Made by a program: the position numbers and the translations under genes. From assembly GCA_947462815.1 (NCBI GenBank), contig CANHQR010000002.1, positions 1 through 64,000 of the forward strand: a stretch of DNA of 64,000 nucleotides. The letters run 5' to 3'. The notes under the pieces were generated by a model. The model ran no database searches, had not been told where the DNA came from, and saw only the letters and a list, made by a program, of their open reading frames with translations. This DNA is from Pseudobdellovibrionaceae bacterium (lineage in GTDB: Bacteria; Bdellovibrionota; Bdellovibrionia; Bdellovibrionales; JAMPXM01). This document shows positions 1 through 64,000 of the stretch, piece after piece (positions within the stretch are counted from its first letter, which is position 1; the number at the start of each line of letters is the position of its first letter).

Positions 1-1018
1 GCTCATCGACTAAACTCATTCGGTCGATCGAGTGAATCAGGCCAAATCGCCCCGCGACAGTTTTCACTTTGTTACTTTGTAGATGTCCGATGAAATGCCA
101 CCGAGGTGGCGTCCGAAGCCGCGAAGACGACGGAGACGGAATTTTGAGCTCGTCCGAGTGCTGGCCTTGGTAACCCAAAGCCTGCGAGATCGCGAGGCGC
201 TCTTCGACTTTCACGACAGCCTCTTGAGCGTAGTTTTCACCAAACTCCCGAACTCCAGCTCGCTCGGCTTCGAGGACATCGACCAAAGGTTTAGTTTTGC
301 TGACTCCAATCCACTGCACGCTGTCTCGCGGGCGTCCCGCCACCTGACAAGCTCGAACAATGCGCTCCTCGATCGCCCGAGCCCGCTCCGCCATTCCCGT
401 GTCACGATAAGGAATGGCAAAAGCTCCTCGTGAGGACAGCTGAACCAAGAGACGATGGACCACATCCATGGGTAAGCCCACGACGTTATCGAAGGGACCT
501 TCAAAATGATCGACGAATGCGCTGGCAATTCCCTGAATGCCATAGCTGCCAGCTTTGTCTCGTCCCTCACCACTGAGAACGTAATCTCGAATTTGCAATG
601 GACTCAGCTCTCGAAAGAAAACCGTGGTGATCGCATGATCGCACAGAGTTTCGCCCGTGACCTCGTCATGAACGGCGACAGCCGACAGAACTTGATGAGA
701 TCGGCCCGAGAGTGAACTCAACATGCGTTGGGCCTCTTCATCCGACTTCGGCTTACCCAAGATCCGTTCGTCGAGGGCGACGACGGTGTCCGCGGTGAGG
801 ATCAACGCATCAGACGAATGTCCATGCTCCTGTCTCAATTTGATACAAGCTTCGACTTTATCGAGAGCCAAGCGCTCTATTCGACGCTGGAGATTCAGGT
901 TTTCGTCGGGAATTTCCGATATTTGTAGAGGGAGAACAGTGAAATCGTAGCCGTGTGCCATCATCAGCATACGGCGACGAGGTGACTGTGATGCGAGGAC
1001 GAGTTGGCGCTCGTTCAT
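1..1018 (-). CDS. Maf-like nucleotide pyrophosphatase fused to YggS/PLP-homeostasis-type protein (partial; continues past window start)
   Basis: Manual reverse-strand translation from ATG at 1018: MNERQLVLASQSPRRRMLMMAHGYDF...ILTADTVVALDERILGKPKSDEEAQRMLSSLSGRSHQVLSAVAV...GSYGIQGIASAFVDHFEGPFDNVVGLPM (Maf), continuing in frame to IEERIVRACQVAGRPRDSVQWIGVSKTKPLVDVLEAERAGVREFGENYAQE...PPRWHFIGHLQSNKVKTVAGRFGLIHSIDRMSLVDE (YggS). No stop before base 1, which explains its absence from the ORF track. Confidence 0.9.
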   Translation of the reverse strand, partial: MNERQLVLASQSPRRRMLMMAHGYDFTVLPLQISEIPDENLNLQRRIERLALDKVEACIKLRQEHGHSSDALILTADTVVALDERILGKPKSDEEAQRMLSSLSGRSHQVLSAVAVHDEVTGETLCDHAITTVFFRELSPLQIRDYVLSGEGRDKAGSYGIQGIASAFVDHFEGPFDNVVGLPMDVVHRLLVQLSSRGAFAIPYRDTGMAERARAIEERIVRACQVAGRPRDSVQWIGVSKTKPLVDVLEAERAGVREFGENYAQEAVVKVEERLAISQALGYQGQHSDELKIPSPSSSRLRTPPRWHFIGHLQSNKVKTVAGRFGLIHSIDRMSLVDE

Positions 1019-1047
1019 GCCTCACCTTACATCACGGAAGGTGCCGC

Positions 1048-1956
1048 GTGGGTAGTGTTTTGGACCCTTTAATTTGGATCCTGATTTTCGGGGGCTGTGC
1101 CTACTTTTTCGTCTCGGCGCTCATGGCGCGCGACGAGGGGATGTCGGCGCTTTCCTGGGCCTCCGGTACCACACCCACTCGGTCTAAATCGCCCATCATC
1201 GAATTTTCACGTCCGCTCGTGCACCAGTTCACCCTCCAGTATGCCGTTCGTATAAAAAACAAAAAGTGGCGCAAGCGGATGGAGTACCAACTCGTCACGG
1301 CGGGCATGACCTCGGAGCTGAACGTCGATGAGTACATCGGCCTAAAGCTCTTCTGGGGCGTCCTCATGCCGGTGATTCTGGTTGTCCTCAACTTTGCTTT
1401 GAGTCTGGGCTTCAACCCGGCGATGGTGCTCATCGGCGCCGTTGTTGTGGGTTGGTGGATGCCGGACCTGCACGCGACGAAAATGCGCAACACTCGACAA
1501 GGAGCAATCCGGCTCGAGTTGCCCTTCTTTATCGACCTCATGGCACTTTCTATGGAAGCCGGTCTAGATTTCCAAGGCGCCATTCAGCGGATCATCGAAA
1601 AGGCGGATCGCAACTCCACATTCGCGGACGAGCTTCAACAAGTACTTCGCGACATTACACTCGGCGCCTCACGCGCCGAGGCCCTGCGCAATCTGTCTTA
1701 TCGCTGCGACCTCAACGAAGTGAACTCCTTGGTGAACGTGATCATTGACGCGGACTCGACCGGAGCAAGCGTGGCCAAAGTATTGAAAGATCAGTCGGAG
1801 CAAATGCGGCTCGAGCGTTTCGTACGGGCCGAAAAAGAAGGTGCTAAGGCCTCACAGAAAATTCTCATTCCCTTGGTTCTCTTTATTCTCCCCGCGGTTT
1901 TCATCATGGTGATGGCACCTGTGGCCCTCCAGTTCATGTACGGGGGAGGCAACTGA
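1048..1956 (+). CDS. tadC: Type II secretion system F family protein, TadC-like
   Basis: Likely GTG start at 1048 (track ORF begins at 955). Residues LPFFIDLMALSMEAGLDFQGAIQRIIEK...LRDITLGASRAEALRNLSYRCDLNEVNSLVNVIIDADSTGASVAKVLKDQSEQMR plus hydrophobic segments typical of TadC. Confidence 0.82.
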   Translation: MGSVLDPLIWILIFGGCAYFFVSALMARDEGMSALSWASGTTPTRSKSPIIEFSRPLVHQFTLQYAVRIKNKKWRKRMEYQLVTAGMTSELNVDEYIGLKLFWGVLMPVILVVLNFALSLGFNPAMVLIGAVVVGWWMPDLHATKMRNTRQGAIRLELPFFIDLMALSMEAGLDFQGAIQRIIEKADRNSTFADELQQVLRDITLGASRAEALRNLSYRCDLNEVNSLVNVIIDADSTGASVAKVLKDQSEQMRLERFVRAEKEGAKASQKILIPLVLFILPAVFIMVMAPVALQFMYGGGN

Positions 1957-2339
1957 TGATGCGGCTACTGACACAACAAGGTCAGATGATCGCTGAGCAC
2001 GTCGAAGTTGCTGAGACCATGCTGAGTCGCATGCAGGGTTTACTCGGGCGCCGCGAGCTTCCCGCGCGACACGCGTTGTGGATTCATCGATGCAATTCGA
2101 TTCACACTTTCTTTATGAAGTTTTCCATCGATGTACTGTTTGTCGATCGTGCTCTCGCTGTCGTGGGCATTCGACGAGATTTGCCCGCATGGCGTATCAC
2201 CTTTCCGATTCAAAATGCCGACAGCGTCTTTGAACTTCCCGCAGGAAGCCTCAGTGATGTGGTCAAGATCGGCGACCGTTTGCAACTCGTCGAATTGGGA
2301 TCCGTTGACTCTCAAGCGACTATTGCGGAGGAGATTTAA
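1956..2339 (+). CDS. DUF192 family protein
   Basis: MQGLLGRRELPARHALWIHRCNSIHTFFMKFSIDVLFVDRALAVVGI...VFELPAGSL is the DUF192 signature; overlaps the tadC stop. Confidence 0.85.
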   Translation: MMRLLTQQGQMIAEHVEVAETMLSRMQGLLGRRELPARHALWIHRCNSIHTFFMKFSIDVLFVDRALAVVGIRRDLPAWRITFPIQNADSVFELPAGSLSDVVKIGDRLQLVELGSVDSQATIAEEI

Positions 2340-4037
2340 ATGGCCTCGAGCGCTTGGGCAATTCGCATCCTCACCGGACCTCAGGCCGGACAAATCGTAC
2401 CGCTCGACCTTGGCTACAACATCGTCGGCCGAAGCCCAAGCTGTAAGGTGAAGGTGGCGTCGCATGGCGTCTCCAAGGAGCACGCGACCGTTCTCGTAAC
2501 AGAGGACGGAAAGCTTTTGATCACCGACATGAAGTCGCGTAACGGCACTTTCGTCAACGGGCTGCGCGTGCAGAATCAACGTCTGGGTACCGGCGACAAA
2601 ATCTCGTTTCACGAGGTTGTTTGTGACATTCTTAAGCTTCCACCCGGATATGATCCACGCTTTCGCCAGAACAGTCCGCTTCCCGCATGGGCCGGAAATT
2701 TAGCTCTTCAAGGTCAGCCTGCGCTGGAACCCGGGCCCAGCTTCGATCCAGGCTATGGCGCGGCTCCGCAGTACGCCGGTGATCTCAATGCTTCTGCTCA
2801 GCTCGGCGTTGCCGCCGCGCCGGAAGCCTCAATTTCGGCCGGGGCCGTCATTCGACCCTCCACAGGAAATGTCATCGTTGATCTTTGGGAGAACCTGAAA
2901 CTTTACGTCGAACATGTCGCAATGCCCGGAATCTACATGCTCGTTCAGAAAATGAGCTTCCGCCAAGGCCTGCTCCTGTTCGTTGCCGCTTACGTGATTC
3001 TTGTAACCATGATCGCAACCATTCCGATGGTGCGCATGACTCAAAACTCCATCAAACTCGAATCCACACGTCGCGCGAAAACAATTGCGAGAAACCTCGC
3101 CGCCATAAATCGTCAGGCTATTCTCGAGCGTCGCGACGAAGTGATCAGCGTACGACTGGGCGAACTTGAAGAAGGCGTTTCCAACGTTTTGATTCTGTCC
3201 GCAGATGGAACCATCATGGCACCGGCCAACAAGCGCGGTGAATTTTCTAAGCTACCGTTCGTCAACCAAGCCCGCCAAGAGGCTCGTGAGTCCGAAGGAT
3301 CAATCAGCACCAGCGAGTTTGGTGTCGCAGTTCCCATTCTCAAATACAATCCCGATACGGGCTCGCAAGAGGCCGTGGCCTACTCAATCGTCCTCTACGA
3401 TATGGGCCAAATGGCGATGAAGGGGAATCAGATCCTCGCGCTGTTCATGCAAATCTTTATGCTCGCGACTTTGATTGGCGGTCTGCTGTATTTCTTCTTG
3501 GTTCGCGTTGTCGAGCACCCGCTTCACATCCTGGGCTTGCAGCTCGACGATGCTTTGCGCGAAGGTCGAGATGATTTGTCAACGCCCTACAACTTTCCGC
3601 AACTCGAAAAACTGGTCGCCAACGTTAACTCAGCTCTGACTCGAGCAGCGAATGGCGGAGGCCCCAGCTCAGGCGGCGGTGCGGCCTCTCTGAACCGAGA
3701 TGCCGAGGCGATCAACATCGTTCGCATGTTGCCGATCCCTGCGATCAGCATCAACGGTCTCGATGATCGAATCATCACTACCAATGCTTTCTTCGACTCT
3801 CTGATAGGCGGCGGAATGAATCTCACCAATCGTCCGGTAACCGACATTCCTGACGCCGCCCTCAAGCAACAGCTCGCGGACCTCATTCCACAAATGCGAG
3901 CGCAGTTGGGTCAAATCGCATTCGGAGAATTGCCATTTGGCGGCGAAATTTATGAGATCAATGGGCAAAGCCTCATGGGCTCCGCCACGGATCCAGCATG
4001 GTTTCTGATCACGATCCATAAGAAGGAGGGAGGCTAA
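2340..4037 (+). CDS. N-terminal FHA domain protein with transmembrane/extracytoplasmic sensor-like region
   Basis: FHA: YNIVGRSPSCKVKVASHGVSKEHATVLVTEDGKLLITDMKSRNGTFVNG; hydrophobic TM segments around FRQGLLLFVAAYVILVTMIATIPM and ILALFMQIFMLATLIGGLLYFFLV. Confidence 0.8.
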   Translation: MASSAWAIRILTGPQAGQIVPLDLGYNIVGRSPSCKVKVASHGVSKEHATVLVTEDGKLLITDMKSRNGTFVNGLRVQNQRLGTGDKISFHEVVCDILKLPPGYDPRFRQNSPLPAWAGNLALQGQPALEPGPSFDPGYGAAPQYAGDLNASAQLGVAAAPEASISAGAVIRPSTGNVIVDLWENLKLYVEHVAMPGIYMLVQKMSFRQGLLLFVAAYVILVTMIATIPMVRMTQNSIKLESTRRAKTIARNLAAINRQAILERRDEVISVRLGELEEGVSNVLILSADGTIMAPANKRGEFSKLPFVNQARQEARESEGSISTSEFGVAVPILKYNPDTGSQEAVAYSIVLYDMGQMAMKGNQILALFMQIFMLATLIGGLLYFFLVRVVEHPLHILGLQLDDALREGRDDLSTPYNFPQLEKLVANVNSALTRAANGGGPSSGGGAASLNRDAEAINIVRMLPIPAISINGLDDRIITTNAFFDSLIGGGMNLTNRPVTDIPDAALKQQLADLIPQMRAQLGQIAFGELPFGGEIYEINGQSLMGSATDPAWFLITIHKKEGG

Positions 4038-4043
4038 GCCTAG

Positions 4044-5141
4044 GTGTCGGCAGCTCCAGCGCTCCCGCGTACGGGATTTAAGTTTACCGTATCGATTCGT
4101 ACCGGCCCAGACGCCGGTGCCATGTATCAGCTTTTGCCACCTCGGGTGACGATTGGTCGGGACCCGCAATGCAACATTCCTTTGCGCGATCCAAAGGTGA
4201 GCCGCCAAGCCGCTCTCATCGAATTCACCCCCGAACGAATCACAGTCCAAGACATCAGCAACCGCGGCACGCTGTTTGTGAATAATCAAAATGTGGTGAG
4301 CCAATCCATCAAGGGTGGCGACGTCATTCGGGTCGGTGATTCTGAGTTCGCATTTGTCGTCGAGGCCATTCAACTTCCTCCTGTTCCCAGTCATGTCCCC
4401 GCAATTTCACAAAATCCGGGGCTATCGCACAGTCCATCCTTCGATCAAATGCCGGCCATTGTGGATCCAGCTGCGACAAGATCTCAACTTCCGATGCAAT
4501 CCAATCCGAGCGCTCCTCCGTCTCTCGCTCAACCTTCCTCGTCAGCAGCCAAAGGGCGACCCCAATTTCAGTATGGTGGAGCCGCCGCGACCCAAAAGAA
4601 GTCCAATCGACCCCTCCTGTACGGAGGGCTAGGACTTGTCGTCCTCGTCGCAATCCTCGCCATGTCAGAAGATCCAGCAAAAAAGGATCCAGACAAAGGG
4701 CTAAAGCCAGTGTCCGAGATTGAGAAGGAAATCGCAGATACCGAAAAGCTGATTGGAGAGTTCAAAGCCAAAAAGACTTTCAAAAACGATGAGGAGCGAA
4801 CTCGGTACGAAGAGGCCCAGCGACACTATCTGGAGGGCTTCCGCGACTATCAAAAGGGCAATTACCCACGTGCGATCAGTTCGCTGGGAACAGCCCTCGC
4901 GATTGATTCGAGTCACCAGCTCGCGCGTCGTTACAAGAGTCTTGCGGAGAAGCGACGTGATGAACATATCAACTCGCTACTTCTGGAAGGACGCAAATAT
5001 ATGGACAAAGCCATGTTCAGCCGCTGTGTGGCGGCTTACGACAAGGCTCTATTACTGATGCCCAACCGGGACGATATCCGCTTCAAACAAGCGGATCTCA
5101 ATCGTCGCCAATGTAAAGTCAGGCTGGAGGATCGTTTCTAA
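4044..5141 (+). CDS. FHA domain protein with TM segment and TPR-like C-terminus
   Basis: GTG start; VTIGRDPQCNIPLRDPKVSRQAALIEFTPERITVQDISNRGTLFVNN; TM LLYGGLGLVVLVAILAMS; TPR-like YLEGFRDYQKGNYPRAISSLGTALAIDSS. Confidence 0.78.
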   Translation: MSAAPALPRTGFKFTVSIRTGPDAGAMYQLLPPRVTIGRDPQCNIPLRDPKVSRQAALIEFTPERITVQDISNRGTLFVNNQNVVSQSIKGGDVIRVGDSEFAFVVEAIQLPPVPSHVPAISQNPGLSHSPSFDQMPAIVDPAATRSQLPMQSNPSAPPSLAQPSSSAAKGRPQFQYGGAAATQKKSNRPLLYGGLGLVVLVAILAMSEDPAKKDPDKGLKPVSEIEKEIADTEKLIGEFKAKKTFKNDEERTRYEEAQRHYLEGFRDYQKGNYPRAISSLGTALAIDSSHQLARRYKSLAEKRRDEHINSLLLEGRKYMDKAMFSRCVAAYDKALLLMPNRDDIRFKQADLNRRQCKVRLEDRF

Positions 5142-5142
5142 G

Positions 5143-7254
5143 ATGGCGGTCATTCGGGTTTTGCTCTACGGCAAGGAAGTGAATGTAGTTCCGATGGAAG
5201 CGGGGCGCTCCTATGTCTTTGGCCGGGGCGAGGACTGCGACGTCGTTCTCGAAGAGAGACCGGGAATCTCGAGACAACACTTCAAAGTCAGCGAAGCCAA
5301 TGGTCAGTGGGTGGCGCAGGTCATCTCAAAATTTGGCGACTTGATTGTCGCCGGTCAGTCTTCGGCACAAGTGGATCTCACGCATGGTGCGGTATTCCGG
5401 ATCAACGACTATCAGTTTAAATTCGACGAACACGATGACGTCGCTCTGCCCGCAGCCGCTGGAGCCGAGGGACTGAGTCAGGCTTCGCCGGCAACAGGAC
5501 GCGGCGGCACACACTTTGATGCGGCCAATGAATCAGCCCAAGACGACTTGGACTCCGGACACGAGAGCGCGGAGATGATCTCTCGTCCTCCCGTCGTCAG
5601 GTCGCCTCGCTCGCAAGTCACGCTATCTGTCGTGCCTCAAGGCGCTGAATCTGGATCGCCCGCAGCTCCCATCGATTTCGAAGGCAACGAAGACGCAACG
5701 GCCGTCGGACAAGTCGCGATGATTCGACCTTCACTTAGAATTGTGAAGTCCGGCGAACCCGAGACTCGAATCGAGCTCGACGGACGCAAGTGGATCGCTG
5801 GTCGCGAGGAGACATGCGAAATTTTTTTGGCGGATCGGAAAGCGAGTCGCCGACAGTTCGAGATCAACTCAACGCCTGAAGGCTACTTTATCACAGACCT
5901 GGGAAGCGCGAACGGCACCGTCCTCAATGGTGAAGCTCTCGTTCCCAACCAACCGCAACTTTTGCAGAGCGGTGACATCATTTCCGTACAGAGCCTGATC
6001 ATTCATTTTGAATTGAGAGATCCGGGCTTCGAAAAGCGACTGGTGAACATCAATCCCGAAGTCCTCGCTCCGCCCTCGGTTCCCCCGGCGCCCCGCTTTG
6101 AAATCATCAACTACCCAGGTCCTGTCGGGAACGGCGGCGCTGTGCGTGTCGATCCGATGGGAGGATCTCCTTGGGATCAGGCTCGCGACGTCGCTGAAGC
6201 CGAAAAGAAGAAAAAGAATCTTCGCATCATACTCATTGCTGTCGTCATCGCGGTCATCGCGATCGTTTTCCTTCAGGACGATGCTCCCAAAAATACAGCG
6301 CCGGTCCGCCAGGACGCCTTCACACTTCTTCCGGAGGCCAAACAAAAAGAGGTCAAGGATCTCTATGCGATCGCGCACAACCTCTTCATTCAAGGCAAAG
6401 TTGAAGGAGCCTTCGTTGAGCTTGAAAAGCTGCACAAGATCATTCCGGACGGCTATAAGAACTCCCGCGTGATGATGGAAGAAGTCATCAAGCAACGCGA
6501 AACTGCCGAACGCCTACGTCTCCAAGAAGAAGAACGACGACAAGTCGAAGAACAAAATCGAATTATTGCTCGAAATATAGAAGACTGCTCGAAGCTCGCC
6601 TCCACGACCTTCTCAGTGGACGAAATTCGCAGCTGCTTGAGTGCCGCCATCGAGCGTGATCCCAGCAACGGCAGCATTCAGGACTTGATTGCGCGCGTTC
6701 AGAAGCGCGCAGCGGACAAAGCCACGAAAGACGAAGAAACTCGGGTCTATAACGAGAAGGTCTCTAAAGGCCGTGTCATGCATCAAGATGCCGTCAGGCT
6801 TCATCGCCAGGAAAACTGGTTTGGAGCTTTAGATGCCTACGAAGCCCATATCAAAAGCGAGTGGCCTGATCCGAACAGACTCAAAGCGCGTTCAAAACGC
6901 GGCATCGCGGATATTCGCCGCTTCCTCGACCGCAAAGTCGATGAAATGCTGGTGGCTGCGGAAGCCGCCTGGAACGCCAAGAACTATCGGGATGCCATAA
7001 TCGCCGCGCAAGCGGCAAAGAACTTTGATCCAACTTCGATGAAAGCTGCGGAATTCTTGGGTAAGGCACGACGCGAACTCAATTCGATTCTCAAAGTCGA
7101 GTACGAAACAGCTGTGCTTTACGAAGGCGTTGGGCGACTTGAGGAAGCCATCCGCACCTGGAAGACAATCGAGGAAAAAGATACTCCCGAGGGAGAGTAC
7201 GGTCGGAAGTCACGCAGCAAACTCCGCAACTACTCAGATCCGACAAAGAAGTAA
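5143..7254 (+). CDS. Double-FHA, single-TM, TPR-like protein
   Basis: First FHA VFGRGEDCDVVLEERPGISRQHFKV; second FHA IAGREETCEIFLADRKASRRQFEINSTPEGYFITDLGSANGTVLNG; TM LRIILIAVVIAVIAIVFLQ; helical repeats toward C-terminus. Confidence 0.8.
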   Translation: MAVIRVLLYGKEVNVVPMEAGRSYVFGRGEDCDVVLEERPGISRQHFKVSEANGQWVAQVISKFGDLIVAGQSSAQVDLTHGAVFRINDYQFKFDEHDDVALPAAAGAEGLSQASPATGRGGTHFDAANESAQDDLDSGHESAEMISRPPVVRSPRSQVTLSVVPQGAESGSPAAPIDFEGNEDATAVGQVAMIRPSLRIVKSGEPETRIELDGRKWIAGREETCEIFLADRKASRRQFEINSTPEGYFITDLGSANGTVLNGEALVPNQPQLLQSGDIISVQSLIIHFELRDPGFEKRLVNINPEVLAPPSVPPAPRFEIINYPGPVGNGGAVRVDPMGGSPWDQARDVAEAEKKKKNLRIILIAVVIAVIAIVFLQDDAPKNTAPVRQDAFTLLPEAKQKEVKDLYAIAHNLFIQGKVEGAFVELEKLHKIIPDGYKNSRVMMEEVIKQRETAERLRLQEEERRQVEEQNRIIARNIEDCSKLASTTFSVDEIRSCLSAAIERDPSNGSIQDLIARVQKRAADKATKDEETRVYNEKVSKGRVMHQDAVRLHRQENWFGALDAYEAHIKSEWPDPNRLKARSKRGIADIRRFLDRKVDEMLVAAEAAWNAKNYRDAIIAAQAAKNFDPTSMKAAEFLGKARRELNSILKVEYETAVLYEGVGRLEEAIRTWKTIEEKDTPEGEYGRKSRSKLRNYSDPTKK

Positions 7255-7256
7255 AA

Positions 7257-7997
7257 ATGAATCTTAAGTTTGAGAGTCGGCCTGTCGCCGGACAAGATCA
7301 GCGACCCACACCTGAAATCGCCCTCGATCGCGATCTCAATGCGATCGTCGTTGCATTTCCCTGGGGCCCGCGCGAAGCCGCCCAACGTGCGATACAACGC
7401 ATCTTTGAGTATTTGCGCTTTACTCGCCAAGATCGAGAGGCCACCTCCCCGCTCCCAAAGCTCACGTGCCTGTCGGATGCAGGCAATGCCGTTCGAACGG
7501 CGCTTGAATTGGCGAATAGCAGTATCTTCCGCGAGGAAAACCGCGAAGAGTATCTCAGCGGTCTCGAGATTTTTGTCGCGACCCTCGATGAAACGGAGTT
7601 TTGTTGGGCACAAGTTGGAGGCCCTCAGGTCTTCCTTGCGCGGGGCGAACAGTATCTCCAGCCCATTGGTGCGCAAATGGACTTGGCTTTTGACCTGCAA
7701 CCCGCGCATAAGGCGCCGCTTCCCATTTTGCCGAATCGCTTGGTCGGCCTCGATCAGAGCGTGATGGTGGATGTACGCAGTTTTCGTGCGCGCCCTGAAG
7801 ATAAAATCATTCTCCTGGCACACTCCTGCCCTCCGCCCCAGGTCTATACAGCGAATTCCCGCGATCTTTCGGATGACCTCAAGTCGGGTCATAGCCTCAT
7901 TCAAAAAATTGCAGCAGCAGACCCCCATCGTGCCTTCTGGTTTGGGCAGATTAGTATCGAGGCGACAGACGCTGAGCGCGAGGCCCTGTCGCTATGA
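7257..7997 (+). CDS. PP2C-like protein lacking catalytic motifs (candidate pseudophosphatase)
   Basis: LEIFVATLDETEFCWAQVGGPQVFLARGEQYLQPIG and NRLVGLDQSVMVDVRSFRARPEDKIILLAHSC align by eye with GTTLVSALRLDTTLYFANVGDSRAYLFAQDRLFQLTEDH and TRSVGFEREVQVDVLERPVQAGDLYLMCSDGL of the PP2C at 44762-45514. Confidence 0.55.
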   Translation: MNLKFESRPVAGQDQRPTPEIALDRDLNAIVVAFPWGPREAAQRAIQRIFEYLRFTRQDREATSPLPKLTCLSDAGNAVRTALELANSSIFREENREEYLSGLEIFVATLDETEFCWAQVGGPQVFLARGEQYLQPIGAQMDLAFDLQPAHKAPLPILPNRLVGLDQSVMVDVRSFRARPEDKIILLAHSCPPPQVYTANSRDLSDDLKSGHSLIQKIAAADPHRAFWFGQISIEATDAEREALSL

Positions 7998-8887
7998 TTC
8001 GGAAACATGATCAACAATCTCGCATCCCAACTCCACCAACCCTGGTCACCGAGTTCACGGCACCTGCATCTCATCCTGCATTTGCTGGTGCTCTTGAAGT
8101 GAACTTATTCCGAAATGAGAAAGTCTGCGGAATGAATTGCCCGCATTGCAGTCTCGGCGAAACGACTCTTCGCCTCGCGCGCCTTAAACGTGAACTCATC
8201 CCGGTGAATTCCCAGGATGTGGTGAGCAAGGTGCGAGCCGAGTTGGTTCGCCGCGAACTCAATGGCGGACCTTGGCCTCGAATGCTGATTTCGGGTCGCG
8301 GGGAACCTACACTCGCTCCGGATTTTACAGACGCGATCAAGCAGATCATTCAGGCTCGTCATGAAATTGCCCCTGGAACAGAGGTCGAAGTCCTCACCAA
8401 CGGCGAACGACTGAGTGATCGCGACATACTGGAGGCTCTTCGCCAAGTGGATCGCGCGTGGTTGAAACTGGATGTGGGAACTGAGCTCGGCCTGAAGCGT
8501 TTCTCCAAGCCCTTGTCGCGAATCACCCTGGAGATCTTATTGGGCCATGCACGCAAGATCGATAAACTCGGTGTCGTAAGCACTTTCCTCGGCGGCGCTC
8601 GGGGCAACATTCACGAGTTTGATGAATGGCTTGAGAACGTGAGCCTCTTGTCACCCCAGCAGGTCATCATGACGAATGGACGCTTGCGAAATTCGGGGGA
8701 CATTTTGGACGCCAAGTTGGCGAGCACAGAGCCCGCAGAGCTTGTTGAGCTCACCGAGGACGAACTGTTCTCTTTAGCGCATCGCTTTGAGCGAAAACTG
8801 AAGCAAAAGCCCTTAGTCTCATTTGACGTTCGAAGCTTGAGCACTTCGGAGCCAACGACGTTCGAGCTGTATACGAAGGCTCGCTAA
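7994..8887 (+). CDS. Radical SAM domain protein
   Basis: CGMNCPHC (CxxxCxxC) preceded by EVNLFRNEKV, then MLISGRGEPTLAPDF. Confidence 0.78.
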   Translation: MIRKHDQQSRIPTPPTLVTEFTAPASHPAFAGALEVNLFRNEKVCGMNCPHCSLGETTLRLARLKRELIPVNSQDVVSKVRAELVRRELNGGPWPRMLISGRGEPTLAPDFTDAIKQIIQARHEIAPGTEVEVLTNGERLSDRDILEALRQVDRAWLKLDVGTELGLKRFSKPLSRITLEILLGHARKIDKLGVVSTFLGGARGNIHEFDEWLENVSLLSPQQVIMTNGRLRNSGDILDAKLASTEPAELVELTEDELFSLAHRFERKLKQKPLVSFDVRSLSTSEPTTFELYTKAR

Positions 8888-10879
8888 TTCCGGCTCACGC
8901 CAAAGCGCATCGATTTCTCCTAACTGGCCATGACGGATTCGCCCCCAACTGATGGGTGCCGCTTGTGCCAAACTGACATCCGCCACCCTCAGACCCAGGC
9001 GTCGCTCACCCTCTATGGTTTGAATTTGCTGGAGGGCGACTTCGCGTTCATTATCATCGATGCCATTGAGCCATTTCAGAACCCACTTGAAGATCTCGGG
9101 ACAACTCGCGTCCCACGGCATCCTTCGGCGAAATTGATCCAAGCAGACTTGAGGGCCGACAAAGCCCTGCCAGCCGCTCCACTGCAGCAGATACTGAAAT
9201 TGCGGCCAACTCTGCCTGAGTTCGTCCCACTCGTCTTGTGAAATGCGAGCGCGCTGAAGCGCTTCGGCTGTTCGCGAAGCCAATGAGTCAGGAAAAAACT
9301 GTTCCACTCTCCACCTGGCGGACCATCGAATCACAGCCTCCATGACGAGTTCATCACGAGTGACTTCCGGCACAGGCTGATAACCCCACATTGTCGCGAG
9401 CTCCGACAGGTCTTGAAACACTCTTCGATACTCGGCGGAGTTTCGAGGCAGAGGCTGACCTTCAAGAACGTCTGTTCGTGTTTCAAAAATCTTGGGACGC
9501 GTGTCATGGACGTAGAGATAGTACCCACGACGAATAGCAACTCGTGAACCAAAACTCACATCTTGATCGGGTCGAGCGGCCCGCAACCACCATGATCGCC
9601 AAGCGGATTCCGTCGCAATCGGTCGATCCATGACTGTTGCGGAGGCTGGTCGCGATGGGAGCCGATCCTTCGAACCTAAAGCTGATCGTAAAAGTGGAAT
9701 GAGAGATCGTGCTTCGTCAGATAAGCTTTCGTTCGATCGCTCTTTTTCGGACTGACCTTCGATCCATGCCTCCAAGGTGGGACCCAAATCCATCGTCGAG
9801 ATCGGCGACGACTCCAGAACGCTTTGTGGCACCCAGGCATGAGCAGGACGGCCCGGCTGAAGACGGGCCCGACTCTGCAGATGCTGCATCTCTTTTTCAG
9901 GTGGTTTAATCAGCAGCGCCACTTGTGAGCTTCGTCCAGAAACATCGTCTCTGGGCAATTGCCCTTCGATTTCAAGAAGCGGCCCCTGTAAGCCGACGAG
10001 AACTACTCTCGTTTGACTCCAAACCCCCTCATCATCCATCCAACGGAAAAGTCGCGCGAGCTGCTCGCTCAGCACATGAATTTGCTCTTCGCGTGTGCGA
10101 GCGCGCGCACGCCCAGCTTGGTCGTAGCTCTGATGCCAAGGAACTGCCGGATCGTGGAAGTAGAGTGTCAAAAAGAAGGGACGCCGCTGGCCCCAACCCG
10201 AACCCCCACCCGAGCCGGAAGTTGGCTTCCAACTTTTGGGTTCGTCCGACCATTCCTTGAGCCAGGCGACCGCTCGATCCACAATCACATCTGCAGACCG
10301 AACACTTCGCCACGGCTGCAATTCAATGGAATCATCAAAAACTTCGAAGCCTTGATTCAATCCCGTTCGTCGTAGAATCGGAGCACCACCCGAGATGAGA
10401 GCCGTCGCCCAGCCTCTCTCAAGAGCGCGCTCCGCCACAGTCTGCATTCGCGGAGACAGCCCGCCCTCCGGCCCACGTCCATGATGCCGATAGCCGGTGC
10501 GCCGCGGCGGCAAGCCGGTGAGAATCGAAGCGAGGGCCGGCCCAGAAAGCACCGAAGGCGTATAAGCGCGGGTGAACTGGACGGCCTCCCCACAGAGTCG
10601 CGCTACCGCCGACTCGCGAGCTTCGTTCTCCATGGCATCGAAGCGACACTCCAGATCTTGAGCGCCCAGCTGCTCAACAGCGATCAACAAAACTGAAGCG
10701 GGTCGCGAACTCGAACGCCAGAAGTCACAAGCGCTCGTGAACACGACCAACCCAAGCGCGAGAGCCACGCGCGCCCACCTCGAGGCTCGACGAACGCATA
10801 GAACTCGTCGCTTGCCGTCAATTCGTCGGCAAGGATGAATTTGCTTAAAATGGGGTCGCCAGCTCGTCTCGCAGCGCAT
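8819..10879 (-). CDS. Sulfatase/alkaline-phosphatase-superfamily-like exported protein (start uncertain)
   Basis: ALALGLVVFTSACDFWRSSSRPASVLLIAVEQLGAQDL...VQFTRAYTPSVLSGPALASILTGLPPRRTGYRHHG...RPFFLTLYFHDPAVPWHQSY resembles sulfatase family; N-terminal signal/lipobox-like TSAC. Track ORF extends to 11047 but overlaps the divergent gene; ATG at 10879 is the nearest in-frame alternative. Confidence 0.6.
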   Translation of the reverse strand: MRCETSWRPHFKQIHPCRRIDGKRRVLCVRRASRWARVALALGLVVFTSACDFWRSSSRPASVLLIAVEQLGAQDLECRFDAMENEARESAVARLCGEAVQFTRAYTPSVLSGPALASILTGLPPRRTGYRHHGRGPEGGLSPRMQTVAERALERGWATALISGGAPILRRTGLNQGFEVFDDSIELQPWRSVRSADVIVDRAVAWLKEWSDEPKSWKPTSGSGGGSGWGQRRPFFLTLYFHDPAVPWHQSYDQAGRARARTREEQIHVLSEQLARLFRWMDDEGVWSQTRVVLVGLQGPLLEIEGQLPRDDVSGRSSQVALLIKPPEKEMQHLQSRARLQPGRPAHAWVPQSVLESSPISTMDLGPTLEAWIEGQSEKERSNESLSDEARSLIPLLRSALGSKDRLPSRPASATVMDRPIATESAWRSWWLRAARPDQDVSFGSRVAIRRGYYLYVHDTRPKIFETRTDVLEGQPLPRNSAEYRRVFQDLSELATMWGYQPVPEVTRDELVMEAVIRWSARWRVEQFFPDSLASRTAEALQRARISQDEWDELRQSWPQFQYLLQWSGWQGFVGPQVCLDQFRRRMPWDASCPEIFKWVLKWLNGIDDNEREVALQQIQTIEGERRLGLRVADVSLAQAAPISWGRIRHGQLGEIDALWREPELASLRIQLERRWLRSAQASNVK

Positions 10880-10931
10880 GAGCTGGAATGTTACCTTGAC
10901 CCCCTCCGAGCCTCTAGAAATAATTTCCGCT

Positions 10932-11585
10932 ATGGCACTTACAGAAAAGCTCTTCCTCGTCGCACAACCCGCCGCAACTGCAATTCTATGGGGCCTTCTC
11001 GCGGTCAGCGTGATCAGCCTAGGACTCATCATTGAACGATGGATCACCTTGCGCGCTGTTGCTCAGCGCGGGTTCAAGAATCGTCAACGTATGCGCGAAG
11101 CCCTGCAAAGCTACAATCTGAGTGAGATTGAAGAGCTCGCACGGGACAAAGACTCGTTGGAAGGTCGAGCTTTGGCCTACGGACTTCGTCACGTCAAAGA
11201 GAGCGGCACCAAAGGCCTCGACCAGATCTTCAACTCGTTTGCCCTGCTGGAGCGCCCGCAGTTGGAACGCAGCCTCAACTTCTTAGCTACGGTCGGCTCG
11301 AATGCTCCTTTCGTTGGACTACTGGGAACGGTTCTCGGAATTATGAAAGCCTTTAAAGACCTTTCCGCCAATGCGTCAGCCGGCAACGAGGCGGTGATGG
11401 CGGGAATTTCCGAAGCGCTTGTGGCAACGGCCATCGGTCTTCTCGTCGCGATCCCCGCGGTGATTGCCTATAACGCGTTTCAACGCCAGGTGCGACAAGC
11501 TCTGCAAGGTATCGAGATCGTACGCGAGCTCTGCACGGCCTACGCCGCTACGGATCGTTCGACTTCACCTACAAAGAAAGCCTGA
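10932..11585 (+). CDS. MotA/TolQ/ExbB proton channel family protein
   Basis: ATG at 10932; LERSLNFLATVGSNAPFVGLLGTVLGIMKAFKDL...GISEALVATAIGLLVAIPAVIAYNAF. Confidence 0.88.
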   Translation: MALTEKLFLVAQPAATAILWGLLAVSVISLGLIIERWITLRAVAQRGFKNRQRMREALQSYNLSEIEELARDKDSLEGRALAYGLRHVKESGTKGLDQIFNSFALLERPQLERSLNFLATVGSNAPFVGLLGTVLGIMKAFKDLSANASAGNEAVMAGISEALVATAIGLLVAIPAVIAYNAFQRQVRQALQGIEIVRELCTAYAATDRSTSPTKKA

Positions 11586-11591
11586 GACAAT

Positions 11592-12038
11592 ATGGCGGGC
11601 GGAATTCAAAACAACGACGATGAACCGATTTCCGCGATCAACGTCGTCCCTTTGGTCGACATCATTTTGGTCGTTCTGATCATCTTCATGGTCACCGCAC
11701 CGCTGGTGCTGAAGCCCGTGATCGACATCAATCTGCCGAAGTCGGCGAGTGGCGAAGAGGCCCCTCCGGCTCCTCTCACTGTAGCGATCGGCAAAGACGG
11801 CAGTCTCGCCGTCAACGGCGAGGCCGCCACCACCGAGAGCCTTGCAGTCCGCGCGACGGCTCTTGTGCGCGAAAAGCCTGATACCGCGGCCATTCTCCAA
11901 GCCGACAAGTCGGTCACGCTGGAACTGCTCACAGCCGTGATTGACGTGATCAAAGCCTCTGGAATTAAAAAAGTAGCTTTCAGCACGGATAAGTCCGCCA
12001 CCACGACAGCACCCGTTGCACCGCCCGCGACTCGCTGA
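11592..12038 (+). CDS. ExbD/TolR family protein
   Basis: ISAINVVPLVDIILVVLIIFMVTAPL with TM aspartate; adjacent to ExbB. Confidence 0.88.
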   Translation: MAGGIQNNDDEPISAINVVPLVDIILVVLIIFMVTAPLVLKPVIDINLPKSASGEEAPPAPLTVAIGKDGSLAVNGEAATTESLAVRATALVREKPDTAAILQADKSVTLELLTAVIDVIKASGIKKVAFSTDKSATTTAPVAPPATR

Positions 12039-12056
12039 TTTTATCTACAAAATTTT

Positions 12057-13820
12057 CTAGTTGCCCGTCGGCGGCACACGACTTTGTGAGCCAACGCTAT
12101 AGCGTCGATAGAGCGCCGAGTTTAGATCCAAGCCCGAATCAGCCGACTTCACCTTTTGAAAGTGATAGCGCAATTCACCCGGAGCGTTCGGATCTTTCTC
12201 TGGCGCTTGCACGAAGTAGAAGAGCAGCGTGTTCTCTTCGGCATCGTGAACAAGATCCGCGCGTCCCATCGCACCTGCGAAGGTCAGCGGAAGCGTCTTA
12301 TACACGGAAATATTCGAGATCTGAAAATCGCCACAATGTTGACCTGTGTCGGTGTCAACGTAGGGACGCCAGAACCGCTGATAGGCCGCAGCCGCTTTCG
12401 GGCTACGCCAGTTTCGATACTCCAAGAAAATTTCGTCCAAACGATATCCATCAAAGAGATAAGCGCGATTTCCGTGATCCAAGCCGCCCGATTTGTTACG
12501 AGTCATAAAGAACTCAAAAGAATCGATGAAGCCATCCCCGTCCGCATCAAAGTTGAAGGGATCGGAGTCGACTCCCATCTTATCTGTCCAATTGCCAGTC
12601 GGACCCGCGGGAGTACCATTACGCATGAATCGTTCCTCGCAAAGATTCAACAGGTCATGGTCCTCATCTGTGGTGTCGATGCAGGAGTTATCCAGCATTT
12701 CGTTGAATACGATAAATCGATAGAAGAAAGCATCCGAGTAAACGGGATGGAAGGAATTACGCTTTTGGGGATCAAAGGTCTTTCCCAGCGTTCCAAGATT
12801 CATACGACCGCGTTTTGAGAGCTCCTTTTCGAACTCGGTGTTGTATCGAATCTCGTCCCGGTCACACAAACCATCCGAATCGGAGTCCACCCCCATTGCT
12901 CCATCATCACAAGGGGCTGCGTTCAAATTGGCGACAACGAACTCTTTGATTCGCCAAGGCTCCGAGGATGTCACGCCAATCAGTTCATCCAGAGGAATTC
13001 GCCCGTCCACATTGGTATCGAGAAATTTTCCTAAGCCGGTCATAGCCATGCTTCGCAGTCGATTCGCGGCTGTCGGGTTGTCGGGGCCATAATAGACCGT
13101 CGAGAAGGTGGAGCGAGCGACCGTAACTAGGTCGGCGATATCGCGGTAGATCGCGGTATCGTCAGGAGGGCTGCCGTAATCTGTGGGCTCACCATCGGTG
13201 ATCATCACGATCAAGTAGCTGGAGTTCTGGCCTGGATTGTCCATCATGTCTTTCACAATCGCCGACCGAGTCATTTGAATGGCGGTCTTGTACGGCGTCG
13301 CGCCGTTGTCGCCATCCGTTCGCAATCGATCAAGAGCCGCCTGAAACAGCGTTTGGTCGGGCGAAAATATCGCACTCTGATCTGACCCATCGTTGATGTA
13401 AGCCAAGGACTGGTTGCCATTGAAGGCCACAAATCCCCAAGACACGTTCGGGTTGTTCTTATGAATATCCCAGAACGCTCGGATCGTGTCGTGACGGTAA
13501 GTTTTTTGAGGATCCGTCGTGCCGTTCGAACCTGACTTATCAACTAAGAACATCACTTTGGTGTACGAGCTCTGCATGTCAGGCGGATCTGCACAGATTT
13601 TTCCAGCTGACGTTTTTTCCACGGCTTTTTCGATAATTTTGAGCCGGGCATTATCGCAATTCTGAAATGCACCAATCAAAACCGCGGCGGCCATGAGGAG
13701 CCCCGCAATCGCTCGCCCATCGACTTTGGGTTTGCCCGTGAGGCCAATCCATACGCCAAAGAAGGACCTCAGTCCTTCCCGGACGTTCCGAATTGAACCC
13801 AGTGACTTCTTCGATCCCAT
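12057..13820 (-). CDS. VWA-domain exported protein with Ca2+-binding-like loops
   Basis: MIDAS-like VMFLVDKSGSNG...; SYLIVMITDGEPTDYG; acidic loops DSDSDGLCDRDEI and DADGDGFIDSFEF. ATG at 13820 is preceded by GAGGGGG Shine-Dalgarno-like sequence (preferred to 13835). Confidence 0.75.
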   Translation of the reverse strand: MGSKKSLGSIRNVREGLRSFFGVWIGLTGKPKVDGRAIAGLLMAAAVLIGAFQNCDNARLKIIEKAVEKTSAGKICADPPDMQSSYTKVMFLVDKSGSNGTTDPQKTYRHDTIRAFWDIHKNNPNVSWGFVAFNGNQSLAYINDGSDQSAIFSPDQTLFQAALDRLRTDGDNGATPYKTAIQMTRSAIVKDMMDNPGQNSSYLIVMITDGEPTDYGSPPDDTAIYRDIADLVTVARSTFSTVYYGPDNPTAANRLRSMAMTGLGKFLDTNVDGRIPLDELIGVTSSEPWRIKEFVVANLNAAPCDDGAMGVDSDSDGLCDRDEIRYNTEFEKELSKRGRMNLGTLGKTFDPQKRNSFHPVYSDAFFYRFIVFNEMLDNSCIDTTDEDHDLLNLCEERFMRNGTPAGPTGNWTDKMGVDSDPFNFDADGDGFIDSFEFFMTRNKSGGLDHGNRAYLFDGYRLDEIFLEYRNWRSPKAAAAYQRFWRPYVDTDTGQHCGDFQISNISVYKTLPLTFAGAMGRADLVHDAEENTLLFYFVQAPEKDPNAPGELRYHFQKVKSADSGLDLNSALYRRYSVGSQSRVPPTGN

Positions 13821-13841
13821 GGATCGCCCCCTCAAGTCTTC

Positions 13842-13864
13842 GAGCGTCTCAAAATGAGGCGCTC
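13842..13864. promoter_or_regulatory. Inverted repeat GAGCGTCTC-aaaat-GAGGCGCTC in the leader of the VWA gene
   Basis: Read directly; 9-bp arms with one mismatch/wobble, about 21 bp upstream of ATG at 13820. Confidence 0.6.
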
Positions 13865-14210
13865 ACCCCACTCCCAAAATCTCAGTCTCTCGCGAATGCC
13901 TTACAAATCCCCCTGATGAGCCCCTAAAAAACCCATCTGGCCGACGCACTGATACTCAAGCCCTACTTAGGTTCTATTCAAGCGCGAGGCCATGCGACAG
14001 CCGCTCAAATCGAAAACAATTGTTTATCCCTTTCGCAATTGCTCACAACTTTGTCGGCACATGAGACAGTGTCTCACAAAAGAAATCGTCGATTCCACTG
14101 CTCCTGATCGCCGCCTCAAATTTCACAGTTGACCTGCCATCCGGCCTCTATTCTCTTCGACAAAATGCCGAAGAATCTGATGAGTTGCGATCACTTCGAC
14201 CGGTTTGTGT

Positions 14211-14233
14211 GAGCGTCTCGAACTGAGACGCTC
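14211..14233. promoter_or_regulatory. Inverted repeat GAGCGTCTC-gaact-GAGACGCTC in the leader of the 14272 gene
   Basis: Perfect 9-bp arms, 5-bp spacer, about 38 bp upstream of ATG at 14272; same left arm as 13842-13850. Confidence 0.6.
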
Positions 14234-14271
14234 TTTCCCCCATCAAGTGATATTCGGGGAAGTCTGATGAA

Positions 14272-14664
14272 ATGAGTGAGCATATGACTTTGGCGCATCA
14301 AAGACCCAAGCGACGAATGACTGACTGCTCGCTCAGTCCGATGGGCTTCGCATTTTCTTTTTGCATCGGAGCGATGATCGCACTTTTGCTGACCTTGACC
14401 GACAGCTCGACCGCCTCCGCACAGTCGCGAGTTGACCTTGAAGATCTCGATGTCAAAGGCGAGCTTCTGAACGACAATAGATTGCGAATGACAGCGCGCG
14501 ACTCGGTCGACGTCGGCGATCGTATTCACTATCGAAAAGATTTTCGTCCTGAGATCGTCGACGGTTTGGACTTGAGAATTCCGGCCTCTGAAACCGAGCA
14601 GTTGAAATCAAGCGGAAGATCTTCCGACGAATTTTCGAATTCCAGTCTTGAGGCCAAACCATGA
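14272..14664 (+). CDS. Small exported protein of unknown function
   Basis: Signal-peptide-like FAFSFCIGAMIALLLTLTDSSTASAQ; stop overlaps the ATG of the next gene. Confidence 0.6.
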   Translation: MSEHMTLAHQRPKRRMTDCSLSPMGFAFSFCIGAMIALLLTLTDSSTASAQSRVDLEDLDVKGELLNDNRLRMTARDSVDVGDRIHYRKDFRPEIVDGLDLRIPASETEQLKSSGRSSDEFSNSSLEAKP

Positions 14665-16787
14665 GAGGTGGCGGCGCAGCTCGGCCTCAGCATCCTCCGC
14701 CGCATCCTCCGGGGCATCCTCCGGGGCAACAACCTAACCAAGGTCCAGAGGTTCTCTCCGAGTCTGTCGAAATCGAGATAGTTCGCGACGGGCAAGCCTT
14801 GATGACACAGATCTTCACTCATTCGCCCATTCGCTTTGGTCGAATTCTCGACAATGACGTGGTCTTGCCCTTTGATTCGATTTCACGGAATCATTGCGAA
14901 CTCGTGTTTCGCGAAGGCGCATGGTGGTTGATCGACCTCAAGAGTCTCAACGGCGTCAAGGTCGGAGACGAACGTGTTCAGGCCTATCGCTTTGGCTCAG
15001 AAGGCACGTTCATTCTCAAGCCGCTTGAGATTCGTCTTCGTCGTGTGCAGCGGAACTTGAGTTCTGAAAATGTCACTCAATCCGGACTCCCCATTCTCGG
15101 CGACGATGATCTCACCCCTGTGCAAGAGGCACCGGCAAGCTCGCATCCGCCTCGAAACGCTCCCAATCCCATGCGTGCGGTTTCAACTCCTTCCGATGGG
15201 TCACCAAGGCCTATGCCCGAACATCAGCTGCCGGATCCAGAAAAATCGGCTAGAAAGTCTCTGGTCAACATCGACTCTTTGATGCTGCTCTCGCGCACCC
15301 ATCCTCTCATCGACAAATCCAAGCATCGAGCCCTTCAGGTTGTCGTTTTCTGGCACGACATCATGATTGCGAGCACCGAGTTTCTTCCGGACGAAGAAAT
15401 CGAGGTTTATCTGTCTGATTCGCAAGACGTGCCCATCCGTTTTGGACAGGTGGGAGATCAGCAAGCGGATCTCAAAATGCCGCGAGGCTTTGAGCTCGCC
15501 GCACGAAATGCCCAGTCGCTCAAGCTCACTCACTTTTCGCACATATTGGCCAATGGGCCTTCGAACCTGAGTGTGCTGTTCCGATTTGTTCCGACCTCCC
15601 GAGTGCACCGAGAAGGCGTCATTCCCATCATCGAAGATGCATTGATCGATCCGCTCGTGCTCTCCGGTGCGATTCATGGCTCGATTGCGATCGCGAGCTT
15701 TACGATGGTTCAAACACCTCGCGCAGATCTGACGAAAGAACCGGTACGTCTTGCTAAGATCGTGCAAGCCACTCCTCCACCGGCCTCCGCCGCTCCCACA
15801 CCCGTTCCGACACCCACACCCTTCGTGGCCGAGGCCACGCCGATTCCGACACCAATACCCACTCCGCTTCAGTCTCAAGCTACACCCCGACCTCAGCCGA
15901 CGCCACTTCGCGTGACGCAGGCGACGCCGCCGCCGAGGCCCACAACCCGCAAAGAACTTCCCAAACGTCAAGAACCGCCTCGGGTGGCGAAGCGAGTGGA
16001 TGAAGTCAAGGCCGAGCCCGCTCCTCAAAGCGAAAAACCAAATCTCACAGCTGCGAAACCTGCCAAGGAGAATCCACCACCTGCCGGTCCAAAATCGGAA
16101 CAACCCGTGACTCAGGTGAATCAGCAAGCTGTCGACGCCAAGCCCTTTGAGGCGACAAGTGTCGGCGCTCTGAAAACACTGTCTCTTCTGTCGTCAGGTG
16201 CGCCTCCGACGACAGGTGCTTCAACAATCGTGGTACGCAAGGGTCCACAACCCAGTGGCCCGCTCGGCGGAGGAGGCGGAGGCTCAGGCGGAGGTGGCAC
16301 AACAGCCATCATGAATAATCTTCCGGCCACGAAGGGCGGCGATCCAAGTGGCGCTGAAGGCGGTATGGCCTTAGCCGTCTCATCGGGTGGCGCCGGCTAT
16401 GGCACCAAGGGATACACAGGCAAAGCGGGTACGCGTGGCATCAAGGGCTCAGTGATCGGCGGAGCGACTTTCACGAACATTTCAAAACAAGAAGGTCTGA
16501 CACGAGAACAGGTCATGAAGGTCGTGCAGAAACATCACGCGCAGATTCAACAATGCTACGAGCGAAGTCTCTTGGATGACCCCGCACTCGCGGGTCGTGC
16601 GGAATTTGAATGGGGGATCAATCCACAAGGTAGCGTAGAAGGTGTTTCCGTAAAGGAGTCAACTCTTCGCAACGGTGAGAAGCTCCTCAACTGTGTCAAA
16701 GGCGTATTCAGGCGAATGAAATTCCCGGCGGCGACCAACGGTGCCTCGACAACCCCGACCATAGGCTTGCCCTTCGGTCGTCTCTAA
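14661..16787 (+). CDS. FHA domain protein with proline-rich linker and AgmX/PglI-type (TonB-like) C-terminus; GltG-like candidate
   Basis: FHA: IRFGRILDNDVVLPFDSISRNHCELVFREGAWWLIDLKSLNGVKVGD; Pro/Thr-rich linker; C-term EQVMKVVQKHHAQIQQCYERSLLDDPALAGRAEFEWGINPQGSVEGVSVKESTLRNGEKLLNCVKGVFRRMKFPAA. Confidence 0.78.
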   Translation: MRGGGAARPQHPPPHPPGHPPGQQPNQGPEVLSESVEIEIVRDGQALMTQIFTHSPIRFGRILDNDVVLPFDSISRNHCELVFREGAWWLIDLKSLNGVKVGDERVQAYRFGSEGTFILKPLEIRLRRVQRNLSSENVTQSGLPILGDDDLTPVQEAPASSHPPRNAPNPMRAVSTPSDGSPRPMPEHQLPDPEKSARKSLVNIDSLMLLSRTHPLIDKSKHRALQVVVFWHDIMIASTEFLPDEEIEVYLSDSQDVPIRFGQVGDQQADLKMPRGFELAARNAQSLKLTHFSHILANGPSNLSVLFRFVPTSRVHREGVIPIIEDALIDPLVLSGAIHGSIAIASFTMVQTPRADLTKEPVRLAKIVQATPPPASAAPTPVPTPTPFVAEATPIPTPIPTPLQSQATPRPQPTPLRVTQATPPPRPTTRKELPKRQEPPRVAKRVDEVKAEPAPQSEKPNLTAAKPAKENPPPAGPKSEQPVTQVNQQAVDAKPFEATSVGALKTLSLLSSGAPPTTGASTIVVRKGPQPSGPLGGGGGGSGGGGTTAIMNNLPATKGGDPSGAEGGMALAVSSGGAGYGTKGYTGKAGTRGIKGSVIGGATFTNISKQEGLTREQVMKVVQKHHAQIQQCYERSLLDDPALAGRAEFEWGINPQGSVEGVSVKESTLRNGEKLLNCVKGVFRRMKFPAATNGASTTPTIGLPFGRL
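14690..14728 (+). repeat. Short in-frame tandem repeat GCATCCTCCGSS encoding HPPPHPPGHPPG
   Basis: Three consecutive copies gcatcctccgcc / gcatcctccggg / gcatcctccggg. Confidence 0.85.
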
Positions 16788-16912
16788 ATTCACAAGTGAA
16801 TCGCCTGCTCTCGTCTGTAATACTGGGCCGTGAGTCCGGCAAAACTCGAGTTTGATGATTTCAATGATCACAAATCGAAAGCTTGAACTCGCTGTGAAGA
16901 CAGGAGCCCAAC

Positions 16913-17557
16913 ATGGTACTTCAGCAGTTCTTCCTCAACTTCAAGAACGATATCTTCATGTGGCCGATTTTTATCACTAGCCTCTTTGGCCTCGCTCTTG
17001 TCGTTGAACGTGTTCGCTACCTTCGTCAGGCCTCTTCCGTTCAAAAAGAAGAGTTTCTCAATCAATTGAATCAGCTCGTTCTACAAGGCAATCTCGAACG
17101 ATGCATCGCTCTCTGTAATCAAAACCAAACACCTCTCACAAAAATCGTTCGCGCTGGTCTGATGGCGATCGCTTCAAGAAAGTCCGTCGACGAGGTCCAA
17201 ACAGCTATGGATGCCGTCGCACTTCGCGAAATACCTAAAATTGAAAAGCGCACCAGTATGCTGGCGATGCTATCCAACATGGCCACACTTCTGGGACTGC
17301 TTGGAACTATCTTCGGTATGATCGGCGCCTTCGCCGCAGTCGCTAACGTAGCCGCCAGCGAAAAGGCCGCTCGTCTTGCCGCCGAAATCGCCAAGGCCAT
17401 GAATTGTACGGCGTTTGGTCTACTCGTTGCCATTCCTCTTCTCGGCGCTTACGGCTGGCTCCAAAGTAAGGGAACAGAGCTCATCGACGACGTTCATGAA
17501 GCGGCCGTCGCGACTCTCAACTTCATCATTTCTAACCGAGACAAATTCGCGCGCTGA
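16913..17557 (+). CDS. MotA/TolQ/ExbB proton channel family protein (AglR-like candidate)
   Basis: MLAMLSNMATLLGLLGTIFGMIGAFAAV...IAKAMNCTAFGLLVAIPLLGAYGWL. Confidence 0.87.
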   Translation: MVLQQFFLNFKNDIFMWPIFITSLFGLALVVERVRYLRQASSVQKEEFLNQLNQLVLQGNLERCIALCNQNQTPLTKIVRAGLMAIASRKSVDEVQTAMDAVALREIPKIEKRTSMLAMLSNMATLLGLLGTIFGMIGAFAAVANVAASEKAARLAAEIAKAMNCTAFGLLVAIPLLGAYGWLQSKGTELIDDVHEAAVATLNFIISNRDKFAR

Positions 17558-17566
17558 GGAGTTCAT

Positions 17567-18043
17567 GTGGGCGGAGGTTCAGTTCCAGGCGGAGGAGGAA
17601 AGTCCGCCAACTTTGAACTCAACTTGGTTCCATTTATCGATCTATTTTCGACGCTGATCTGCTTTTTGCTCATCACTGCAGCCTGGAATAATCTCGAGGC
17701 CGTTAATGCCGGAGCCCCTCCCAAGTCCGTGGATCAACGAGACCAAAACGACGTTCCCCCAGAACCGCCTCCCGACAAACCCAAGGTGACCTTGTCTGTA
17801 ACGCTACATCCCGATCGTCTTGAGGTTGCTGAGGACAATGAGACTCGCCCGCTTCCCCATCGCGCGGGTAACCCCGACTATGCTGGGCTCACGGAGACGT
17901 TGCGCAACTGGCGGGCGAAGTATCCGAATCGACAAGATGTCGTGCTCGCCTCCGACAATCGAGCACCCTACAAGCATCTCGTGAAGCTGATGGATGTGTT
18001 CATTGACGAAAAGTTTCCCGAGGTCAGCATCACGCTGAACTGA
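17567..18043 (+). CDS. ExbD/TolR family protein (AglQ/AglS-like candidate)
   Basis: GTG start; FELNLVPFIDLFSTLICFLLITAAW with TM Asp. Confidence 0.82.
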   Translation: MGGGSVPGGGGKSANFELNLVPFIDLFSTLICFLLITAAWNNLEAVNAGAPPKSVDQRDQNDVPPEPPPDKPKVTLSVTLHPDRLEVAEDNETRPLPHRAGNPDYAGLTETLRNWRAKYPNRQDVVLASDNRAPYKHLVKLMDVFIDEKFPEVSITLN

Positions 18044-18086
18044 TCTCGGGGACTTACGGAACGCACTTCGAAGAAGGAATGTCACA

Positions 18087-18632
18087 ATGAGCGGTGGCAC
18101 AGAAAAGCGAATCATTAAGCCTGGCTACCATATTCGACCAAAATATGACCTCCACGGATTTCGGGAACGTCAATCAGGCGATCACAAAGGTCACATTGCC
18201 GGCGAGCTACCCCTCACGCCGATGATCGACATGTTCTCGGTCTTGGTGATCTTCTTGCTCATGAACTTCTCTTCGACCGGCGAAATATTCTACATGTCAA
18301 AGGCAGGAATCACATTGCCCGAGGCCGCCACGTCAGCCCAGCTCGCGAGCGCGCCTCTGATTTCCTTCGTTAAGGGCGTCTACTACTTAGATGCGCAAAC
18401 GCCCTCGGGAAAATTGATCAGCTTCGAAGACCGGAGCGAGAATCTCCGGGACATTGTGCAACAGCTCGAAGCCTTGAAGAAAGAGATGCAGGCTGCTGGA
18501 ACTAAAGCATTCAAGGGACAACTGAACTTCCAAGCCGACGAGAACACGCCTTTGCTGTTCGTCAAACGTGGCATGGGCGCAGCGACAAGCGCAGGTTTTT
18601 CGGCGATCAACTTCGTCGTTAAAGCCGATTAG
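18087..18632 (+). CDS. ExbD/TolR family protein, second copy
   Basis: GELPLTPMIDMFSVLVIFLLMNFSSTGEIFYM. Confidence 0.82.
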   Translation: MSGGTEKRIIKPGYHIRPKYDLHGFRERQSGDHKGHIAGELPLTPMIDMFSVLVIFLLMNFSSTGEIFYMSKAGITLPEAATSAQLASAPLISFVKGVYYLDAQTPSGKLISFEDRSENLRDIVQQLEALKKEMQAAGTKAFKGQLNFQADENTPLLFVKRGMGAATSAGFSAINFVVKAD

Positions 18633-21600
18633 CGCCTCAGGGTCGCCAAGAACTTAGGGCGCGGCAACTTGGACTTGCGCGAAGCGAGCTGCTGGAGCCG
18701 AGATTTAAAACCAAACTCCTGATAGACCTGGGCCAAGTTCCAAACGGCAGTCGCCTCATTGGCATTCGCTTTCAAGGCGCGTTTCAACCATTCTGTTCCG
18801 CCATCGAGATCGTTCAAGTAAAGGCGGGCGACTCCGATCCCCGCCATCGCTCGAGCATGACCCTCTTGAATCTCGAGAATGCGTGTCCAAACGGCGATCG
18901 CAAACCAATACTGAGAATCGGCCATGTAGGCCTCAGCGAGTGCATGAAGGGTATTCAGATCACGCGGCCGATCGTAGAGCTGAGTCCGTAGCGTTCGTGC
19001 GGAGGCTGGTGCTCGAAATTTCGGGGGGCCACTTTGGATCAAGTCGGACTCTTCGCGAACCACTGTTTGTCCTTCAGCTCGACATCCCTGGACGTAGCGA
19101 GTGAAGATCTCAAACTTCTCAGCTGTGTCGAGACATTGCTTAAAGACTTGTTTGGCAGCGACTTTATATTGATTTCCCTGCTTGTTCAGTTCACCTCGAT
19201 AGGCTTCAAGTTCAGCGGGCTTCAAACCTTGCGGAAGGGGCGAACTGGCGATGAAGCGACCCAACTCAAAGTTCGCTTGCCCAAGTAAGTACAGCGATGC
19301 AATGGTCCATCGACCAGCACCCAACTTGACGATCTCGTTAAGCTCTTTGGCGAGCTCCTGAAAAGCCTTCACCTTCGCAACTAAACCTGCTTGATCCTGA
19401 GCGTCGCGCATTTGAATGCCGCGAAAGGCTTCCAAAGATCTCTGTGCGATGAGGAAGCGAGAGTGCGCCGCGATTTCCGGCGTGGAGCTCTTCGCCGTTG
19501 CCTGAAACGTGATCAGTGCATCGGCTTGCTGACCTTGGCGCCATTGCGCGAGCGCTTTCAAGTAAGCACCTCGATCACCGGACATCGGACCCGCACTCGA
19601 CTCGAGGCTTCGCCAATCACCGGCCAATAGATCCACACGAATCACCGCTTCTCGATCACCCATGGCGGCGTAGAACTTGCGTGAGTTTTTGAAGTCACCC
19701 AACCACTCGCTGATTTGAGCAGAACTCTTACGCCACTCCTTTGATTCTTTCTCCTTCGGATACTTCTCGGCGTAGCGACCCAAGTAGCGGGCCGCACGCT
19801 CGAAATCTGCTGTCATCAATGCGGTTTGAGCCATGGAGCTCACAGCTTCCTTTGCATAAGTCGAGTCGCTAAACTTTTCGATGAGACCTTCGCCGACATC
19901 AAACATTTCGGGATCCCGTTTTGAACGAAGTGAAACAAAGGCTTCAAAGAATGCAGCTGCTCCCATCGATGAATCTTTGTACTTTGCCGCCAAGTTCACG
20001 AGGTTTTCGGCATAAGACTTCGATCCAAACTCACCGGCTGCTGTCTGAATTTCTTTGAGTTGAGCTCGGCGCGCGGCTTCTCGAATCGCTTGTCGATCCG
20101 CATCTTTCAAGCCCGGCGTGCGTTCGAGCTGTTGAGCCGCTTGCGCAAGACCTAGGAGATCATCCAACTGCGAGTAGCTATTGATGACCAGAAAGATCGC
20201 ATCTCTCACTCGCTCATCTTGCGGAAATTTAGAGATGAAGAAACGAAATGATTTAATCGCCGCTTCAAGATTTCGATCTTCGTACCAACTCTGCGCGATA
20301 TTATAGGCGGTTGTTGCGGCGGCGGGATGTCGCATTTTGCTTTTCAGCCAAACTTGCCCCACCTGGCGAATTCCTTGCCGAGCCCGAAGCCGATCAAGCA
20401 CCGACAACTGTTCGGCATCCTTCAATGCGTTGACGTAGGCCTCGACCGCCGACTCGCGAAACTCCGCTGCCGAAGAACCTTTCGGGGGGTTACTTGCGAG
20501 AAGCTCGTAATCCATGCCGGCCCGAGTCCACAGTCCGGCCTTAAACAAACTCTCCGCACGGTTCACCAACATCTTGGCCAACTCGCGATTTTGGGGAAAA
20601 CCGATTTGGTAAAGCTCATAACACTTAACAGCCAATTCGTAGTCCGCCTTGGTCTTGGTGCTACGCGCTTGAGAGTGAAGCCGCGTGGACACATCACGAG
20701 CCAGAAGTTCCAAGAATTTGAGTTGATTGAGCTCTTTGCGCCCAAGTTTGCGGTCCTCGCGCCGCGATTTGGATCGAAGACCTTGAGCCGTGAGCACCAC
20801 ATGGCGTACCAAATCAACTCGGTCTTCACCACTGGTGAGACGACCCTTCCCGACAGTCGGCGCCATAGATTTTTTAAAGGCATCATTCCAACGTTCAGCC
20901 GCCTCAAACTTTACTTCGGGATCCGTACTCGCTTTGAGGACCTCCAACCAAATGTCCGAGGCCTCGCCCCACAGCTCCTTCAGCGACAAGCGTCTCCCCA
21001 CGCGCGACAACACACGCCGATACGTGAGGTGGGAGTCGGAGATTTTCCGAAAGTAATCGACGGGGTGTTCGACAACTTTAACTTGAGCCGTGGTTCTGTC
21101 AGCCCCTTCTTTAAGGCTGGCCCGATAATCTCCATAAACTTCGACATAGGGAACGGCCATCGACAACACGGCTTCGCGACGGATATCTGTCTTTCGATAG
21201 CTCGCGGGTAACAAGTCGCGAGACACTAAGCCTTGCGTGCGCATCGCCTCTTCAAACGCTCGTACTGCTTCCGCATATTTCTGGTTGTTGATATGAACCC
21301 AACCGATCCGGTAGTGCGCCAGCGGCGTAAAGGGAGAAAGGTCTTTTGAGGTCACTCGTTGAAACGATTCGAGCGAGCCCTCCAGATCTTTCTTTTCCTC
21401 CAAGAAGTAGTCACCGACAATGATATTGGCTTCGCGAACATGGATGGAGTTGGGGAACTCTTGATTCAACTGTCCAAAGGTCTTCAGCATCGCTTCAGCC
21501 TGACCCAAATCTCTTTGCTCCAGGGCTTTGAAGAAGAGAGCTCGGTCGCGCAGCTGCGACTTCGGAAAAAAAGCATAAACCTTCTGATAAATCTCGATGG

Positions 21601-22018
21601 CCTCAAGCTTGGGTCGCTTCTCGGCGGTAAAATCCAACTCCGCAATCGGAGTGTTCTTATTTTGACCCACTTTGATCAAATACATCATTCGGGCCCGCTG
21701 CAAATGCAGGTCCGCGAGGGACATATACAGCTCGGGCAGGAACTCCACATCCTTGATGCGTTTGATCTCCGATTCCGTCACCGACAACCTTGAGGTCACT
21801 TGACGCAACTGATCTTCCAAGGCCTGGGTATCGGCGCTCCCCGCGCTGCTGGCACTCGCCTCAATCTGCCCAGGTCGTCGGGTCAGCACGGGGGCTGACT
21901 CTTCGTCATCGAGCGTCTCTTCAGCTAAAACTTGCGAGAAACTGAGACTCATCAACGTGATCACAGTGATCACAATTCGCCAGAAAAACTGAAGCGGTGC
22001 GAGATCACTCGGCAACAT
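18629..22018 (-). CDS. Large periplasmic TPR-repeat protein
   Basis: Signal FFWRIVITVITLMSLSFSQVLAEE; many TPR-like units, e.g. AHYRIGWVHINNQKYAEAVRAFEEAM and AYNIAQSWYEDRNLEAAIKSFRFFISKFPQ. ATG at 22018 is a more natural start than 22081. Confidence 0.75.
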   Translation of the reverse strand: MLPSDLAPLQFFWRIVITVITLMSLSFSQVLAEETLDDEESAPVLTRRPGQIEASASSAGSADTQALEDQLRQVTSRLSVTESEIKRIKDVEFLPELYMSLADLHLQRARMMYLIKVGQNKNTPIAELDFTAEKRPKLEAIEIYQKVYAFFPKSQLRDRALFFKALEQRDLGQAEAMLKTFGQLNQEFPNSIHVREANIIVGDYFLEEKKDLEGSLESFQRVTSKDLSPFTPLAHYRIGWVHINNQKYAEAVRAFEEAMRTQGLVSRDLLPASYRKTDIRREAVLSMAVPYVEVYGDYRASLKEGADRTTAQVKVVEHPVDYFRKISDSHLTYRRVLSRVGRRLSLKELWGEASDIWLEVLKASTDPEVKFEAAERWNDAFKKSMAPTVGKGRLTSGEDRVDLVRHVVLTAQGLRSKSRREDRKLGRKELNQLKFLELLARDVSTRLHSQARSTKTKADYELAVKCYELYQIGFPQNRELAKMLVNRAESLFKAGLWTRAGMDYELLASNPPKGSSAAEFRESAVEAYVNALKDAEQLSVLDRLRARQGIRQVGQVWLKSKMRHPAAATTAYNIAQSWYEDRNLEAAIKSFRFFISKFPQDERVRDAIFLVINSYSQLDDLLGLAQAAQQLERTPGLKDADRQAIREAARRAQLKEIQTAAGEFGSKSYAENLVNLAAKYKDSSMGAAAFFEAFVSLRSKRDPEMFDVGEGLIEKFSDSTYAKEAVSSMAQTALMTADFERAARYLGRYAEKYPKEKESKEWRKSSAQISEWLGDFKNSRKFYAAMGDREAVIRVDLLAGDWRSLESSAGPMSGDRGAYLKALAQWRQGQQADALITFQATAKSSTPEIAAHSRFLIAQRSLEAFRGIQMRDAQDQAGLVAKVKAFQELAKELNEIVKLGAGRWTIASLYLLGQANFELGRFIASSPLPQGLKPAELEAYRGELNKQGNQYKVAAKQVFKQCLDTAEKFEIFTRYVQGCRAEGQTVVREESDLIQSGPPKFRAPASARTLRTQLYDRPRDLNTLHALAEAYMADSQYWFAIAVWTRILEIQEGHARAMAGIGVARLYLNDLDGGTEWLKRALKANANEATAVWNLAQVYQEFGFKSRLQQLASRKSKLPRPKFLATLRR

Positions 22019-23561
22019 CTTCGACTCCCTCGTCACCACTCTCTTGGACGTCCACAGGTAGAGGCTCAGCACAACGACCACGCAAAAGAACTTGATAGTC
22101 TTCCAGCTCGTCCCACCATGCCTCAGACGTGATCGGCCAGAATAGACGCTCGAATCGGGTCTTGGATTTCACCGGCGGCATGTAATCAGCGCCAAAGGTT
22201 AAGTCCGTTCGCAGGGGCCGAATCGAGGCTTCATACTCGAGGTAGGTGACTTGGTTTCTAAAATTGAGCAAGCGATTTGCGACGCGCTCTGCCTCGAGGG
22301 GTATCTGGAGCGAAAGATCGCCCTCGAGACGCCGTTCTCTTTCAAGACTCTCATAGAACATTTTCTCCAAAATCTGATCGGCGAATTTAAATGCGAATTT
22401 TCGCGAGTCTTGCAGATCTCGCCGCTCGACTCGATAGTGATGAATCAACATCGCGCGCTTTTGCAGAAGTCGAGCCTGTAACGCCAACTGTTTGAGGTCG
22501 GCATTGAGATCGAGAGGCCGGCGCGACTCAATATGCTGAAAGACAGCGCCATACTCGCGACGAAAATCTTGCGCCGATTCTTTCACCAAATCATAGCGGC
22601 AGAGGTCGCGCTGAATCACCATCTTCAAGAGATCCGCCTCGGGCGACTTCAGTAAGCCATAGAAGGGGGATCGCAACACTTCGAGGACTCCGAGCGCCCG
22701 ACCATAATCGCGCATGTAGTACCGAATCCAAGCGATCTCGAGAAGCACACGGGCTCGCTCGCGCGTCGGCAAATCCAGCTTGCGAACTGTCTCTAAAACA
22801 GCGGATAGTTCACCACGCTCAAAGAGAAGCCTCGCCCGATTCAGTTCGGCAAAGCGTCGCGTAGGCTCACGCAGAACTCCCCTGCGCAGAATTTCTTGCA
22901 ACAAGGCTTCGCTTTCTTCCGCTCGTCCGTCCGCCAAACGTTCGGTCGAACGCTCAAATATTCGATCGGCATGCCAAACTGAATCGGTATGAACATTCTG
23001 GAATTCACGATTGGCCCATTCCTGATAGCCTCGCCGCATGAGCGCGCGGCCGCGGAACCATGCCAGCATGGATCTTTCATGAACAGGGTCGACCAAACCA
23101 TCAAACTCGTAGGCAAAGGCCTCAAGCGCATCCTCGTCAATTTCGTAGCTCTGGGCGATTCGATGCAATTCAGTCAAAGCCCATAAGCCCTGGGAAGTTC
23201 CGACACTTCGCTCGGCGACCGCCAAGAGGATGAGACCTGCGGTGAGGGGCTTGTCGACTTGAACCAACCCGATCGCAGCGGCAATTTCTAGCTCATCCTT
23301 AAGCGCACTCGACTCTTCCACATCCGGGGCGCTCATCGCAAAAGCCTCCTCGGGCTTTTGCTTCAGGAGATCCAGGTAACTCTTGAACCAAGTCTTGGGC
23401 AAAAAAATGGGACTGCGATCGGCAAGCCGAACTTCAAGCTTCGGCAGTGCGATCTCCACCGTCTGAGAACGTGTTGGCACGAGGACAAGAGTGATCAAGC
23501 TCATGCCGAGCGCGGCCCGCGCGACCTTCGACCTAGCCCACTGAGTCCGTCTTTGCATCAC
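22005..23561 (-). CDS. TPR-like exported protein
   Basis: ALGMSLITLVLVPTRSQTVEIALP signal-like N-term; helical repeats (AWFRGRALMRRGYQEWANREFQNV; VLLEIAWIRYYMRDYGRALGVLEVL). Confidence 0.68.
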   Translation of the reverse strand: MMQRRTQWARSKVARAALGMSLITLVLVPTRSQTVEIALPKLEVRLADRSPIFLPKTWFKSYLDLLKQKPEEAFAMSAPDVEESSALKDELEIAAAIGLVQVDKPLTAGLILLAVAERSVGTSQGLWALTELHRIAQSYEIDEDALEAFAYEFDGLVDPVHERSMLAWFRGRALMRRGYQEWANREFQNVHTDSVWHADRIFERSTERLADGRAEESEALLQEILRRGVLREPTRRFAELNRARLLFERGELSAVLETVRKLDLPTRERARVLLEIAWIRYYMRDYGRALGVLEVLRSPFYGLLKSPEADLLKMVIQRDLCRYDLVKESAQDFRREYGAVFQHIESRRPLDLNADLKQLALQARLLQKRAMLIHHYRVERRDLQDSRKFAFKFADQILEKMFYESLERERRLEGDLSLQIPLEAERVANRLLNFRNQVTYLEYEASIRPLRTDLTFGADYMPPVKSKTRFERLFWPITSEAWWDELEDYQVLLRGRCAEPLPVDVQESGDEGVEDVAE

Positions 23562-24352
23562 TCAACCTCTTCAGCCGCCGATCGGCCTCCGCCAAAAAGA
23601 TCAAACTGAAGTTCGAATCCGATTCCCAAATCCGTCATCAAGGTGACGCCCAAGTTCAGATCCTTGAAAATGTACTCACGCAAATACCAACGAAAAGCAG
23701 ACTTCGGCGAAAGATAGAGACGACCTTGAATTCCAAGCGCCAGCATTGGCGTGTGCCCAACTCGGTTGAGAACTAAACTTCCGACGCCGGCATAGAGAGA
23801 GGTTTCACTGAAGACCAACGTGCGATTGAACAGTAAGCTTTTGGAATACAGGGGTGTGTAAACCAAACCCGATGAGATGATATTCTTAGGGTAGTCCAAA
23901 ACCCCACCGAAGCCGATGTTTTCAACGGCCACATTCAAGGCCAAGAAGTCGTTTTTCAATTTGGTTTCTTGATTGAAGTTGTAAGCAAAATGCACCACTT
24001 CCCAACCGAGATAGGGCTTGAAGTAATAGGTGTAGGCTAAAGAGATCGGAAAGCCCCGATTGAAAGAGTCTGTGGGTATGTGCCCGACATTCAGCGCAAG
24101 ACTTTGATCGATGACATTTTCGCGGCCTTGAATCGCGACCGCTTGTGGGAGATCGAAAACATCTTGATCGTTTGGGCTCGCCGCTCCGGCAGGCGCGTCG
24201 AACCCAAGCATACACAGCAGCATGAGTGAGAGCCAAAGCGACCCGGTTCCACAAGTGACCCGGCTGAACGTTGGCTGCAAATTTTGATGCCGTTGTTCTG
24301 AAAAATTCCCCTGCTCACGAGATGCCGTATTCGACCCACACATAGGCTTCAT
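23558..24352 (-). CDS. Outer-membrane beta-barrel protein
   Basis: Signal-like LWLSLMLLCMLGFDAPAGAA; alternating beta pattern (ISLAYTYYFKPYLGWEVVHFAYNF...LALGIQGRLYLSPKSAFRWYLREYIF...VTLMTDLGIGFELQFDLF). Start revised to ATG at 24352. Confidence 0.65.
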   Translation of the reverse strand: MKPMCGSNTASREQGNFSEQRHQNLQPTFSRVTCGTGSLWLSLMLLCMLGFDAPAGAASPNDQDVFDLPQAVAIQGRENVIDQSLALNVGHIPTDSFNRGFPISLAYTYYFKPYLGWEVVHFAYNFNQETKLKNDFLALNVAVENIGFGGVLDYPKNIISSGLVYTPLYSKSLLFNRTLVFSETSLYAGVGSLVLNRVGHTPMLALGIQGRLYLSPKSAFRWYLREYIFKDLNLGVTLMTDLGIGFELQFDLFGGGRSAAEEVE

Positions 24353-24455
24353 TGTGACTGATTTTTGCGCCGTATTTGAATGGCAACACGACACACGCGA
24401 CGGAAGTCGAGGCGAAACCATCGAAGAGGATGAGCGGCGCGATTGCGATGAGCGA

Positions 24456-25160
24456 CTAGCTTTCAAAAACTCGGCGCAACTCGTACTCCAAGCGATCGCG
24501 AACCAAATCTCTTCGCAACTCACCGACCACTGACGGCGCAATGCGAGGCTGTTGCGCAAGGGCCTGTTGTTGAAGGACCTGATGTTGAAGGACTTCTTGC
24601 ATTGAAGTCGCCGTGCCGGGCGCAAAACCACATGGCTTTAAACCGACGAAAGCCCGGGGATCATCTTCAACATTCAAGGCTAAGCCGTGGTAGCTCACCC
24701 ATTTTCGAACCGCGACACCTATCGACGCGAGCTTTCGTGATCCTACCCAAACGCCAGTGGCCTCAACCGCATCATCGGCTCCGTCCTCGACCTGAGGACT
24801 ACGGCCCGTGGCCGACGAAATCCCAAAGTGCTGAACCGTGGCGAGCAGAGCTTGCTCCATTCTGCGGAAATGCAGGTGAAGATCGCGGCCGCGCGAATTC
24901 AAATCTAAAATCGGATACACCACAATTTGCGACGGACCATGATAGGTGGCTCGTCCGCCGCGCGAAACTTCCAGAACATCGCCCGACCAACCAAACACGT
25001 CACCGGGCTTAGTTCCACGGCCGAGAGTCACGATCGGTGGATGTGAGCAAAAAACCAGCGTCTCGTGAGCCTGTTCCCGAGCGACACGATCCACCAAGTC
25101 TTCTTGTCTCGTAAGGGCCTCGCGGTAATCGACGAGGCCCCAGTCGACGACATTAAGCAT
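24456..25160 (-). CDS. lipB: Lipoyl(octanoyl) transferase
   Basis: DYREALTRQEDLVDRVA...ETLVFCSHPPIVTLGRGTK...RGGRATYHGPSQIVVYPILDL...GVWVGSRKLASIGVAVRKWVSYHGLALNV. Confidence 0.92.
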   Translation of the reverse strand: MLNVVDWGLVDYREALTRQEDLVDRVAREQAHETLVFCSHPPIVTLGRGTKPGDVFGWSGDVLEVSRGGRATYHGPSQIVVYPILDLNSRGRDLHLHFRRMEQALLATVQHFGISSATGRSPQVEDGADDAVEATGVWVGSRKLASIGVAVRKWVSYHGLALNVEDDPRAFVGLKPCGFAPGTATSMQEVLQHQVLQQQALAQQPRIAPSVVGELRRDLVRDRLEYELRRVFES

Positions 25161-26604
25161 GGGCCCGAGGCGCACCTGTTTTCGCACCCAAAGGTTTTTG
25201 AATGATATGAATGGCATGGCCCAAGGTCGCCTCGGCGGCCTCCATCATGGTTTCACCCAAAGTCGGATGCGGATGGATGGTCAATGCGAGGTCTTCGAGC
25301 CGCGCACCCATCTCAACAGCGAGGGCCGCTTCCGAAATCAAGTTCGAGGCCTCCGGACCAACGATATGTACCCCGAGCACAATGTGGGTCTTCGCATCGG
25401 CGATGATTTTCACAAAGCCATCGGTCTCCATCAGTGAAACCGCTCTTCCGTTGGCTGCGAAGGGGAACTTGCTGATTTTGAGATCGGCGTAACCCGCTGC
25501 CTTCGCTTCTTCCTCGGTCATTCCCGCCGCCGCAATTTCAGGATCCACAAAGATCACCGACGGCACAGTTTTGACTTCATAGGCTCGCTTTTGACCCGCC
25601 ATGATCTCGGCCACCATCACACCTTCATGTGAGGCCTTGTGAGCCAACATCGGCTGGCAAGCGACATCGCCGATCGCAAAAATATTCGAAATATTCGTGC
25701 GACGTTGAGCGTTCACTTTAACAAAGCCCTTTTCATCGATGGCTAGGCCAATGCCCTTGAGGTTCGCCTGATCTGAATTCGGACGACGACCCACGGTCAC
25801 TAACACTTTGTCAGCTTTGAGAACTTGCTCTTTGCCCCCGACCTCAACAGTGACTGCGACACCGCTACCGTCCTTCTTCCATCCCTTGGCTTTGGCTTCG
25901 AGCAGAACGTCAACACCCGACTTTTTCAGTTTTCGCTGCACGACTTGCACGCATTCGGCGTCCGCAAGTCCAACCAGTAAGCCTTTATTCGCTTCGACAA
26001 CGGTCACCTTGGTTCCAAAGTTCGCCAACATCGAACCAATTTCTAAACCAATGTAGCCGCCACCGATGACCACCAAGGACTTGAGCTTTTCAGTTTGCGC
26101 TAGGCCACCCGTCGACGACAGCACCAGCTTTTCGTCGAATGCAAAGCCCGGAATCTCAATCGGACGCGAGCCTGTCGCGATGACAAAATTCTTGGCGACG
26201 ACCGACTCCGTTCCGGTCGATGACTTCACGGTAATTTCGGTTGCGGATTTGAAGGAGGCCTCGCCCTTCAAAATGGTGACACTGTTGCCTTTCAGAAGTT
26301 GCTCCACGCCGCCGGCCATACGATCACATACCGACTTCTTCCACTTCTGCATCTGTCCAAGATCGACGCCCACTTCGCCGGGAACCTGCAACCCCATCTC
26401 CGCAGCGTTATGTTGCATCTTATGGAGAAAGTGCCCTGCGGTGATCAAAGCTTTGGAGGGAATACAGCCGACGTTCAAACAAACGCCACCCATGTACTCG
26501 CGCTCCACAATCGCCGTCTTTAAACCCATCTGCGCCGAGCGAATCGCGCATACGTAACCGCCAGGTCCTGCACCGATCACCACCACATCAAAGTTCATCG
26601 CCAT
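25153..26604 (-). CDS. lpdA: Dihydrolipoyl dehydrogenase (E3)
   Basis: FDVVVIGAGPGGYVCAIRSAQMG...EYMGGVCLNVGCIPSKALI; NAD-binding VVIGGGYIGLEIGSMLANFG; IHPHPTLGE. Confidence 0.95.
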   Translation of the reverse strand: MAMNFDVVVIGAGPGGYVCAIRSAQMGLKTAIVEREYMGGVCLNVGCIPSKALITAGHFLHKMQHNAAEMGLQVPGEVGVDLGQMQKWKKSVCDRMAGGVEQLLKGNSVTILKGEASFKSATEITVKSSTGTESVVAKNFVIATGSRPIEIPGFAFDEKLVLSSTGGLAQTEKLKSLVVIGGGYIGLEIGSMLANFGTKVTVVEANKGLLVGLADAECVQVVQRKLKKSGVDVLLEAKAKGWKKDGSGVAVTVEVGGKEQVLKADKVLVTVGRRPNSDQANLKGIGLAIDEKGFVKVNAQRRTNISNIFAIGDVACQPMLAHKASHEGVMVAEIMAGQKRAYEVKTVPSVIFVDPEIAAAGMTEEEAKAAGYADLKISKFPFAANGRAVSLMETDGFVKIIADAKTHIVLGVHIVGPEASNLISEAALAVEMGARLEDLALTIHPHPTLGETMMEAAEATLGHAIHIIQKPLGAKTGAPRAHA

Positions 26605-26614
26605 CTCGCACCTC

Positions 26615-27940
26615 TCACATCATGTCGAGCATCAGAACGCCGGGATTCTCGATGCGCGTGATAAAGGCTTTTAGGAAATTCGCCGCGACGGCTCCATCGA
26701 TCAAACGATGGTCGGCGGTGATGGTGAAGTTCATCGTCTTGATCGAGTCTAGGCTCATCGCACCCGAGGCATCGCGTTTGATGACCGGCTTCTCTTGGAT
26801 CTTGTACATACCCAGAATCGCGACCTCAGGATGGTTGATGATGGGCGTTGCGTACTGACCACCGACCGAGCCGATATTGGTGATGGTGATCGTCGCACCC
26901 TTCATTTCATCGAGCGCGAGCTTTCCATCGCGAGCGCGCTTGGCCAAATCGATGATCTCGCGCGAGAGCTCGAGAACCGTCTTCTGGTCGGCGTTCTTGA
27001 TCACCGGAACCAACAAGCCGTTCGGCGTGTCAGCTGCAAAGCCCAAATTGAAGTACTTCTTGTAGACAATCTCCTGAGCCGCATCATCGATCGAAGCATT
27101 GAACATCGGGAATTCACGGATGGTCGCCATCAAGGCCTTCATGACGAAGGGCAAATAGGTAATCTTGGTGCCCGCCTTTTCGCCCGCCGCTTTCAACTCT
27201 TCGCGCATGGCGACCAAGGCCGTCACATTGGCTTCATCCATCAATGTGAAATGCGGTACCACATGCTTGGCCATCTGCATGTTCTCAGCGATCTTCTTGC
27301 GAATGCCTTTGAGGGCTACGCGCTCCTCGGCGGCGCCCGCGGGTCCCTGATAGGCCGGGCGCGGAATCGAGGCCTTCGCCACCATCGGCACACCAGCGGC
27401 CACCGCTCCGGTTCCGCCTTGAACAGCCAAAACATCTTCGCGTGTCACTCGACCTGCCAAGCCTGTGCCTCTCACCTGATTGAGATTCACTCCCATTTCA
27501 CGAGCCATGCGGCGCGTGGCCGGCGTCGCGAGAACTTTGGCGTCCATCGCCGGAGGCACAACGTCCATGCCTGCCATCGCGGGCGCTGCCGCCGCCGGTG
27601 CTTTGGCCGTGTTTGCCGGTGCCGCCATCATCGCGGCTGGCGCGACGGCCGGCGCCGACTTGGGCGCGCTCGTCAGAGTTGCGGAAGCACCTGCCGCAGT
27701 GTCTGTCTCTAGGGTTAACATCGCCATTCCGACTTCAACGACGTCGCCTTCTTTTTTGAGGATCTCTTTGACCACGCCGCCGACGGGCGAGGGAACTTCC
27801 ACTGTTGCTTTATCCGTCATCATTTCGGCAACGGCTTGATCCGGCTTAACTTGATCGCCGACTTTGACCAACCATTTGACGAGTTCACCTTCCGTCACGC
27901 CCTCACCGAGTTCAGGCAGCTGCACATTCTTTGTCGCCAT
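26615..27940 (-). CDS. 2-oxoacid dehydrogenase E2 (dihydrolipoyllysine acyltransferase)
   Basis: Single lipoyl domain LPELGEGVTEGELVKWLVKVGD...EMMTDKATVEVPSPVGG; peripheral-subunit-binding ATPATRRMAREMGVNLNQVRGTGLAGRVTREDV; catalytic MNFTITADHRLIDGAVAANFL. Confidence 0.93.
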   Translation of the reverse strand: MATKNVQLPELGEGVTEGELVKWLVKVGDQVKPDQAVAEMMTDKATVEVPSPVGGVVKEILKKEGDVVEVGMAMLTLETDTAAGASATLTSAPKSAPAVAPAAMMAAPANTAKAPAAAAPAMAGMDVVPPAMDAKVLATPATRRMAREMGVNLNQVRGTGLAGRVTREDVLAVQGGTGAVAAGVPMVAKASIPRPAYQGPAGAAEERVALKGIRKKIAENMQMAKHVVPHFTLMDEANVTALVAMREELKAAGEKAGTKITYLPFVMKALMATIREFPMFNASIDDAAQEIVYKKYFNLGFAADTPNGLLVPVIKNADQKTVLELSREIIDLAKRARDGKLALDEMKGATITITNIGSVGGQYATPIINHPEVAILGMYKIQEKPVIKRDASGAMSLDSIKTMNFTITADHRLIDGAVAANFLKAFITRIENPGVLMLDMM

Positions 27941-27958
27941 GACGTCTCCCCTGTGAAA

Positions 27959-29002
27959 TTAGTTTCGTCGAACTTGTTCGGGCGATAGGCCCTTTTCAAT
28001 CATACCCTTCATGAAGAACTCACCCGCACGGTACGAACTTCGCACCAGGGGTCCGCTCGCCACATACAAGAAGCCGAGATCACGAGCCGTTGTTTCCCAC
28101 TCGGCAAACTTTTCGGGCGTCACAAAGCTTTCGACTTTGAGGTGCCGTTTCGTGGGCTGCAAATACTGCCCGAACGTCACCACATCGCATCCGACCGATC
28201 GCAAGTCGCGTAAAGTCTGAACAACTTCCTCGTCGGCCTCGCCCAAGCCCAACATGATCGAAGATTTCGTAAATCGAGTGGGATCGATTTCCTTCACCGT
28301 CTGCAAAACTCCCAGCGTCTGGCGATAGCCAGCACGTGGGTCGCGCACGCGTCGCGTGAGTCGTTCGACGGTTTCGATGTTTTGTGCGAACACATGCGGC
28401 TTCGCCTCAACGATCAACTGAATCAACTCGCGTTGTCCGCGGAAATCTGGCGTCAAAACCTCGATGATCAGATGCGGATCGCCGGCGCGAATGGTGCGAA
28501 TGGTGCGCGCAAAGTGACCGGCACCTTGATCGGGAAGATCGTCCCGGTCCACCGAAGTAATCACCACATATTCGAGGCCCATTTTCGCAATGGCATAGCC
28601 AACTTTTTCAGGCTCATCGTTGTCGATGCGTCCCCTTGGGTTACCCGTCTTCACTGCACAAAAGCGGCAGCCTCGTGTGCAGACTTCACCCATCAGCATG
28701 AATGTGGCGGTCCCGCCATTCCAGCATTCGCCGATATTCGGGCAGCGCGCCTCTTGGCAGACCGTTGCGAGTTTGAGCTCGCCCAACATTTCGCGAATTC
28801 GAACGTAGTTTTCGCCACCCGGAGCGCGAACTTTGAGCCAAGACGGCTTGGGACCCGAAGCGGAGGCGGTTGAGTTTGTGGGACCTGCCGGATAGGTTGC
28901 GTCGGCTTTTGCCGTATCGACATTTGCCCCATACGGTTTTGACGAAATCGGTGTTCCACAGCCCCCGGGCGCCGCCGGTTGGGATGAATCTGAAAATGAC
29001 AT
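27959..29002 (-). CDS. lipA: Lipoyl synthase
   Basis: CQEARCPNIGECW (CxxxxCxxxxxC) and CTRGCRFC (CxxxCxxC). Confidence 0.95.
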   Translation of the reverse strand: MSFSDSSQPAAPGGCGTPISSKPYGANVDTAKADATYPAGPTNSTASASGPKPSWLKVRAPGGENYVRIREMLGELKLATVCQEARCPNIGECWNGGTATFMLMGEVCTRGCRFCAVKTGNPRGRIDNDEPEKVGYAIAKMGLEYVVITSVDRDDLPDQGAGHFARTIRTIRAGDPHLIIEVLTPDFRGQRELIQLIVEAKPHVFAQNIETVERLTRRVRDPRAGYRQTLGVLQTVKEIDPTRFTKSSIMLGLGEADEEVVQTLRDLRSVGCDVVTFGQYLQPTKRHLKVESFVTPEKFAEWETTARDLGFLYVASGPLVRSSYRAGEFFMKGMIEKGLSPEQVRRN

Positions 29003-29057
29003 GCTCTAGCTCTTAGCCTCGGCGCCTCGCCTTGTCCATGCCGCGCCCTCGCCGGGC

Positions 29058-29084
29058 AAAAAAAAAGGGGGCTAAAGCCCCCTA
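29058..29084 (-). terminator. Rho-independent terminator of the DsbA-like gene
   Basis: GGGGGC-TAAA-GCCCCC hairpin followed on the minus strand by a run of T. Confidence 0.85.
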
Positions 29085-29116
29085 AATCAAACCCAGCCGA
29101 AGCCTACGGGATGAGT

Positions 29117-29962
29117 TTACTTTTTGCCGCTCTTATCTTTCATGCGTCGATCGATAATAGACTTAAAGGTATCCAATTCGTAGGCACCCCGCACGGCAAT
29201 GCCATCCACCAAATAGCCGGGCGTGCCCGTGAACCCGAATTCTTGAGCTTCGCGTTGATCGGCCGCAATGATCGCGGCCACTTCCGGCGAGGCCGCGAGA
29301 CGATTGATCTCGCCAGCATCAAAACCCAAATCCTTCACCATGGAGTCGACCAGTTTGTTCACGCGCGCGTTGTACTTGCGATTGAACTCTTCATCGGATT
29401 TGGCTTTGGCCTCATCTGCTGTCGGGTTGAAATCAGCCTGACGCGAGAACACCTGCGACTTAAACAGCGCCGCCTTCTTCATGTCTTTCTTCACCAGCGC
29501 CTCATAGGTTTTCGATAGCTTCATAGCCTGGGGATGAATGCGCTCGATCGGAAAGTTCTTAAAGACCAAGCGAATCTGCCCCGGGTATTCCTCGAGCAGG
29601 TCTTTCATCGTATTGTATCCCTTGCGGCAATAGGGGCACTGAAAGTCCGAGTATTCAATCACCGTGATGGGCCCCGTGGGCGAGCCTTCAAAACCCCGCC
29701 CCGCCTGAACTTCCGGTGTGCGAGGATTCTTAAAACTTTCCTCGAAGGCCATTTGCTCTTCTTGAGCACGAGCCAAGCCCACCAGTTCATTGATCTCCCG
29801 CATGAAGCGAGCCGGATCTTTGCGCATGGTCGCATAGAGAATGTCCGGATTGTTTTCCATCGTCGACTTGAGCTGTTGTGCAGAAGGCGCACAGCCGGAC
29901 ATCGACAACAGGGTCATGAGAGCGGTAACAAAAACTGGCAGTTTAGCGAGCACGGATTTCAC
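29117..29962 (-). CDS. DsbA/thioredoxin-like thiol-disulfide lipoprotein
   Basis: GPITVIEYSDFQCPYCRKGYNTMKDLL (CPYC); lipobox-like LLSMSGC; GTG at 29962 preceded by AGAGGAGG Shine-Dalgarno. Confidence 0.85.
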   Translation of the reverse strand: MKSVLAKLPVFVTALMTLLSMSGCAPSAQQLKSTMENNPDILYATMRKDPARFMREINELVGLARAQEEQMAFEESFKNPRTPEVQAGRGFEGSPTGPITVIEYSDFQCPYCRKGYNTMKDLLEEYPGQIRLVFKNFPIERIHPQAMKLSKTYEALVKKDMKKAALFKSQVFSRQADFNPTADEAKAKSDEEFNRKYNARVNKLVDSMVKDLGFDAGEINRLAASPEVAAIIAADQREAQEFGFTGTPGYLVDGIAVRGAYELDTFKSIIDRRMKDKSGKK

Positions 29963-30217
29963 AGCGGCCTCCTCTGGATTGCTCAAAGAGTCTGACACGC
30001 GATTGAGATGAGGTTAAGTCGAATTCTCGGGATTGCGGTGTCCTAAATCGATTGAGAGACCCGGCTGAATCGGCTCACAAGGTGACGCAAAACGCCTCTT
30101 GGGAAGCTGGGTGACCTCAGGTAAAATGTCGACTCATGGGGACCTTTTCCCCTTGGCCGAACGTTGGATTTGCGACGCCCAAAGACGTGCGGAGACGCGA
30201 AACGAGAGGACTGGAAC

Positions 30218-30913
30218 ATGAGCCTGAAAGTAAAAGCGGCGACCCCGAACGAAAATTCGAAGCCATCGAAAACTTTGCGTTCGGCGTTTCGTTTCATCGG
30301 GATCCAACGTGCCTTGCTCACCTTAACCATTCTGTTGGCCAGCCCGGCGGCCTGGACCAATGTCGAGTTCGACTCCACCCAACTCTTGCTCAAAAGCTCC
30401 GACGAAATCAGCGAAATCATCAAAACAAAAATCAAACGAGCGCAGGTGATTCAATCCCGTCAAGAGGACTCGGATGATGGCTCGATCGGCGTTGAGCCCG
30501 AAGCTCTCGAGGAGCTCAAAGCCGCCATGCGTGTTGTGCTCTCGCGTCCCAATCAAGACGGCGCGCGCGCCAACCTTTTCACGAGAATTCGCCGCGAGCT
30601 CATGGAGCTCAATGCGGTGGAGCGCGTGCTCTCCGAGCTGGCGACCGAGGCGATTGAAGAATTGAAAGCGAAAGACGGCCCCCGCCGAATCGCGACCTAC
30701 GTCGTGCTCTTGGAAAACATGATGGCAGAACTACGTCCGGACCTCGGCTCAAATCCTAAAGCCAAGGAAATCGTGGAGCGAATTCGAGACGCCAACATCC
30801 AAATCGGCGAGGCCACAAAAGTTCAAAACCTGCTTCGCTCGATGACCGTGCCGCAAAGTCCATCCAAGACCGCGGCTCGCATGTTGGATCCAAAAGGATC
30901 AAAGAAGAAGTGA
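30218..30913 (+). CDS. Exported protein of unknown function
   Basis: ATG at 30218, signal-like ALLTLTILLASPAAWTNV; charged helical remainder. Confidence 0.55.
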   Translation: MSLKVKAATPNENSKPSKTLRSAFRFIGIQRALLTLTILLASPAAWTNVEFDSTQLLLKSSDEISEIIKTKIKRAQVIQSRQEDSDDGSIGVEPEALEELKAAMRVVLSRPNQDGARANLFTRIRRELMELNAVERVLSELATEAIEELKAKDGPRRIATYVVLLENMMAELRPDLGSNPKAKEIVERIRDANIQIGEATKVQNLLRSMTVPQSPSKTAARMLDPKGSKKK

Positions 30914-31059
30914 GTTTCAGTTCGCTGAGCTCAAACCTTCGACGATGGTCGAGGCCCTAGCCAGAGAAATTCTCCACCCTCGCCCTCTGAAATTCGCTCC
31001 CGCAACTGCCGAAAAGAGACTCGGGGACTGCGCTCCATGCGCGTGCCCGAGGGGTCTCA

Positions 31060-31617
31060 TTGTCGAAGCCGATTGCCCAAATCAAAACCAATCTGCAGAT
31101 GCAGGGCCTCATCGCATGGAGTGTCTTGGTATTTTCATTGGTCGTGTTTAATTTCTGGAGCCTCACACGAGGCCCGCAGACAGATCGTCTGGGTGGACCT
31201 CTGCCGATTCAGCAAATTCAGCTCGCACAAGGCACAGGCCATGCCTCTGACCGCCGGTTGGCCAGCGAGCTTTCAGCCCGTGGAGCACCCGGGGGAGAGG
31301 CTGGGGGGCGAGCGCCCGCCGCAGTCGTGGCCAACATTCAGAATGATGTCATGGCTGAAATCGAACTGCCGTGCCCGATGGCGAACGAGACCTCCTCTCG
31401 CCTCACTCTCGGACCGCAAGTTCGACAGCTGCGCTTTGTGTTTGGCGCCTGCGCCGGGGATGTGAAGTCCATTCACAACCAAAGCAATGGATTTGAAGCG
31501 ACGATCTTTGAGAGCGTGGGCTCCGACTACATCTCACTGAATCCCGAGCAGAATTTACTTAAGGTGGAGGCCTCGCGGCTCAGTTTCGAAATCAGAGTCG
31601 AGAGAGCACTCCCCTAA
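31060..31617 (+). CDS. Single-TM protein of unknown function
   Basis: N-terminal TM GLIAWSVLVFSLVVFNFWSL; coherent hydrophobic/polar pattern; no recognised family. Confidence 0.5.
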   Translation: MSKPIAQIKTNLQMQGLIAWSVLVFSLVVFNFWSLTRGPQTDRLGGPLPIQQIQLAQGTGHASDRRLASELSARGAPGGEAGGRAPAAVVANIQNDVMAEIELPCPMANETSSRLTLGPQVRQLRFVFGACAGDVKSIHNQSNGFEATIFESVGSDYISLNPEQNLLKVEASRLSFEIRVERALP

Positions 31618-31662
31618 GCTGTCGACGGGACTTCATCCGGGCCGGGAGCACTTCGAGTTGAA

Positions 31663-32598
31663 TCAGAACCCACGACCCACTCCCGCCAACCAAAGGGTCT
31701 CTCGCGTTGAAGTGCCGCCGTCTTTGACCGCGGCCGACGTGGTCAACGAAGCATGCCATCCGCCAAAGCGCCCCAACTGCACCGGCCGATGCTGTATGAT
31801 ACTGACGATGCCGTCGCTCACGCGCCATCGGGCCTCAACGGTGTAACGATCATGAATGGGTTTCACCACCGTCCAAATGCTCTCGCGCACCGGCCCAGGG
31901 CCCATCGAGTTGGGATCCATCTCCAAGGTCAGATGCGACTTCACCCATGGATTGACCATATTCACATCTAACACGTTGCCGCTCAGCGAGTAGCGCGCAT
32001 CGATTCGGAAGCTCGCAACTTCAACTTTCAAGTTGGAGATTTTCTCCTTGGCCTCCCAAACCGGGCGGACCTTTGGATCATTCTTGGCGTAGTTTTCAAA
32101 ATGCCACTCCGCCAAACGTCGCATCATGAACTCGGCGAATCGGCGCCTCTCCTGCGTCACTTCTTCGGGCGTGCCTCGAAAGCCGTAAACGTCGTTGTAG
32201 TAAGTGAAGCGATTCGGAGCGAGTGCGACGCGCTCGATCTCGGTGCGGCCAAATCGCTCTTCATAGCGGGTCTTGAACTCTTGATTGAGAGCATCCGTGA
32301 AGATGCGACCATGCAAAGAAGGGCCTTCCACAGGGCGTAGGACCCATTCGAGGTCGCGAATCTCTTCATCCCGCTCGACGCTGAGGTCACGCAACCAATT
32401 CCGGTCTTGGTTGCGTCGAGCTGTCGACGGCTTTGGCGCAGCCCATCGGGAGGTCCCGGAGTTCGCCGGCGCCGCCACGGCCTCGCTGCCCCAAACCCAA
32501 AGGCCGAACACCAACAAAGCGCTGCCGACAATGGCCAGTCCGCCTTGAAATCCTAGGGCCAATTGGAGTTTTCGCGCCAAGCACTTGCGATTCATCAT
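31663..32598 (-). CDS. Exported protein of unknown function
   Basis: Signal LALGFQGGLAIVGSALLVFGLWVWGSEAVA; structured domain follows. Confidence 0.55.
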   Translation of the reverse strand: MMNRKCLARKLQLALGFQGGLAIVGSALLVFGLWVWGSEAVAAPANSGTSRWAAPKPSTARRNQDRNWLRDLSVERDEEIRDLEWVLRPVEGPSLHGRIFTDALNQEFKTRYEERFGRTEIERVALAPNRFTYYNDVYGFRGTPEEVTQERRRFAEFMMRRLAEWHFENYAKNDPKVRPVWEAKEKISNLKVEVASFRIDARYSLSGNVLDVNMVNPWVKSHLTLEMDPNSMGPGPVRESIWTVVKPIHDRYTVEARWRVSDGIVSIIQHRPVQLGRFGGWHASLTTSAAVKDGGTSTRETLWLAGVGRGF

Positions 32599-32856
32599 GG
32601 GCCGAGAGCCCTCCTTCGGGTCTCCTTGCTTTAGAAAGATGCAATTCAGGAACTTTGTAACCCTATTTCTGGTCGAGCCAGCCCCCGTCTAAGCCTCTGG
32701 AAATTCGAAGCTTTTTGTCGAAGGTGAAATCGCCACTTCAGACGCGGGGCCGCCCAAGTGTCTTCGGACTGGACAAGTCTCGCTGAGGTTTTTAGAAAAC
32801 CCTAGGGATTTCAGGTTTTTGGCTCGCATGCGAGCCTCAGCCCCAAGGAGCAAAAC

Positions 32857-33555
32857 TTGTCGCCGAATTCGCCGCCGCTGAGCCCTTCAGGACAGGCCCA
32901 CTACGGAGCCCCAATTCCGTCGGCGAAACTGCGCGGTAAAGCCGACATGCATTGGCCGAGAAAGATTTGGCACTTTTCCGGCATCATCATCATGCTGGGC
33001 ATCTTCCACTACTTCGGACCGAAAATGAGCTGGTGGATTCTCGGCGGCCTCATGGCGTTTTTCTTTCCTCTCGATTACCTGCGCAAAACGCGACCGGCGC
33101 TCAACGCCGCCACGCTCAAAGTCTTTGGTCCGCTCATGCGTCAGCACGAAGCTCAGCGGATGTCAGGGCTCAGCTACCTGCTGTTCGGTGCCGCTATACT
33201 GTTGGCCTTCTTTGACCGGCACATCATCACGCTCAGTTTATTGTTTCTCGCGATCGGCGATCCGGTCGCGAGCTACTTCGGAATACGATTTGGCCGCGAC
33301 AAACTTCTCGGCAACAAAACCCTACAAGGGACTCTCGCCGCCTTCCTGGCCTGCACTCTCATCGCGAGCGTGTATTATTATCTCAATGGGCTGATGCTGG
33401 AGCGAATTTTTATAGTCGCCCCAGTGTCGGGACTCATCGCCGCCGCCACCGAGCTTGTGCCGATCGGTAAACTCGACGATAACCTCACTTGTCCTGTTCT
33501 CAGCGCACTTGGCCTCACGGCCTTGTTTTACATCTACGGCGGCTTAGTCCTATGA
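32857..33555 (+). CDS. SEC59/DGK1/VTE5-like (dolichol/phytol kinase, CTP-dependent) integral membrane protein
   Basis: WPRKIWHFSGIIIMLGI...AIGDPVASYFGIRFGRDKLLGNKTLQGTLAAFLACTLIA...ATELVPIGKLDDNLTCPVLSAL. Confidence 0.72.
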   Translation: MSPNSPPLSPSGQAHYGAPIPSAKLRGKADMHWPRKIWHFSGIIIMLGIFHYFGPKMSWWILGGLMAFFFPLDYLRKTRPALNAATLKVFGPLMRQHEAQRMSGLSYLLFGAAILLAFFDRHIITLSLLFLAIGDPVASYFGIRFGRDKLLGNKTLQGTLAAFLACTLIASVYYYLNGLMLERIFIVAPVSGLIAAATELVPIGKLDDNLTCPVLSALGLTALFYIYGGLVL

Positions 33556-34406
33556 ACGACAGCTCTCAGAGGCAGAACGATTCAGGCGGGTTCAGTCATG
33601 CCCGAGCCCTTCGGCGTCGAACCGGCATTCACATCTATGTTCTGCCCAATCTGATCACCACGCTGAACATGTTCTTTGGATTCTTCGCGCTGATTTATGC
33701 GATCCGCGGCGAATATATTTGGGCGGCTTACGCGATCGTTGGCGCTGCCGTTTTTGATCTGCTCGATGGCCGCGTCGCTCGACTCACTCATTCGACGTCG
33801 AAGTTTGGTGCCGAGTACGATTCTCTCTGCGACGTGGTGAGTTTCGGCGTCGCTCCGGGGGTCTTACTTTACCTTTGGGCCTTGCAACCTTTTGGTCGGC
33901 TGGGATGGCTCGTGAGTTTTCTATTTACGGCTTGCGGCGCACTTCGTTTGGCGCGCTTCAACGTGCAAGCCCACACCATTGAGAAGGGCTACTTCCAAGG
34001 TCTCCCTATCCCTATGGCGGCGGGAATCGTGGCCAGCTCCGTGCTCGCGTGGCGCGATCTGGGCTGGGATCCCCAACAGAGCGTGCTCCTGCTGACGATG
34101 ACGGTGCTCCTCTCATTTGTGATGGTATCCAACTTCCGCTACCGAAGTTTCAAGGACATGGATTTCCGGGAACGTTTGCCGTTTTGGTACCTCGTACTCG
34201 GCGTCGGACTGTTCGCCATCATCGCGATCCGGCCGGAAGTGATGTTGTTCTTGCTCTTTATGACCTACGCGGTTCTCGGAGCCGTCTTCGGCGTTTTGGG
34301 CCTTGGTCGCACGCCTAAACGTCGCCCCGCCGAAGCGGGAGCGGCTTCGGACGGGGATGACCTTCACGAGCTCATCGATCCCTCTCAAGATTCATCTCAA
34401 CACTGA
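33552..34406 (+). CDS. pssA: CDP-diacylglycerol--serine O-phosphatidyltransferase
   Basis: CDP-alcohol phosphotransferase motif FDLLDGRVARLTHSTSKFGAEYDSLCDVVSFGVAPGVLLY; ATG at 33552 overlaps the upstream stop. Confidence 0.9.
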   Translation: MNDSSQRQNDSGGFSHARALRRRTGIHIYVLPNLITTLNMFFGFFALIYAIRGEYIWAAYAIVGAAVFDLLDGRVARLTHSTSKFGAEYDSLCDVVSFGVAPGVLLYLWALQPFGRLGWLVSFLFTACGALRLARFNVQAHTIEKGYFQGLPIPMAAGIVASSVLAWRDLGWDPQQSVLLLTMTVLLSFVMVSNFRYRSFKDMDFRERLPFWYLVLGVGLFAIIAIRPEVMLFLLFMTYAVLGAVFGVLGLGRTPKRRPAEAGAASDGDDLHELIDPSQDSSQH

Positions 34407-34420
34407 CATTTGGAGTTCTC

Positions 34421-35482
34421 ATGGCTTGGCAAGAAAACGCGCCCCGCTTGGGCGTCGTCGGCGCAACAGGTGTCGTCGGCGAAACATTTTTGAATTTGAT
34501 CGAAGAACGAGATTACCACTTCAGCGAACTGCGGCTGTTTGCGAGTGACGCTTCCAAGGGACTCAAGAAGAAGTGTGCGAACCGCGAGTGGGAAGTGCAA
34601 ACACTTGGAGCCGGTTGCTTTGATGGTCTCGACATCGTGTTTTTCTCTTCGGGAGACGATATTTCGGCGGAATGGTCCCCGCAGGCGGTCAAGGCCGGAG
34701 CCTTCGCCATCGACAATTCCGCAGCATTTCGTATGGACGCGAACACAGATCTGATTGTGCCCGAGGTTAACGGGGATTTGCTGCCCCGACTCAAACTCGG
34801 TGAGCGACCGGGCAGTGCCGCGCGCATCATTGCGAACCCCAACTGCTCCACCATCCAGTTGGTCGTCGCGCTCAAACCCCTCGAGGACAAATTCGGTCTC
34901 GCTTCGGTACGGGTCTCGAGCTACCAAAGCGTGAGCGGCGCCGGTCGCAACGGTATCGAAGAACTGATCGATCAAACTAAAGTCGCTTTGGAAGGTGAGC
35001 AGCCTGTGAAGGGAAAGACCTTCGCCAAGCCGATCGCCTTTGATTGCGTGCCACAAATCGGTTCCTTCAGTAAGGAACCTGAAATGCTCGGCTTCACCAG
35101 CGAAGAAGTGAAGGTGATGCGAGAGACCCGCAAGATCATGCGCCTTCCGAGCCTCCACGTTTCGGCTTTCACGATTCGCGTTCCGACTCTCAATTCTCAC
35201 GCGGAGACGGTTTGGGTTGAACTTAAAACGCCGGGCGTGAGTCTCGCCGAAGTCGAGGGCGCATTGCGCTCCGGTGCGGGCGTTGAGCTCTTCCCTCGCG
35301 ACGGCGGCGACTATCCCACGCAGGCTTTTGCCTCTGGGCAAGATCCCGTATATGTCGGCCGAGTCCACAAAGATCCCAACGATCAAACCACTTGGTTGAT
35401 GTGGGTGGTGAGCGACAACCTCCGTAAGGGTGCAGCCCTCAACGGAATTCAGATTGCTGAAGCGATTTACAAAGGCAAGTGA
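34421..35482 (+). CDS. asd: Aspartate-semialdehyde dehydrogenase
   Basis: RLGVVGATGVVGETFLNLIEER; IVPEVNGD; IANPNCSTIQLVVALKPL. Confidence 0.95.
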   Translation: MAWQENAPRLGVVGATGVVGETFLNLIEERDYHFSELRLFASDASKGLKKKCANREWEVQTLGAGCFDGLDIVFFSSGDDISAEWSPQAVKAGAFAIDNSAAFRMDANTDLIVPEVNGDLLPRLKLGERPGSAARIIANPNCSTIQLVVALKPLEDKFGLASVRVSSYQSVSGAGRNGIEELIDQTKVALEGEQPVKGKTFAKPIAFDCVPQIGSFSKEPEMLGFTSEEVKVMRETRKIMRLPSLHVSAFTIRVPTLNSHAETVWVELKTPGVSLAEVEGALRSGAGVELFPRDGGDYPTQAFASGQDPVYVGRVHKDPNDQTTWLMWVVSDNLRKGAALNGIQIAEAIYKGK

Positions 35483-35523
35483 GTACGTCGCTTGCCGACA
35501 GCGAAAGAGTGCGCGTCCACCTC

Positions 35524-35557
35524 GAGCCTTCCCCAAAAGAAGGCTCAGTTCTTTTTT
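35524..35557 (+). terminator. Rho-independent terminator downstream of asd
   Basis: GAGCCTTC-CCCAAAA-GAAGGCTC followed by agttCTTTTTT. Confidence 0.85.
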
Positions 35558-36081
35558 GTAGGCACTTTGGCTTTTGGGGACCCTAACTCATCATCCGAGC
35601 CTGGCTCCCAACCTCGCTCCGCAACTTGTCGGAAGCGAGCCAGAGTGCTCCGCCAAACTTCTCGATCTTGGGGACCGAGACTTGAATCACAAAACCAGCC
35701 GGATTGCGATCGCTCCACTTGCATTCGGCGCACCTCGACCGGTTCCGTGCAGATCGAAACCAGACTCTTCTTGGACCTCGTTGAAATTCGCAAAAGTCTC
35801 TCAAAGTCGCCGCGAAGTTCTTTGGCCCACTTCTCCGTGAGCACCTGCCGCTGCAAATCCTTGTTTCCCCATCGGTGAACCAAGAGATGGGACTCCGGCA
35901 ACGGTTGAGTCACCCGCATCAGGCGATAGCTTTCAGTCGTTCGAGCGGAAAAAATGATCTCGGCTTCAACTCGCTCAGTGGATCTGGCCGCGCTGGGAAA
36001 ATTGAAAAAAATGAATGAGGCCAAGCCAAAGCCCCACAGTCCGGCACACTTCTTCCACTTCTTCCAAATCATGCAATTCAT
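35545..36081 (-). CDS. Exported protein of unknown function
   Basis: ATG at 36081 overlaps stop of upstream minus gene by 4 bp; signal-like CAGLWGFGLASFIFFNFPSAARS. Confidence 0.55.
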   Translation of the reverse strand: MNCMIWKKWKKCAGLWGFGLASFIFFNFPSAARSTERVEAEIIFSARTTESYRLMRVTQPLPESHLLVHRWGNKDLQRQVLTEKWAKELRGDFERLLRISTRSKKSLVSICTEPVEVRRMQVERSQSGWFCDSSLGPQDREVWRSTLARFRQVAERGWEPGSDDELGSPKAKVPTKKN

Positions 36082-37688
36082 GGCGCCGTTCCCTGTCCGC
36101 GGGAACGATTCACTTCGGCTCCGCTCGCCTCGCCTCGTGTGAGAGGGAATTCGCAGTGAGGCGGCTCTGATTGGGGGGCATTCCCTCGAGAATGACAGCC
36201 AAAGTGAGTACGCAAGCGTGGGTTGCGAAAAATCACCGCTTCCACTCGTAATCGAGAGGGTGGATGGCTGCGACCTTCCCACTGCTCGGGTCGCAAACTC
36301 GCAACATTCTCCGGTGTCGGATCGGTCGGATCTGGAAAACACAAATCGCGAGCAAACAGTGGAAACACTCCCACGGCCTCGCGGCGCCAAGCCCCCAAAT
36401 CTCGCTCGGGTCGAGGTCGCCCGGGTCTCGCCGCCAGCTCTCGTCCCACAACCTCAGCCGCGAACCAATCGCAAAATCCCTCATTCAAGGTGTCCGGCGC
36501 ACAACGATGATGATTTTGACCGACTTGAGCCTGTTGCCAAGGTCCAAGACGGAACCCGCCCGTTGCCGGCTGAGTGATGCATTCCAAGGTTGCCCGAAAT
36601 GGATGCTCGCCCGTTTGCAAGCCGCGCTCCTCGACTCGTAGGACACCTTCGCGCATGAGGCGCTGAATCAACGGATTGTTCGCCTCGTTCGGGTAGATTT
36701 GAGCGTAGCCTGTCGATTGTGTGAGCGAGTTGATGAGGACTCCGTCTCCACCTCGAAGCTGTGATGACATCGAGTCTCGCATTTGCCGGAGACGTGGCAC
36801 ATCGACGCGGACCAAGGGACCACGGCTAGCGCAAGGATCTATGGCGTGCGCCATTTCATGCGCCGTAATGAGCAAAATCGATTCGTCGGGCAACGCCGCT
36901 GTCGGGGTACACATATTCACTTGATGCGCACTTGCATCATAGCTACCGCCCGGATTCAGAGCTCCGGAGCAATTGATGTTGTTGTCAAAATCAATTCGCA
37001 AGGTCTCGAGCCGCCGAAGCAAATTTCGCTCAGCGGCTGGGATCGTCGCCCAATCTCGACCGTTGCGAAGCGTCTCGATGGTCCGCTGCCGAGCCCTTTC
37101 GATGAGATCTGCCGCTCGCGTACGCCGAGCGGCCGCCCGATCGTTCATCAATTCGATCACACTCTGACGGCGTCCCTCTTCAACGACTTGTGTCTGCTCG
37201 GAGTGTGAGTCTGCAGCCCGCATCAGCGAATTGAGATTCTCCGGCCCTAAAACTTCGTTCAGTCTCGTGCGAAGCTCCGTCGCCGTGATCGGGGTGAGGC
37301 GCGCATCAACCGCGTTGATGGGCCAAGGCACCTCGAATGTGACGGGTTCTCGTTTTCCATCCAAGCTGAGCAAACTCTTCAGCGTACTGACCGAAGCTTC
37401 CGAAATCAGCCATCGACGGAAGCTCTCGCCGAGCTCCGCTGGTGCCGCCGCACCCCTGATCGCTTGTTGACCCAATCGCCCCCAGGCCTCTTGAAGCCGA
37501 GCGCGATCTTCGCGAGTTCGACGCGAATCCCCTAAAACCAGACTCTGATCTCGCCCTTCCATATGTCCGGCGGGCGAATCAAACATCTCACATTGGCCAA
37601 GTAAATCATCGATATCGCAAGTTCGCGACTGAGACGCACTCGCGACCCATAGCGCCGCCAACACCAAGACCAAGTTCCTCATCGCCAC
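36078..37688 (-). CDS. Exported putative zinc metallopeptidase (HExxH)
   Basis: Signal LVLVLAALWVASASQ; ILLITAHEMAHAIDPCASRG contains HEMAH. Confidence 0.6.
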   Translation of the reverse strand: MAMRNLVLVLAALWVASASQSRTCDIDDLLGQCEMFDSPAGHMEGRDQSLVLGDSRRTREDRARLQEAWGRLGQQAIRGAAAPAELGESFRRWLISEASVSTLKSLLSLDGKREPVTFEVPWPINAVDARLTPITATELRTRLNEVLGPENLNSLMRAADSHSEQTQVVEEGRRQSVIELMNDRAAARRTRAADLIERARQRTIETLRNGRDWATIPAAERNLLRRLETLRIDFDNNINCSGALNPGGSYDASAHQVNMCTPTAALPDESILLITAHEMAHAIDPCASRGPLVRVDVPRLRQMRDSMSSQLRGGDGVLINSLTQSTGYAQIYPNEANNPLIQRLMREGVLRVEERGLQTGEHPFRATLECITQPATGGFRLGPWQQAQVGQNHHRCAPDTLNEGFCDWFAAEVVGRELAARPGRPRPERDLGAWRREAVGVFPLFARDLCFPDPTDPTPENVASLRPEQWEGRSHPPSRLRVEAVIFRNPRLRTHFGCHSRGNAPQSEPPHCEFPLTRGEASGAEVNRSRGQGTAP

Positions 37689-37869
37689 TTTGCATCTCTC
37701 TGGGGTCGTTGCCGTGAATTGAGCGGAGAGAAGATCTCTCGCTCCTTGAATTTAACGATGACATGCTTCATCGGCTGAATCCAGTCCTGGGCTAAATCCC
37801 CCCATTTGGAAGAGAAATGGTTCGTGAACGACGCTGGACATCTGGAGGGGGCTTTGCTCCAATTGACGC

Positions 37870-40524
37870 ATGTGTAAATTTTGGACGAGCCGCCTCACAT
37901 CGCAAGCCCAGTTCACCTCAGGACAATCTCAGCTCGCGCGAAAACTCATCGTTTTGATTTCGAGCTCCTTGCTTGGCAGCGCCTTAATGATGCCGTCTGG
38001 CGCTCACGCCGCGCTCACCATCTCATCCGTGCAACGAGCCTCCAACGCCGATGGCGTCGGCAGCGCTTCGGTCACCATCTATGGCGGCGTCGCTGGCGAT
38101 GTCTCACGCTGCGATACGACGAGTTCGACCGAGACCTGTAACACTTGTCGATTTATCGACGGCACCGACACCATTCCCGATGCGGGCAATAACTTGTCGC
38201 AAGCCTGCAACAACCGTCGAATTCACCCCAACTTGCTCCTGCAAATCAGCATGTCGAGCGACGCGAGCGATGGCCGCCCTGTGGTCACGGATGCAGATGG
38301 ACAAAATGCGATCACCCTTGCGTCGGCGCCGAGCAGTGTCGCGAAAGGCAGCACCGCCACCATCGAGCTCACCTGGGAGAATGTCTGCAGTCGTCTGTTT
38401 GCGAAAGCTTCCGACAGCGGTTCGCTTTGTGTACCCACGGCCGATGGCGTGACGGGCTCACTTCGTATCGGCATTTCGGCCGACGGCGACGATCGACTCG
38501 ACGGATCCGGCGATGATTACCGCACCGTCAATTTTGTTATCCGACGTGAGATTGGCCAAGGGTCCATTGCGGGTGGCACCAGTGTCGCCGACAACTGCTC
38601 AGTGACCTCGGCCATCGGTATTTGTTATTTCGAGATGGGGTCGGGGGACTCCAAAGCCTTTGTGCGGTCTCTGGAAGCTCTGAACGGGTTTCCCAGCGGC
38701 AACAACATCCAATTCAAATTCGTTCGTTTCTATTTCGACGATCGCGGCTTTAACTACATCGGCTCGGGCAGCAACTATGTCGATTTGCCGATCAACTCGA
38801 CGGATGTGTCCAGCTTCAGCGTCAGTCCCAAGCGGATCGAATCTCTCAAGAACGAACAAACTTATTACTTCCGCGCGGCCGTCGTGGATGCCGCTGGTAA
38901 TGTCGGTTACTTCACCGCCGCCGCCGATAACAACGATTGCAGCCGGGGGACCAACCCCGCCTCGACCACTTGCCGAACAGCGACTCCAGGCGAAGTGGTC
39001 GGCGTCCTCTCGCAGTCGAGTTGCTTCATCGCGACGGCCGCCCACGGTAGCAACATGGCCGATGAGGTCGAGCTTCTGCGGGATTTCCGCGATCAACGTT
39101 TGCAAACTTCAACATTGGGCCGCGCTCTGGTCCAAATCTATTACTCAATGAGTCCCCCTCTCGCCCGAACGCTGGAGCGACATCCCGATTGGAAACCCCT
39201 CGTGCGCACGGCCCTCACGCCTGCGACCGCTCTCGCTCGCTGGATCCTCCGCGCCGGATGGTGGTCCGCGCTGGCGCTGCTCTTGGCGTTCACAAGCGCC
39301 GCGCTGTTGATGGCGTGGTGGCTTCGTCGGGGCCGCGCCGCGCGACAGGCGATCACCCTCTTGATCGCGAGCCTCGCTCTTTTCAGTGCACCCGCGATCG
39401 TTCATGCGCAAGGCGATCAGAGCGAGGAGGCGGCTCTCGAGGAAAACCTCAGCGAATCGCCTGAAGCCCCCCCAGAAGCCGATGGCGAAAACAACAACGC
39501 GTCGGAATCCGAAGAAGTCGCCGAACCCGAATACCCGCAGCCTGGAGCGGAAGAGCCCGGAGCGACCGATGCCAAGGCAGTCCCTGAGCCCATCGCGGAT
39601 ACGGCAGCCGGGACTGATCCCTTGGCCTCGCCGACACCCGCGCCCTTGATTGAGCCCTTGGAACCTCCCGGAGGCCTCCAGCTCGCACCGATGCTCAAAC
39701 GGCCCAAGGCGGTTGGTGAAGAGGGCGAATACTATCACGACACGAACGACGTGGATAACGAGCCTCTGGGCACGTTCGGCAAACCCGAACGCGTCACTCG
39801 CGAGGGGCAACACCTTCATGGTGCGCCCTCGACCATCGAGTTCTCTGGCCAAAGTGGGCGTGAAAAACCGATGAGCATCAGCACCCAAGGTGAATTCTAT
39901 TATCCTGTCGAAAAATCCGAATTCGTCGGTGCCGCGGGAGTTCGCTTTGGCGGTTTGTCCCCTCCCGATCTTCGCAATCCGGACAACGGCCTCACGTTCA
40001 AACAGATCTACAAAAGCTCCAGCACCCTCCCCGCCATTGGCTTTGATTATGAATACCCATTCACCCGTTCGATTGGGCGAATGGGTTTGCGCGCGGAAGT
40101 CGGAATCATCAGCGCCCAGGCCAGAGGCCGCTTTAAAAACCCAGCGCGGATCGATGAAGAAACTGACGAGCGTTTCACGTTCGTCATGCTGCCGTTGCAA
40201 GCGACTCTGCTCTACCGCTTTCAGTATTGGGACACGCAGCTCTTCGTGCCCTTTGTCGAGGGCGGCGGCATGTACGCACCGATTGTCGAGCTTCGCGATG
40301 ACACCAAGGCCCCGCGCTACGGAGGCGCTCCCGCGGCCGTCGCCGCCGGTGGCCTCAATGTCCTCCTCGATGGCCTAGATCCAACGTCGATTCTGCATCT
40401 CGACGCCGACTACGGGATCAATCATGTGTGGCTCACCCTGCAGTATCGACAGATCATCGGCGTGAAAAAGGACCTCGATATCTCTTCGAACTTGATCTCG
40501 GCCGGCCTATCGTTCGACTTCTAG
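37870..40524 (+). CDS. Composite exported protein: N-terminal extracellular domain + CFI-box C-terminal-type segment + second signal-like segment + beta-barrel-like domain
   Basis: CFI-box CFIATAAHGSNMADEVELLRDFRDQRLQTSTLGRALVQIYYSMSPPLARTLERHPDWKPLVR (Cys codon at 39022), TM+basic WWLRRGRAARQ, then AITLLIASLALFSAPAIVHAQ (signal-like, in-frame ATG at 39310), acidic/Pro linker and barrel-like C-term ending in LISAGLSFDF. Confidence 0.75.
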   Translation: MCKFWTSRLTSQAQFTSGQSQLARKLIVLISSSLLGSALMMPSGAHAALTISSVQRASNADGVGSASVTIYGGVAGDVSRCDTTSSTETCNTCRFIDGTDTIPDAGNNLSQACNNRRIHPNLLLQISMSSDASDGRPVVTDADGQNAITLASAPSSVAKGSTATIELTWENVCSRLFAKASDSGSLCVPTADGVTGSLRIGISADGDDRLDGSGDDYRTVNFVIRREIGQGSIAGGTSVADNCSVTSAIGICYFEMGSGDSKAFVRSLEALNGFPSGNNIQFKFVRFYFDDRGFNYIGSGSNYVDLPINSTDVSSFSVSPKRIESLKNEQTYYFRAAVVDAAGNVGYFTAAADNNDCSRGTNPASTTCRTATPGEVVGVLSQSSCFIATAAHGSNMADEVELLRDFRDQRLQTSTLGRALVQIYYSMSPPLARTLERHPDWKPLVRTALTPATALARWILRAGWWSALALLLAFTSAALLMAWWLRRGRAARQAITLLIASLALFSAPAIVHAQGDQSEEAALEENLSESPEAPPEADGENNNASESEEVAEPEYPQPGAEEPGATDAKAVPEPIADTAAGTDPLASPTPAPLIEPLEPPGGLQLAPMLKRPKAVGEEGEYYHDTNDVDNEPLGTFGKPERVTREGQHLHGAPSTIEFSGQSGREKPMSISTQGEFYYPVEKSEFVGAAGVRFGGLSPPDLRNPDNGLTFKQIYKSSSTLPAIGFDYEYPFTRSIGRMGLRAEVGIISAQARGRFKNPARIDEETDERFTFVMLPLQATLLYRFQYWDTQLFVPFVEGGGMYAPIVELRDDTKAPRYGGAPAAVAAGGLNVLLDGLDPTSILHLDADYGINHVWLTLQYRQIIGVKKDLDISSNLISAGLSFDF

Positions 40525-40529
40525 GGCCT

Positions 40530-41372
40530 ATGGCCCACGAACTCGATAACGACGATTCCCCCGCTGAGCGCAAAGCCTACCGCCACTGCGCACCAGACCG
40601 TTTTCGAGTCCGCTTGGATCTCGCCTACGACGGAACCGACTACGCGGGCTGGCAGCGCCAAACTTCGCAAACCACGGTGCAGGGAACGATCGAGGCGGCC
40701 GTGCGGCAACTCTTCGGCGAGGCTCTCTCGGTCGTCGGCTCATCGCGAACCGACGCCGGCGTGCACGCCCTCATGCAGGTGGCCCACTTTGACGCCGCTC
40801 AGGATCCGCGTCGCTTTCGCGATTTGCGCTACTCGTTGCAGTGCCTGACTCCGGATACCCTGGTCATCAAGCAAGCCTATCTCGCCCCCCACGACTTCCA
40901 CGCCATTGCCTGCGCCACACAGAAGACCTACCGCTACTCCATTCTGAATCGCCGAGTCCCCAGCGCCCACCGACATCGGACGACCTGGTGGATTCGCCAG
41001 CCCCTCGACGTCGACCAACTCAACGCAGCAAGCCGGATCTTGGTGGGCACGCACGACTTTAAGAGCTTCCAGACCGCCGGCACCCCCACGGAAACCACAA
41101 TCCGCCGCCTCGATGAGGCCCATTGGGTTCGGGACGAGAACGACACCTTGATTTTCACCATCCGGGGCGAGGGTTTCCTCAAGCAGATGGTCCGCAACAT
41201 CGTAGGATGCTTGGTGGATTTACAATTGAATACCCGCCCCCCGGAAGACATCGCCCACATCTTGGCGGCTCAAGACCGCCGTGCCGCAGGTAATACGGCT
41301 GCGCCCCAAGGCCTCTTCTTGGTCCAGGTCGATTACCCCCCTGAACTTGACAAGAGATGCCTCAAGCTCTAA
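40530..41372 (+). CDS. truA: tRNA pseudouridine synthase A
   Basis: RLDLAYDGTDYAGWQRQTSQTTVQGTIEAAV; VGSSRTDAGVHALMQVAHFD; FLKQMVRNIVGCLVDL. Confidence 0.95.
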   Translation: MAHELDNDDSPAERKAYRHCAPDRFRVRLDLAYDGTDYAGWQRQTSQTTVQGTIEAAVRQLFGEALSVVGSSRTDAGVHALMQVAHFDAAQDPRRFRDLRYSLQCLTPDTLVIKQAYLAPHDFHAIACATQKTYRYSILNRRVPSAHRHRTTWWIRQPLDVDQLNAASRILVGTHDFKSFQTAGTPTETTIRRLDEAHWVRDENDTLIFTIRGEGFLKQMVRNIVGCLVDLQLNTRPPEDIAHILAAQDRRAAGNTAAPQGLFLVQVDYPPELDKRCLKL

Positions 41373-41729
41373 TCCTTCGAGTTCTCTGCGTTTCCTGCAA
41401 ACTTTCGCCGTCTCGCGCCCTCCACAAGCCGGGATTCGGAATTGGTCGGAACCGTTGAGAATCTGCTCATAAACTGAAACCGTCTCGTCGAGCTTCATGC
41501 ACGGCAAGTTTGCGCCAGACCGACCGACTGATCCTTCTCCACAATTTGGATCAACTCGAGCCCCCGGAACCGTTCAAGCTTCGCTGCCCGCGCGATTCTC
41601 GTCCGCGAGTGTCAGTCTCGAGCGCGAAACTTGAACTTAAACTTCCGCACTCTGAAGCGGCCTTAGGGACTATTGAGAATCCCGAGGTCCTTCTGTAGGG
41701 TGACGGCTCGAAAAGCAAAGGTAGCAAAC

Positions 41730-42176
41730 ATGGGTTTGGCTAACGGAACATGGCAAGCGAAGACGGGCGAAGTGCCCCGCCAGTGGTGGATTGTCGACGC
41801 CGCTGATAAGAGCATCGGTCGGATCGCGACAGAGATCGCGAAAGTTCTGCGCGGTAAGCACAAGCCGCAGTTCACTCCGAACCAAGACGCGGGCGATTTC
41901 GTAATCGTCATTAACGCGGAAAAGGTGCAGATGTCGGGCAACAAGCTCGACGAGAAGCGCTACTACCGTCACTCGCGATTCTTCGGATCACTCAAGTCGC
42001 TCACAGCTCGTGAGATGCTCGATAAAGATCCCGCGTTTGTGATTCAGGACGCCGTCTACGGCATGCTCCCGAAGAACAAATTATCGAAGTCGCTCCTGAC
42101 TAAGCTGAAGGCGTACAAAGGCGCGAGCCACCCGCACGCTGTTCAGAAACCGCAACCGCTTGAGATCAAAAACTGA
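41730..42176 (+). CDS. rplM: Ribosomal protein L13
   Basis: [99 protein letters not shown]. Confidence 0.97.
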
Positions 42177-42187
42177 GGGGACCACAC

Positions 42188-42592
42188 ATGGCAGCTAAGT
42201 CAGCGGCAAAATTCTACTATGCAACAGGCCGTCGCAAAACCAGCGCGGCACGTGTCTTCCTGAAGCCTGGCTCAGGCAAGCTCACAATCAACGGCCGTCC
42301 TGTGGACATCTACCTTTCGCGCAAAACTTCGCGAATGGTGATTCAACAGCCCCTGATGGCGACAGCGAACCAAGGCAAGTTCGACGCTTACATCACTGTT
42401 GCTGGTGGTGGAGAGTCAGGCCAAGCTGGAGCCATTCGCCTGGGGATCTCGCGAGCACTCTGTGCATTTGATGAAACACTCCGTCCGACCTTGAAGAAGG
42501 CCGGTTATCTCACGCGCGACCAGCGTATGGTTGAGCGTAAGAAGTACGGTATGGCCGGCGCTCGTAAGCGCTACCAGTACTCGAAGCGTTAA
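42188..42592 (+). CDS. rpsI: Ribosomal protein S9
   Basis: [29 protein letters not shown]...[11 protein letters not shown]...[33 protein letters not shown]. Confidence 0.97.
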
Positions 42593-42611
42593 TCGCAGCG
42601 AGCCCGAATTC

Positions 42612-42644
42612 AAAAGCCCTGGCCATGTGCCGGGGCTTTTTTTG
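42612..42644 (+). terminator. Rho-independent terminator downstream of rpsI
   Basis: AAAAGCCCtGGC-catgt-GCCgGGGCTTTTTTT. Confidence 0.88.
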
Positions 42645-42879
42645 GCCCTGATATGCTGGGTCAGCGCCGCTCATCGGACCTCTCGCGGGCGTGCCGATTG
42701 GCTGGGCCGGAGCCACTTGGCCGGTGATCACCTGTCCCAACTCGGGAACTAACACACAGATCACTTGCGGTTCAGGTTGGAAACCGACAACTCAGCACCT
42801 TGTCCAAATGTGGACGGGCTCGGCTTACACTTACTGGGCGATCCAGAACTGCACAAAACTCTAAGGCCCGGCAGACGCC

Positions 42880-43488
42880 TCAGTTCTCCGCGACACAGTC
42901 GCGAAGCCACAAAAGTCCCGGCAAGCGATGGAGCCACATCGCGGAATCAATCCACGCGGCGATGCCTCCGGTCACACGTGAGTTCATCACCACCAGCTCG
43001 TGCGAAGAAGAGGACGACCCTGTCTGATCCGCAACATTCACCACATCCAAAAAACTCAGATCACCTGCGGCATCATGCACGGTCGGGAATGCGGAAAATG
43101 TACCTCGAGTTTCGGCATCAGAAAGAGCGGCTCGGCGAACGGGCCGTTGCAAACTGATCGCAAGTTCCGCACAGACCTTTTCAGTACACAAATGCGGGTG
43201 GATCGCGATGTGAGAGATCTTTTCGCCGTAGTATTGTTCATATTGAGCCAAGTTGGTGGCGGTGAGAAGGCGCGAGACAATTTGCGTGCAGTACGAACGC
43301 TTTTGCACAACAGCTGTCGACAGCACAAAGACCCATAGCCCCGTGAGACCCAACATGACGAGAGCCGCCCATGCGCGACGACCTCGCCACCAGAACAGAG
43401 TGGCGGCACCCGCTCCAATCAAAGGCAGCGACAGGAGAACCGCCAGACTGACAGAGGCGATCGCAATGATGATGTACGCGAGAATCAC
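42880..43488 (-). CDS. Membrane protein of unknown function
   Basis: Two N-terminal hydrophobic segments (ILAYIIIAIASVSLAVLLSLPLIGAGAATLFWW; AALVMLGLTGLWVFVLSTAVV). Confidence 0.55.
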   Translation of the reverse strand: MILAYIIIAIASVSLAVLLSLPLIGAGAATLFWWRGRRAWAALVMLGLTGLWVFVLSTAVVQKRSYCTQIVSRLLTATNLAQYEQYYGEKISHIAIHPHLCTEKVCAELAISLQRPVRRAALSDAETRGTFSAFPTVHDAAGDLSFLDVVNVADQTGSSSSSHELVVMNSRVTGGIAAWIDSAMWLHRLPGLLWLRDCVAEN

Positions 43489-43494
43489 GAGAAT

Positions 43495-44610
43495 TTACTC
43501 GTCGAGGATGTAGTTGGCAGGATCAACAGGCACATCGTTGATTCGCACTTCATAGTGCAAATGCGGACCGGTCGATCGACCGGTGGTTCCCACGGCCGCG
43601 ATCACATCACGACGCTTCACCTTCTGACCGACCTCGACATAAATTTGGGAGGTATGGCCATAGCGCGTGACCACACCGTAACCATGATCCACCGAAACGA
43701 GTTTACCGTAACCCGGATCATATCCTGCAAAGCTCACGACACCGTCCGCAGGCGAGTAGATCGGTGAGCCGGGGGCTGCCGCGACGTCCAAGCCGTTATG
43801 CATCACCGGCTTACCCGTAAAGGGCGAAATCCGATAACCAAACTTCGACGTGAACCAACCGCGGGTCGGCTTGATACTGGGAGTGGCGCTGAGCAAATTT
43901 TGGTGCTCGGATAGTGACGTCCACAACTCCAAAGCACCTTGCTCGCGGATCCCAACTTCCTGAACCGCTGCATCGATCCGAATCGCGAGCGTCGCATAAT
44001 CTTTCGCTTGTTGAGTCGCAACTTCACCTGAAGCTGCATCGGGCTTGGGAGCCGCATAAAAGATCGAATCACTTTCAGCGACCGGAGTCTCTGAACCGGC
44101 GTAAACTCCACCGTTGATCGAGGCGGGAGCTCGGCCGATGGCCATAGTTTCAGCACCGCCCGCGCTATCAACACCCGGGTTGTGAGAGCTCAAAGCCAAC
44201 TTCAACGAACGATCTTCGCTCTCCACATTGGTGATCATGCGAAGCTTTGTCACAAAACCGCGCACCCGCTCCAAATTGCTTTCGAGTGTGTTGAGTTTAC
44301 CTTCGACGACTTGGAATTGATCGCGTAGGCGGCGATTTTCAGCCACCAGTCGACGATTCTCGACCGAGGCTCCGAGCAGACCCAAATAGTCCACAACGGC
44401 CGCTGCTCCAATGACGGAAAAAACCAGCACAAAAACGCTGACCGCTTTGAGCCAACCCGCTGAAACTGTGATGGAAATCGGGCGATCCTTGCGGTTGGAA
44501 ACCAACATCAAGGTGTAGCACTTGCGATCCGACCATTCCGAAGGTGTGGACACCGTCGAAATCGCTTCGCGCTTCAAATTTGAGTCATCGCCGTTGGGAC
44601 GTTGGCTCAC
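43495..44610 (-). CDS. M23 family metallopeptidase, membrane-anchored
   Basis: RISPFTGKPVMHNGLDVAAAPGSPIYSPADGVVSFAGYDPGYGKLVSVDHGYGVVTRYGHTSQIYVEVGQKVKRRDVIAAVGTTGRSTGPHLHYEV; N-terminal TM and coiled coil. Confidence 0.93.
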   Translation of the reverse strand: MSQRPNGDDSNLKREAISTVSTPSEWSDRKCYTLMLVSNRKDRPISITVSAGWLKAVSVFVLVFSVIGAAAVVDYLGLLGASVENRRLVAENRRLRDQFQVVEGKLNTLESNLERVRGFVTKLRMITNVESEDRSLKLALSSHNPGVDSAGGAETMAIGRAPASINGGVYAGSETPVAESDSIFYAAPKPDAASGEVATQQAKDYATLAIRIDAAVQEVGIREQGALELWTSLSEHQNLLSATPSIKPTRGWFTSKFGYRISPFTGKPVMHNGLDVAAAPGSPIYSPADGVVSFAGYDPGYGKLVSVDHGYGVVTRYGHTSQIYVEVGQKVKRRDVIAAVGTTGRSTGPHLHYEVRINDVPVDPANYILDE

Positions 44611-44761
44611 TGGGATTCCCTCACTTCAAACTCACAACCCACTTGGGGGCCTACACCGACTGATCGGCACATTTCGAGACAAACTCGAGACCGACTGTTT
44701 CACTTTCAGACAGAACTTTGGTCGTAGCGCGCGATGTCGAAGACCGTCAAAGCGCAGTGCT

Positions 44762-45514
44762 TCATGCCTCGATACTGATCACCATGACGGTGACGTTGTC
44801 ATCTCCACCCGCCTTCTTCGCCTCATCAATCGACTCTTGCACGATCTTTTCCAAATCGAAACGGCCGTTGGCGCCTCGATGCTTTCGCAAAATCGTCGCC
44901 ATCAGATTGTCATCAATCAGACCGCAGAGTCCATCCGAACACATCAGATAGAGGTCTCCCGCCTGCACAGGACGCTCCAACACATCCACCTGGACCTCGC
45001 GCTCAAAGCCCACACTGCGGGTGATGACGTTTCGATGCGTGAGTCGCGTGACGTCCTCTTCAGTGATCAAACCTGCACGCAATTGTTCATTGATCAGCGA
45101 ATGGTCCTCGGTCAGCTGGAACAAGCGATCTTGCGCAAACAAGTAAGCTCTCGAGTCGCCCACATTCGCAAAATACAAAGTCGTATCGAGTCGAAGTGCC
45201 GAGACTAAGGTCGTGCCCATACCTTGCAGCTCAGGATTTTCATTATGGCTCTTGTCAAAAATACGGGCGCTCGCCTCTTCATAACCGCGCACCAAAAGTT
45301 CGCGCGGCCCATAGCGGCGGTTCTGCTCACGCGACATGAGGATGAACTCGCGCACCGTTTGCACCGCGAGGGCCGAGGCCACTTCGCCACCTCGGTGTCC
45401 ACCCATACCATCCGCCACCATGTAGATGCCGATCGACTCATCAAAAAGAAATGAGTCCTGATTTTGGTCGCGTCGCAAGCCCACATCTGTCTGGCAAAAA
45501 CAATTGATCGTCAC
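44762..45514 (-). CDS. PP2C-type Ser/Thr protein phosphatase (Stp-like)
   Basis: DVGLRRDQNQDSFLF; VADGMGGHRGGEVAS; ANVGDSRAYLF; CSDGLCGLI; GGDDNVTVMVI. Confidence 0.93.
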   Translation of the reverse strand: MTINCFCQTDVGLRRDQNQDSFLFDESIGIYMVADGMGGHRGGEVASALAVQTVREFILMSREQNRRYGPRELLVRGYEEASARIFDKSHNENPELQGMGTTLVSALRLDTTLYFANVGDSRAYLFAQDRLFQLTEDHSLINEQLRAGLITEEDVTRLTHRNVITRSVGFEREVQVDVLERPVQAGDLYLMCSDGLCGLIDDNLMATILRKHRGANGRFDLEKIVQESIDEAKKAGGDDNVTVMVISIEA

Positions 45515-45623
45515 CCCTTCAGTTTAGGCGGAAACGAATCGACCTGGCCACGATTTCGATGCCTCCCAGACTCCAGTCTTCGCGAAATTCGACCGATGAG
45601 AAAGAGAGAGAAAGGGCCACTGC

Positions 45624-46694
45624 ATGTCGATGGATCCTTCGCAGCAAAACGACGAAACCGCCACCGAACGGAAGTCGGCAAAGTCCTCCGACTTTAGTCG
45701 AGTGGATCGCGATTCTCGTCGGTTGTGGGTCGCGCTGATCGCCTCGGCCTTCCTGCATGTTTTGGTCGGCAGCGGTTGGCTGTGGAGTCCCCGCACGGAA
45801 CCGCCTCCGCCTCGCTTGAGTGAAGTGGAGTTACTGAGTCCGGAACAGGTTCAAGCTCTACTCGCTCAGGCTGAAAAGCCCGAAAAGCAGCGCGCGCGCG
45901 AGGCCCTCGGCAAACAAATTGTCGAGATCGACGAAAAACAGCGTCTCAACAACGAGAAAGATCCCAACTCACGCTTCCTCTCGGCCTATGATCAGAAGGT
46001 GATCAAGCAAATGAAGGCCTCCAAGGTGGCCAAGTTTGAAAACTCTGGAGGCAAAGGTCTCGCTCCCAACAATGGCGCGCAAGGTGAGCAAGCCGCTTCA
46101 CCAACTGAAGCCGTGACGCAAAAGGAATCCGCTCGCTCGGAAAAAGAAGTCCGCACATCCGAGCAGGGTGATCTCGCCATCGCACGCCCCAGTGTGAACC
46201 CCAAGCTGGCGGCGTTTCAGCCGAACTTCCGCAAGCTCCCTCACGTCCCCGACCCAACTCGGGAGAGCGCCGAAGTCGGCGGCGACGAGCAAAAGGTTTC
46301 GGCGACCGATGATCGCCTCAAGGATGTGGAAACAGGAATGCAGACCATGCTTTCGACGCGTGAGTTTGTGTACTACTCTTATTACAACCGCATCAAAGAC
46401 CGTCTTCGCCAATACTGGGAGCCGAAGATCAAAGAGAAGTTCGAGCGCTCTTTGCGCCAGGGCCGTCGGATTGCCAGCGTTGAAGGCGATAAAATCACGA
46501 AGCTGATCATTGTCTTAGATGCGCAAGGAACACTCATGCGTGTTCAAATGGTAAGCCGGAGCGGAGTGAGCGATCTGGACGAGGCCGCCGTCGACGCATT
46601 CCGCGCCGCGGCCCCCTTTCCCAACCCACCGGCGGGCATCGTGGAAGAAGATGGAACCATCAAAATTCGGTGGGACTTCGTCATCGAGGCCTGA
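45624..46694 (+). CDS. TonB-family energy-transducer-like protein
   Basis: N-terminal TM (LWVALIASAFLHVLVGSGWLW), C-term NRIKDRLRQYWEPKIKEKF...ITKLIIVLDAQGTLMRVQMVSRSGVSDLDEAAVDAFRAAAPFPNPPAGIVEEDGTIKIRWDFVIEA. Confidence 0.82.
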   Translation: MSMDPSQQNDETATERKSAKSSDFSRVDRDSRRLWVALIASAFLHVLVGSGWLWSPRTEPPPPRLSEVELLSPEQVQALLAQAEKPEKQRAREALGKQIVEIDEKQRLNNEKDPNSRFLSAYDQKVIKQMKASKVAKFENSGGKGLAPNNGAQGEQAASPTEAVTQKESARSEKEVRTSEQGDLAIARPSVNPKLAAFQPNFRKLPHVPDPTRESAEVGGDEQKVSATDDRLKDVETGMQTMLSTREFVYYSYYNRIKDRLRQYWEPKIKEKFERSLRQGRRIASVEGDKITKLIIVLDAQGTLMRVQMVSRSGVSDLDEAAVDAFRAAAPFPNPPAGIVEEDGTIKIRWDFVIEA

Positions 46695-46918
46695 GTCCCT
46701 GACCCCAGTTGACTCATTTTGAAACACCTCGGCGCGATAGACTGAACGAACACTTGAATCCCCATACGATTGGATTAGATCAAATACTCCAACCGCCGAT
46801 AAGGCGATAGAGTTGAGAGAGCTTAAGAACCCGAAACCGTCCGCGACGTTCGCCACGATCGAAGTGTGAGGCCCAAAGCCTCACCCCCCGTTCTGCCGAC
46901 CGTCCCGAAGGAGGCCAC

Positions 46919-49828
46919 GTGGCAAAACCCAAGAACTCCGCGTTCAGCGGAGGCGTTCCCGCATCCCGTAACGTTGAATCCCGCGCCCCTGCATCAGATT
47001 TGAAATCCACGACCGGCAAAGACTTGTCGCAGTCGCCGATCCGCGCACCCAAAGAAGTGCTCGATCGAATCATGGGTCGCGTCCACTACATGACCACACA
47101 GATGATATGGCTTGCGAATAATCGTGAGAAAGATAAGGGCGATCCCAAAGTCGGCGGCCATCCCGCGGCTTGTGCATCTTCTCTGCACATCATGGGTGCA
47201 CTCCACCTGGCGGTCAAAACTGGCTTCGACTACATTGCCAATAAGCCCCATGCGGCGCCCGTCGATCACACCTATAATTATCTATTGAATCTATTTCTGA
47301 ACAGCGACGACTCTCGGTTCACCCAAGCCGAGCGCGATCTCGCGATGCATGGGCTGCGCAAGTTCTCCGAAAATGGTGAGCCTGTATTTCAGTCCTACCA
47401 TTCCGCGTATGATGCCGATCATCATGGCTTCTTACCGACAGGAACCGTTGGCATTCCGCCGGTGAATGCCGGTTACCTCGCCCACGCCTACCGCTTCGCT
47501 CGGGAGCACGGCTATGAAGTGCCCGATGCCCACTTTTGGTGTTTGCTCGGCGACTCAGAATTTCGTGAAGGCTCTCTCTTTGAAGCCATTCCCGACTTTG
47601 CTGAGCGCGAACTCGGCAATCTGACTTGGATCGTCGATTACAATCGTCAATCACTCGACGGTCACCGCATCACCAACAAAGACATCATGGGCGGCACGGA
47701 CGACAAGCGCATCGCGCGAACCATGCTGGCCAATGGTTGGGACGTGATTCAGGTTCAACACGGTCACAAACGCCTCGAGCTGTTCCGTCGTGCCCACGGC
47801 GAGGTCTTCAAGCGCTTCCTCGAGGACGAACTTCAGGATTATGAATTTCAAGCTCTTTTGCTTGTACAAGATGTCGCGGCCCTACGATTAGGTCTGCTGA
47901 AGTCGCATGCTCACTTGGCGGAATTCCTCAAGGGCGTATCGGATCTCGAATTGTTTTTGGCCCTGCGCGATCTCGGCGGCCACGACATCATCGCCTTGGC
48001 GCAAGCCATGCTGAAATCCAAAGAGAATCCGCGCAAACCCACTATGATCATCGCCCACACCCTCAAAGGCTGGGGCCTTCGCAGCGCGGCCGCTCAAGGA
48101 AACCACTCGTCGCTGCCGACACAAGAAGAAGTCGATCAATTGCGCGAGGCCCAAGGCTTGCCCTCCGATCGATTGTTTGCCCCCTTTGACGAAGGCACGT
48201 CGGAGTCGGCCTTCCTCAAAGAACGCGGCGACAAACTGTACAACGAAATCCTCACTCAACATGCTCTGCGCGACCGCAATCGCGCGATGTTCGATCAGCG
48301 GCTTCGTGAATACGGCGAAATCCCCGTCAGCATGGGAATTTCACTCAAAATGGCGCAGTACCCGCACACGCAGTGGATGCTCGGCCAGTTAACTGCGAAG
48401 CTCACGCGGATCGCGAACTCTTCGCTCGAGGGCGATAAGCCGCTACCCGCAGATGAGCGGCCCTGGAAAACGCCGGCTGAACTCTTCGTGACCATGGCCC
48501 CCGACGTCGGCACCTCGACCAATCTCAATCCCGCAATGGACGGCAAAATCTTCGGTGCTCCCGTCGTCGCGGATGTCGAAAGCGAACTGGGTGTTAAGGA
48601 TCGTAAAGCTCCCGACTTGGTTCCTGGCGAAGACAATTCGGATCGCTTCATCCGCTTCGAGATCGCCGAAAGCAATGTGATGTCTTGCGTTGGCTCCTAC
48701 GGCAAAGTTCGCGAGTTCCTCGGCATTCCGATTCTGCCGCTGATGACGGTCTACGACTTCTTCATCAAGCGAGCCCACGATCAGTACTTCTACAATCTGT
48801 ATTGGAAATCTTCCTTCATCTGCGTGGGTACGCCGTCGGGCGTGACGCTTTCTCCGGAAGGCGCTCAACATGGTTGGAAGTCCGACTTCCAAATTCCCAA
48901 CCAAATCACTTGGGAGCCCTTCTTCTGCCAAGAACTCGATTGGATCTTATCCGATGCGGTTCGCCGCCACGTCTTTTACGACAACGAAGGCCGCAGCGGT
49001 GTGCTCATCCGCGGCGTCACTCGCGGTGTCGAACAAAAGATGTTCGCTCAATACTTGAAGCGACAGGCTCGCTTTAAGACGGACCCCCACGCGATCCTTC
49101 ACGCCACAGGCTTTGAAGTAACCGGTGCCATCGACGAAGCCCAAGTTCCTGCAGTCGGCGAAGACGAAATGTTCGAAGCCATTCGTCAGGATGTGCTGGC
49201 GGGCGCCTATTACCTGGTCGATTACCGCGGCTACGCGGGATACATGCCCGGCGATAATGTGGTGAACATCTTCGCCCTCGGCAGCCTCACGACCGAAGCT
49301 CTCAAGGCCAGCGACGCACTCCTTCGTCGAGGCATTTATGCGAATGTTATCGTGGTGACATGCACCGACCTACTCTTGGGCGTGCAGGCTCACCATGACG
49401 ATTACGCCGTTTTGCGCCAGCGCCTCGGCCTCAATGCCGATCTGCATCTGACACCCGAGTCGATCGAAGCGCTTCGCCAAGGCGATCCTGCACAGCTGGT
49501 GACTCTGTCGGGACGTCGGGTGCCTTGCGTGAGCGTGCATGATGGCGAGCCCGGTTTGCTCGACAACATCGGCTCGATCTTGGGTGTACGTCACGAAACG
49601 CTCGCGGTGCGCAAGCACTCTAAGTGCGGTCGGCCCAGCGAAATCTACCGCTATCATCACCTCGATGCCGACTCGATCATCGAGGCGGTGGGCAAGGTTC
49701 TCTCGGAAACGGCGCTTGAGCGCGTGCAAGTGCCAGCAGCTTTGGCCCTCCAGGTACCGCAGATGGTGGCGTCACCCGTCGCCGATTGGCGGTCTCTCTG
49801 GCCGGATCGTCCGAGCGACACGCACTGA
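46919..49828 (+). CDS. Homodimeric (AceE-like) pyruvate/2-oxoacid dehydrogenase E1
   Basis: VHYMTTQMIWLANNREKDKGDPKVGGHPAACASSLHIMGALHL; TPP region LLGDSEFREGSLFEAIPDFAERELGNLTWIVDYNRQSLDG; HTLKGWGL; AceE-sized (969 aa, GTG start). Confidence 0.82.
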   Translation: MAKPKNSAFSGGVPASRNVESRAPASDLKSTTGKDLSQSPIRAPKEVLDRIMGRVHYMTTQMIWLANNREKDKGDPKVGGHPAACASSLHIMGALHLAVKTGFDYIANKPHAAPVDHTYNYLLNLFLNSDDSRFTQAERDLAMHGLRKFSENGEPVFQSYHSAYDADHHGFLPTGTVGIPPVNAGYLAHAYRFAREHGYEVPDAHFWCLLGDSEFREGSLFEAIPDFAERELGNLTWIVDYNRQSLDGHRITNKDIMGGTDDKRIARTMLANGWDVIQVQHGHKRLELFRRAHGEVFKRFLEDELQDYEFQALLLVQDVAALRLGLLKSHAHLAEFLKGVSDLELFLALRDLGGHDIIALAQAMLKSKENPRKPTMIIAHTLKGWGLRSAAAQGNHSSLPTQEEVDQLREAQGLPSDRLFAPFDEGTSESAFLKERGDKLYNEILTQHALRDRNRAMFDQRLREYGEIPVSMGISLKMAQYPHTQWMLGQLTAKLTRIANSSLEGDKPLPADERPWKTPAELFVTMAPDVGTSTNLNPAMDGKIFGAPVVADVESELGVKDRKAPDLVPGEDNSDRFIRFEIAESNVMSCVGSYGKVREFLGIPILPLMTVYDFFIKRAHDQYFYNLYWKSSFICVGTPSGVTLSPEGAQHGWKSDFQIPNQITWEPFFCQELDWILSDAVRRHVFYDNEGRSGVLIRGVTRGVEQKMFAQYLKRQARFKTDPHAILHATGFEVTGAIDEAQVPAVGEDEMFEAIRQDVLAGAYYLVDYRGYAGYMPGDNVVNIFALGSLTTEALKASDALLRRGIYANVIVVTCTDLLLGVQAHHDDYAVLRQRLGLNADLHLTPESIEALRQGDPAQLVTLSGRRVPCVSVHDGEPGLLDNIGSILGVRHETLAVRKHSKCGRPSEIYRYHHLDADSIIEAVGKVLSETALERVQVPAALALQVPQMVASPVADWRSLWPDRPSDTH

Positions 49829-49844
49829 GCGGGAAACGACGCAC

Positions 49845-50522
49845 GTGATTCATCTGATCATCTTTGATTTAGACGGAACCCTCGTGGATTCAGCCGGCGA
49901 CATCGTCGCCGCCTTCCACGAGCTGACCGATCGCCGTGGGGTCCCACGACTTCCCGATGCGCATGTCCGCAACGCCATCGGCGAAGGTCTGCGCGCGCTG
50001 ATGATGAAGTGCTTGCCGCGCGAACTGGCCGATCCGCGACTCGCTCAAGAAATCGATCAGGAGTTCTACGAGCTTTATGAGAAACGCGTGCTCGACACCA
50101 CTCGTCCCTACCCGGGGGTGATTCAGCAGCTCCAGAGGCTCTCTGAGAATCATCGAATTGCCATCGTAACCAATAAACATGAGGCGCTAGCTCACAAAAG
50201 CCTCGAGTTCCCGGGCCTGAAAGAGTTGCCTTGGGTCAAGGTCGTCGGCGCCGACACCTACAGCGAACGCAAACCTCACCCGCTCCCCCTCCAGGAGGTC
50301 ATGCGGATCGCCGGCGTTCAACCGCACCAGACACTGATGGTCGGTGACGGTATTCCCGACATGAAGGCCGCTCAGGCCGCCCGAGTCCACTCAGTGGCCT
50401 GTACCTACGGTTACGCGCGAACCGAACTACTCCTTGAGCACGAACCCAGCTTGCTCATGAGTGCCTTTACAGAATTTGACAGAATTCTCGATCAAGCCAA
50501 AGGGCTCTCTCAACGCATTTGA
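49845..50522 (+). CDS. HAD-superfamily hydrolase, phosphoglycolate-phosphatase-like
   Basis: IHLIIFDLDGTLVDSAGDI (DxDGT); IAIVTNKHEALA; TLMVGDGIPDMKAAQAARV. Start revised to GTG at 49845. Confidence 0.85.
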   Translation: MIHLIIFDLDGTLVDSAGDIVAAFHELTDRRGVPRLPDAHVRNAIGEGLRALMMKCLPRELADPRLAQEIDQEFYELYEKRVLDTTRPYPGVIQQLQRLSENHRIAIVTNKHEALAHKSLEFPGLKELPWVKVVGADTYSERKPHPLPLQEVMRIAGVQPHQTLMVGDGIPDMKAAQAARVHSVACTYGYARTELLLEHEPSLLMSAFTEFDRILDQAKGLSQRI

Positions 50523-50715
50523 TAGCCTCTCCCGGCGACGCGACCCAAAAGGCGCACTGCGCAGCTTTGACAGGATTGGGTTAGAACTCTAGACCGAACC
50601 CCTGAGTTTCGCTCAAAAGGCGAATGCATTCAGCTGGCATTCAGCTGGCCGAGCCAATCAACGTACGGCCGTCGGCGCTTAAACCGCCAGCACGGACAGG
50701 GTAAGGTGGGTGACT

Positions 50716-52599
50716 ATGAAGATCTTTGAAGTTTGGTCGGGAGCTTCCCAACACACAGTCAAGTCCGCGATCAAAACCACCAACAAAGCCTTCCGACCAC
50801 GCGGGAACACCGCCACATTCGTGCAAGTGTTGCTGGCCGGCGCGGTCGCGATCGCCATGGCGATCACGGGTTGTACCAAAAAGCGATTCGATGCCAACGA
50901 CAACACTCTGAATATCGGCATACGCGCGAACGTCAAAGGCTTGGACCCGATCAATGCCAACGACATGTACTCCGCGACGGTGATCGCGCAGATCTACGAA
51001 GGCTTGGTGGAGTACAACTATCTTAAGCGACCTTTCGCCGTTCAGCCGGCCATGGCCGAGGCCTTGCCGGAGATTTCCGCAGACGGTCTCACCTTCACCT
51101 TCAAGATCAAAAAGGGCATTAAGTTCCATGACAATCCGGCCTTCCCTGATGGCAAAGGCCGCGAAGTCACAGCCAACGATTTCATCTACAGCTGGAAACG
51201 ATTGGCCGATCCCCGCAACACCAGCGAGGGTTGGTGGATCTTGGATGGCAAGATCAAAGGTCTGAACGAGTGGGCGACAGCCGTTAAGGCGGAAAAGGCC
51301 GATTACGATACGCCCGTCGAGGGCCTCCAGGCGCCGGATTCCCACACTCTCGTGGTGAAGCTCACCGGCCCGTATCATCAGCTGATGAACGTTTTGACGA
51401 TGCCCTTTGCGGCAGCTGTGCCGAAGGAGGCTGTCGCCAAATACGGCAAAGAATTCCTCAACAATCCCGTCGGCTCAGGCCCCTACATGCTCAAGTCGGA
51501 TAAGGATTGGGTTCGCAACTCGAAAATCACGTTGCAGAAGAACCCCAATTACCGACCCGCGACCTATCCGACTGAAGGCATGCCCGGTGACGCCGAGGCC
51601 GGACTGCTCGCCGACGCCGGCAAGTCATTGCCTTTCGCCGATAAGCTCGTCTTCACCGAAATTATCGAAGATCAGCCGCGATGGCAGAATGGTCTCAAGG
51701 GCAACTTCGACTACTTCGACATTCCGAAGGACAACTTCGATTCGACCATTAAGGACGGCAAGCTGGTCCCCGAGCTGCAAGCGAAGGGCATCAAGTTGCA
51801 CATCGATCCCTCGCTGGATGTCACTTACATCGGCATCAACATGACGGACCCGATGCTCGGTAAAAACAAGGCTCTCCGCCAGGCCATGTCGATGGCCTTC
51901 GACCGTGAGACGCAAATCAAAAAGTTCGCCAACGGTCGTGGCATCCCCGCTCAGGGTCCGATTCCCCCTGGAATCGCAGGCTATGATGATTCCTATAAGA
52001 ACCCGCACACCCAGTTTAGCGTCGAAGCGGCAAAAGCCAAACTTGCTGAGGCGGGCTTCCCGGGTGGCCGAAGTAAAGACGGCAAGCAGCTCGAGTTCAC
52101 CTATGAAGGTGGCAGCGACTCGACGGCGCGCCAGCAAGCGGAGTTCTTCGCCCAGCGAATGGATGCGATTGGCATCAAGATCAACATCAACGCCAACTCT
52201 TGGCCTCAGCTCCAAGAGAAGATCAAATCCAAGAAGGCCCAACTTTTTGGCATTGCATGGGGTGCGGATTATCCAGATGCCCAGAACTTCTTCCAGCTTT
52301 TCTACTCGAAGAATGCTCCCCCCGGTCCGAACGACTCGGTTTTCACCAATGCCGAGTTTGACAAACTTTATGAGCGCTCCTTGAAGCTCAAAGATTCGGC
52401 CGAGCGCACAGCTCTCTACCACCAAATGCGCGACATCGTGGCCAACGAAACCCCCTGGATCTTCATCTCACACCGTACGGGCTATCGCCTGACTCACGGC
52501 TGGTTGAACAACTTCAAGTGGACCGAAGTGGGTTACGACTATCCGAAATACTGGCGCGTGGACGCCAAAAAGCGCGCTGAATTGGGCCAAAAGCTTTAA
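50716..52599 (+). CDS. oppA: Oligopeptide ABC transporter substrate-binding lipoprotein
   Basis: LLAGAVAIAMAITGCTKKRFDANDNTLNIGIRANVKGLDPINANDMYSATVIAQIYEGLVEYN...; family 5 SBP pattern; followed by oppBCDF. Confidence 0.9.
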   Translation: MKIFEVWSGASQHTVKSAIKTTNKAFRPRGNTATFVQVLLAGAVAIAMAITGCTKKRFDANDNTLNIGIRANVKGLDPINANDMYSATVIAQIYEGLVEYNYLKRPFAVQPAMAEALPEISADGLTFTFKIKKGIKFHDNPAFPDGKGREVTANDFIYSWKRLADPRNTSEGWWILDGKIKGLNEWATAVKAEKADYDTPVEGLQAPDSHTLVVKLTGPYHQLMNVLTMPFAAAVPKEAVAKYGKEFLNNPVGSGPYMLKSDKDWVRNSKITLQKNPNYRPATYPTEGMPGDAEAGLLADAGKSLPFADKLVFTEIIEDQPRWQNGLKGNFDYFDIPKDNFDSTIKDGKLVPELQAKGIKLHIDPSLDVTYIGINMTDPMLGKNKALRQAMSMAFDRETQIKKFANGRGIPAQGPIPPGIAGYDDSYKNPHTQFSVEAAKAKLAEAGFPGGRSKDGKQLEFTYEGGSDSTARQQAEFFAQRMDAIGIKININANSWPQLQEKIKSKKAQLFGIAWGADYPDAQNFFQLFYSKNAPPGPNDSVFTNAEFDKLYERSLKLKDSAERTALYHQMRDIVANETPWIFISHRTGYRLTHGWLNNFKWTEVGYDYPKYWRVDAKKRAELGQKL

Positions 52600-52616
52600 G
52601 GATTCAGTACGGAAAG

Positions 52617-52650
52617 GGCGCGCTGAAGCCTTGAGCGCGCCTCTTGCTTT
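52617..52650 (+). terminator. Hairpin/attenuator between oppA and oppB
   Basis: GGCGCGCT-gaagccttg-AGCGCGCC followed by tcttgcttt. Confidence 0.6.
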
Positions 52651-52879
52651 GGTAGATCCATCTGACCGCGAACACGTTCGACTCAAAACGGGGATCCGGG
52701 AAGAACCATAAAGTTATTCAATTCCCAGAGCCTCGGTTTGACAGGACAATCGCGACGCAGCATGTATGGTCGATGCCGCTGAGCGCTGCGCGACTGGCAA
52801 GAGATTCATAACCCAGACCACCAGCATCGAGCGGCAGCAGAACACGGTTCGTTCAATCACAGCTCCGGCTTGGAGGCGC

Positions 52880-53815
52880 ATGATCGGATACGCGATTCGT
52901 CGTATTCTCTATATGATCCCCATCTTGTTCGGTGTGACGATATTGACCTTCACGCTGTTCAACGTTTTTGGCGGCGATCCGGCTCGTCGATATGCCGGTA
53001 AGCACGCGACCGAAGAACAAGTGCAAGTGATCCGCGCCGAATTGGGCCTCGATCGCTCCCTACCCGCCCAATACGTTTATTTTGTGAAGCAGATTGCCAC
53101 CTTCGATTACGGTCGATCATGGGCCTCCAAACAGTTGATCTCCACGATGATCACGGATGGCATCGGTGCAACGCTTTCGCTGACGGCTCCGGCCTTTGCG
53201 GCCTCGACGATCTTCTGCATTTTGTTGGCTCTCTTTTCGGTTTACGGGCGCGGCACCTTCTTCGACCGCGGCATCGTCGTCACATGCCTGGGACTCATGA
53301 GTATCAGCTCATTGGTCTACATCTTGGCTCTTCAATACCTGCTCGCGTTTCGCGGCGGCATGTTTCCGATTTCGGGTTGGGATCCTTCATGGGCTGGGCG
53401 CTGGGAGTACCTCACACTCCCTTGGATCATCATGTTCGTGCTTTCTCTGGGACCCAATATCTTGATTTTCCGCACCGTCATTATGGACGAGGCCTTCCAG
53501 GACTACGCGCGAACCGCGCGGGCCAAAGGCTTGGCTGAAAAGCACGTCTACGCCAAACACATTCTCAAGAACGCGATGATCCCCATCATCACGGTCGTCG
53601 TCATTGAAATGCCGGTTCTGATCTCGGGTTCTGTTTTGATCGAGAACTTTTTCGGCATTCCCGGCCTCGGCGGCACGATGATCAAGGCTCTGAACGACTC
53701 GGACTTCCCGGTCATCAAAGCCTTCACGGTGATGTCGGCTGTGGTCTACATGCTGTTCAATTTGCTGAGCGATTTGCTCTACAGCGCGGTCGATCCGCGC
53801 GTGAAGTTGGGGTGA
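52880..53815 (+). CDS. oppB: Oligopeptide ABC transporter permease
   Basis: MIGYAIRRILYMIPILFGVTILTFTLF; EAA-loop IMDEAFQDYARTARAKGLAEKHVYAKHILKNAMIPIITV. Confidence 0.92.
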   Translation: MIGYAIRRILYMIPILFGVTILTFTLFNVFGGDPARRYAGKHATEEQVQVIRAELGLDRSLPAQYVYFVKQIATFDYGRSWASKQLISTMITDGIGATLSLTAPAFAASTIFCILLALFSVYGRGTFFDRGIVVTCLGLMSISSLVYILALQYLLAFRGGMFPISGWDPSWAGRWEYLTLPWIIMFVLSLGPNILIFRTVIMDEAFQDYARTARAKGLAEKHVYAKHILKNAMIPIITVVVIEMPVLISGSVLIENFFGIPGLGGTMIKALNDSDFPVIKAFTVMSAVVYMLFNLLSDLLYSAVDPRVKLG

Positions 53816-53818
53816 GGT

Positions 53819-54727
53819 ATGCGCGCACAAGCTACAGATCCCATGAGCCTGGCCTCGTCCTCGCCCGTACCGCAAACCGTCCAACAAAACTCCTTGTGGT
53901 GGGACGCTTTCCGACGATTCAAGCGCAATAAAATCGGGGTGATCTCGCTCTTCACCATTTTGGTCTATGTGTTGATCGCCATTGGCTCAGCAACGGGCTT
54001 GCTCTATCCCGAAGCGGGACAGGGCGAACAGTATTTGCCGATGTCCTGGGAACATCCTTTTGGAACCGACATCTTTGGCCGCGACATTTTGGGTCGCGCC
54101 GTGCACGGAACCTCGACGGCCATCTCGATTGGCTTGCTCGCCTCGTCGCTTTCCCTGATCATCGGCGTGGTACTGGGAGCCTTAGCGGGCTACTTTGGCA
54201 AGAAAGTCGATGCCGCCGTGGTTTGGCTCTACACCGTCGTCGATTCCGTTCCCTACATTTTGCTCATTCCGGCGCTCACTTTTGTTTTGGGTCGCGGCCT
54301 CATCAATGTCTTCATCGCCGTCGGCTTGACCAGCTGGGTGACGACCGCTCGCTTGGTTCGAGGCGAATTCATGAAGCACAAAGATCGCGATTACGTTTTG
54401 GCCGCCCATGCGATCGGTGCGGGAGATGGACGCAAGATATTTGGCCATATTTTGCCCAACGTGGCTCATCTCGCTTTCGTGCAGTTCGGCTTGGGCTTTG
54501 TCGCGGCCATCAAAATCGAAGTCATCCTGAGCTATTTGGGTTTGGGTGTTGATCCCTCACAGCCCAGTTGGGGCCTGATGATCGATGACGCCAAGAACGA
54601 GCTCGCTCGACCTTTTTTTGGGAATCTGGCGGCGGCAACTTTGTTTATGTTTGGACTGATCTTGGCGTTCAATCTGTTTAATGACGCACTGAGAGAGGCG
54701 CTCGACCCCAAGATGAAGAACAAGTGA
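53819..54727 (+). CDS. oppC: Oligopeptide ABC transporter permease
   Basis: HPFGTDIFGRDILGRAVHGTSTAISIGLLAS; EFMKHKDRDYVLAAHAIGAGDGRKIFGHILPNV. Confidence 0.92.
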   Translation: MRAQATDPMSLASSSPVPQTVQQNSLWWDAFRRFKRNKIGVISLFTILVYVLIAIGSATGLLYPEAGQGEQYLPMSWEHPFGTDIFGRDILGRAVHGTSTAISIGLLASSLSLIIGVVLGALAGYFGKKVDAAVVWLYTVVDSVPYILLIPALTFVLGRGLINVFIAVGLTSWVTTARLVRGEFMKHKDRDYVLAAHAIGAGDGRKIFGHILPNVAHLAFVQFGLGFVAAIKIEVILSYLGLGVDPSQPSWGLMIDDAKNELARPFFGNLAAATLFMFGLILAFNLFNDALREALDPKMKNK

Positions 54728-54796
54728 GCCAATGTTAGATTTTGTGGCTCTGGTTTCGGGTTCTGGTTTTTGGCTTGATTTGAACTGAGGGTGAAT

Positions 54797-55810
54797 ATGT
54801 CGACTTTGTTGGAAGTCAAAAATCTCAAGACGGGTTTTAAGACGGACGACGGGCACTTTTTGGCCGTCGACGACGTCAGCTTCAAAGTCGAGGCCGGTAA
54901 AACCCTTGGCATTGTGGGAGAGTCAGGTTGCGGCAAATCAGTGACCTCGCTGTCCATCATGCGTCTGATCCCCAATCCCCCGGGAAAAATCGAAGGTGGC
55001 GAGATTTTGTTCAACGGACGAAATCTCCTTCAACTGAGCGACGAAGAAATGCGGAAGATTCGCGGTAACGATATCGCGATGATTTTTCAAGAGCCCATGA
55101 CCTCGCTGAACCCGGTATTCACAATCGGCAATCAGATCGGCGAAGCCATTGAACTTCACCAATCGCATCTCTCCAAAGCCCAGGTTCGTGAAAAAACGAT
55201 TGAGATGCTCCAACTCGTGGGTATTCCGGAAGCCGGCAAACGCGTCGACGATTACCCTCATCAACTCTCAGGCGGTATGCGCCAACGCGTGATGATCGCC
55301 ATGGCCCTGTCCTGCAATCCCAAACTGCTGATTGCGGACGAGCCCACGACGGCACTCGATGTGACCATTCAGGCGCAAATCTTGGACCTGATCCGCAAGT
55401 TACAAAAGGAGTTCAACGCTTCGATGATTCTCATCACCCATGATTTGGGTGTCGTTGCGGAAACTTGTGACGAGGTCGCCGTCATGTACGCCGGTAAAAT
55501 TGTCGAGTACGGAACGGCCGAGGACATTTTCTACCGCCCAAAACATCGATACACCCAAGGCTTGCTCAACTCGATCCCACATTTTGAGACGGGACACCGT
55601 CGCGAGCGCTTGGAGACGATCCCCGGTCTCGTGCCTTCGATGTTCAAGCTGCCCAAAGGCTGTCGCTTCCAAGATCGCTGTAAGTTCGCTCAGGACGACT
55701 GCCGCGCTCAAGAACCAAAGCTCGCTGCACAAACTGGCCCTAGCGGCAAACATGTTGCGGCCTGCTTCCATCCTGCCACTGAAGTTCGCGCTCAGGAGGC
55801 TCACACATGA
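54797..55810 (+). CDS. oppD: Oligopeptide ABC transporter ATPase
   Basis: Walker [39 protein letters not shown]. Confidence 0.93.
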
Positions 55811-56817
55811 GTCAGCCCCTCATTCAGATCAAAGACTTGGTCAAGTCCTTCCCCATTAAGGGTGGCCTTTTTGGTCGCGAAGTCGCCAGCGTGAAAGCCG
55901 TGAGCGGCGTGAATCTTGAAATTCGCAAAGGCGAGACGCTCGGCCTGGTCGGCGAATCGGGCTGCGGAAAATCAACACTGGGCCGATGTGTGATTCGCCT
56001 CATTGAGCCCACCAGCGGACAGGTTCTGTTGGATGGCAAAGACATCACACAGACGCGGGGTGAAGAGCTACGAGCTCTCCGCCGACGCATGCAAATCATC
56101 TTTCAGGATCCCTATGCATCGCTGAACCCACGAATGACGGTGGGCTCGATCATTTCGGAGCCGCTCGAGATCCACAAACTCTTCGACTCGAAAAAGGATC
56201 GCGATGACCGCGTGAAGCAGCTCATCGAGACGGTGGGTCTACGTCCCGAACACATCAACCGCTACCCTCATGAGTTCTCTGGGGGTCAGCGCCAGCGGAT
56301 CGGCATTGCTCGAGCTTTGGCTGTAGAACCCGAGTTCATCGTTTGCGACGAACCCGTATCGGCTCTCGACGTATCGATTCAAGCGCAGGTCATCAACTTG
56401 CTGATGGATCTGCAGCAGAAGTTGGGTCTGACCTATCTGTTCATCGCCCATGATTTGAAGGTGGTGGAGCACATCTCCAACCGCGTGGCCGTTATGTACT
56501 TAGGTCGCGTGGTTGAGATCGCTGAAAGCGAAGAACTCTACAAGCACCCTACGCATCCCTACACGCGAGCTCTGCTTTCGGCGATTCCGACACCCACGCC
56601 AAAGAAGAACACAGATCGCATCATTTTGACGGGCGACGTGCCTTCGCCGATTCGTCCACCGAGCGGTTGCCACTTCCATCCGCGGTGCCCGATCGCCAAT
56701 GACAAGTGCAAAACGGATGTCCCTCAGCTGGCGAATGTGCGCCCAGACCATCAAGCCTCGTGCTGGCGCAGTCATGAAAGCGCCAGCCTAATGAAGGCAG
56801 GACCCGCGCACCCCTGA
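55807..56817 (+). CDS. oppF: Oligopeptide ABC transporter ATPase
   Basis: Walker [40 protein letters not shown]. Confidence 0.93.
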
Positions 56818-56826
56818 GGTCGACTG

Positions 56827-57801
56827 ATGCAGACACAAAAGTCCCGCACGACGGCCCAAAAGGCATGGAAATTTTTGGGCCTGCTTGTGGCGGGCATCTG
56901 CATTTTGATCTTTTTGGGGCTGGCGCTGCTGCTGCAGAAACTGCCAGGCCCTTCGCAAATCGGACGACAGCTGTTTCAACCGAGTGTACCGAGGTCATCA
57001 TCCGCATCCACAATCTCCGAAGCCCTAGTCTCTCCCACTGCAGAGACCGCCTCGCCCCCTTCGGCCCAGCCCCCAGCAAAGACGGCTGACCCCGATCGTC
57101 AAAAGCGCGTTGAGGCCTTGTTCTTTGAACGCTTTGTCGAGCGTGCTGATCCAGATACTCAAGTCTGCGGATTGCTCGGCAACGATTCGCGGGCTTTCGC
57201 GGATGCGCGCGAATTCGGCGAAAATTTGGAGACTCAACTTTTGGGAGAATCGGCCATGGCTCCCGAAACTGAGGCCCTGCTGGCACCCATCGCGGTCACT
57301 TTGCGCGATCCAGCCGTGCAAGAGCTCCTGCGCGATGTGCGCGAGTCCATGTCTCGCGGCGAAGATGGTATCTTTCAGAAGGCTAAATTCTATGCTCAAA
57401 TCGGCCGAGCTTCTGCATCACTTCTCTCGCGAACGGAAGAGATCGAACGCGTGGCCAATCAAAGTTATGGACTCTACGTACTCGCCAAGGCGGCGAGACT
57501 GGATCCCGCGATTCGTCAGGATCCTGAAGTCGAGCGCAGTTGTCGCGAATACGAGGACGCCATCAATCGCCGACTCGCGACGAATTTGAATCTCGATCAA
57601 CTCGAGGGAATTCTCAAACGCCACAACATCGATCCGAAGTCCGTCGAGTTTGATCGCGAAATGCCCAATCAGGTGCAAATCGAATCCTCAGGAATGAACT
57701 TACAACTTCGCGTGCCGTGGATGGAGCGAGCGTTGAAAGTTCAACGTCCTTCGAGCGGAGTGCCCTCAGCGACACCGCCATCGTCAACTCAATCCATGTG
57801 A
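56827..57801 (+). CDS. Single-TM/exported protein of unknown function
   Basis: TM FLGLLVAGICILIFLGLALLLQ; helical C-terminal region; immediately downstream of oppF. Confidence 0.6.
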   Translation: MQTQKSRTTAQKAWKFLGLLVAGICILIFLGLALLLQKLPGPSQIGRQLFQPSVPRSSSASTISEALVSPTAETASPPSAQPPAKTADPDRQKRVEALFFERFVERADPDTQVCGLLGNDSRAFADAREFGENLETQLLGESAMAPETEALLAPIAVTLRDPAVQELLRDVRESMSRGEDGIFQKAKFYAQIGRASASLLSRTEEIERVANQSYGLYVLAKAARLDPAIRQDPEVERSCREYEDAINRRLATNLNLDQLEGILKRHNIDPKSVEFDREMPNQVQIESSGMNLQLRVPWMERALKVQRPSSGVPSATPPSSTQSM

Positions 57802-57919
57802 TATTGAGTTCGCATTCCGTACATCTGATTGATGATATTGAATTCATGATCTGCATCTCTACAAAGATCGACAGTCCACCTGAGGCCGATCGGTATCCCT
57901 CAACTCGAAGATTGCCGCG

Positions 57920-59479
57920 CTAGTCCTTCAAGCTCGAATCACGGTGTGACGATCGGGAGTCCAACTCAGCCATCAGCGCATTTCGCGCATTGATTGCGAT
58001 TTCAAGACTTCCTCTAAAGTTCGTATGTCCAAAGTTTAGACCAGTTCGACGAGCGAACATATCAACAAAGAAAGCTGACTCACCCTCCCGAGCCACGAGC
58101 TGTGTAAAGTTCGCGTTGCTGATATAGCGGACGAATCGAAATTCCTCGGCAATCTTGGGATCCGTTGCCATCCATGGAAGATCAGAATCGGAGTAAAAGG
58201 CGTCAGCGAAGGACCTTCGTCCCTCCGGTGGATCGGAAAAAAACAACTCCTTGAGGCCATTCACGGATCCTGTTGGGTATTGCATCGCAAAATAGATGAC
58301 TCCGGCCTTACGTAGAAAATGAGCAAGGCGCTGATAGGACTCGCGAGTCGATAAGTAGCTGTTACCCGACGAATTCGAAGACTGGTCCGCGACCCTATAC
58401 CCATACGCTCTCAGCAATGGGTCGATCCTCGATTCCGAACCTACCTCTTGTTTTCGGGCGAGAAAGAGGACCTCAATTGGGACTTGGTCCCCTCTCTGAG
58501 CGAGTTCAAAAACTCGATCCCTGCAGAGAGTATCCTGTTCGGCGCCCCAATGAGGTCGACAGATTCCCACAAGAGCCAACGGATGATTCGGGATTTCATC
58601 CAGAACTCTACGATACCAATCACGACTGATCTGGAGCGCCTTCTCCATCCGTCGCCGAGACTCTGGATCCAGTGCTTCATCATTTTTTGGCTTCCAAGAG
58701 TGGATGAGCACACGGGACCTGAGGACTTCGCTCGAGTAAATCAGCGTTGGAGCTAGAAGTTGCGGTGCTCGTACAAGTTCGTCCTCAACGCTTTTCTTGA
58801 TCTGATCAAGTTGGCTCAACGAAAGAACTACCGCTGAAGTCGAGTTGGTATGAGACAAAAGTTGATCAAATTTCTGTCTAAAATTCACGTCGACTGAATT
58901 GGCAATGGACCTGTACTCCTCCACGGTTGTGGTGGATTTGCACTCTCGACATATTACGAAAATATCGAGCCATTGAGCGAGTTGAAGGCTTCGAATTCGA
59001 AAGCTGCTGCTCGGTTCAACTCGATGCACGGCCAGAGAATCATTGATCCCCATCATTGAAATGACTGCGTCTGGCCTGAGTCTTTCGAATTCTCGAATAA
59101 GTCGATCAACTTGGAGAGTGGAAAAGTGGCCCGACTGGGCGATACTGGTCACGCGAAAACGTCGACTCTGATCCCTGGACTCCAGGTCATTCCGCGCTCG
59201 GCTGTTGAGAAGACCCTCGAGAATCTTGGGCCACTGCGGACTAACCTCGGAGCCCCACACTTGAGAGGTGGACTCCCCAAGAACGACGACATGAAAAAAA
59301 TCTTCCCTCGAATCTGGTAGATCCAACTGTTTAAGTGTTTCAACGAATCGATGATTCTCAATTGATACCAAAATGACCAGCACAACCTCGACGAGGCTTG
59401 CACAAAAAATGATTCCAAGCCCAAAAGCCAGGAGTCGATTTCTCAGTCGTTTTAGCGTTCTTCCATCGTCGATGTACAT
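57920..59479 (-). CDS. SGNH/GDSL-hydrolase-like membrane-anchored protein
   Basis: N-term TM LLAFGLGIIFCASLVEVVLVILVSI; VVVLGESTSQVWG (block I-like) and VISMMGINDS (block III-like). Confidence 0.65.
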   Translation of the reverse strand: MYIDDGRTLKRLRNRLLAFGLGIIFCASLVEVVLVILVSIENHRFVETLKQLDLPDSREDFFHVVVLGESTSQVWGSEVSPQWPKILEGLLNSRARNDLESRDQSRRFRVTSIAQSGHFSTLQVDRLIREFERLRPDAVISMMGINDSLAVHRVEPSSSFRIRSLQLAQWLDIFVICRECKSTTTVEEYRSIANSVDVNFRQKFDQLLSHTNSTSAVVLSLSQLDQIKKSVEDELVRAPQLLAPTLIYSSEVLRSRVLIHSWKPKNDEALDPESRRRMEKALQISRDWYRRVLDEIPNHPLALVGICRPHWGAEQDTLCRDRVFELAQRGDQVPIEVLFLARKQEVGSESRIDPLLRAYGYRVADQSSNSSGNSYLSTRESYQRLAHFLRKAGVIYFAMQYPTGSVNGLKELFFSDPPEGRRSFADAFYSDSDLPWMATDPKIAEEFRFVRYISNANFTQLVAREGESAFFVDMFARRTGLNFGHTNFRGSLEIAINARNALMAELDSRSSHRDSSLKD

Positions 59480-59654
59480 GAGCGTCTCGTTGAGCCGGAG
59501 TGCAAAAGGGTGCCTTAGCGACAGCCTGATTTTTACTCTCCATCCAGTTCAATGATCATCCTCATTTTCACTCGTGGGTCCAGATGATCACATCAAATCA
59601 CTCTTAATTTTTGGTAATTTCATTAACCGTCGCTAGCTGAGCGGCTCGCCGGAT

Positions 59655-60152
59655 TCAACTCCCATTGAGCTTCAGCAAGGTGCGTACGGTCTTTTTGACC
59701 TTTTCGATGTCAAAGGGCTTTTTGATGTAATCGTCGCAGCCGGCATCGAACCCACGCTTCACGTCGAACTCTGAGGTCTTGCCGCTGACAAACACCAGCG
59801 GAATACTCTTCAGCTGTGGATGATCTTTGAGCAGCTTCGCCAGCTCCAGACCATTCACCCAAGGCAAACCCACATCCAGGATGACGAGATCAATGCCACG
59901 CCCGTCGATCGCCTGACCCAGCTGGGTGCCGTCGGCTGCCGTGCGCACTTCAAGACCTTCGCTCTCGAGAATGCGCTTCATCGCCACCCGCATCGTCTCA
60001 TCGTCTTCAATGACGAGCACGGATTTGGGCGCGGGCTTTTCTTTCAGCCCTCGAAGTGCGGCCAAATCCACGACTTCGCCTTGAGCCATACGCTCGCGTG
60101 CGAGTCGTTCAATCTTATTCACCAAATCCTTGGCGTCGATCTTCTTTGACAC
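59655..60152 (-). CDS. Stand-alone response-regulator receiver protein
   Basis: SVLVIEDDETMRVAMKRILE; LVILDVGLPWVNGLELAKLL; LVFVSGKTSE; DDYIKKPF; GTG start at 60152 directly behind trxB. Confidence 0.88.
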   Translation of the reverse strand: MSKKIDAKDLVNKIERLARERMAQGEVVDLAALRGLKEKPAPKSVLVIEDDETMRVAMKRILESEGLEVRTAADGTQLGQAIDGRGIDLVILDVGLPWVNGLELAKLLKDHPQLKSIPLVFVSGKTSEFDVKRGFDAGCDDYIKKPFDIEKVKKTVRTLLKLNGS

Positions 60153-60156
60153 TTGC

Positions 60157-61092
60157 TCAGCCCTGTCCTGTGGACTCGAGCCAGCGCTCGGCATCGATCG
60201 CCGACATACAACCGCTGCCCGCCGCCGTGATCGCCTGGCGATAGTGATGGTCTTGCACATCGCCGCAAGCGAACACGCCCTCGACCGAAGTGTACGACGA
60301 CTTGCCTTTGGTCACCAAATACCCGAGCTCGTCGGTCTCCAGCTGACCATTCAAGAACTTCGTGTTGGGCTGGTGGCCGATCGCCAAGAAAACGCCCTGC
60401 ACCGCGAGATCCGACTTGGCCTTCGACACCGTATTGGTGAGTTTCACGCCGGTGACGAACTTGTCGCCGACAATCTCATCCACGACCGTGTTCCACATCA
60501 CTTCGATTTTGGGATTCTTCAGAGCTTTTTCCGCCATGATCTTCGAGGCACGGAATGAGTCGCGACGATGAATGATATAAACCTTTTTCGCGAATCGCGT
60601 GAGGAAGGTGGCCTCTTCCATCGCCGTATCACCGCCGCCGATCACAGCGACATCCATATTGCGGAAAAATGCGCCGTCACAAGTCGCACAAGCCGACACA
60701 CCCTTGTTCGCAAACTGCTTTTCACTCGGGAGCCCCAAGTATTTGGCCGAAGCGCCCGTCGCGATGATGAGTGCCTTCGATTGGTAGAGCTTCTCGCCCA
60801 CCCAAACCTTAAAAGGACGCGAACTCAAATCAACGCGCGAGACGTTCTGGCGCTGTAGGCGTGTGCCGAAGCGTTCGGCCTGCTTGCGCAAATGCTCCAT
60901 CAAGTCAGGGCCGGTTACGCCCTCCGGAAAACCCGGGTAGTTCTCGACTTCCGTGGTGATCATCAACTGTCCACCGGCTTCTTCGCCTTCAAACATCAAC
61001 GGCTGCAAAAGAGCACGCGAAGAATAAATCGCCGCTGTATAGCCCGCAGGACCCGATCCGATAATAATCAACTTTTCAACTGTATCGCTCAT
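60157..61092 (-). CDS. trxB: Thioredoxin-disulfide reductase
   Basis: [81 protein letters not shown]. Confidence 0.95.
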
Positions 61093-61184
61093 GATAACCT
61101 CGCCGGAAAAGTCTAGGCCTCTCGCCGGCCTGGAGCAAAACTTAGCCCCTCGCATTAGCTCGTCGGCGATGTTAGTCTTGGCTC

Positions 61185-61493
61185 ATGCCTCGACTGAGAT
61201 TCTCCAAACCTGATCTTCAAACTCGTTATGGTGAGCCTGAGTGCCCTCCCGGCCAGAGTTTAATGCAAACCCTGCTCAGTTTAGGACTTCCTGTCGCGAG
61301 TTCATGCCGCGGCGATGGCGTTTGCTCCAAGTGCCGCTTGCGAGTTCACTCGACCCCGGGCGCCTTGAGCCGACCCGGCGCACTCGAAAAAGGCCTCTTA
61401 GCCAAGATCAACGCCGAGGCCGAGGAACGCATCAGTTGTCAGGCACGGCTTGAAGGGAACGGGATCATCGACGTGGATGCGGGGTACTGGTGA
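61185..61493 (+). CDS. 2Fe-2S ferredoxin
   Basis: ASSCRGDGVCSKCRLRV plus C-terminal SCQARL Cys. Confidence 0.87.
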   Translation: MPRLRFSKPDLQTRYGEPECPPGQSLMQTLLSLGLPVASSCRGDGVCSKCRLRVHSTPGALSRPGALEKGLLAKINAEAEERISCQARLEGNGIIDVDAGYW

Positions 61494-62176
61494 TTTTACT
61501 TCTGGGTGGCAGCGGCTTGGTGGGACGTGAGATCCTCGCACAACTCGGAGATCGGCAGCTTCCGACGCGCGCGCCGTTTCGTCGCCAACCACAAAGGCCC
61601 GCGTCCGCAAGCCTGCAAATTGTTGAAGATCCGAATTGGTCCACGACAGACTCTCTCGTCTCGCTCATGAGCGAGGTGGACACAGTTCTTTGCGCCATTG
61701 GTACCACGATTGCCCAAGCTGGCTCCGAAGCCGCTTTCCGAGCCGTCGACTTTGAGATCGTCGATCGGGCCGCACGCGAAGCTCGTCGCGCGGGCGTGCA
61801 ACATTTCGGCTTGGTATCGGCGGTGGGCGCCGACGCCCATTCGAAGATCTTCTACAATCGAGTGAAGGGTGAGGCTGAAGCCTCAGTTCGCGAGCAGAAG
61901 TTTTACCACACCATCATTCTTCGCCCCTCTCTTCTGCTCGGAGACCGACGGAATCAAGCTCTGCGACCGGGAGAAAAGTTCGCTCAGGCTCTGAGCCCCG
62001 CCCTCTCTTGGATGATGCGCGGAGCTTGGGCACGCTATCGTCCCATCGAAGCTCGTTGCGTGGCACGAGCGATGCTGAATCTGATGCTGAAGCGATCGAC
62101 ATCAACCCCTCACGAAGAGGCCCGCTCGGTCACAATTCTCGAAGGCCAAAAACTGTTTCAAGTCGCTGCTTTGTGA
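61490..62176 (+). CDS. NAD(P)-binding atypical SDR/NmrA-like oxidoreductase
   Basis: ILLLGGSGLVGREILAQL Rossmann motif; VDTVLCAIGTTIAQAGSEAAFRAVDFEIVDRAAREARRAGVQHFGLVSAVGAD. Confidence 0.85.
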   Translation: MILLLGGSGLVGREILAQLGDRQLPTRAPFRRQPQRPASASLQIVEDPNWSTTDSLVSLMSEVDTVLCAIGTTIAQAGSEAAFRAVDFEIVDRAAREARRAGVQHFGLVSAVGADAHSKIFYNRVKGEAEASVREQKFYHTIILRPSLLLGDRRNQALRPGEKFAQALSPALSWMMRGAWARYRPIEARCVARAMLNLMLKRSTSTPHEEARSVTILEGQKLFQVAAL

Positions 62177-62183
62177 ATTGACC

Positions 62184-62717
62184 TCACCACGGTTCAGCCG
62201 AAGCGCCGTTACGCAGTAAGAGACGATCGTATTCATGCTGAAGCTCGAGACGCCGCTGAATGTGTTGAGGAATATCGCGCCGACGAATCCCTTCGACACT
62301 TCCCTCGTAGGCCGTTGAGCCGTTCCAATGGACTCGGCCATTTGGCGTACCCTGAAAGCGGTGAATGACGCCTCGTTGGTCGATGGACCACCAGGTGACA
62401 CGACCATCACCACCCACGGATGGAACGGCATAGCGATAGAGCTCAGCGGCATCCGATGGGAGCGAAGACGCCCGAGGATTGCGCCGATCTGTATGCTTCG
62501 GATTCACTTCGTACTGTGGTTTAGGGCCGTGATAGGGATTCGCCCGTCGAAGTTCGGCTATTTCGCGCAGGCTCTGCAGAGCCCTTGCCCGCCGTTCTGG
62601 GGAGATTCTTTCGAACTCAACATATCGCCAGCACCATCGACTTCGAGAGTTGGCGGTCGCCGGATCCGCCTCAAGCAGCCCCCAAGCCGCCAAAAGTATG
62701 ATTAGTCCAAGGCGCAT
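62184..62717 (-). CDS. Exported protein of unknown function
   Basis: Signal RLGLIILLAAWGLLEADPATA; overlaps the start of its minus-strand neighbour's stop. Confidence 0.55.
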   Translation of the reverse strand: MRLGLIILLAAWGLLEADPATANSRSRWCWRYVEFERISPERRARALQSLREIAELRRANPYHGPKPQYEVNPKHTDRRNPRASSLPSDAAELYRYAVPSVGGDGRVTWWSIDQRGVIHRFQGTPNGRVHWNGSTAYEGSVEGIRRRDIPQHIQRRLELQHEYDRLLLRNGASAEPW

Positions 62718-63811
62718 GCTGCGGCCTCCATCGCCATACTCCCATCAAATTGAGAGATCTCGTTCATCGTCCGCACACGAGCCTCAGGCACATTGCGACT
62801 CATCAGGCGACGCAGGAGCCCACTCAATTGATCGGGAGATATCGAAGATCTCGCGAGATCGGCCGAAAGACCGCGGAGAAATGGCATGATGTTTCTGATC
62901 TTCACCACGTACTGCGACATGACCGCGACCAAACGCGCCGCTCCTCCCCCGGCAGTCAAGATCGCCAAAGCTCCACCTGCCGCAAGCGCGCCGATCACTC
63001 CGCAAATCAACTCCGCCTGCAGAATTCCCGACAGATCTTGAAAGCCCTCTACCATCTGACGAATGTGAGTGCGAATGTTGGCGACAAAGTCATAGGCTTC
63101 GCGCACACTTTGGCGGGCGCGATCCCAGGTCTCCGAAGGTCGACGAATCATGCCCCAAACAAATTCCGCAGCATCCTCAACAGCGCCACCGGTCGCACTC
63201 CAAGCGCCCGCAAAGGCTGAGCGAGAGCAACGAACCACTCCCGAAAGCACTCCGGCATCTTGCGCCGACACGCTCGGTGGTTCGGATGGACGAGGGCGTG
63301 ATGGCTCAGAAGCGCGAAGTGTGAGAGTCGTTTCGGCCTGAGCCTGCGACCACAGCTCCAGCCAATGTCTCGCTGTGCGCTGACGCACAGCTTTCCGAAA
63401 TTCATAGGCCAGCTCTCGCCGCTCATTTTCTGAAACCGCATCGGCATAAATCGCCCATACACCACCTCGTCCTTGAAGATGAAGAACAAAGCCCGCACCA
63501 ATTTTCGTCCACCCGCCCAAAGCGGAGTGATACTCACCACGCAACTTGATCTTTTGCTTCACTAAAATCAGGCTTCGTGAGTCTGTTGAGATGAAGGCCT
63601 GTTCAACACCCCACTGCGGATGGGTTCGGCGGGAATCCGGTAGCATTGCCGTCCAGCGACGCTGCCCCACCTGAAGCTCCAACACACCCAGATCCTCGCC
63701 CAGATCACCCGACAGGCGCGGAAAGGTTGCATATTCCCAGGCCTCAAGCGCTTGACTCGTTCCACTCAGGAATAGAGCAACCAACAGACTGAGCAGGACT
63801 CTCCAGCACAT
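62702..63811 (-). CDS. Exported/membrane protein of unknown function
   Basis: Signal RVLLSLLVALFLSGTSQALE; hydrophobic GVIGALAAGGALAILTAGGGAARLVAVM. Confidence 0.55.
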   Translation of the reverse strand: MCWRVLLSLLVALFLSGTSQALEAWEYATFPRLSGDLGEDLGVLELQVGQRRWTAMLPDSRRTHPQWGVEQAFISTDSRSLILVKQKIKLRGEYHSALGGWTKIGAGFVLHLQGRGGVWAIYADAVSENERRELAYEFRKAVRQRTARHWLELWSQAQAETTLTLRASEPSRPRPSEPPSVSAQDAGVLSGVVRCSRSAFAGAWSATGGAVEDAAEFVWGMIRRPSETWDRARQSVREAYDFVANIRTHIRQMVEGFQDLSGILQAELICGVIGALAAGGALAILTAGGGAARLVAVMSQYVVKIRNIMPFLRGLSADLARSSISPDQLSGLLRRLMSRNVPEARVRTMNEISQFDGSMAMEAAACALD

Positions 63812-63817
63812 AGTTTT

Positions 63818-64000
63818 CTATCGGATGAAGACGAAGTGATCTTCAAAAAATCGAACTGCGGATGGGTCTTCACCAATTCTCAACAAAGAGACGCGGCCCC
63901 TCGCCTCACTTTGAGACAGATAGCCCAAGTCACCGATGGCGCTATGACACTCTTCGGCGCACCTCTGTGCATTGCGCTCCTCTTTTGCACGGACGAACGC
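63818..64000 (-). CDS. C-terminal end of a CDS entering from the right edge (partial, unknown function)
   Basis: Manual reverse translation open to edge: AFVRAKEERNAQRCAEECHSAIGDLGYLSQSEARGRVSLLRIGEDPSAVRFFEDHFVFIR*; stop 6 bp upstream of the next minus gene's ATG. Confidence 0.55.
   Translation of the reverse strand, partial: AFVRAKEERNAQRCAEECHSAIGDLGYLSQSEARGRVSLLRIGEDPSAVRFFEDHFVFIR

Follow-up and report, generated by a model that had tools for sequence, protein, structure and literature searches.

Many predatory and environmental bacteria carry relatives of the Agl-Glt machinery, and the roles tied to them in the papers cited here are gliding, spore-coat assembly and prey attachment. 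In M. xanthus, the Agl-Glt system comprises the AglRQS motor, the proteins GltA-K and CglB, the Myxococcus VWA lipoprotein that serves as the substrate adhesin in gliding (PMC13104615). Nfs, a motility-free relative, uses the AglRQS motor to rotate round the spore as the coat is assembled (PMC3858216). In Bdellovibrio, the best candidate for the gliding cluster is Bd0828-0838 (PMC3169522), and prey attachment requires the AglS protein, Bd0838 (PMC6561027). The Myxococcus clusters G4 and G5 were described in 2011 as being of unknown function; motility was unaffected by a polar mutation in G5's gltD homologue, MXAN_1327 (Luciano et al. 2011, PMC3169522).

Here we analysed a window of 64,000 nucleotides from a Pseudobdellovibrionaceae genome (3.4 Mb in 107 contigs), in which an initial annotation had proposed a candidate Agl-Glt-like gliding or energised envelope machine. 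An AglRQS-type motor and homologues of GltG, GltC, GltD, GltF and the OMP_myx_plus barrels lie together in one locus. On homology, the cluster belongs, taken widely, to the Agl-Glt/Nfs class, because its GltG, GltC, GltF and barrel proteins are homologous to those of the class and its motor genes stay well below the equivalog cut-offs for TolQ, ExbB, TolR and ExbD.

Gene content and layout of the locus

All the genes named in the initial annotation were recovered where it had placed them in the window (ORFs, Pfam and NCBIfam), the start sites of several being uncertain. The plus strand encodes an ExbB/ExbD pair, a small exported protein, a GltG-like protein and AglR-, AglQ- and AglS-like subunits, and the minus strand a VWA protein, GltD-like and GltC-like TPR proteins and an outer-membrane barrel. 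The AglS and GltD frames meet stop to stop and share four bases (18629-18632). Upstream of the cluster lie a T2SSF/TadC-like gene and three FHA genes, and downstream of it lipoate and 2-oxoacid dehydrogenase genes. The split, convergent organisation that had been emphasised is indeed seen in the window, but this tail-to-tail layout is a local, family-specific rearrangement and no property of the system, since in most relatives outside the window's family the order is OMP-GltC-GltD-GltG-AglR-Q-S on one strand, whereas the C-D-barrel block is inverted in each of the five further members of the family that we examined, to the extent that their contigs cover it. The tail-to-tail order was confined to this family. 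The separate ExbB/ExbD pair (10878..12038, plus strand; ExbB/MotA at 10878-11585, Pfam E 3e-34, and ExbD at 11592-12038, Pfam E 2e-28) adjoins the cluster only in the same family, and we judged it to be a neighbour outside the machine.

The motor consists of an AglR-like subunit of the TolQ/ExbB/MotA kind (16913..17557, plus strand; PF01618, E 5.5e-26, and tree) and two ExbD/TolR-type subunits, AglQ-like (17567..18043, plus strand; PF02472, E 1.8e-15) and AglS-like (18087..18632, plus strand; PF02472, E 1.7e-12), whose channel Asp stands in PFID and PMID, respectively. One AglR with two AglQ/S proteins, bearing the channel Asp and Thr, is the motor composition of the M. xanthus Agl-Glt machinery, and the window cluster shares it. 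Both conserved transmembrane Thr are present in the window AglR, and the pair is found in 17/17 aligned rows of type V, as we call clusters of the window's type. The AglS Asp is equally constant (17/17), and the AglQ Asp is found in 11 of the 17 rows, including the window, with Gly in its place in six. None of the motor genes reached the NCBIfam equivalog cut-offs for TolQ, ExbB, TolR or ExbD (79 bits vs 221 for the tolQ model, 27 and 15 bits vs 127 for tolR), and no TonB-dependent receptor, TolA, TolB or Pal was recognised within the cluster.

The GltG-like transducer (14661..16787, plus strand) combines an FHA domain (Pfam, E 3.5e-16), a transmembrane helix, LVLSGAIHGSIAIASF, which carries S-xxx-H, a Pro-rich stretch and a TonB-like C-terminus of the AgmX/PglI kind (NF033768, 76 bits vs a cut-off of 40; NCBIfam). 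It matched the GltG model NF033760 (E 4e-22, 78 bits) below the equivalog cut-off of 650 bits. S-xxx-H is the spacing of the Ser-His transmembrane motif of TonB and TolA. Both proteins bind their motors through this motif, with its conserved Ser and His (PMC12204202). We found S-xxx-H in 15/17 type V GltG proteins, the window's included, and in none of the seven type I proteins, NfsG, the G5 GltG or the gliding GltG of Myxococcus. We take it as a retained or regained feature and no signature of type V, as it also occurs in Sorangium GltG, in one type II protein and in paralogues of Hyalangium, Myxococcus and Anaeromyxobacter.

Directly upstream of GltG, a position common to GltF-type proteins, lies the small exported GltF/CglF homologue (14272..14664, plus strand; true start perhaps 14341). 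As a single sequence it had no match to NF033764 (NCBIfam); the homology was found by comparing a profile of nine orthologues with a GltF-type profile (hhalign E 3.7e-7, probability 93%). On the other strand, the GltD-like periplasmic TPR protein (18629..22081, minus strand) was identified by Pfam TPR families, by its position in the tree and by alignment with G5. It had been described as a giant TPR protein; its 1150 aa are, however, the size of GltD (1191 aa) and not of the giant GltI (4132 aa; PMC3169522), and we discarded a GltI identity. The GltC-like periplasmic TPR protein (22005..23561, minus strand) was missed by Pfam and found by the GltC model NF033756 (E 7.8e-13), which each of the 12 sequences in its orthologue alignment also matches, and its place in the tree supports the assignment; at 48 bits, vs an equivalog cut-off of 450, it is homologous and not equivalent. 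The GltA/B-like outer-membrane beta-barrel (23558..24631, minus strand; true start probably downstream of 24456, for instance at 24352 or 24223) matched OMP_myx_plus (TIGR04565, E 3.6e-14) with 53 bits, below the cut-off of 60; 12/12 members of its orthologue alignment also match this model. Neither GltE nor a second barrel was found among the ORFs of the cluster on comparison with the relatives' loci, and no GltH, I, J or K was recognised in it.

The designation 'Agl-Glt-like' therefore holds at the family level, since the homologies of GltG, GltC, GltF and the barrel, together with the tree of AglRQS described below, all point to the Agl-Glt/Nfs class. The TPR and OMP genes bear Glt similarity, and the locus is not one of ordinary Tol-Pal/TonB homology. 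The HMM comparison that had been suggested showed homology for GltG, GltC and OMP_myx_plus, with the GltG and GltC equivalog cut-offs unreached.

Relationship to Myxococcus G5 and to gliding clusters

A tree of 46 rows, built on concatenated AglR-Q-S sequences, showed type V as a single clade (100/100), which grouped with type I and one myxobacterial motor set (93/89). Following Luciano et al., we took this Myxococcus motor, M1, as AglRQS from its grouping with type I rather than from a locus tag. The labels I to IV were set by gene order; types II and III are partly mixed in the trees and V, I and IV are clean, type I forming its own clade in all of them. The myxobacterial sampling consisted of four genomes, and the Myxococcus genome is that of Myxococcus sp. 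CA023, not DK1622, with an MglA 100% identical to that of M. xanthus.

The GltD tree placed type V as sister to G5 of Myxococcus and Hyalangium (SH-aLRT 100), with Myxococcus GltD, Nfs and type I elsewhere. The same sister relationship was obtained for GltC (SH-aLRT 96), Nfs and type I again standing elsewhere in a tree from which the gliding GltC was absent. Furthermore, the window GltD aligned with the Myxococcus G5 GltD over 1060 aa (28% identity, E 3e-90), and gave short local matches with Nfs, Glt and the type I protein of its own genome. By these trees and alignments, the transducer part of type V would be orthologous to Myxococcus G5, and type V is a separate, uncharacterised branch of the family of the Myxococcus gliding engine. 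As to the name, the Myxococcus G5-like cluster adjoins HmuY, HemS and hemin transport genes; in M. xanthus the hemin genes are MXAN_1316-1321, hemS being MXAN_1318. A gene count from there arrives near MXAN_1327, which is G5's gltD homologue, and from this count we infer that the cluster is G5. As to synteny, the set GltF-GltG-OMP-GltC-GltD is common to the window and G5, the order in G5 differs, and type I has two barrels and GltE.

Four motors of one ExbB and two ExbD are encoded in the genome, on C2 (the window's contig), C58, C25 and C26, besides three simple ExbB/ExbD pairs. Over the whole genome, the best full-length match of the GltG model, covering the FHA part and the C-terminus, was on C58, and the best match of the GltC model on C62; neither was in the window. 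C58 and C62 both stop within a GltD gene, as if the assembly had split a single cluster; this is the genome's representative of type I, whose order is OMP-OMP-C-D-E-F-G-R-Q-S. The type I cluster of a relative scored 210 bits for GltC, 241 for GltG, 44 for CglF and 101 and 111 for OMP_myx_plus. On a 3.8 Mb contig of one genome, type I sits at about 795-807 kb; it probably corresponds to Bd0828-0838 of Bdellovibrio, a name given by deduction and with which this position is compatible. In our search of related genomes, the window's cluster type was not found in genus g20, which we infer to be Bdellovibrio.

The proposal that the window cluster is a gliding engine is not supported, because both the GltG and the GltC model find their better match at C58/C62, and because GltD and GltC group with G5, in which the polar MXAN_1327 mutant remains motile.

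The gene of the putative VWA lipoprotein

The putative VWA lipoprotein (12057..13835, minus strand; true start perhaps 13820) matched VWA_2 (Pfam, E 1e-8, 36 bits, cut-off 27). Its MIDAS residues (DKSGS...T...D) are D99, S101, S103, T180 and D214, and it carries two DxDxDG calcium-loop motifs. The Cys, the MIDAS residues and the calcium-loop Asp are invariant across eight homologues. Weak TSP3_bac and EF-hand matches were seen; a PDB search with the VWA profile returned a single weak EF-hand match, and a single-sequence AlphaFold model was unusable (mean pLDDT 33). The Cgl models of NCBIfam did not match the protein. A weak match to MtsD (E 1.2e-4), for which a literature search found no paper, was set aside as probably due to calcium-repeat motifs. 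The Cys stands in a signal-like stretch, GAFQNC. FQNC is no classical lipobox but is shared with neighbouring exported proteins of one relative, so lipidation can be called likely.

Of 14 informative type V loci, 10 have the gene within or next to the cluster, against 0/20 other loci, 18 of which hold other paralogous types (Fisher p 8e-6, a value inflated by kinship). Where it is linked, in relatives of several families, the VWA and GltF-like genes lie together by AglS, or the VWA gene lies by the barrel, in varying orientation. Scoring type V by an FHA protein above 80 bits and a strong VWA match by more than 220 bits, we counted, across 60 related genomes, 17 with both, 4 with type V only, 1 with VWA only and 38 with neither (Fisher p 2.5e-10, again inflated by kinship). 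Two of the four type V genomes without a strong match have weaker adjacent homologues, and in one genome (G018) the VWA gene lies about 40 kb from the cluster. In a sample of 192 genomes from the phylum, matches at E <= 1e-40 were restricted to the same order. The initial annotation had the second ExbB/ExbD pair and the VWA gene sitting alongside the machine; both are indeed there, but the VWA protein is probably a component of the machine and more than a neighbour.

Proposed working and comparison with known systems

We lean, at slightly better than even confidence, towards a proton-driven type V machine of the Agl-Glt/Nfs class that energises adhesion of the VWA lipoprotein to a surface, to prey or to a neighbouring cell, and that is not the main gliding engine. 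Judging by the motor families and channel residues, an AglR-like ring and an AglQ/AglS axle would let protons in, and the motor may move the GltG transmembrane helix through its TonB/TolA-like S-xxx-H. The periplasmic arm of GltG, the TPR proteins GltC and GltD, and GltF would then, by analogy with Glt, pass the force to the barrel. There the force may reach the VWA lipoprotein, which would play a CglB-like part as a calcium-dependent, adhesin-like protein exposed at the surface and in contact with the machine. The proposed chain would thus run from the motor through GltG, the TPR proteins and GltF, and the barrel to the VWA lipoprotein, its last link being observed as genetic association. More tentatively, the machine may be dedicated to pulling or moving a calcium-dependent VWA surface adhesin, a motor-powered attachment distinct from gliding which would offer a clue to Myxococcus G5. 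The G5 orthologue may nevertheless have another job, since G5 has no adjoining motor and the Myxococcus genome no VWA homologue.

Could the cluster instead drive gliding, AglRQS moving Glt proteins along the cell with the VWA lipoprotein as a substrate adhesin? Its parts are all of the Agl-Glt class, its motor groups with AglRQS and type I, the VWA lipoprotein is analogous to CglB (PMC13104615) and the genome encodes an MglA homologue (59% identity). However, the genome holds a better Glt match at C58/C62, GltD and GltC go with G5, whose polar mutant glides, the cluster has a single barrel and lacks GltE, and type V was not found in the genus taken as Bdellovibrio, where Bd0828-0838 is the favoured candidate for the gliding cluster (PMC3169522). 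We consider this improbable; an attachment device is likelier than a gliding engine, given a separate branch paired with a calcium-binding, adhesin-like VWA lipoprotein. Polymer handling, in which the motor would move a polysaccharide or coat component round the cell and the VWA protein bind or anchor it, has its precedent in Nfs, the motility-free relative active in coat assembly (PMC3858216), and is scarcely more probable: none of the neighbouring genes was recognised as a polysaccharide gene, the trees part the cluster from Nfs, and the VWA domain and calcium loops suggest adhesion. Quite unlikely, in our opinion, is a TonB/Tol-like energised uptake or envelope maintenance system built with Glt-like parts. 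The S-xxx-H and TonB-like C-terminus of GltG and the adjoining second ExbB/ExbD pair are in its favour, but the unreached equivalog cut-offs of the motor, the lack of any recognised receptor, TolA, TolB or Pal in the cluster, and a barrel of the OMP_myx_plus kind argue against it.

The cluster links one Agl-Glt branch to its own motor and to a particular, presumed surface protein that has the features of an adhesin, and cautions against taking any locus with AglRQS and Glt genes for a gliding engine. The VWA link makes a 'function unknown' directly testable: does attachment involve motor action on the VWA lipoprotein? If the more tentative reading of a machine dedicated to the VWA adhesin is true, motor-powered attachment would be a further job for the Agl-Glt/Nfs class, beyond gliding and spore-coat assembly.

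Among the described systems, Myxococcus G5 shares with the window a GltF-like protein, GltG, one barrel, GltC and GltD, the last two as sisters in the trees, and differs in the motor missing beside it and the VWA homologue missing from the CA023 genome, in a GltG without S-xxx-H, in gene order, and in extra lipoprotein-like genes and a TPR protein. The M. xanthus Agl-Glt system has in common with the window one AglR and two AglQ/S, a VWA lipoprotein and, as homologues, GltC, D, F and G and one of GltA/B, whereas the window has a single barrel, no recognised GltE, H, I, J or K, GltG and GltC below the equivalog level, a GltD apart in the tree, and S-xxx-H. Type I clusters belong to the same motor group and share many gene kinds, but have two barrels and GltE and lack the VWA gene. 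The Nfs spore-coat machine of M. xanthus is likewise Glt-like and motor-driven, in a non-motility role; unlike the window cluster, its GltD and GltC fall in another clade, it borrows AglRQS and has no motor of its own, and no VWA gene was found beside it. Finally, the motor-linked VWA force transducers also combine a VWA protein with one TolQ-like protein, two TolR-like proteins and a TPR gene (PMC12204202); in those systems the VWA protein itself has the transmembrane helix and the motor-binding motif, whereas in the window GltG would be the transducer and the VWA protein seems to be a lipoprotein apart from it.

Channel residues of the two axle proteins

In six loci carrying clusters of the same type as that of the window (type V; L048-L053), a Gly is found in place of the channel Asp of AglQ, and the channel Asp of AglS is retained in these same six loci. 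AglQ and AglS are the two ExbD/TolR-like subunits forming the axle of the proposed proton-driven motor; with this combination of residues, proton coupling may have been lost in one of them.

Genes adjoining the type V cluster

An ExbB/ExbD pair (window 10878-12038, identity about 72-77%) lies beside the cluster and is kept in this position only in the window's own family, across which it is adjoined by a sulfatase-superfamily protein (window 8819-11047, 33-37% identity within the family). The region just upstream of the cluster (window 955-7254) holds a TadC-like T2SSF gene and, after it, genes for three proteins with an FHA domain, which suggests a Tad-type pilus or secretion locus. At L048, the type V cluster is adjoined by a series of exported proteins (3020-8884), two with FQNC motifs and two with calcium-loop repeats; these are possibly several surface partners.

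Type I cluster and MglA homologues

The window's genome also carries, on contigs C58 (L055) and C62 (L202), a type I, gliding-like cluster, which seems to have been split by the assembly within GltD. Among the MglA homologues, that of L080 (BNCN01000011.1, titled Comamonas sp. KCTC 72670) is 99% identical to Myxococcus MglA, and this record looks mislabelled or contaminated. The homologue of the window's genome (G000:C1:138691-139272) shares 59% identity with M. xanthus MglA.
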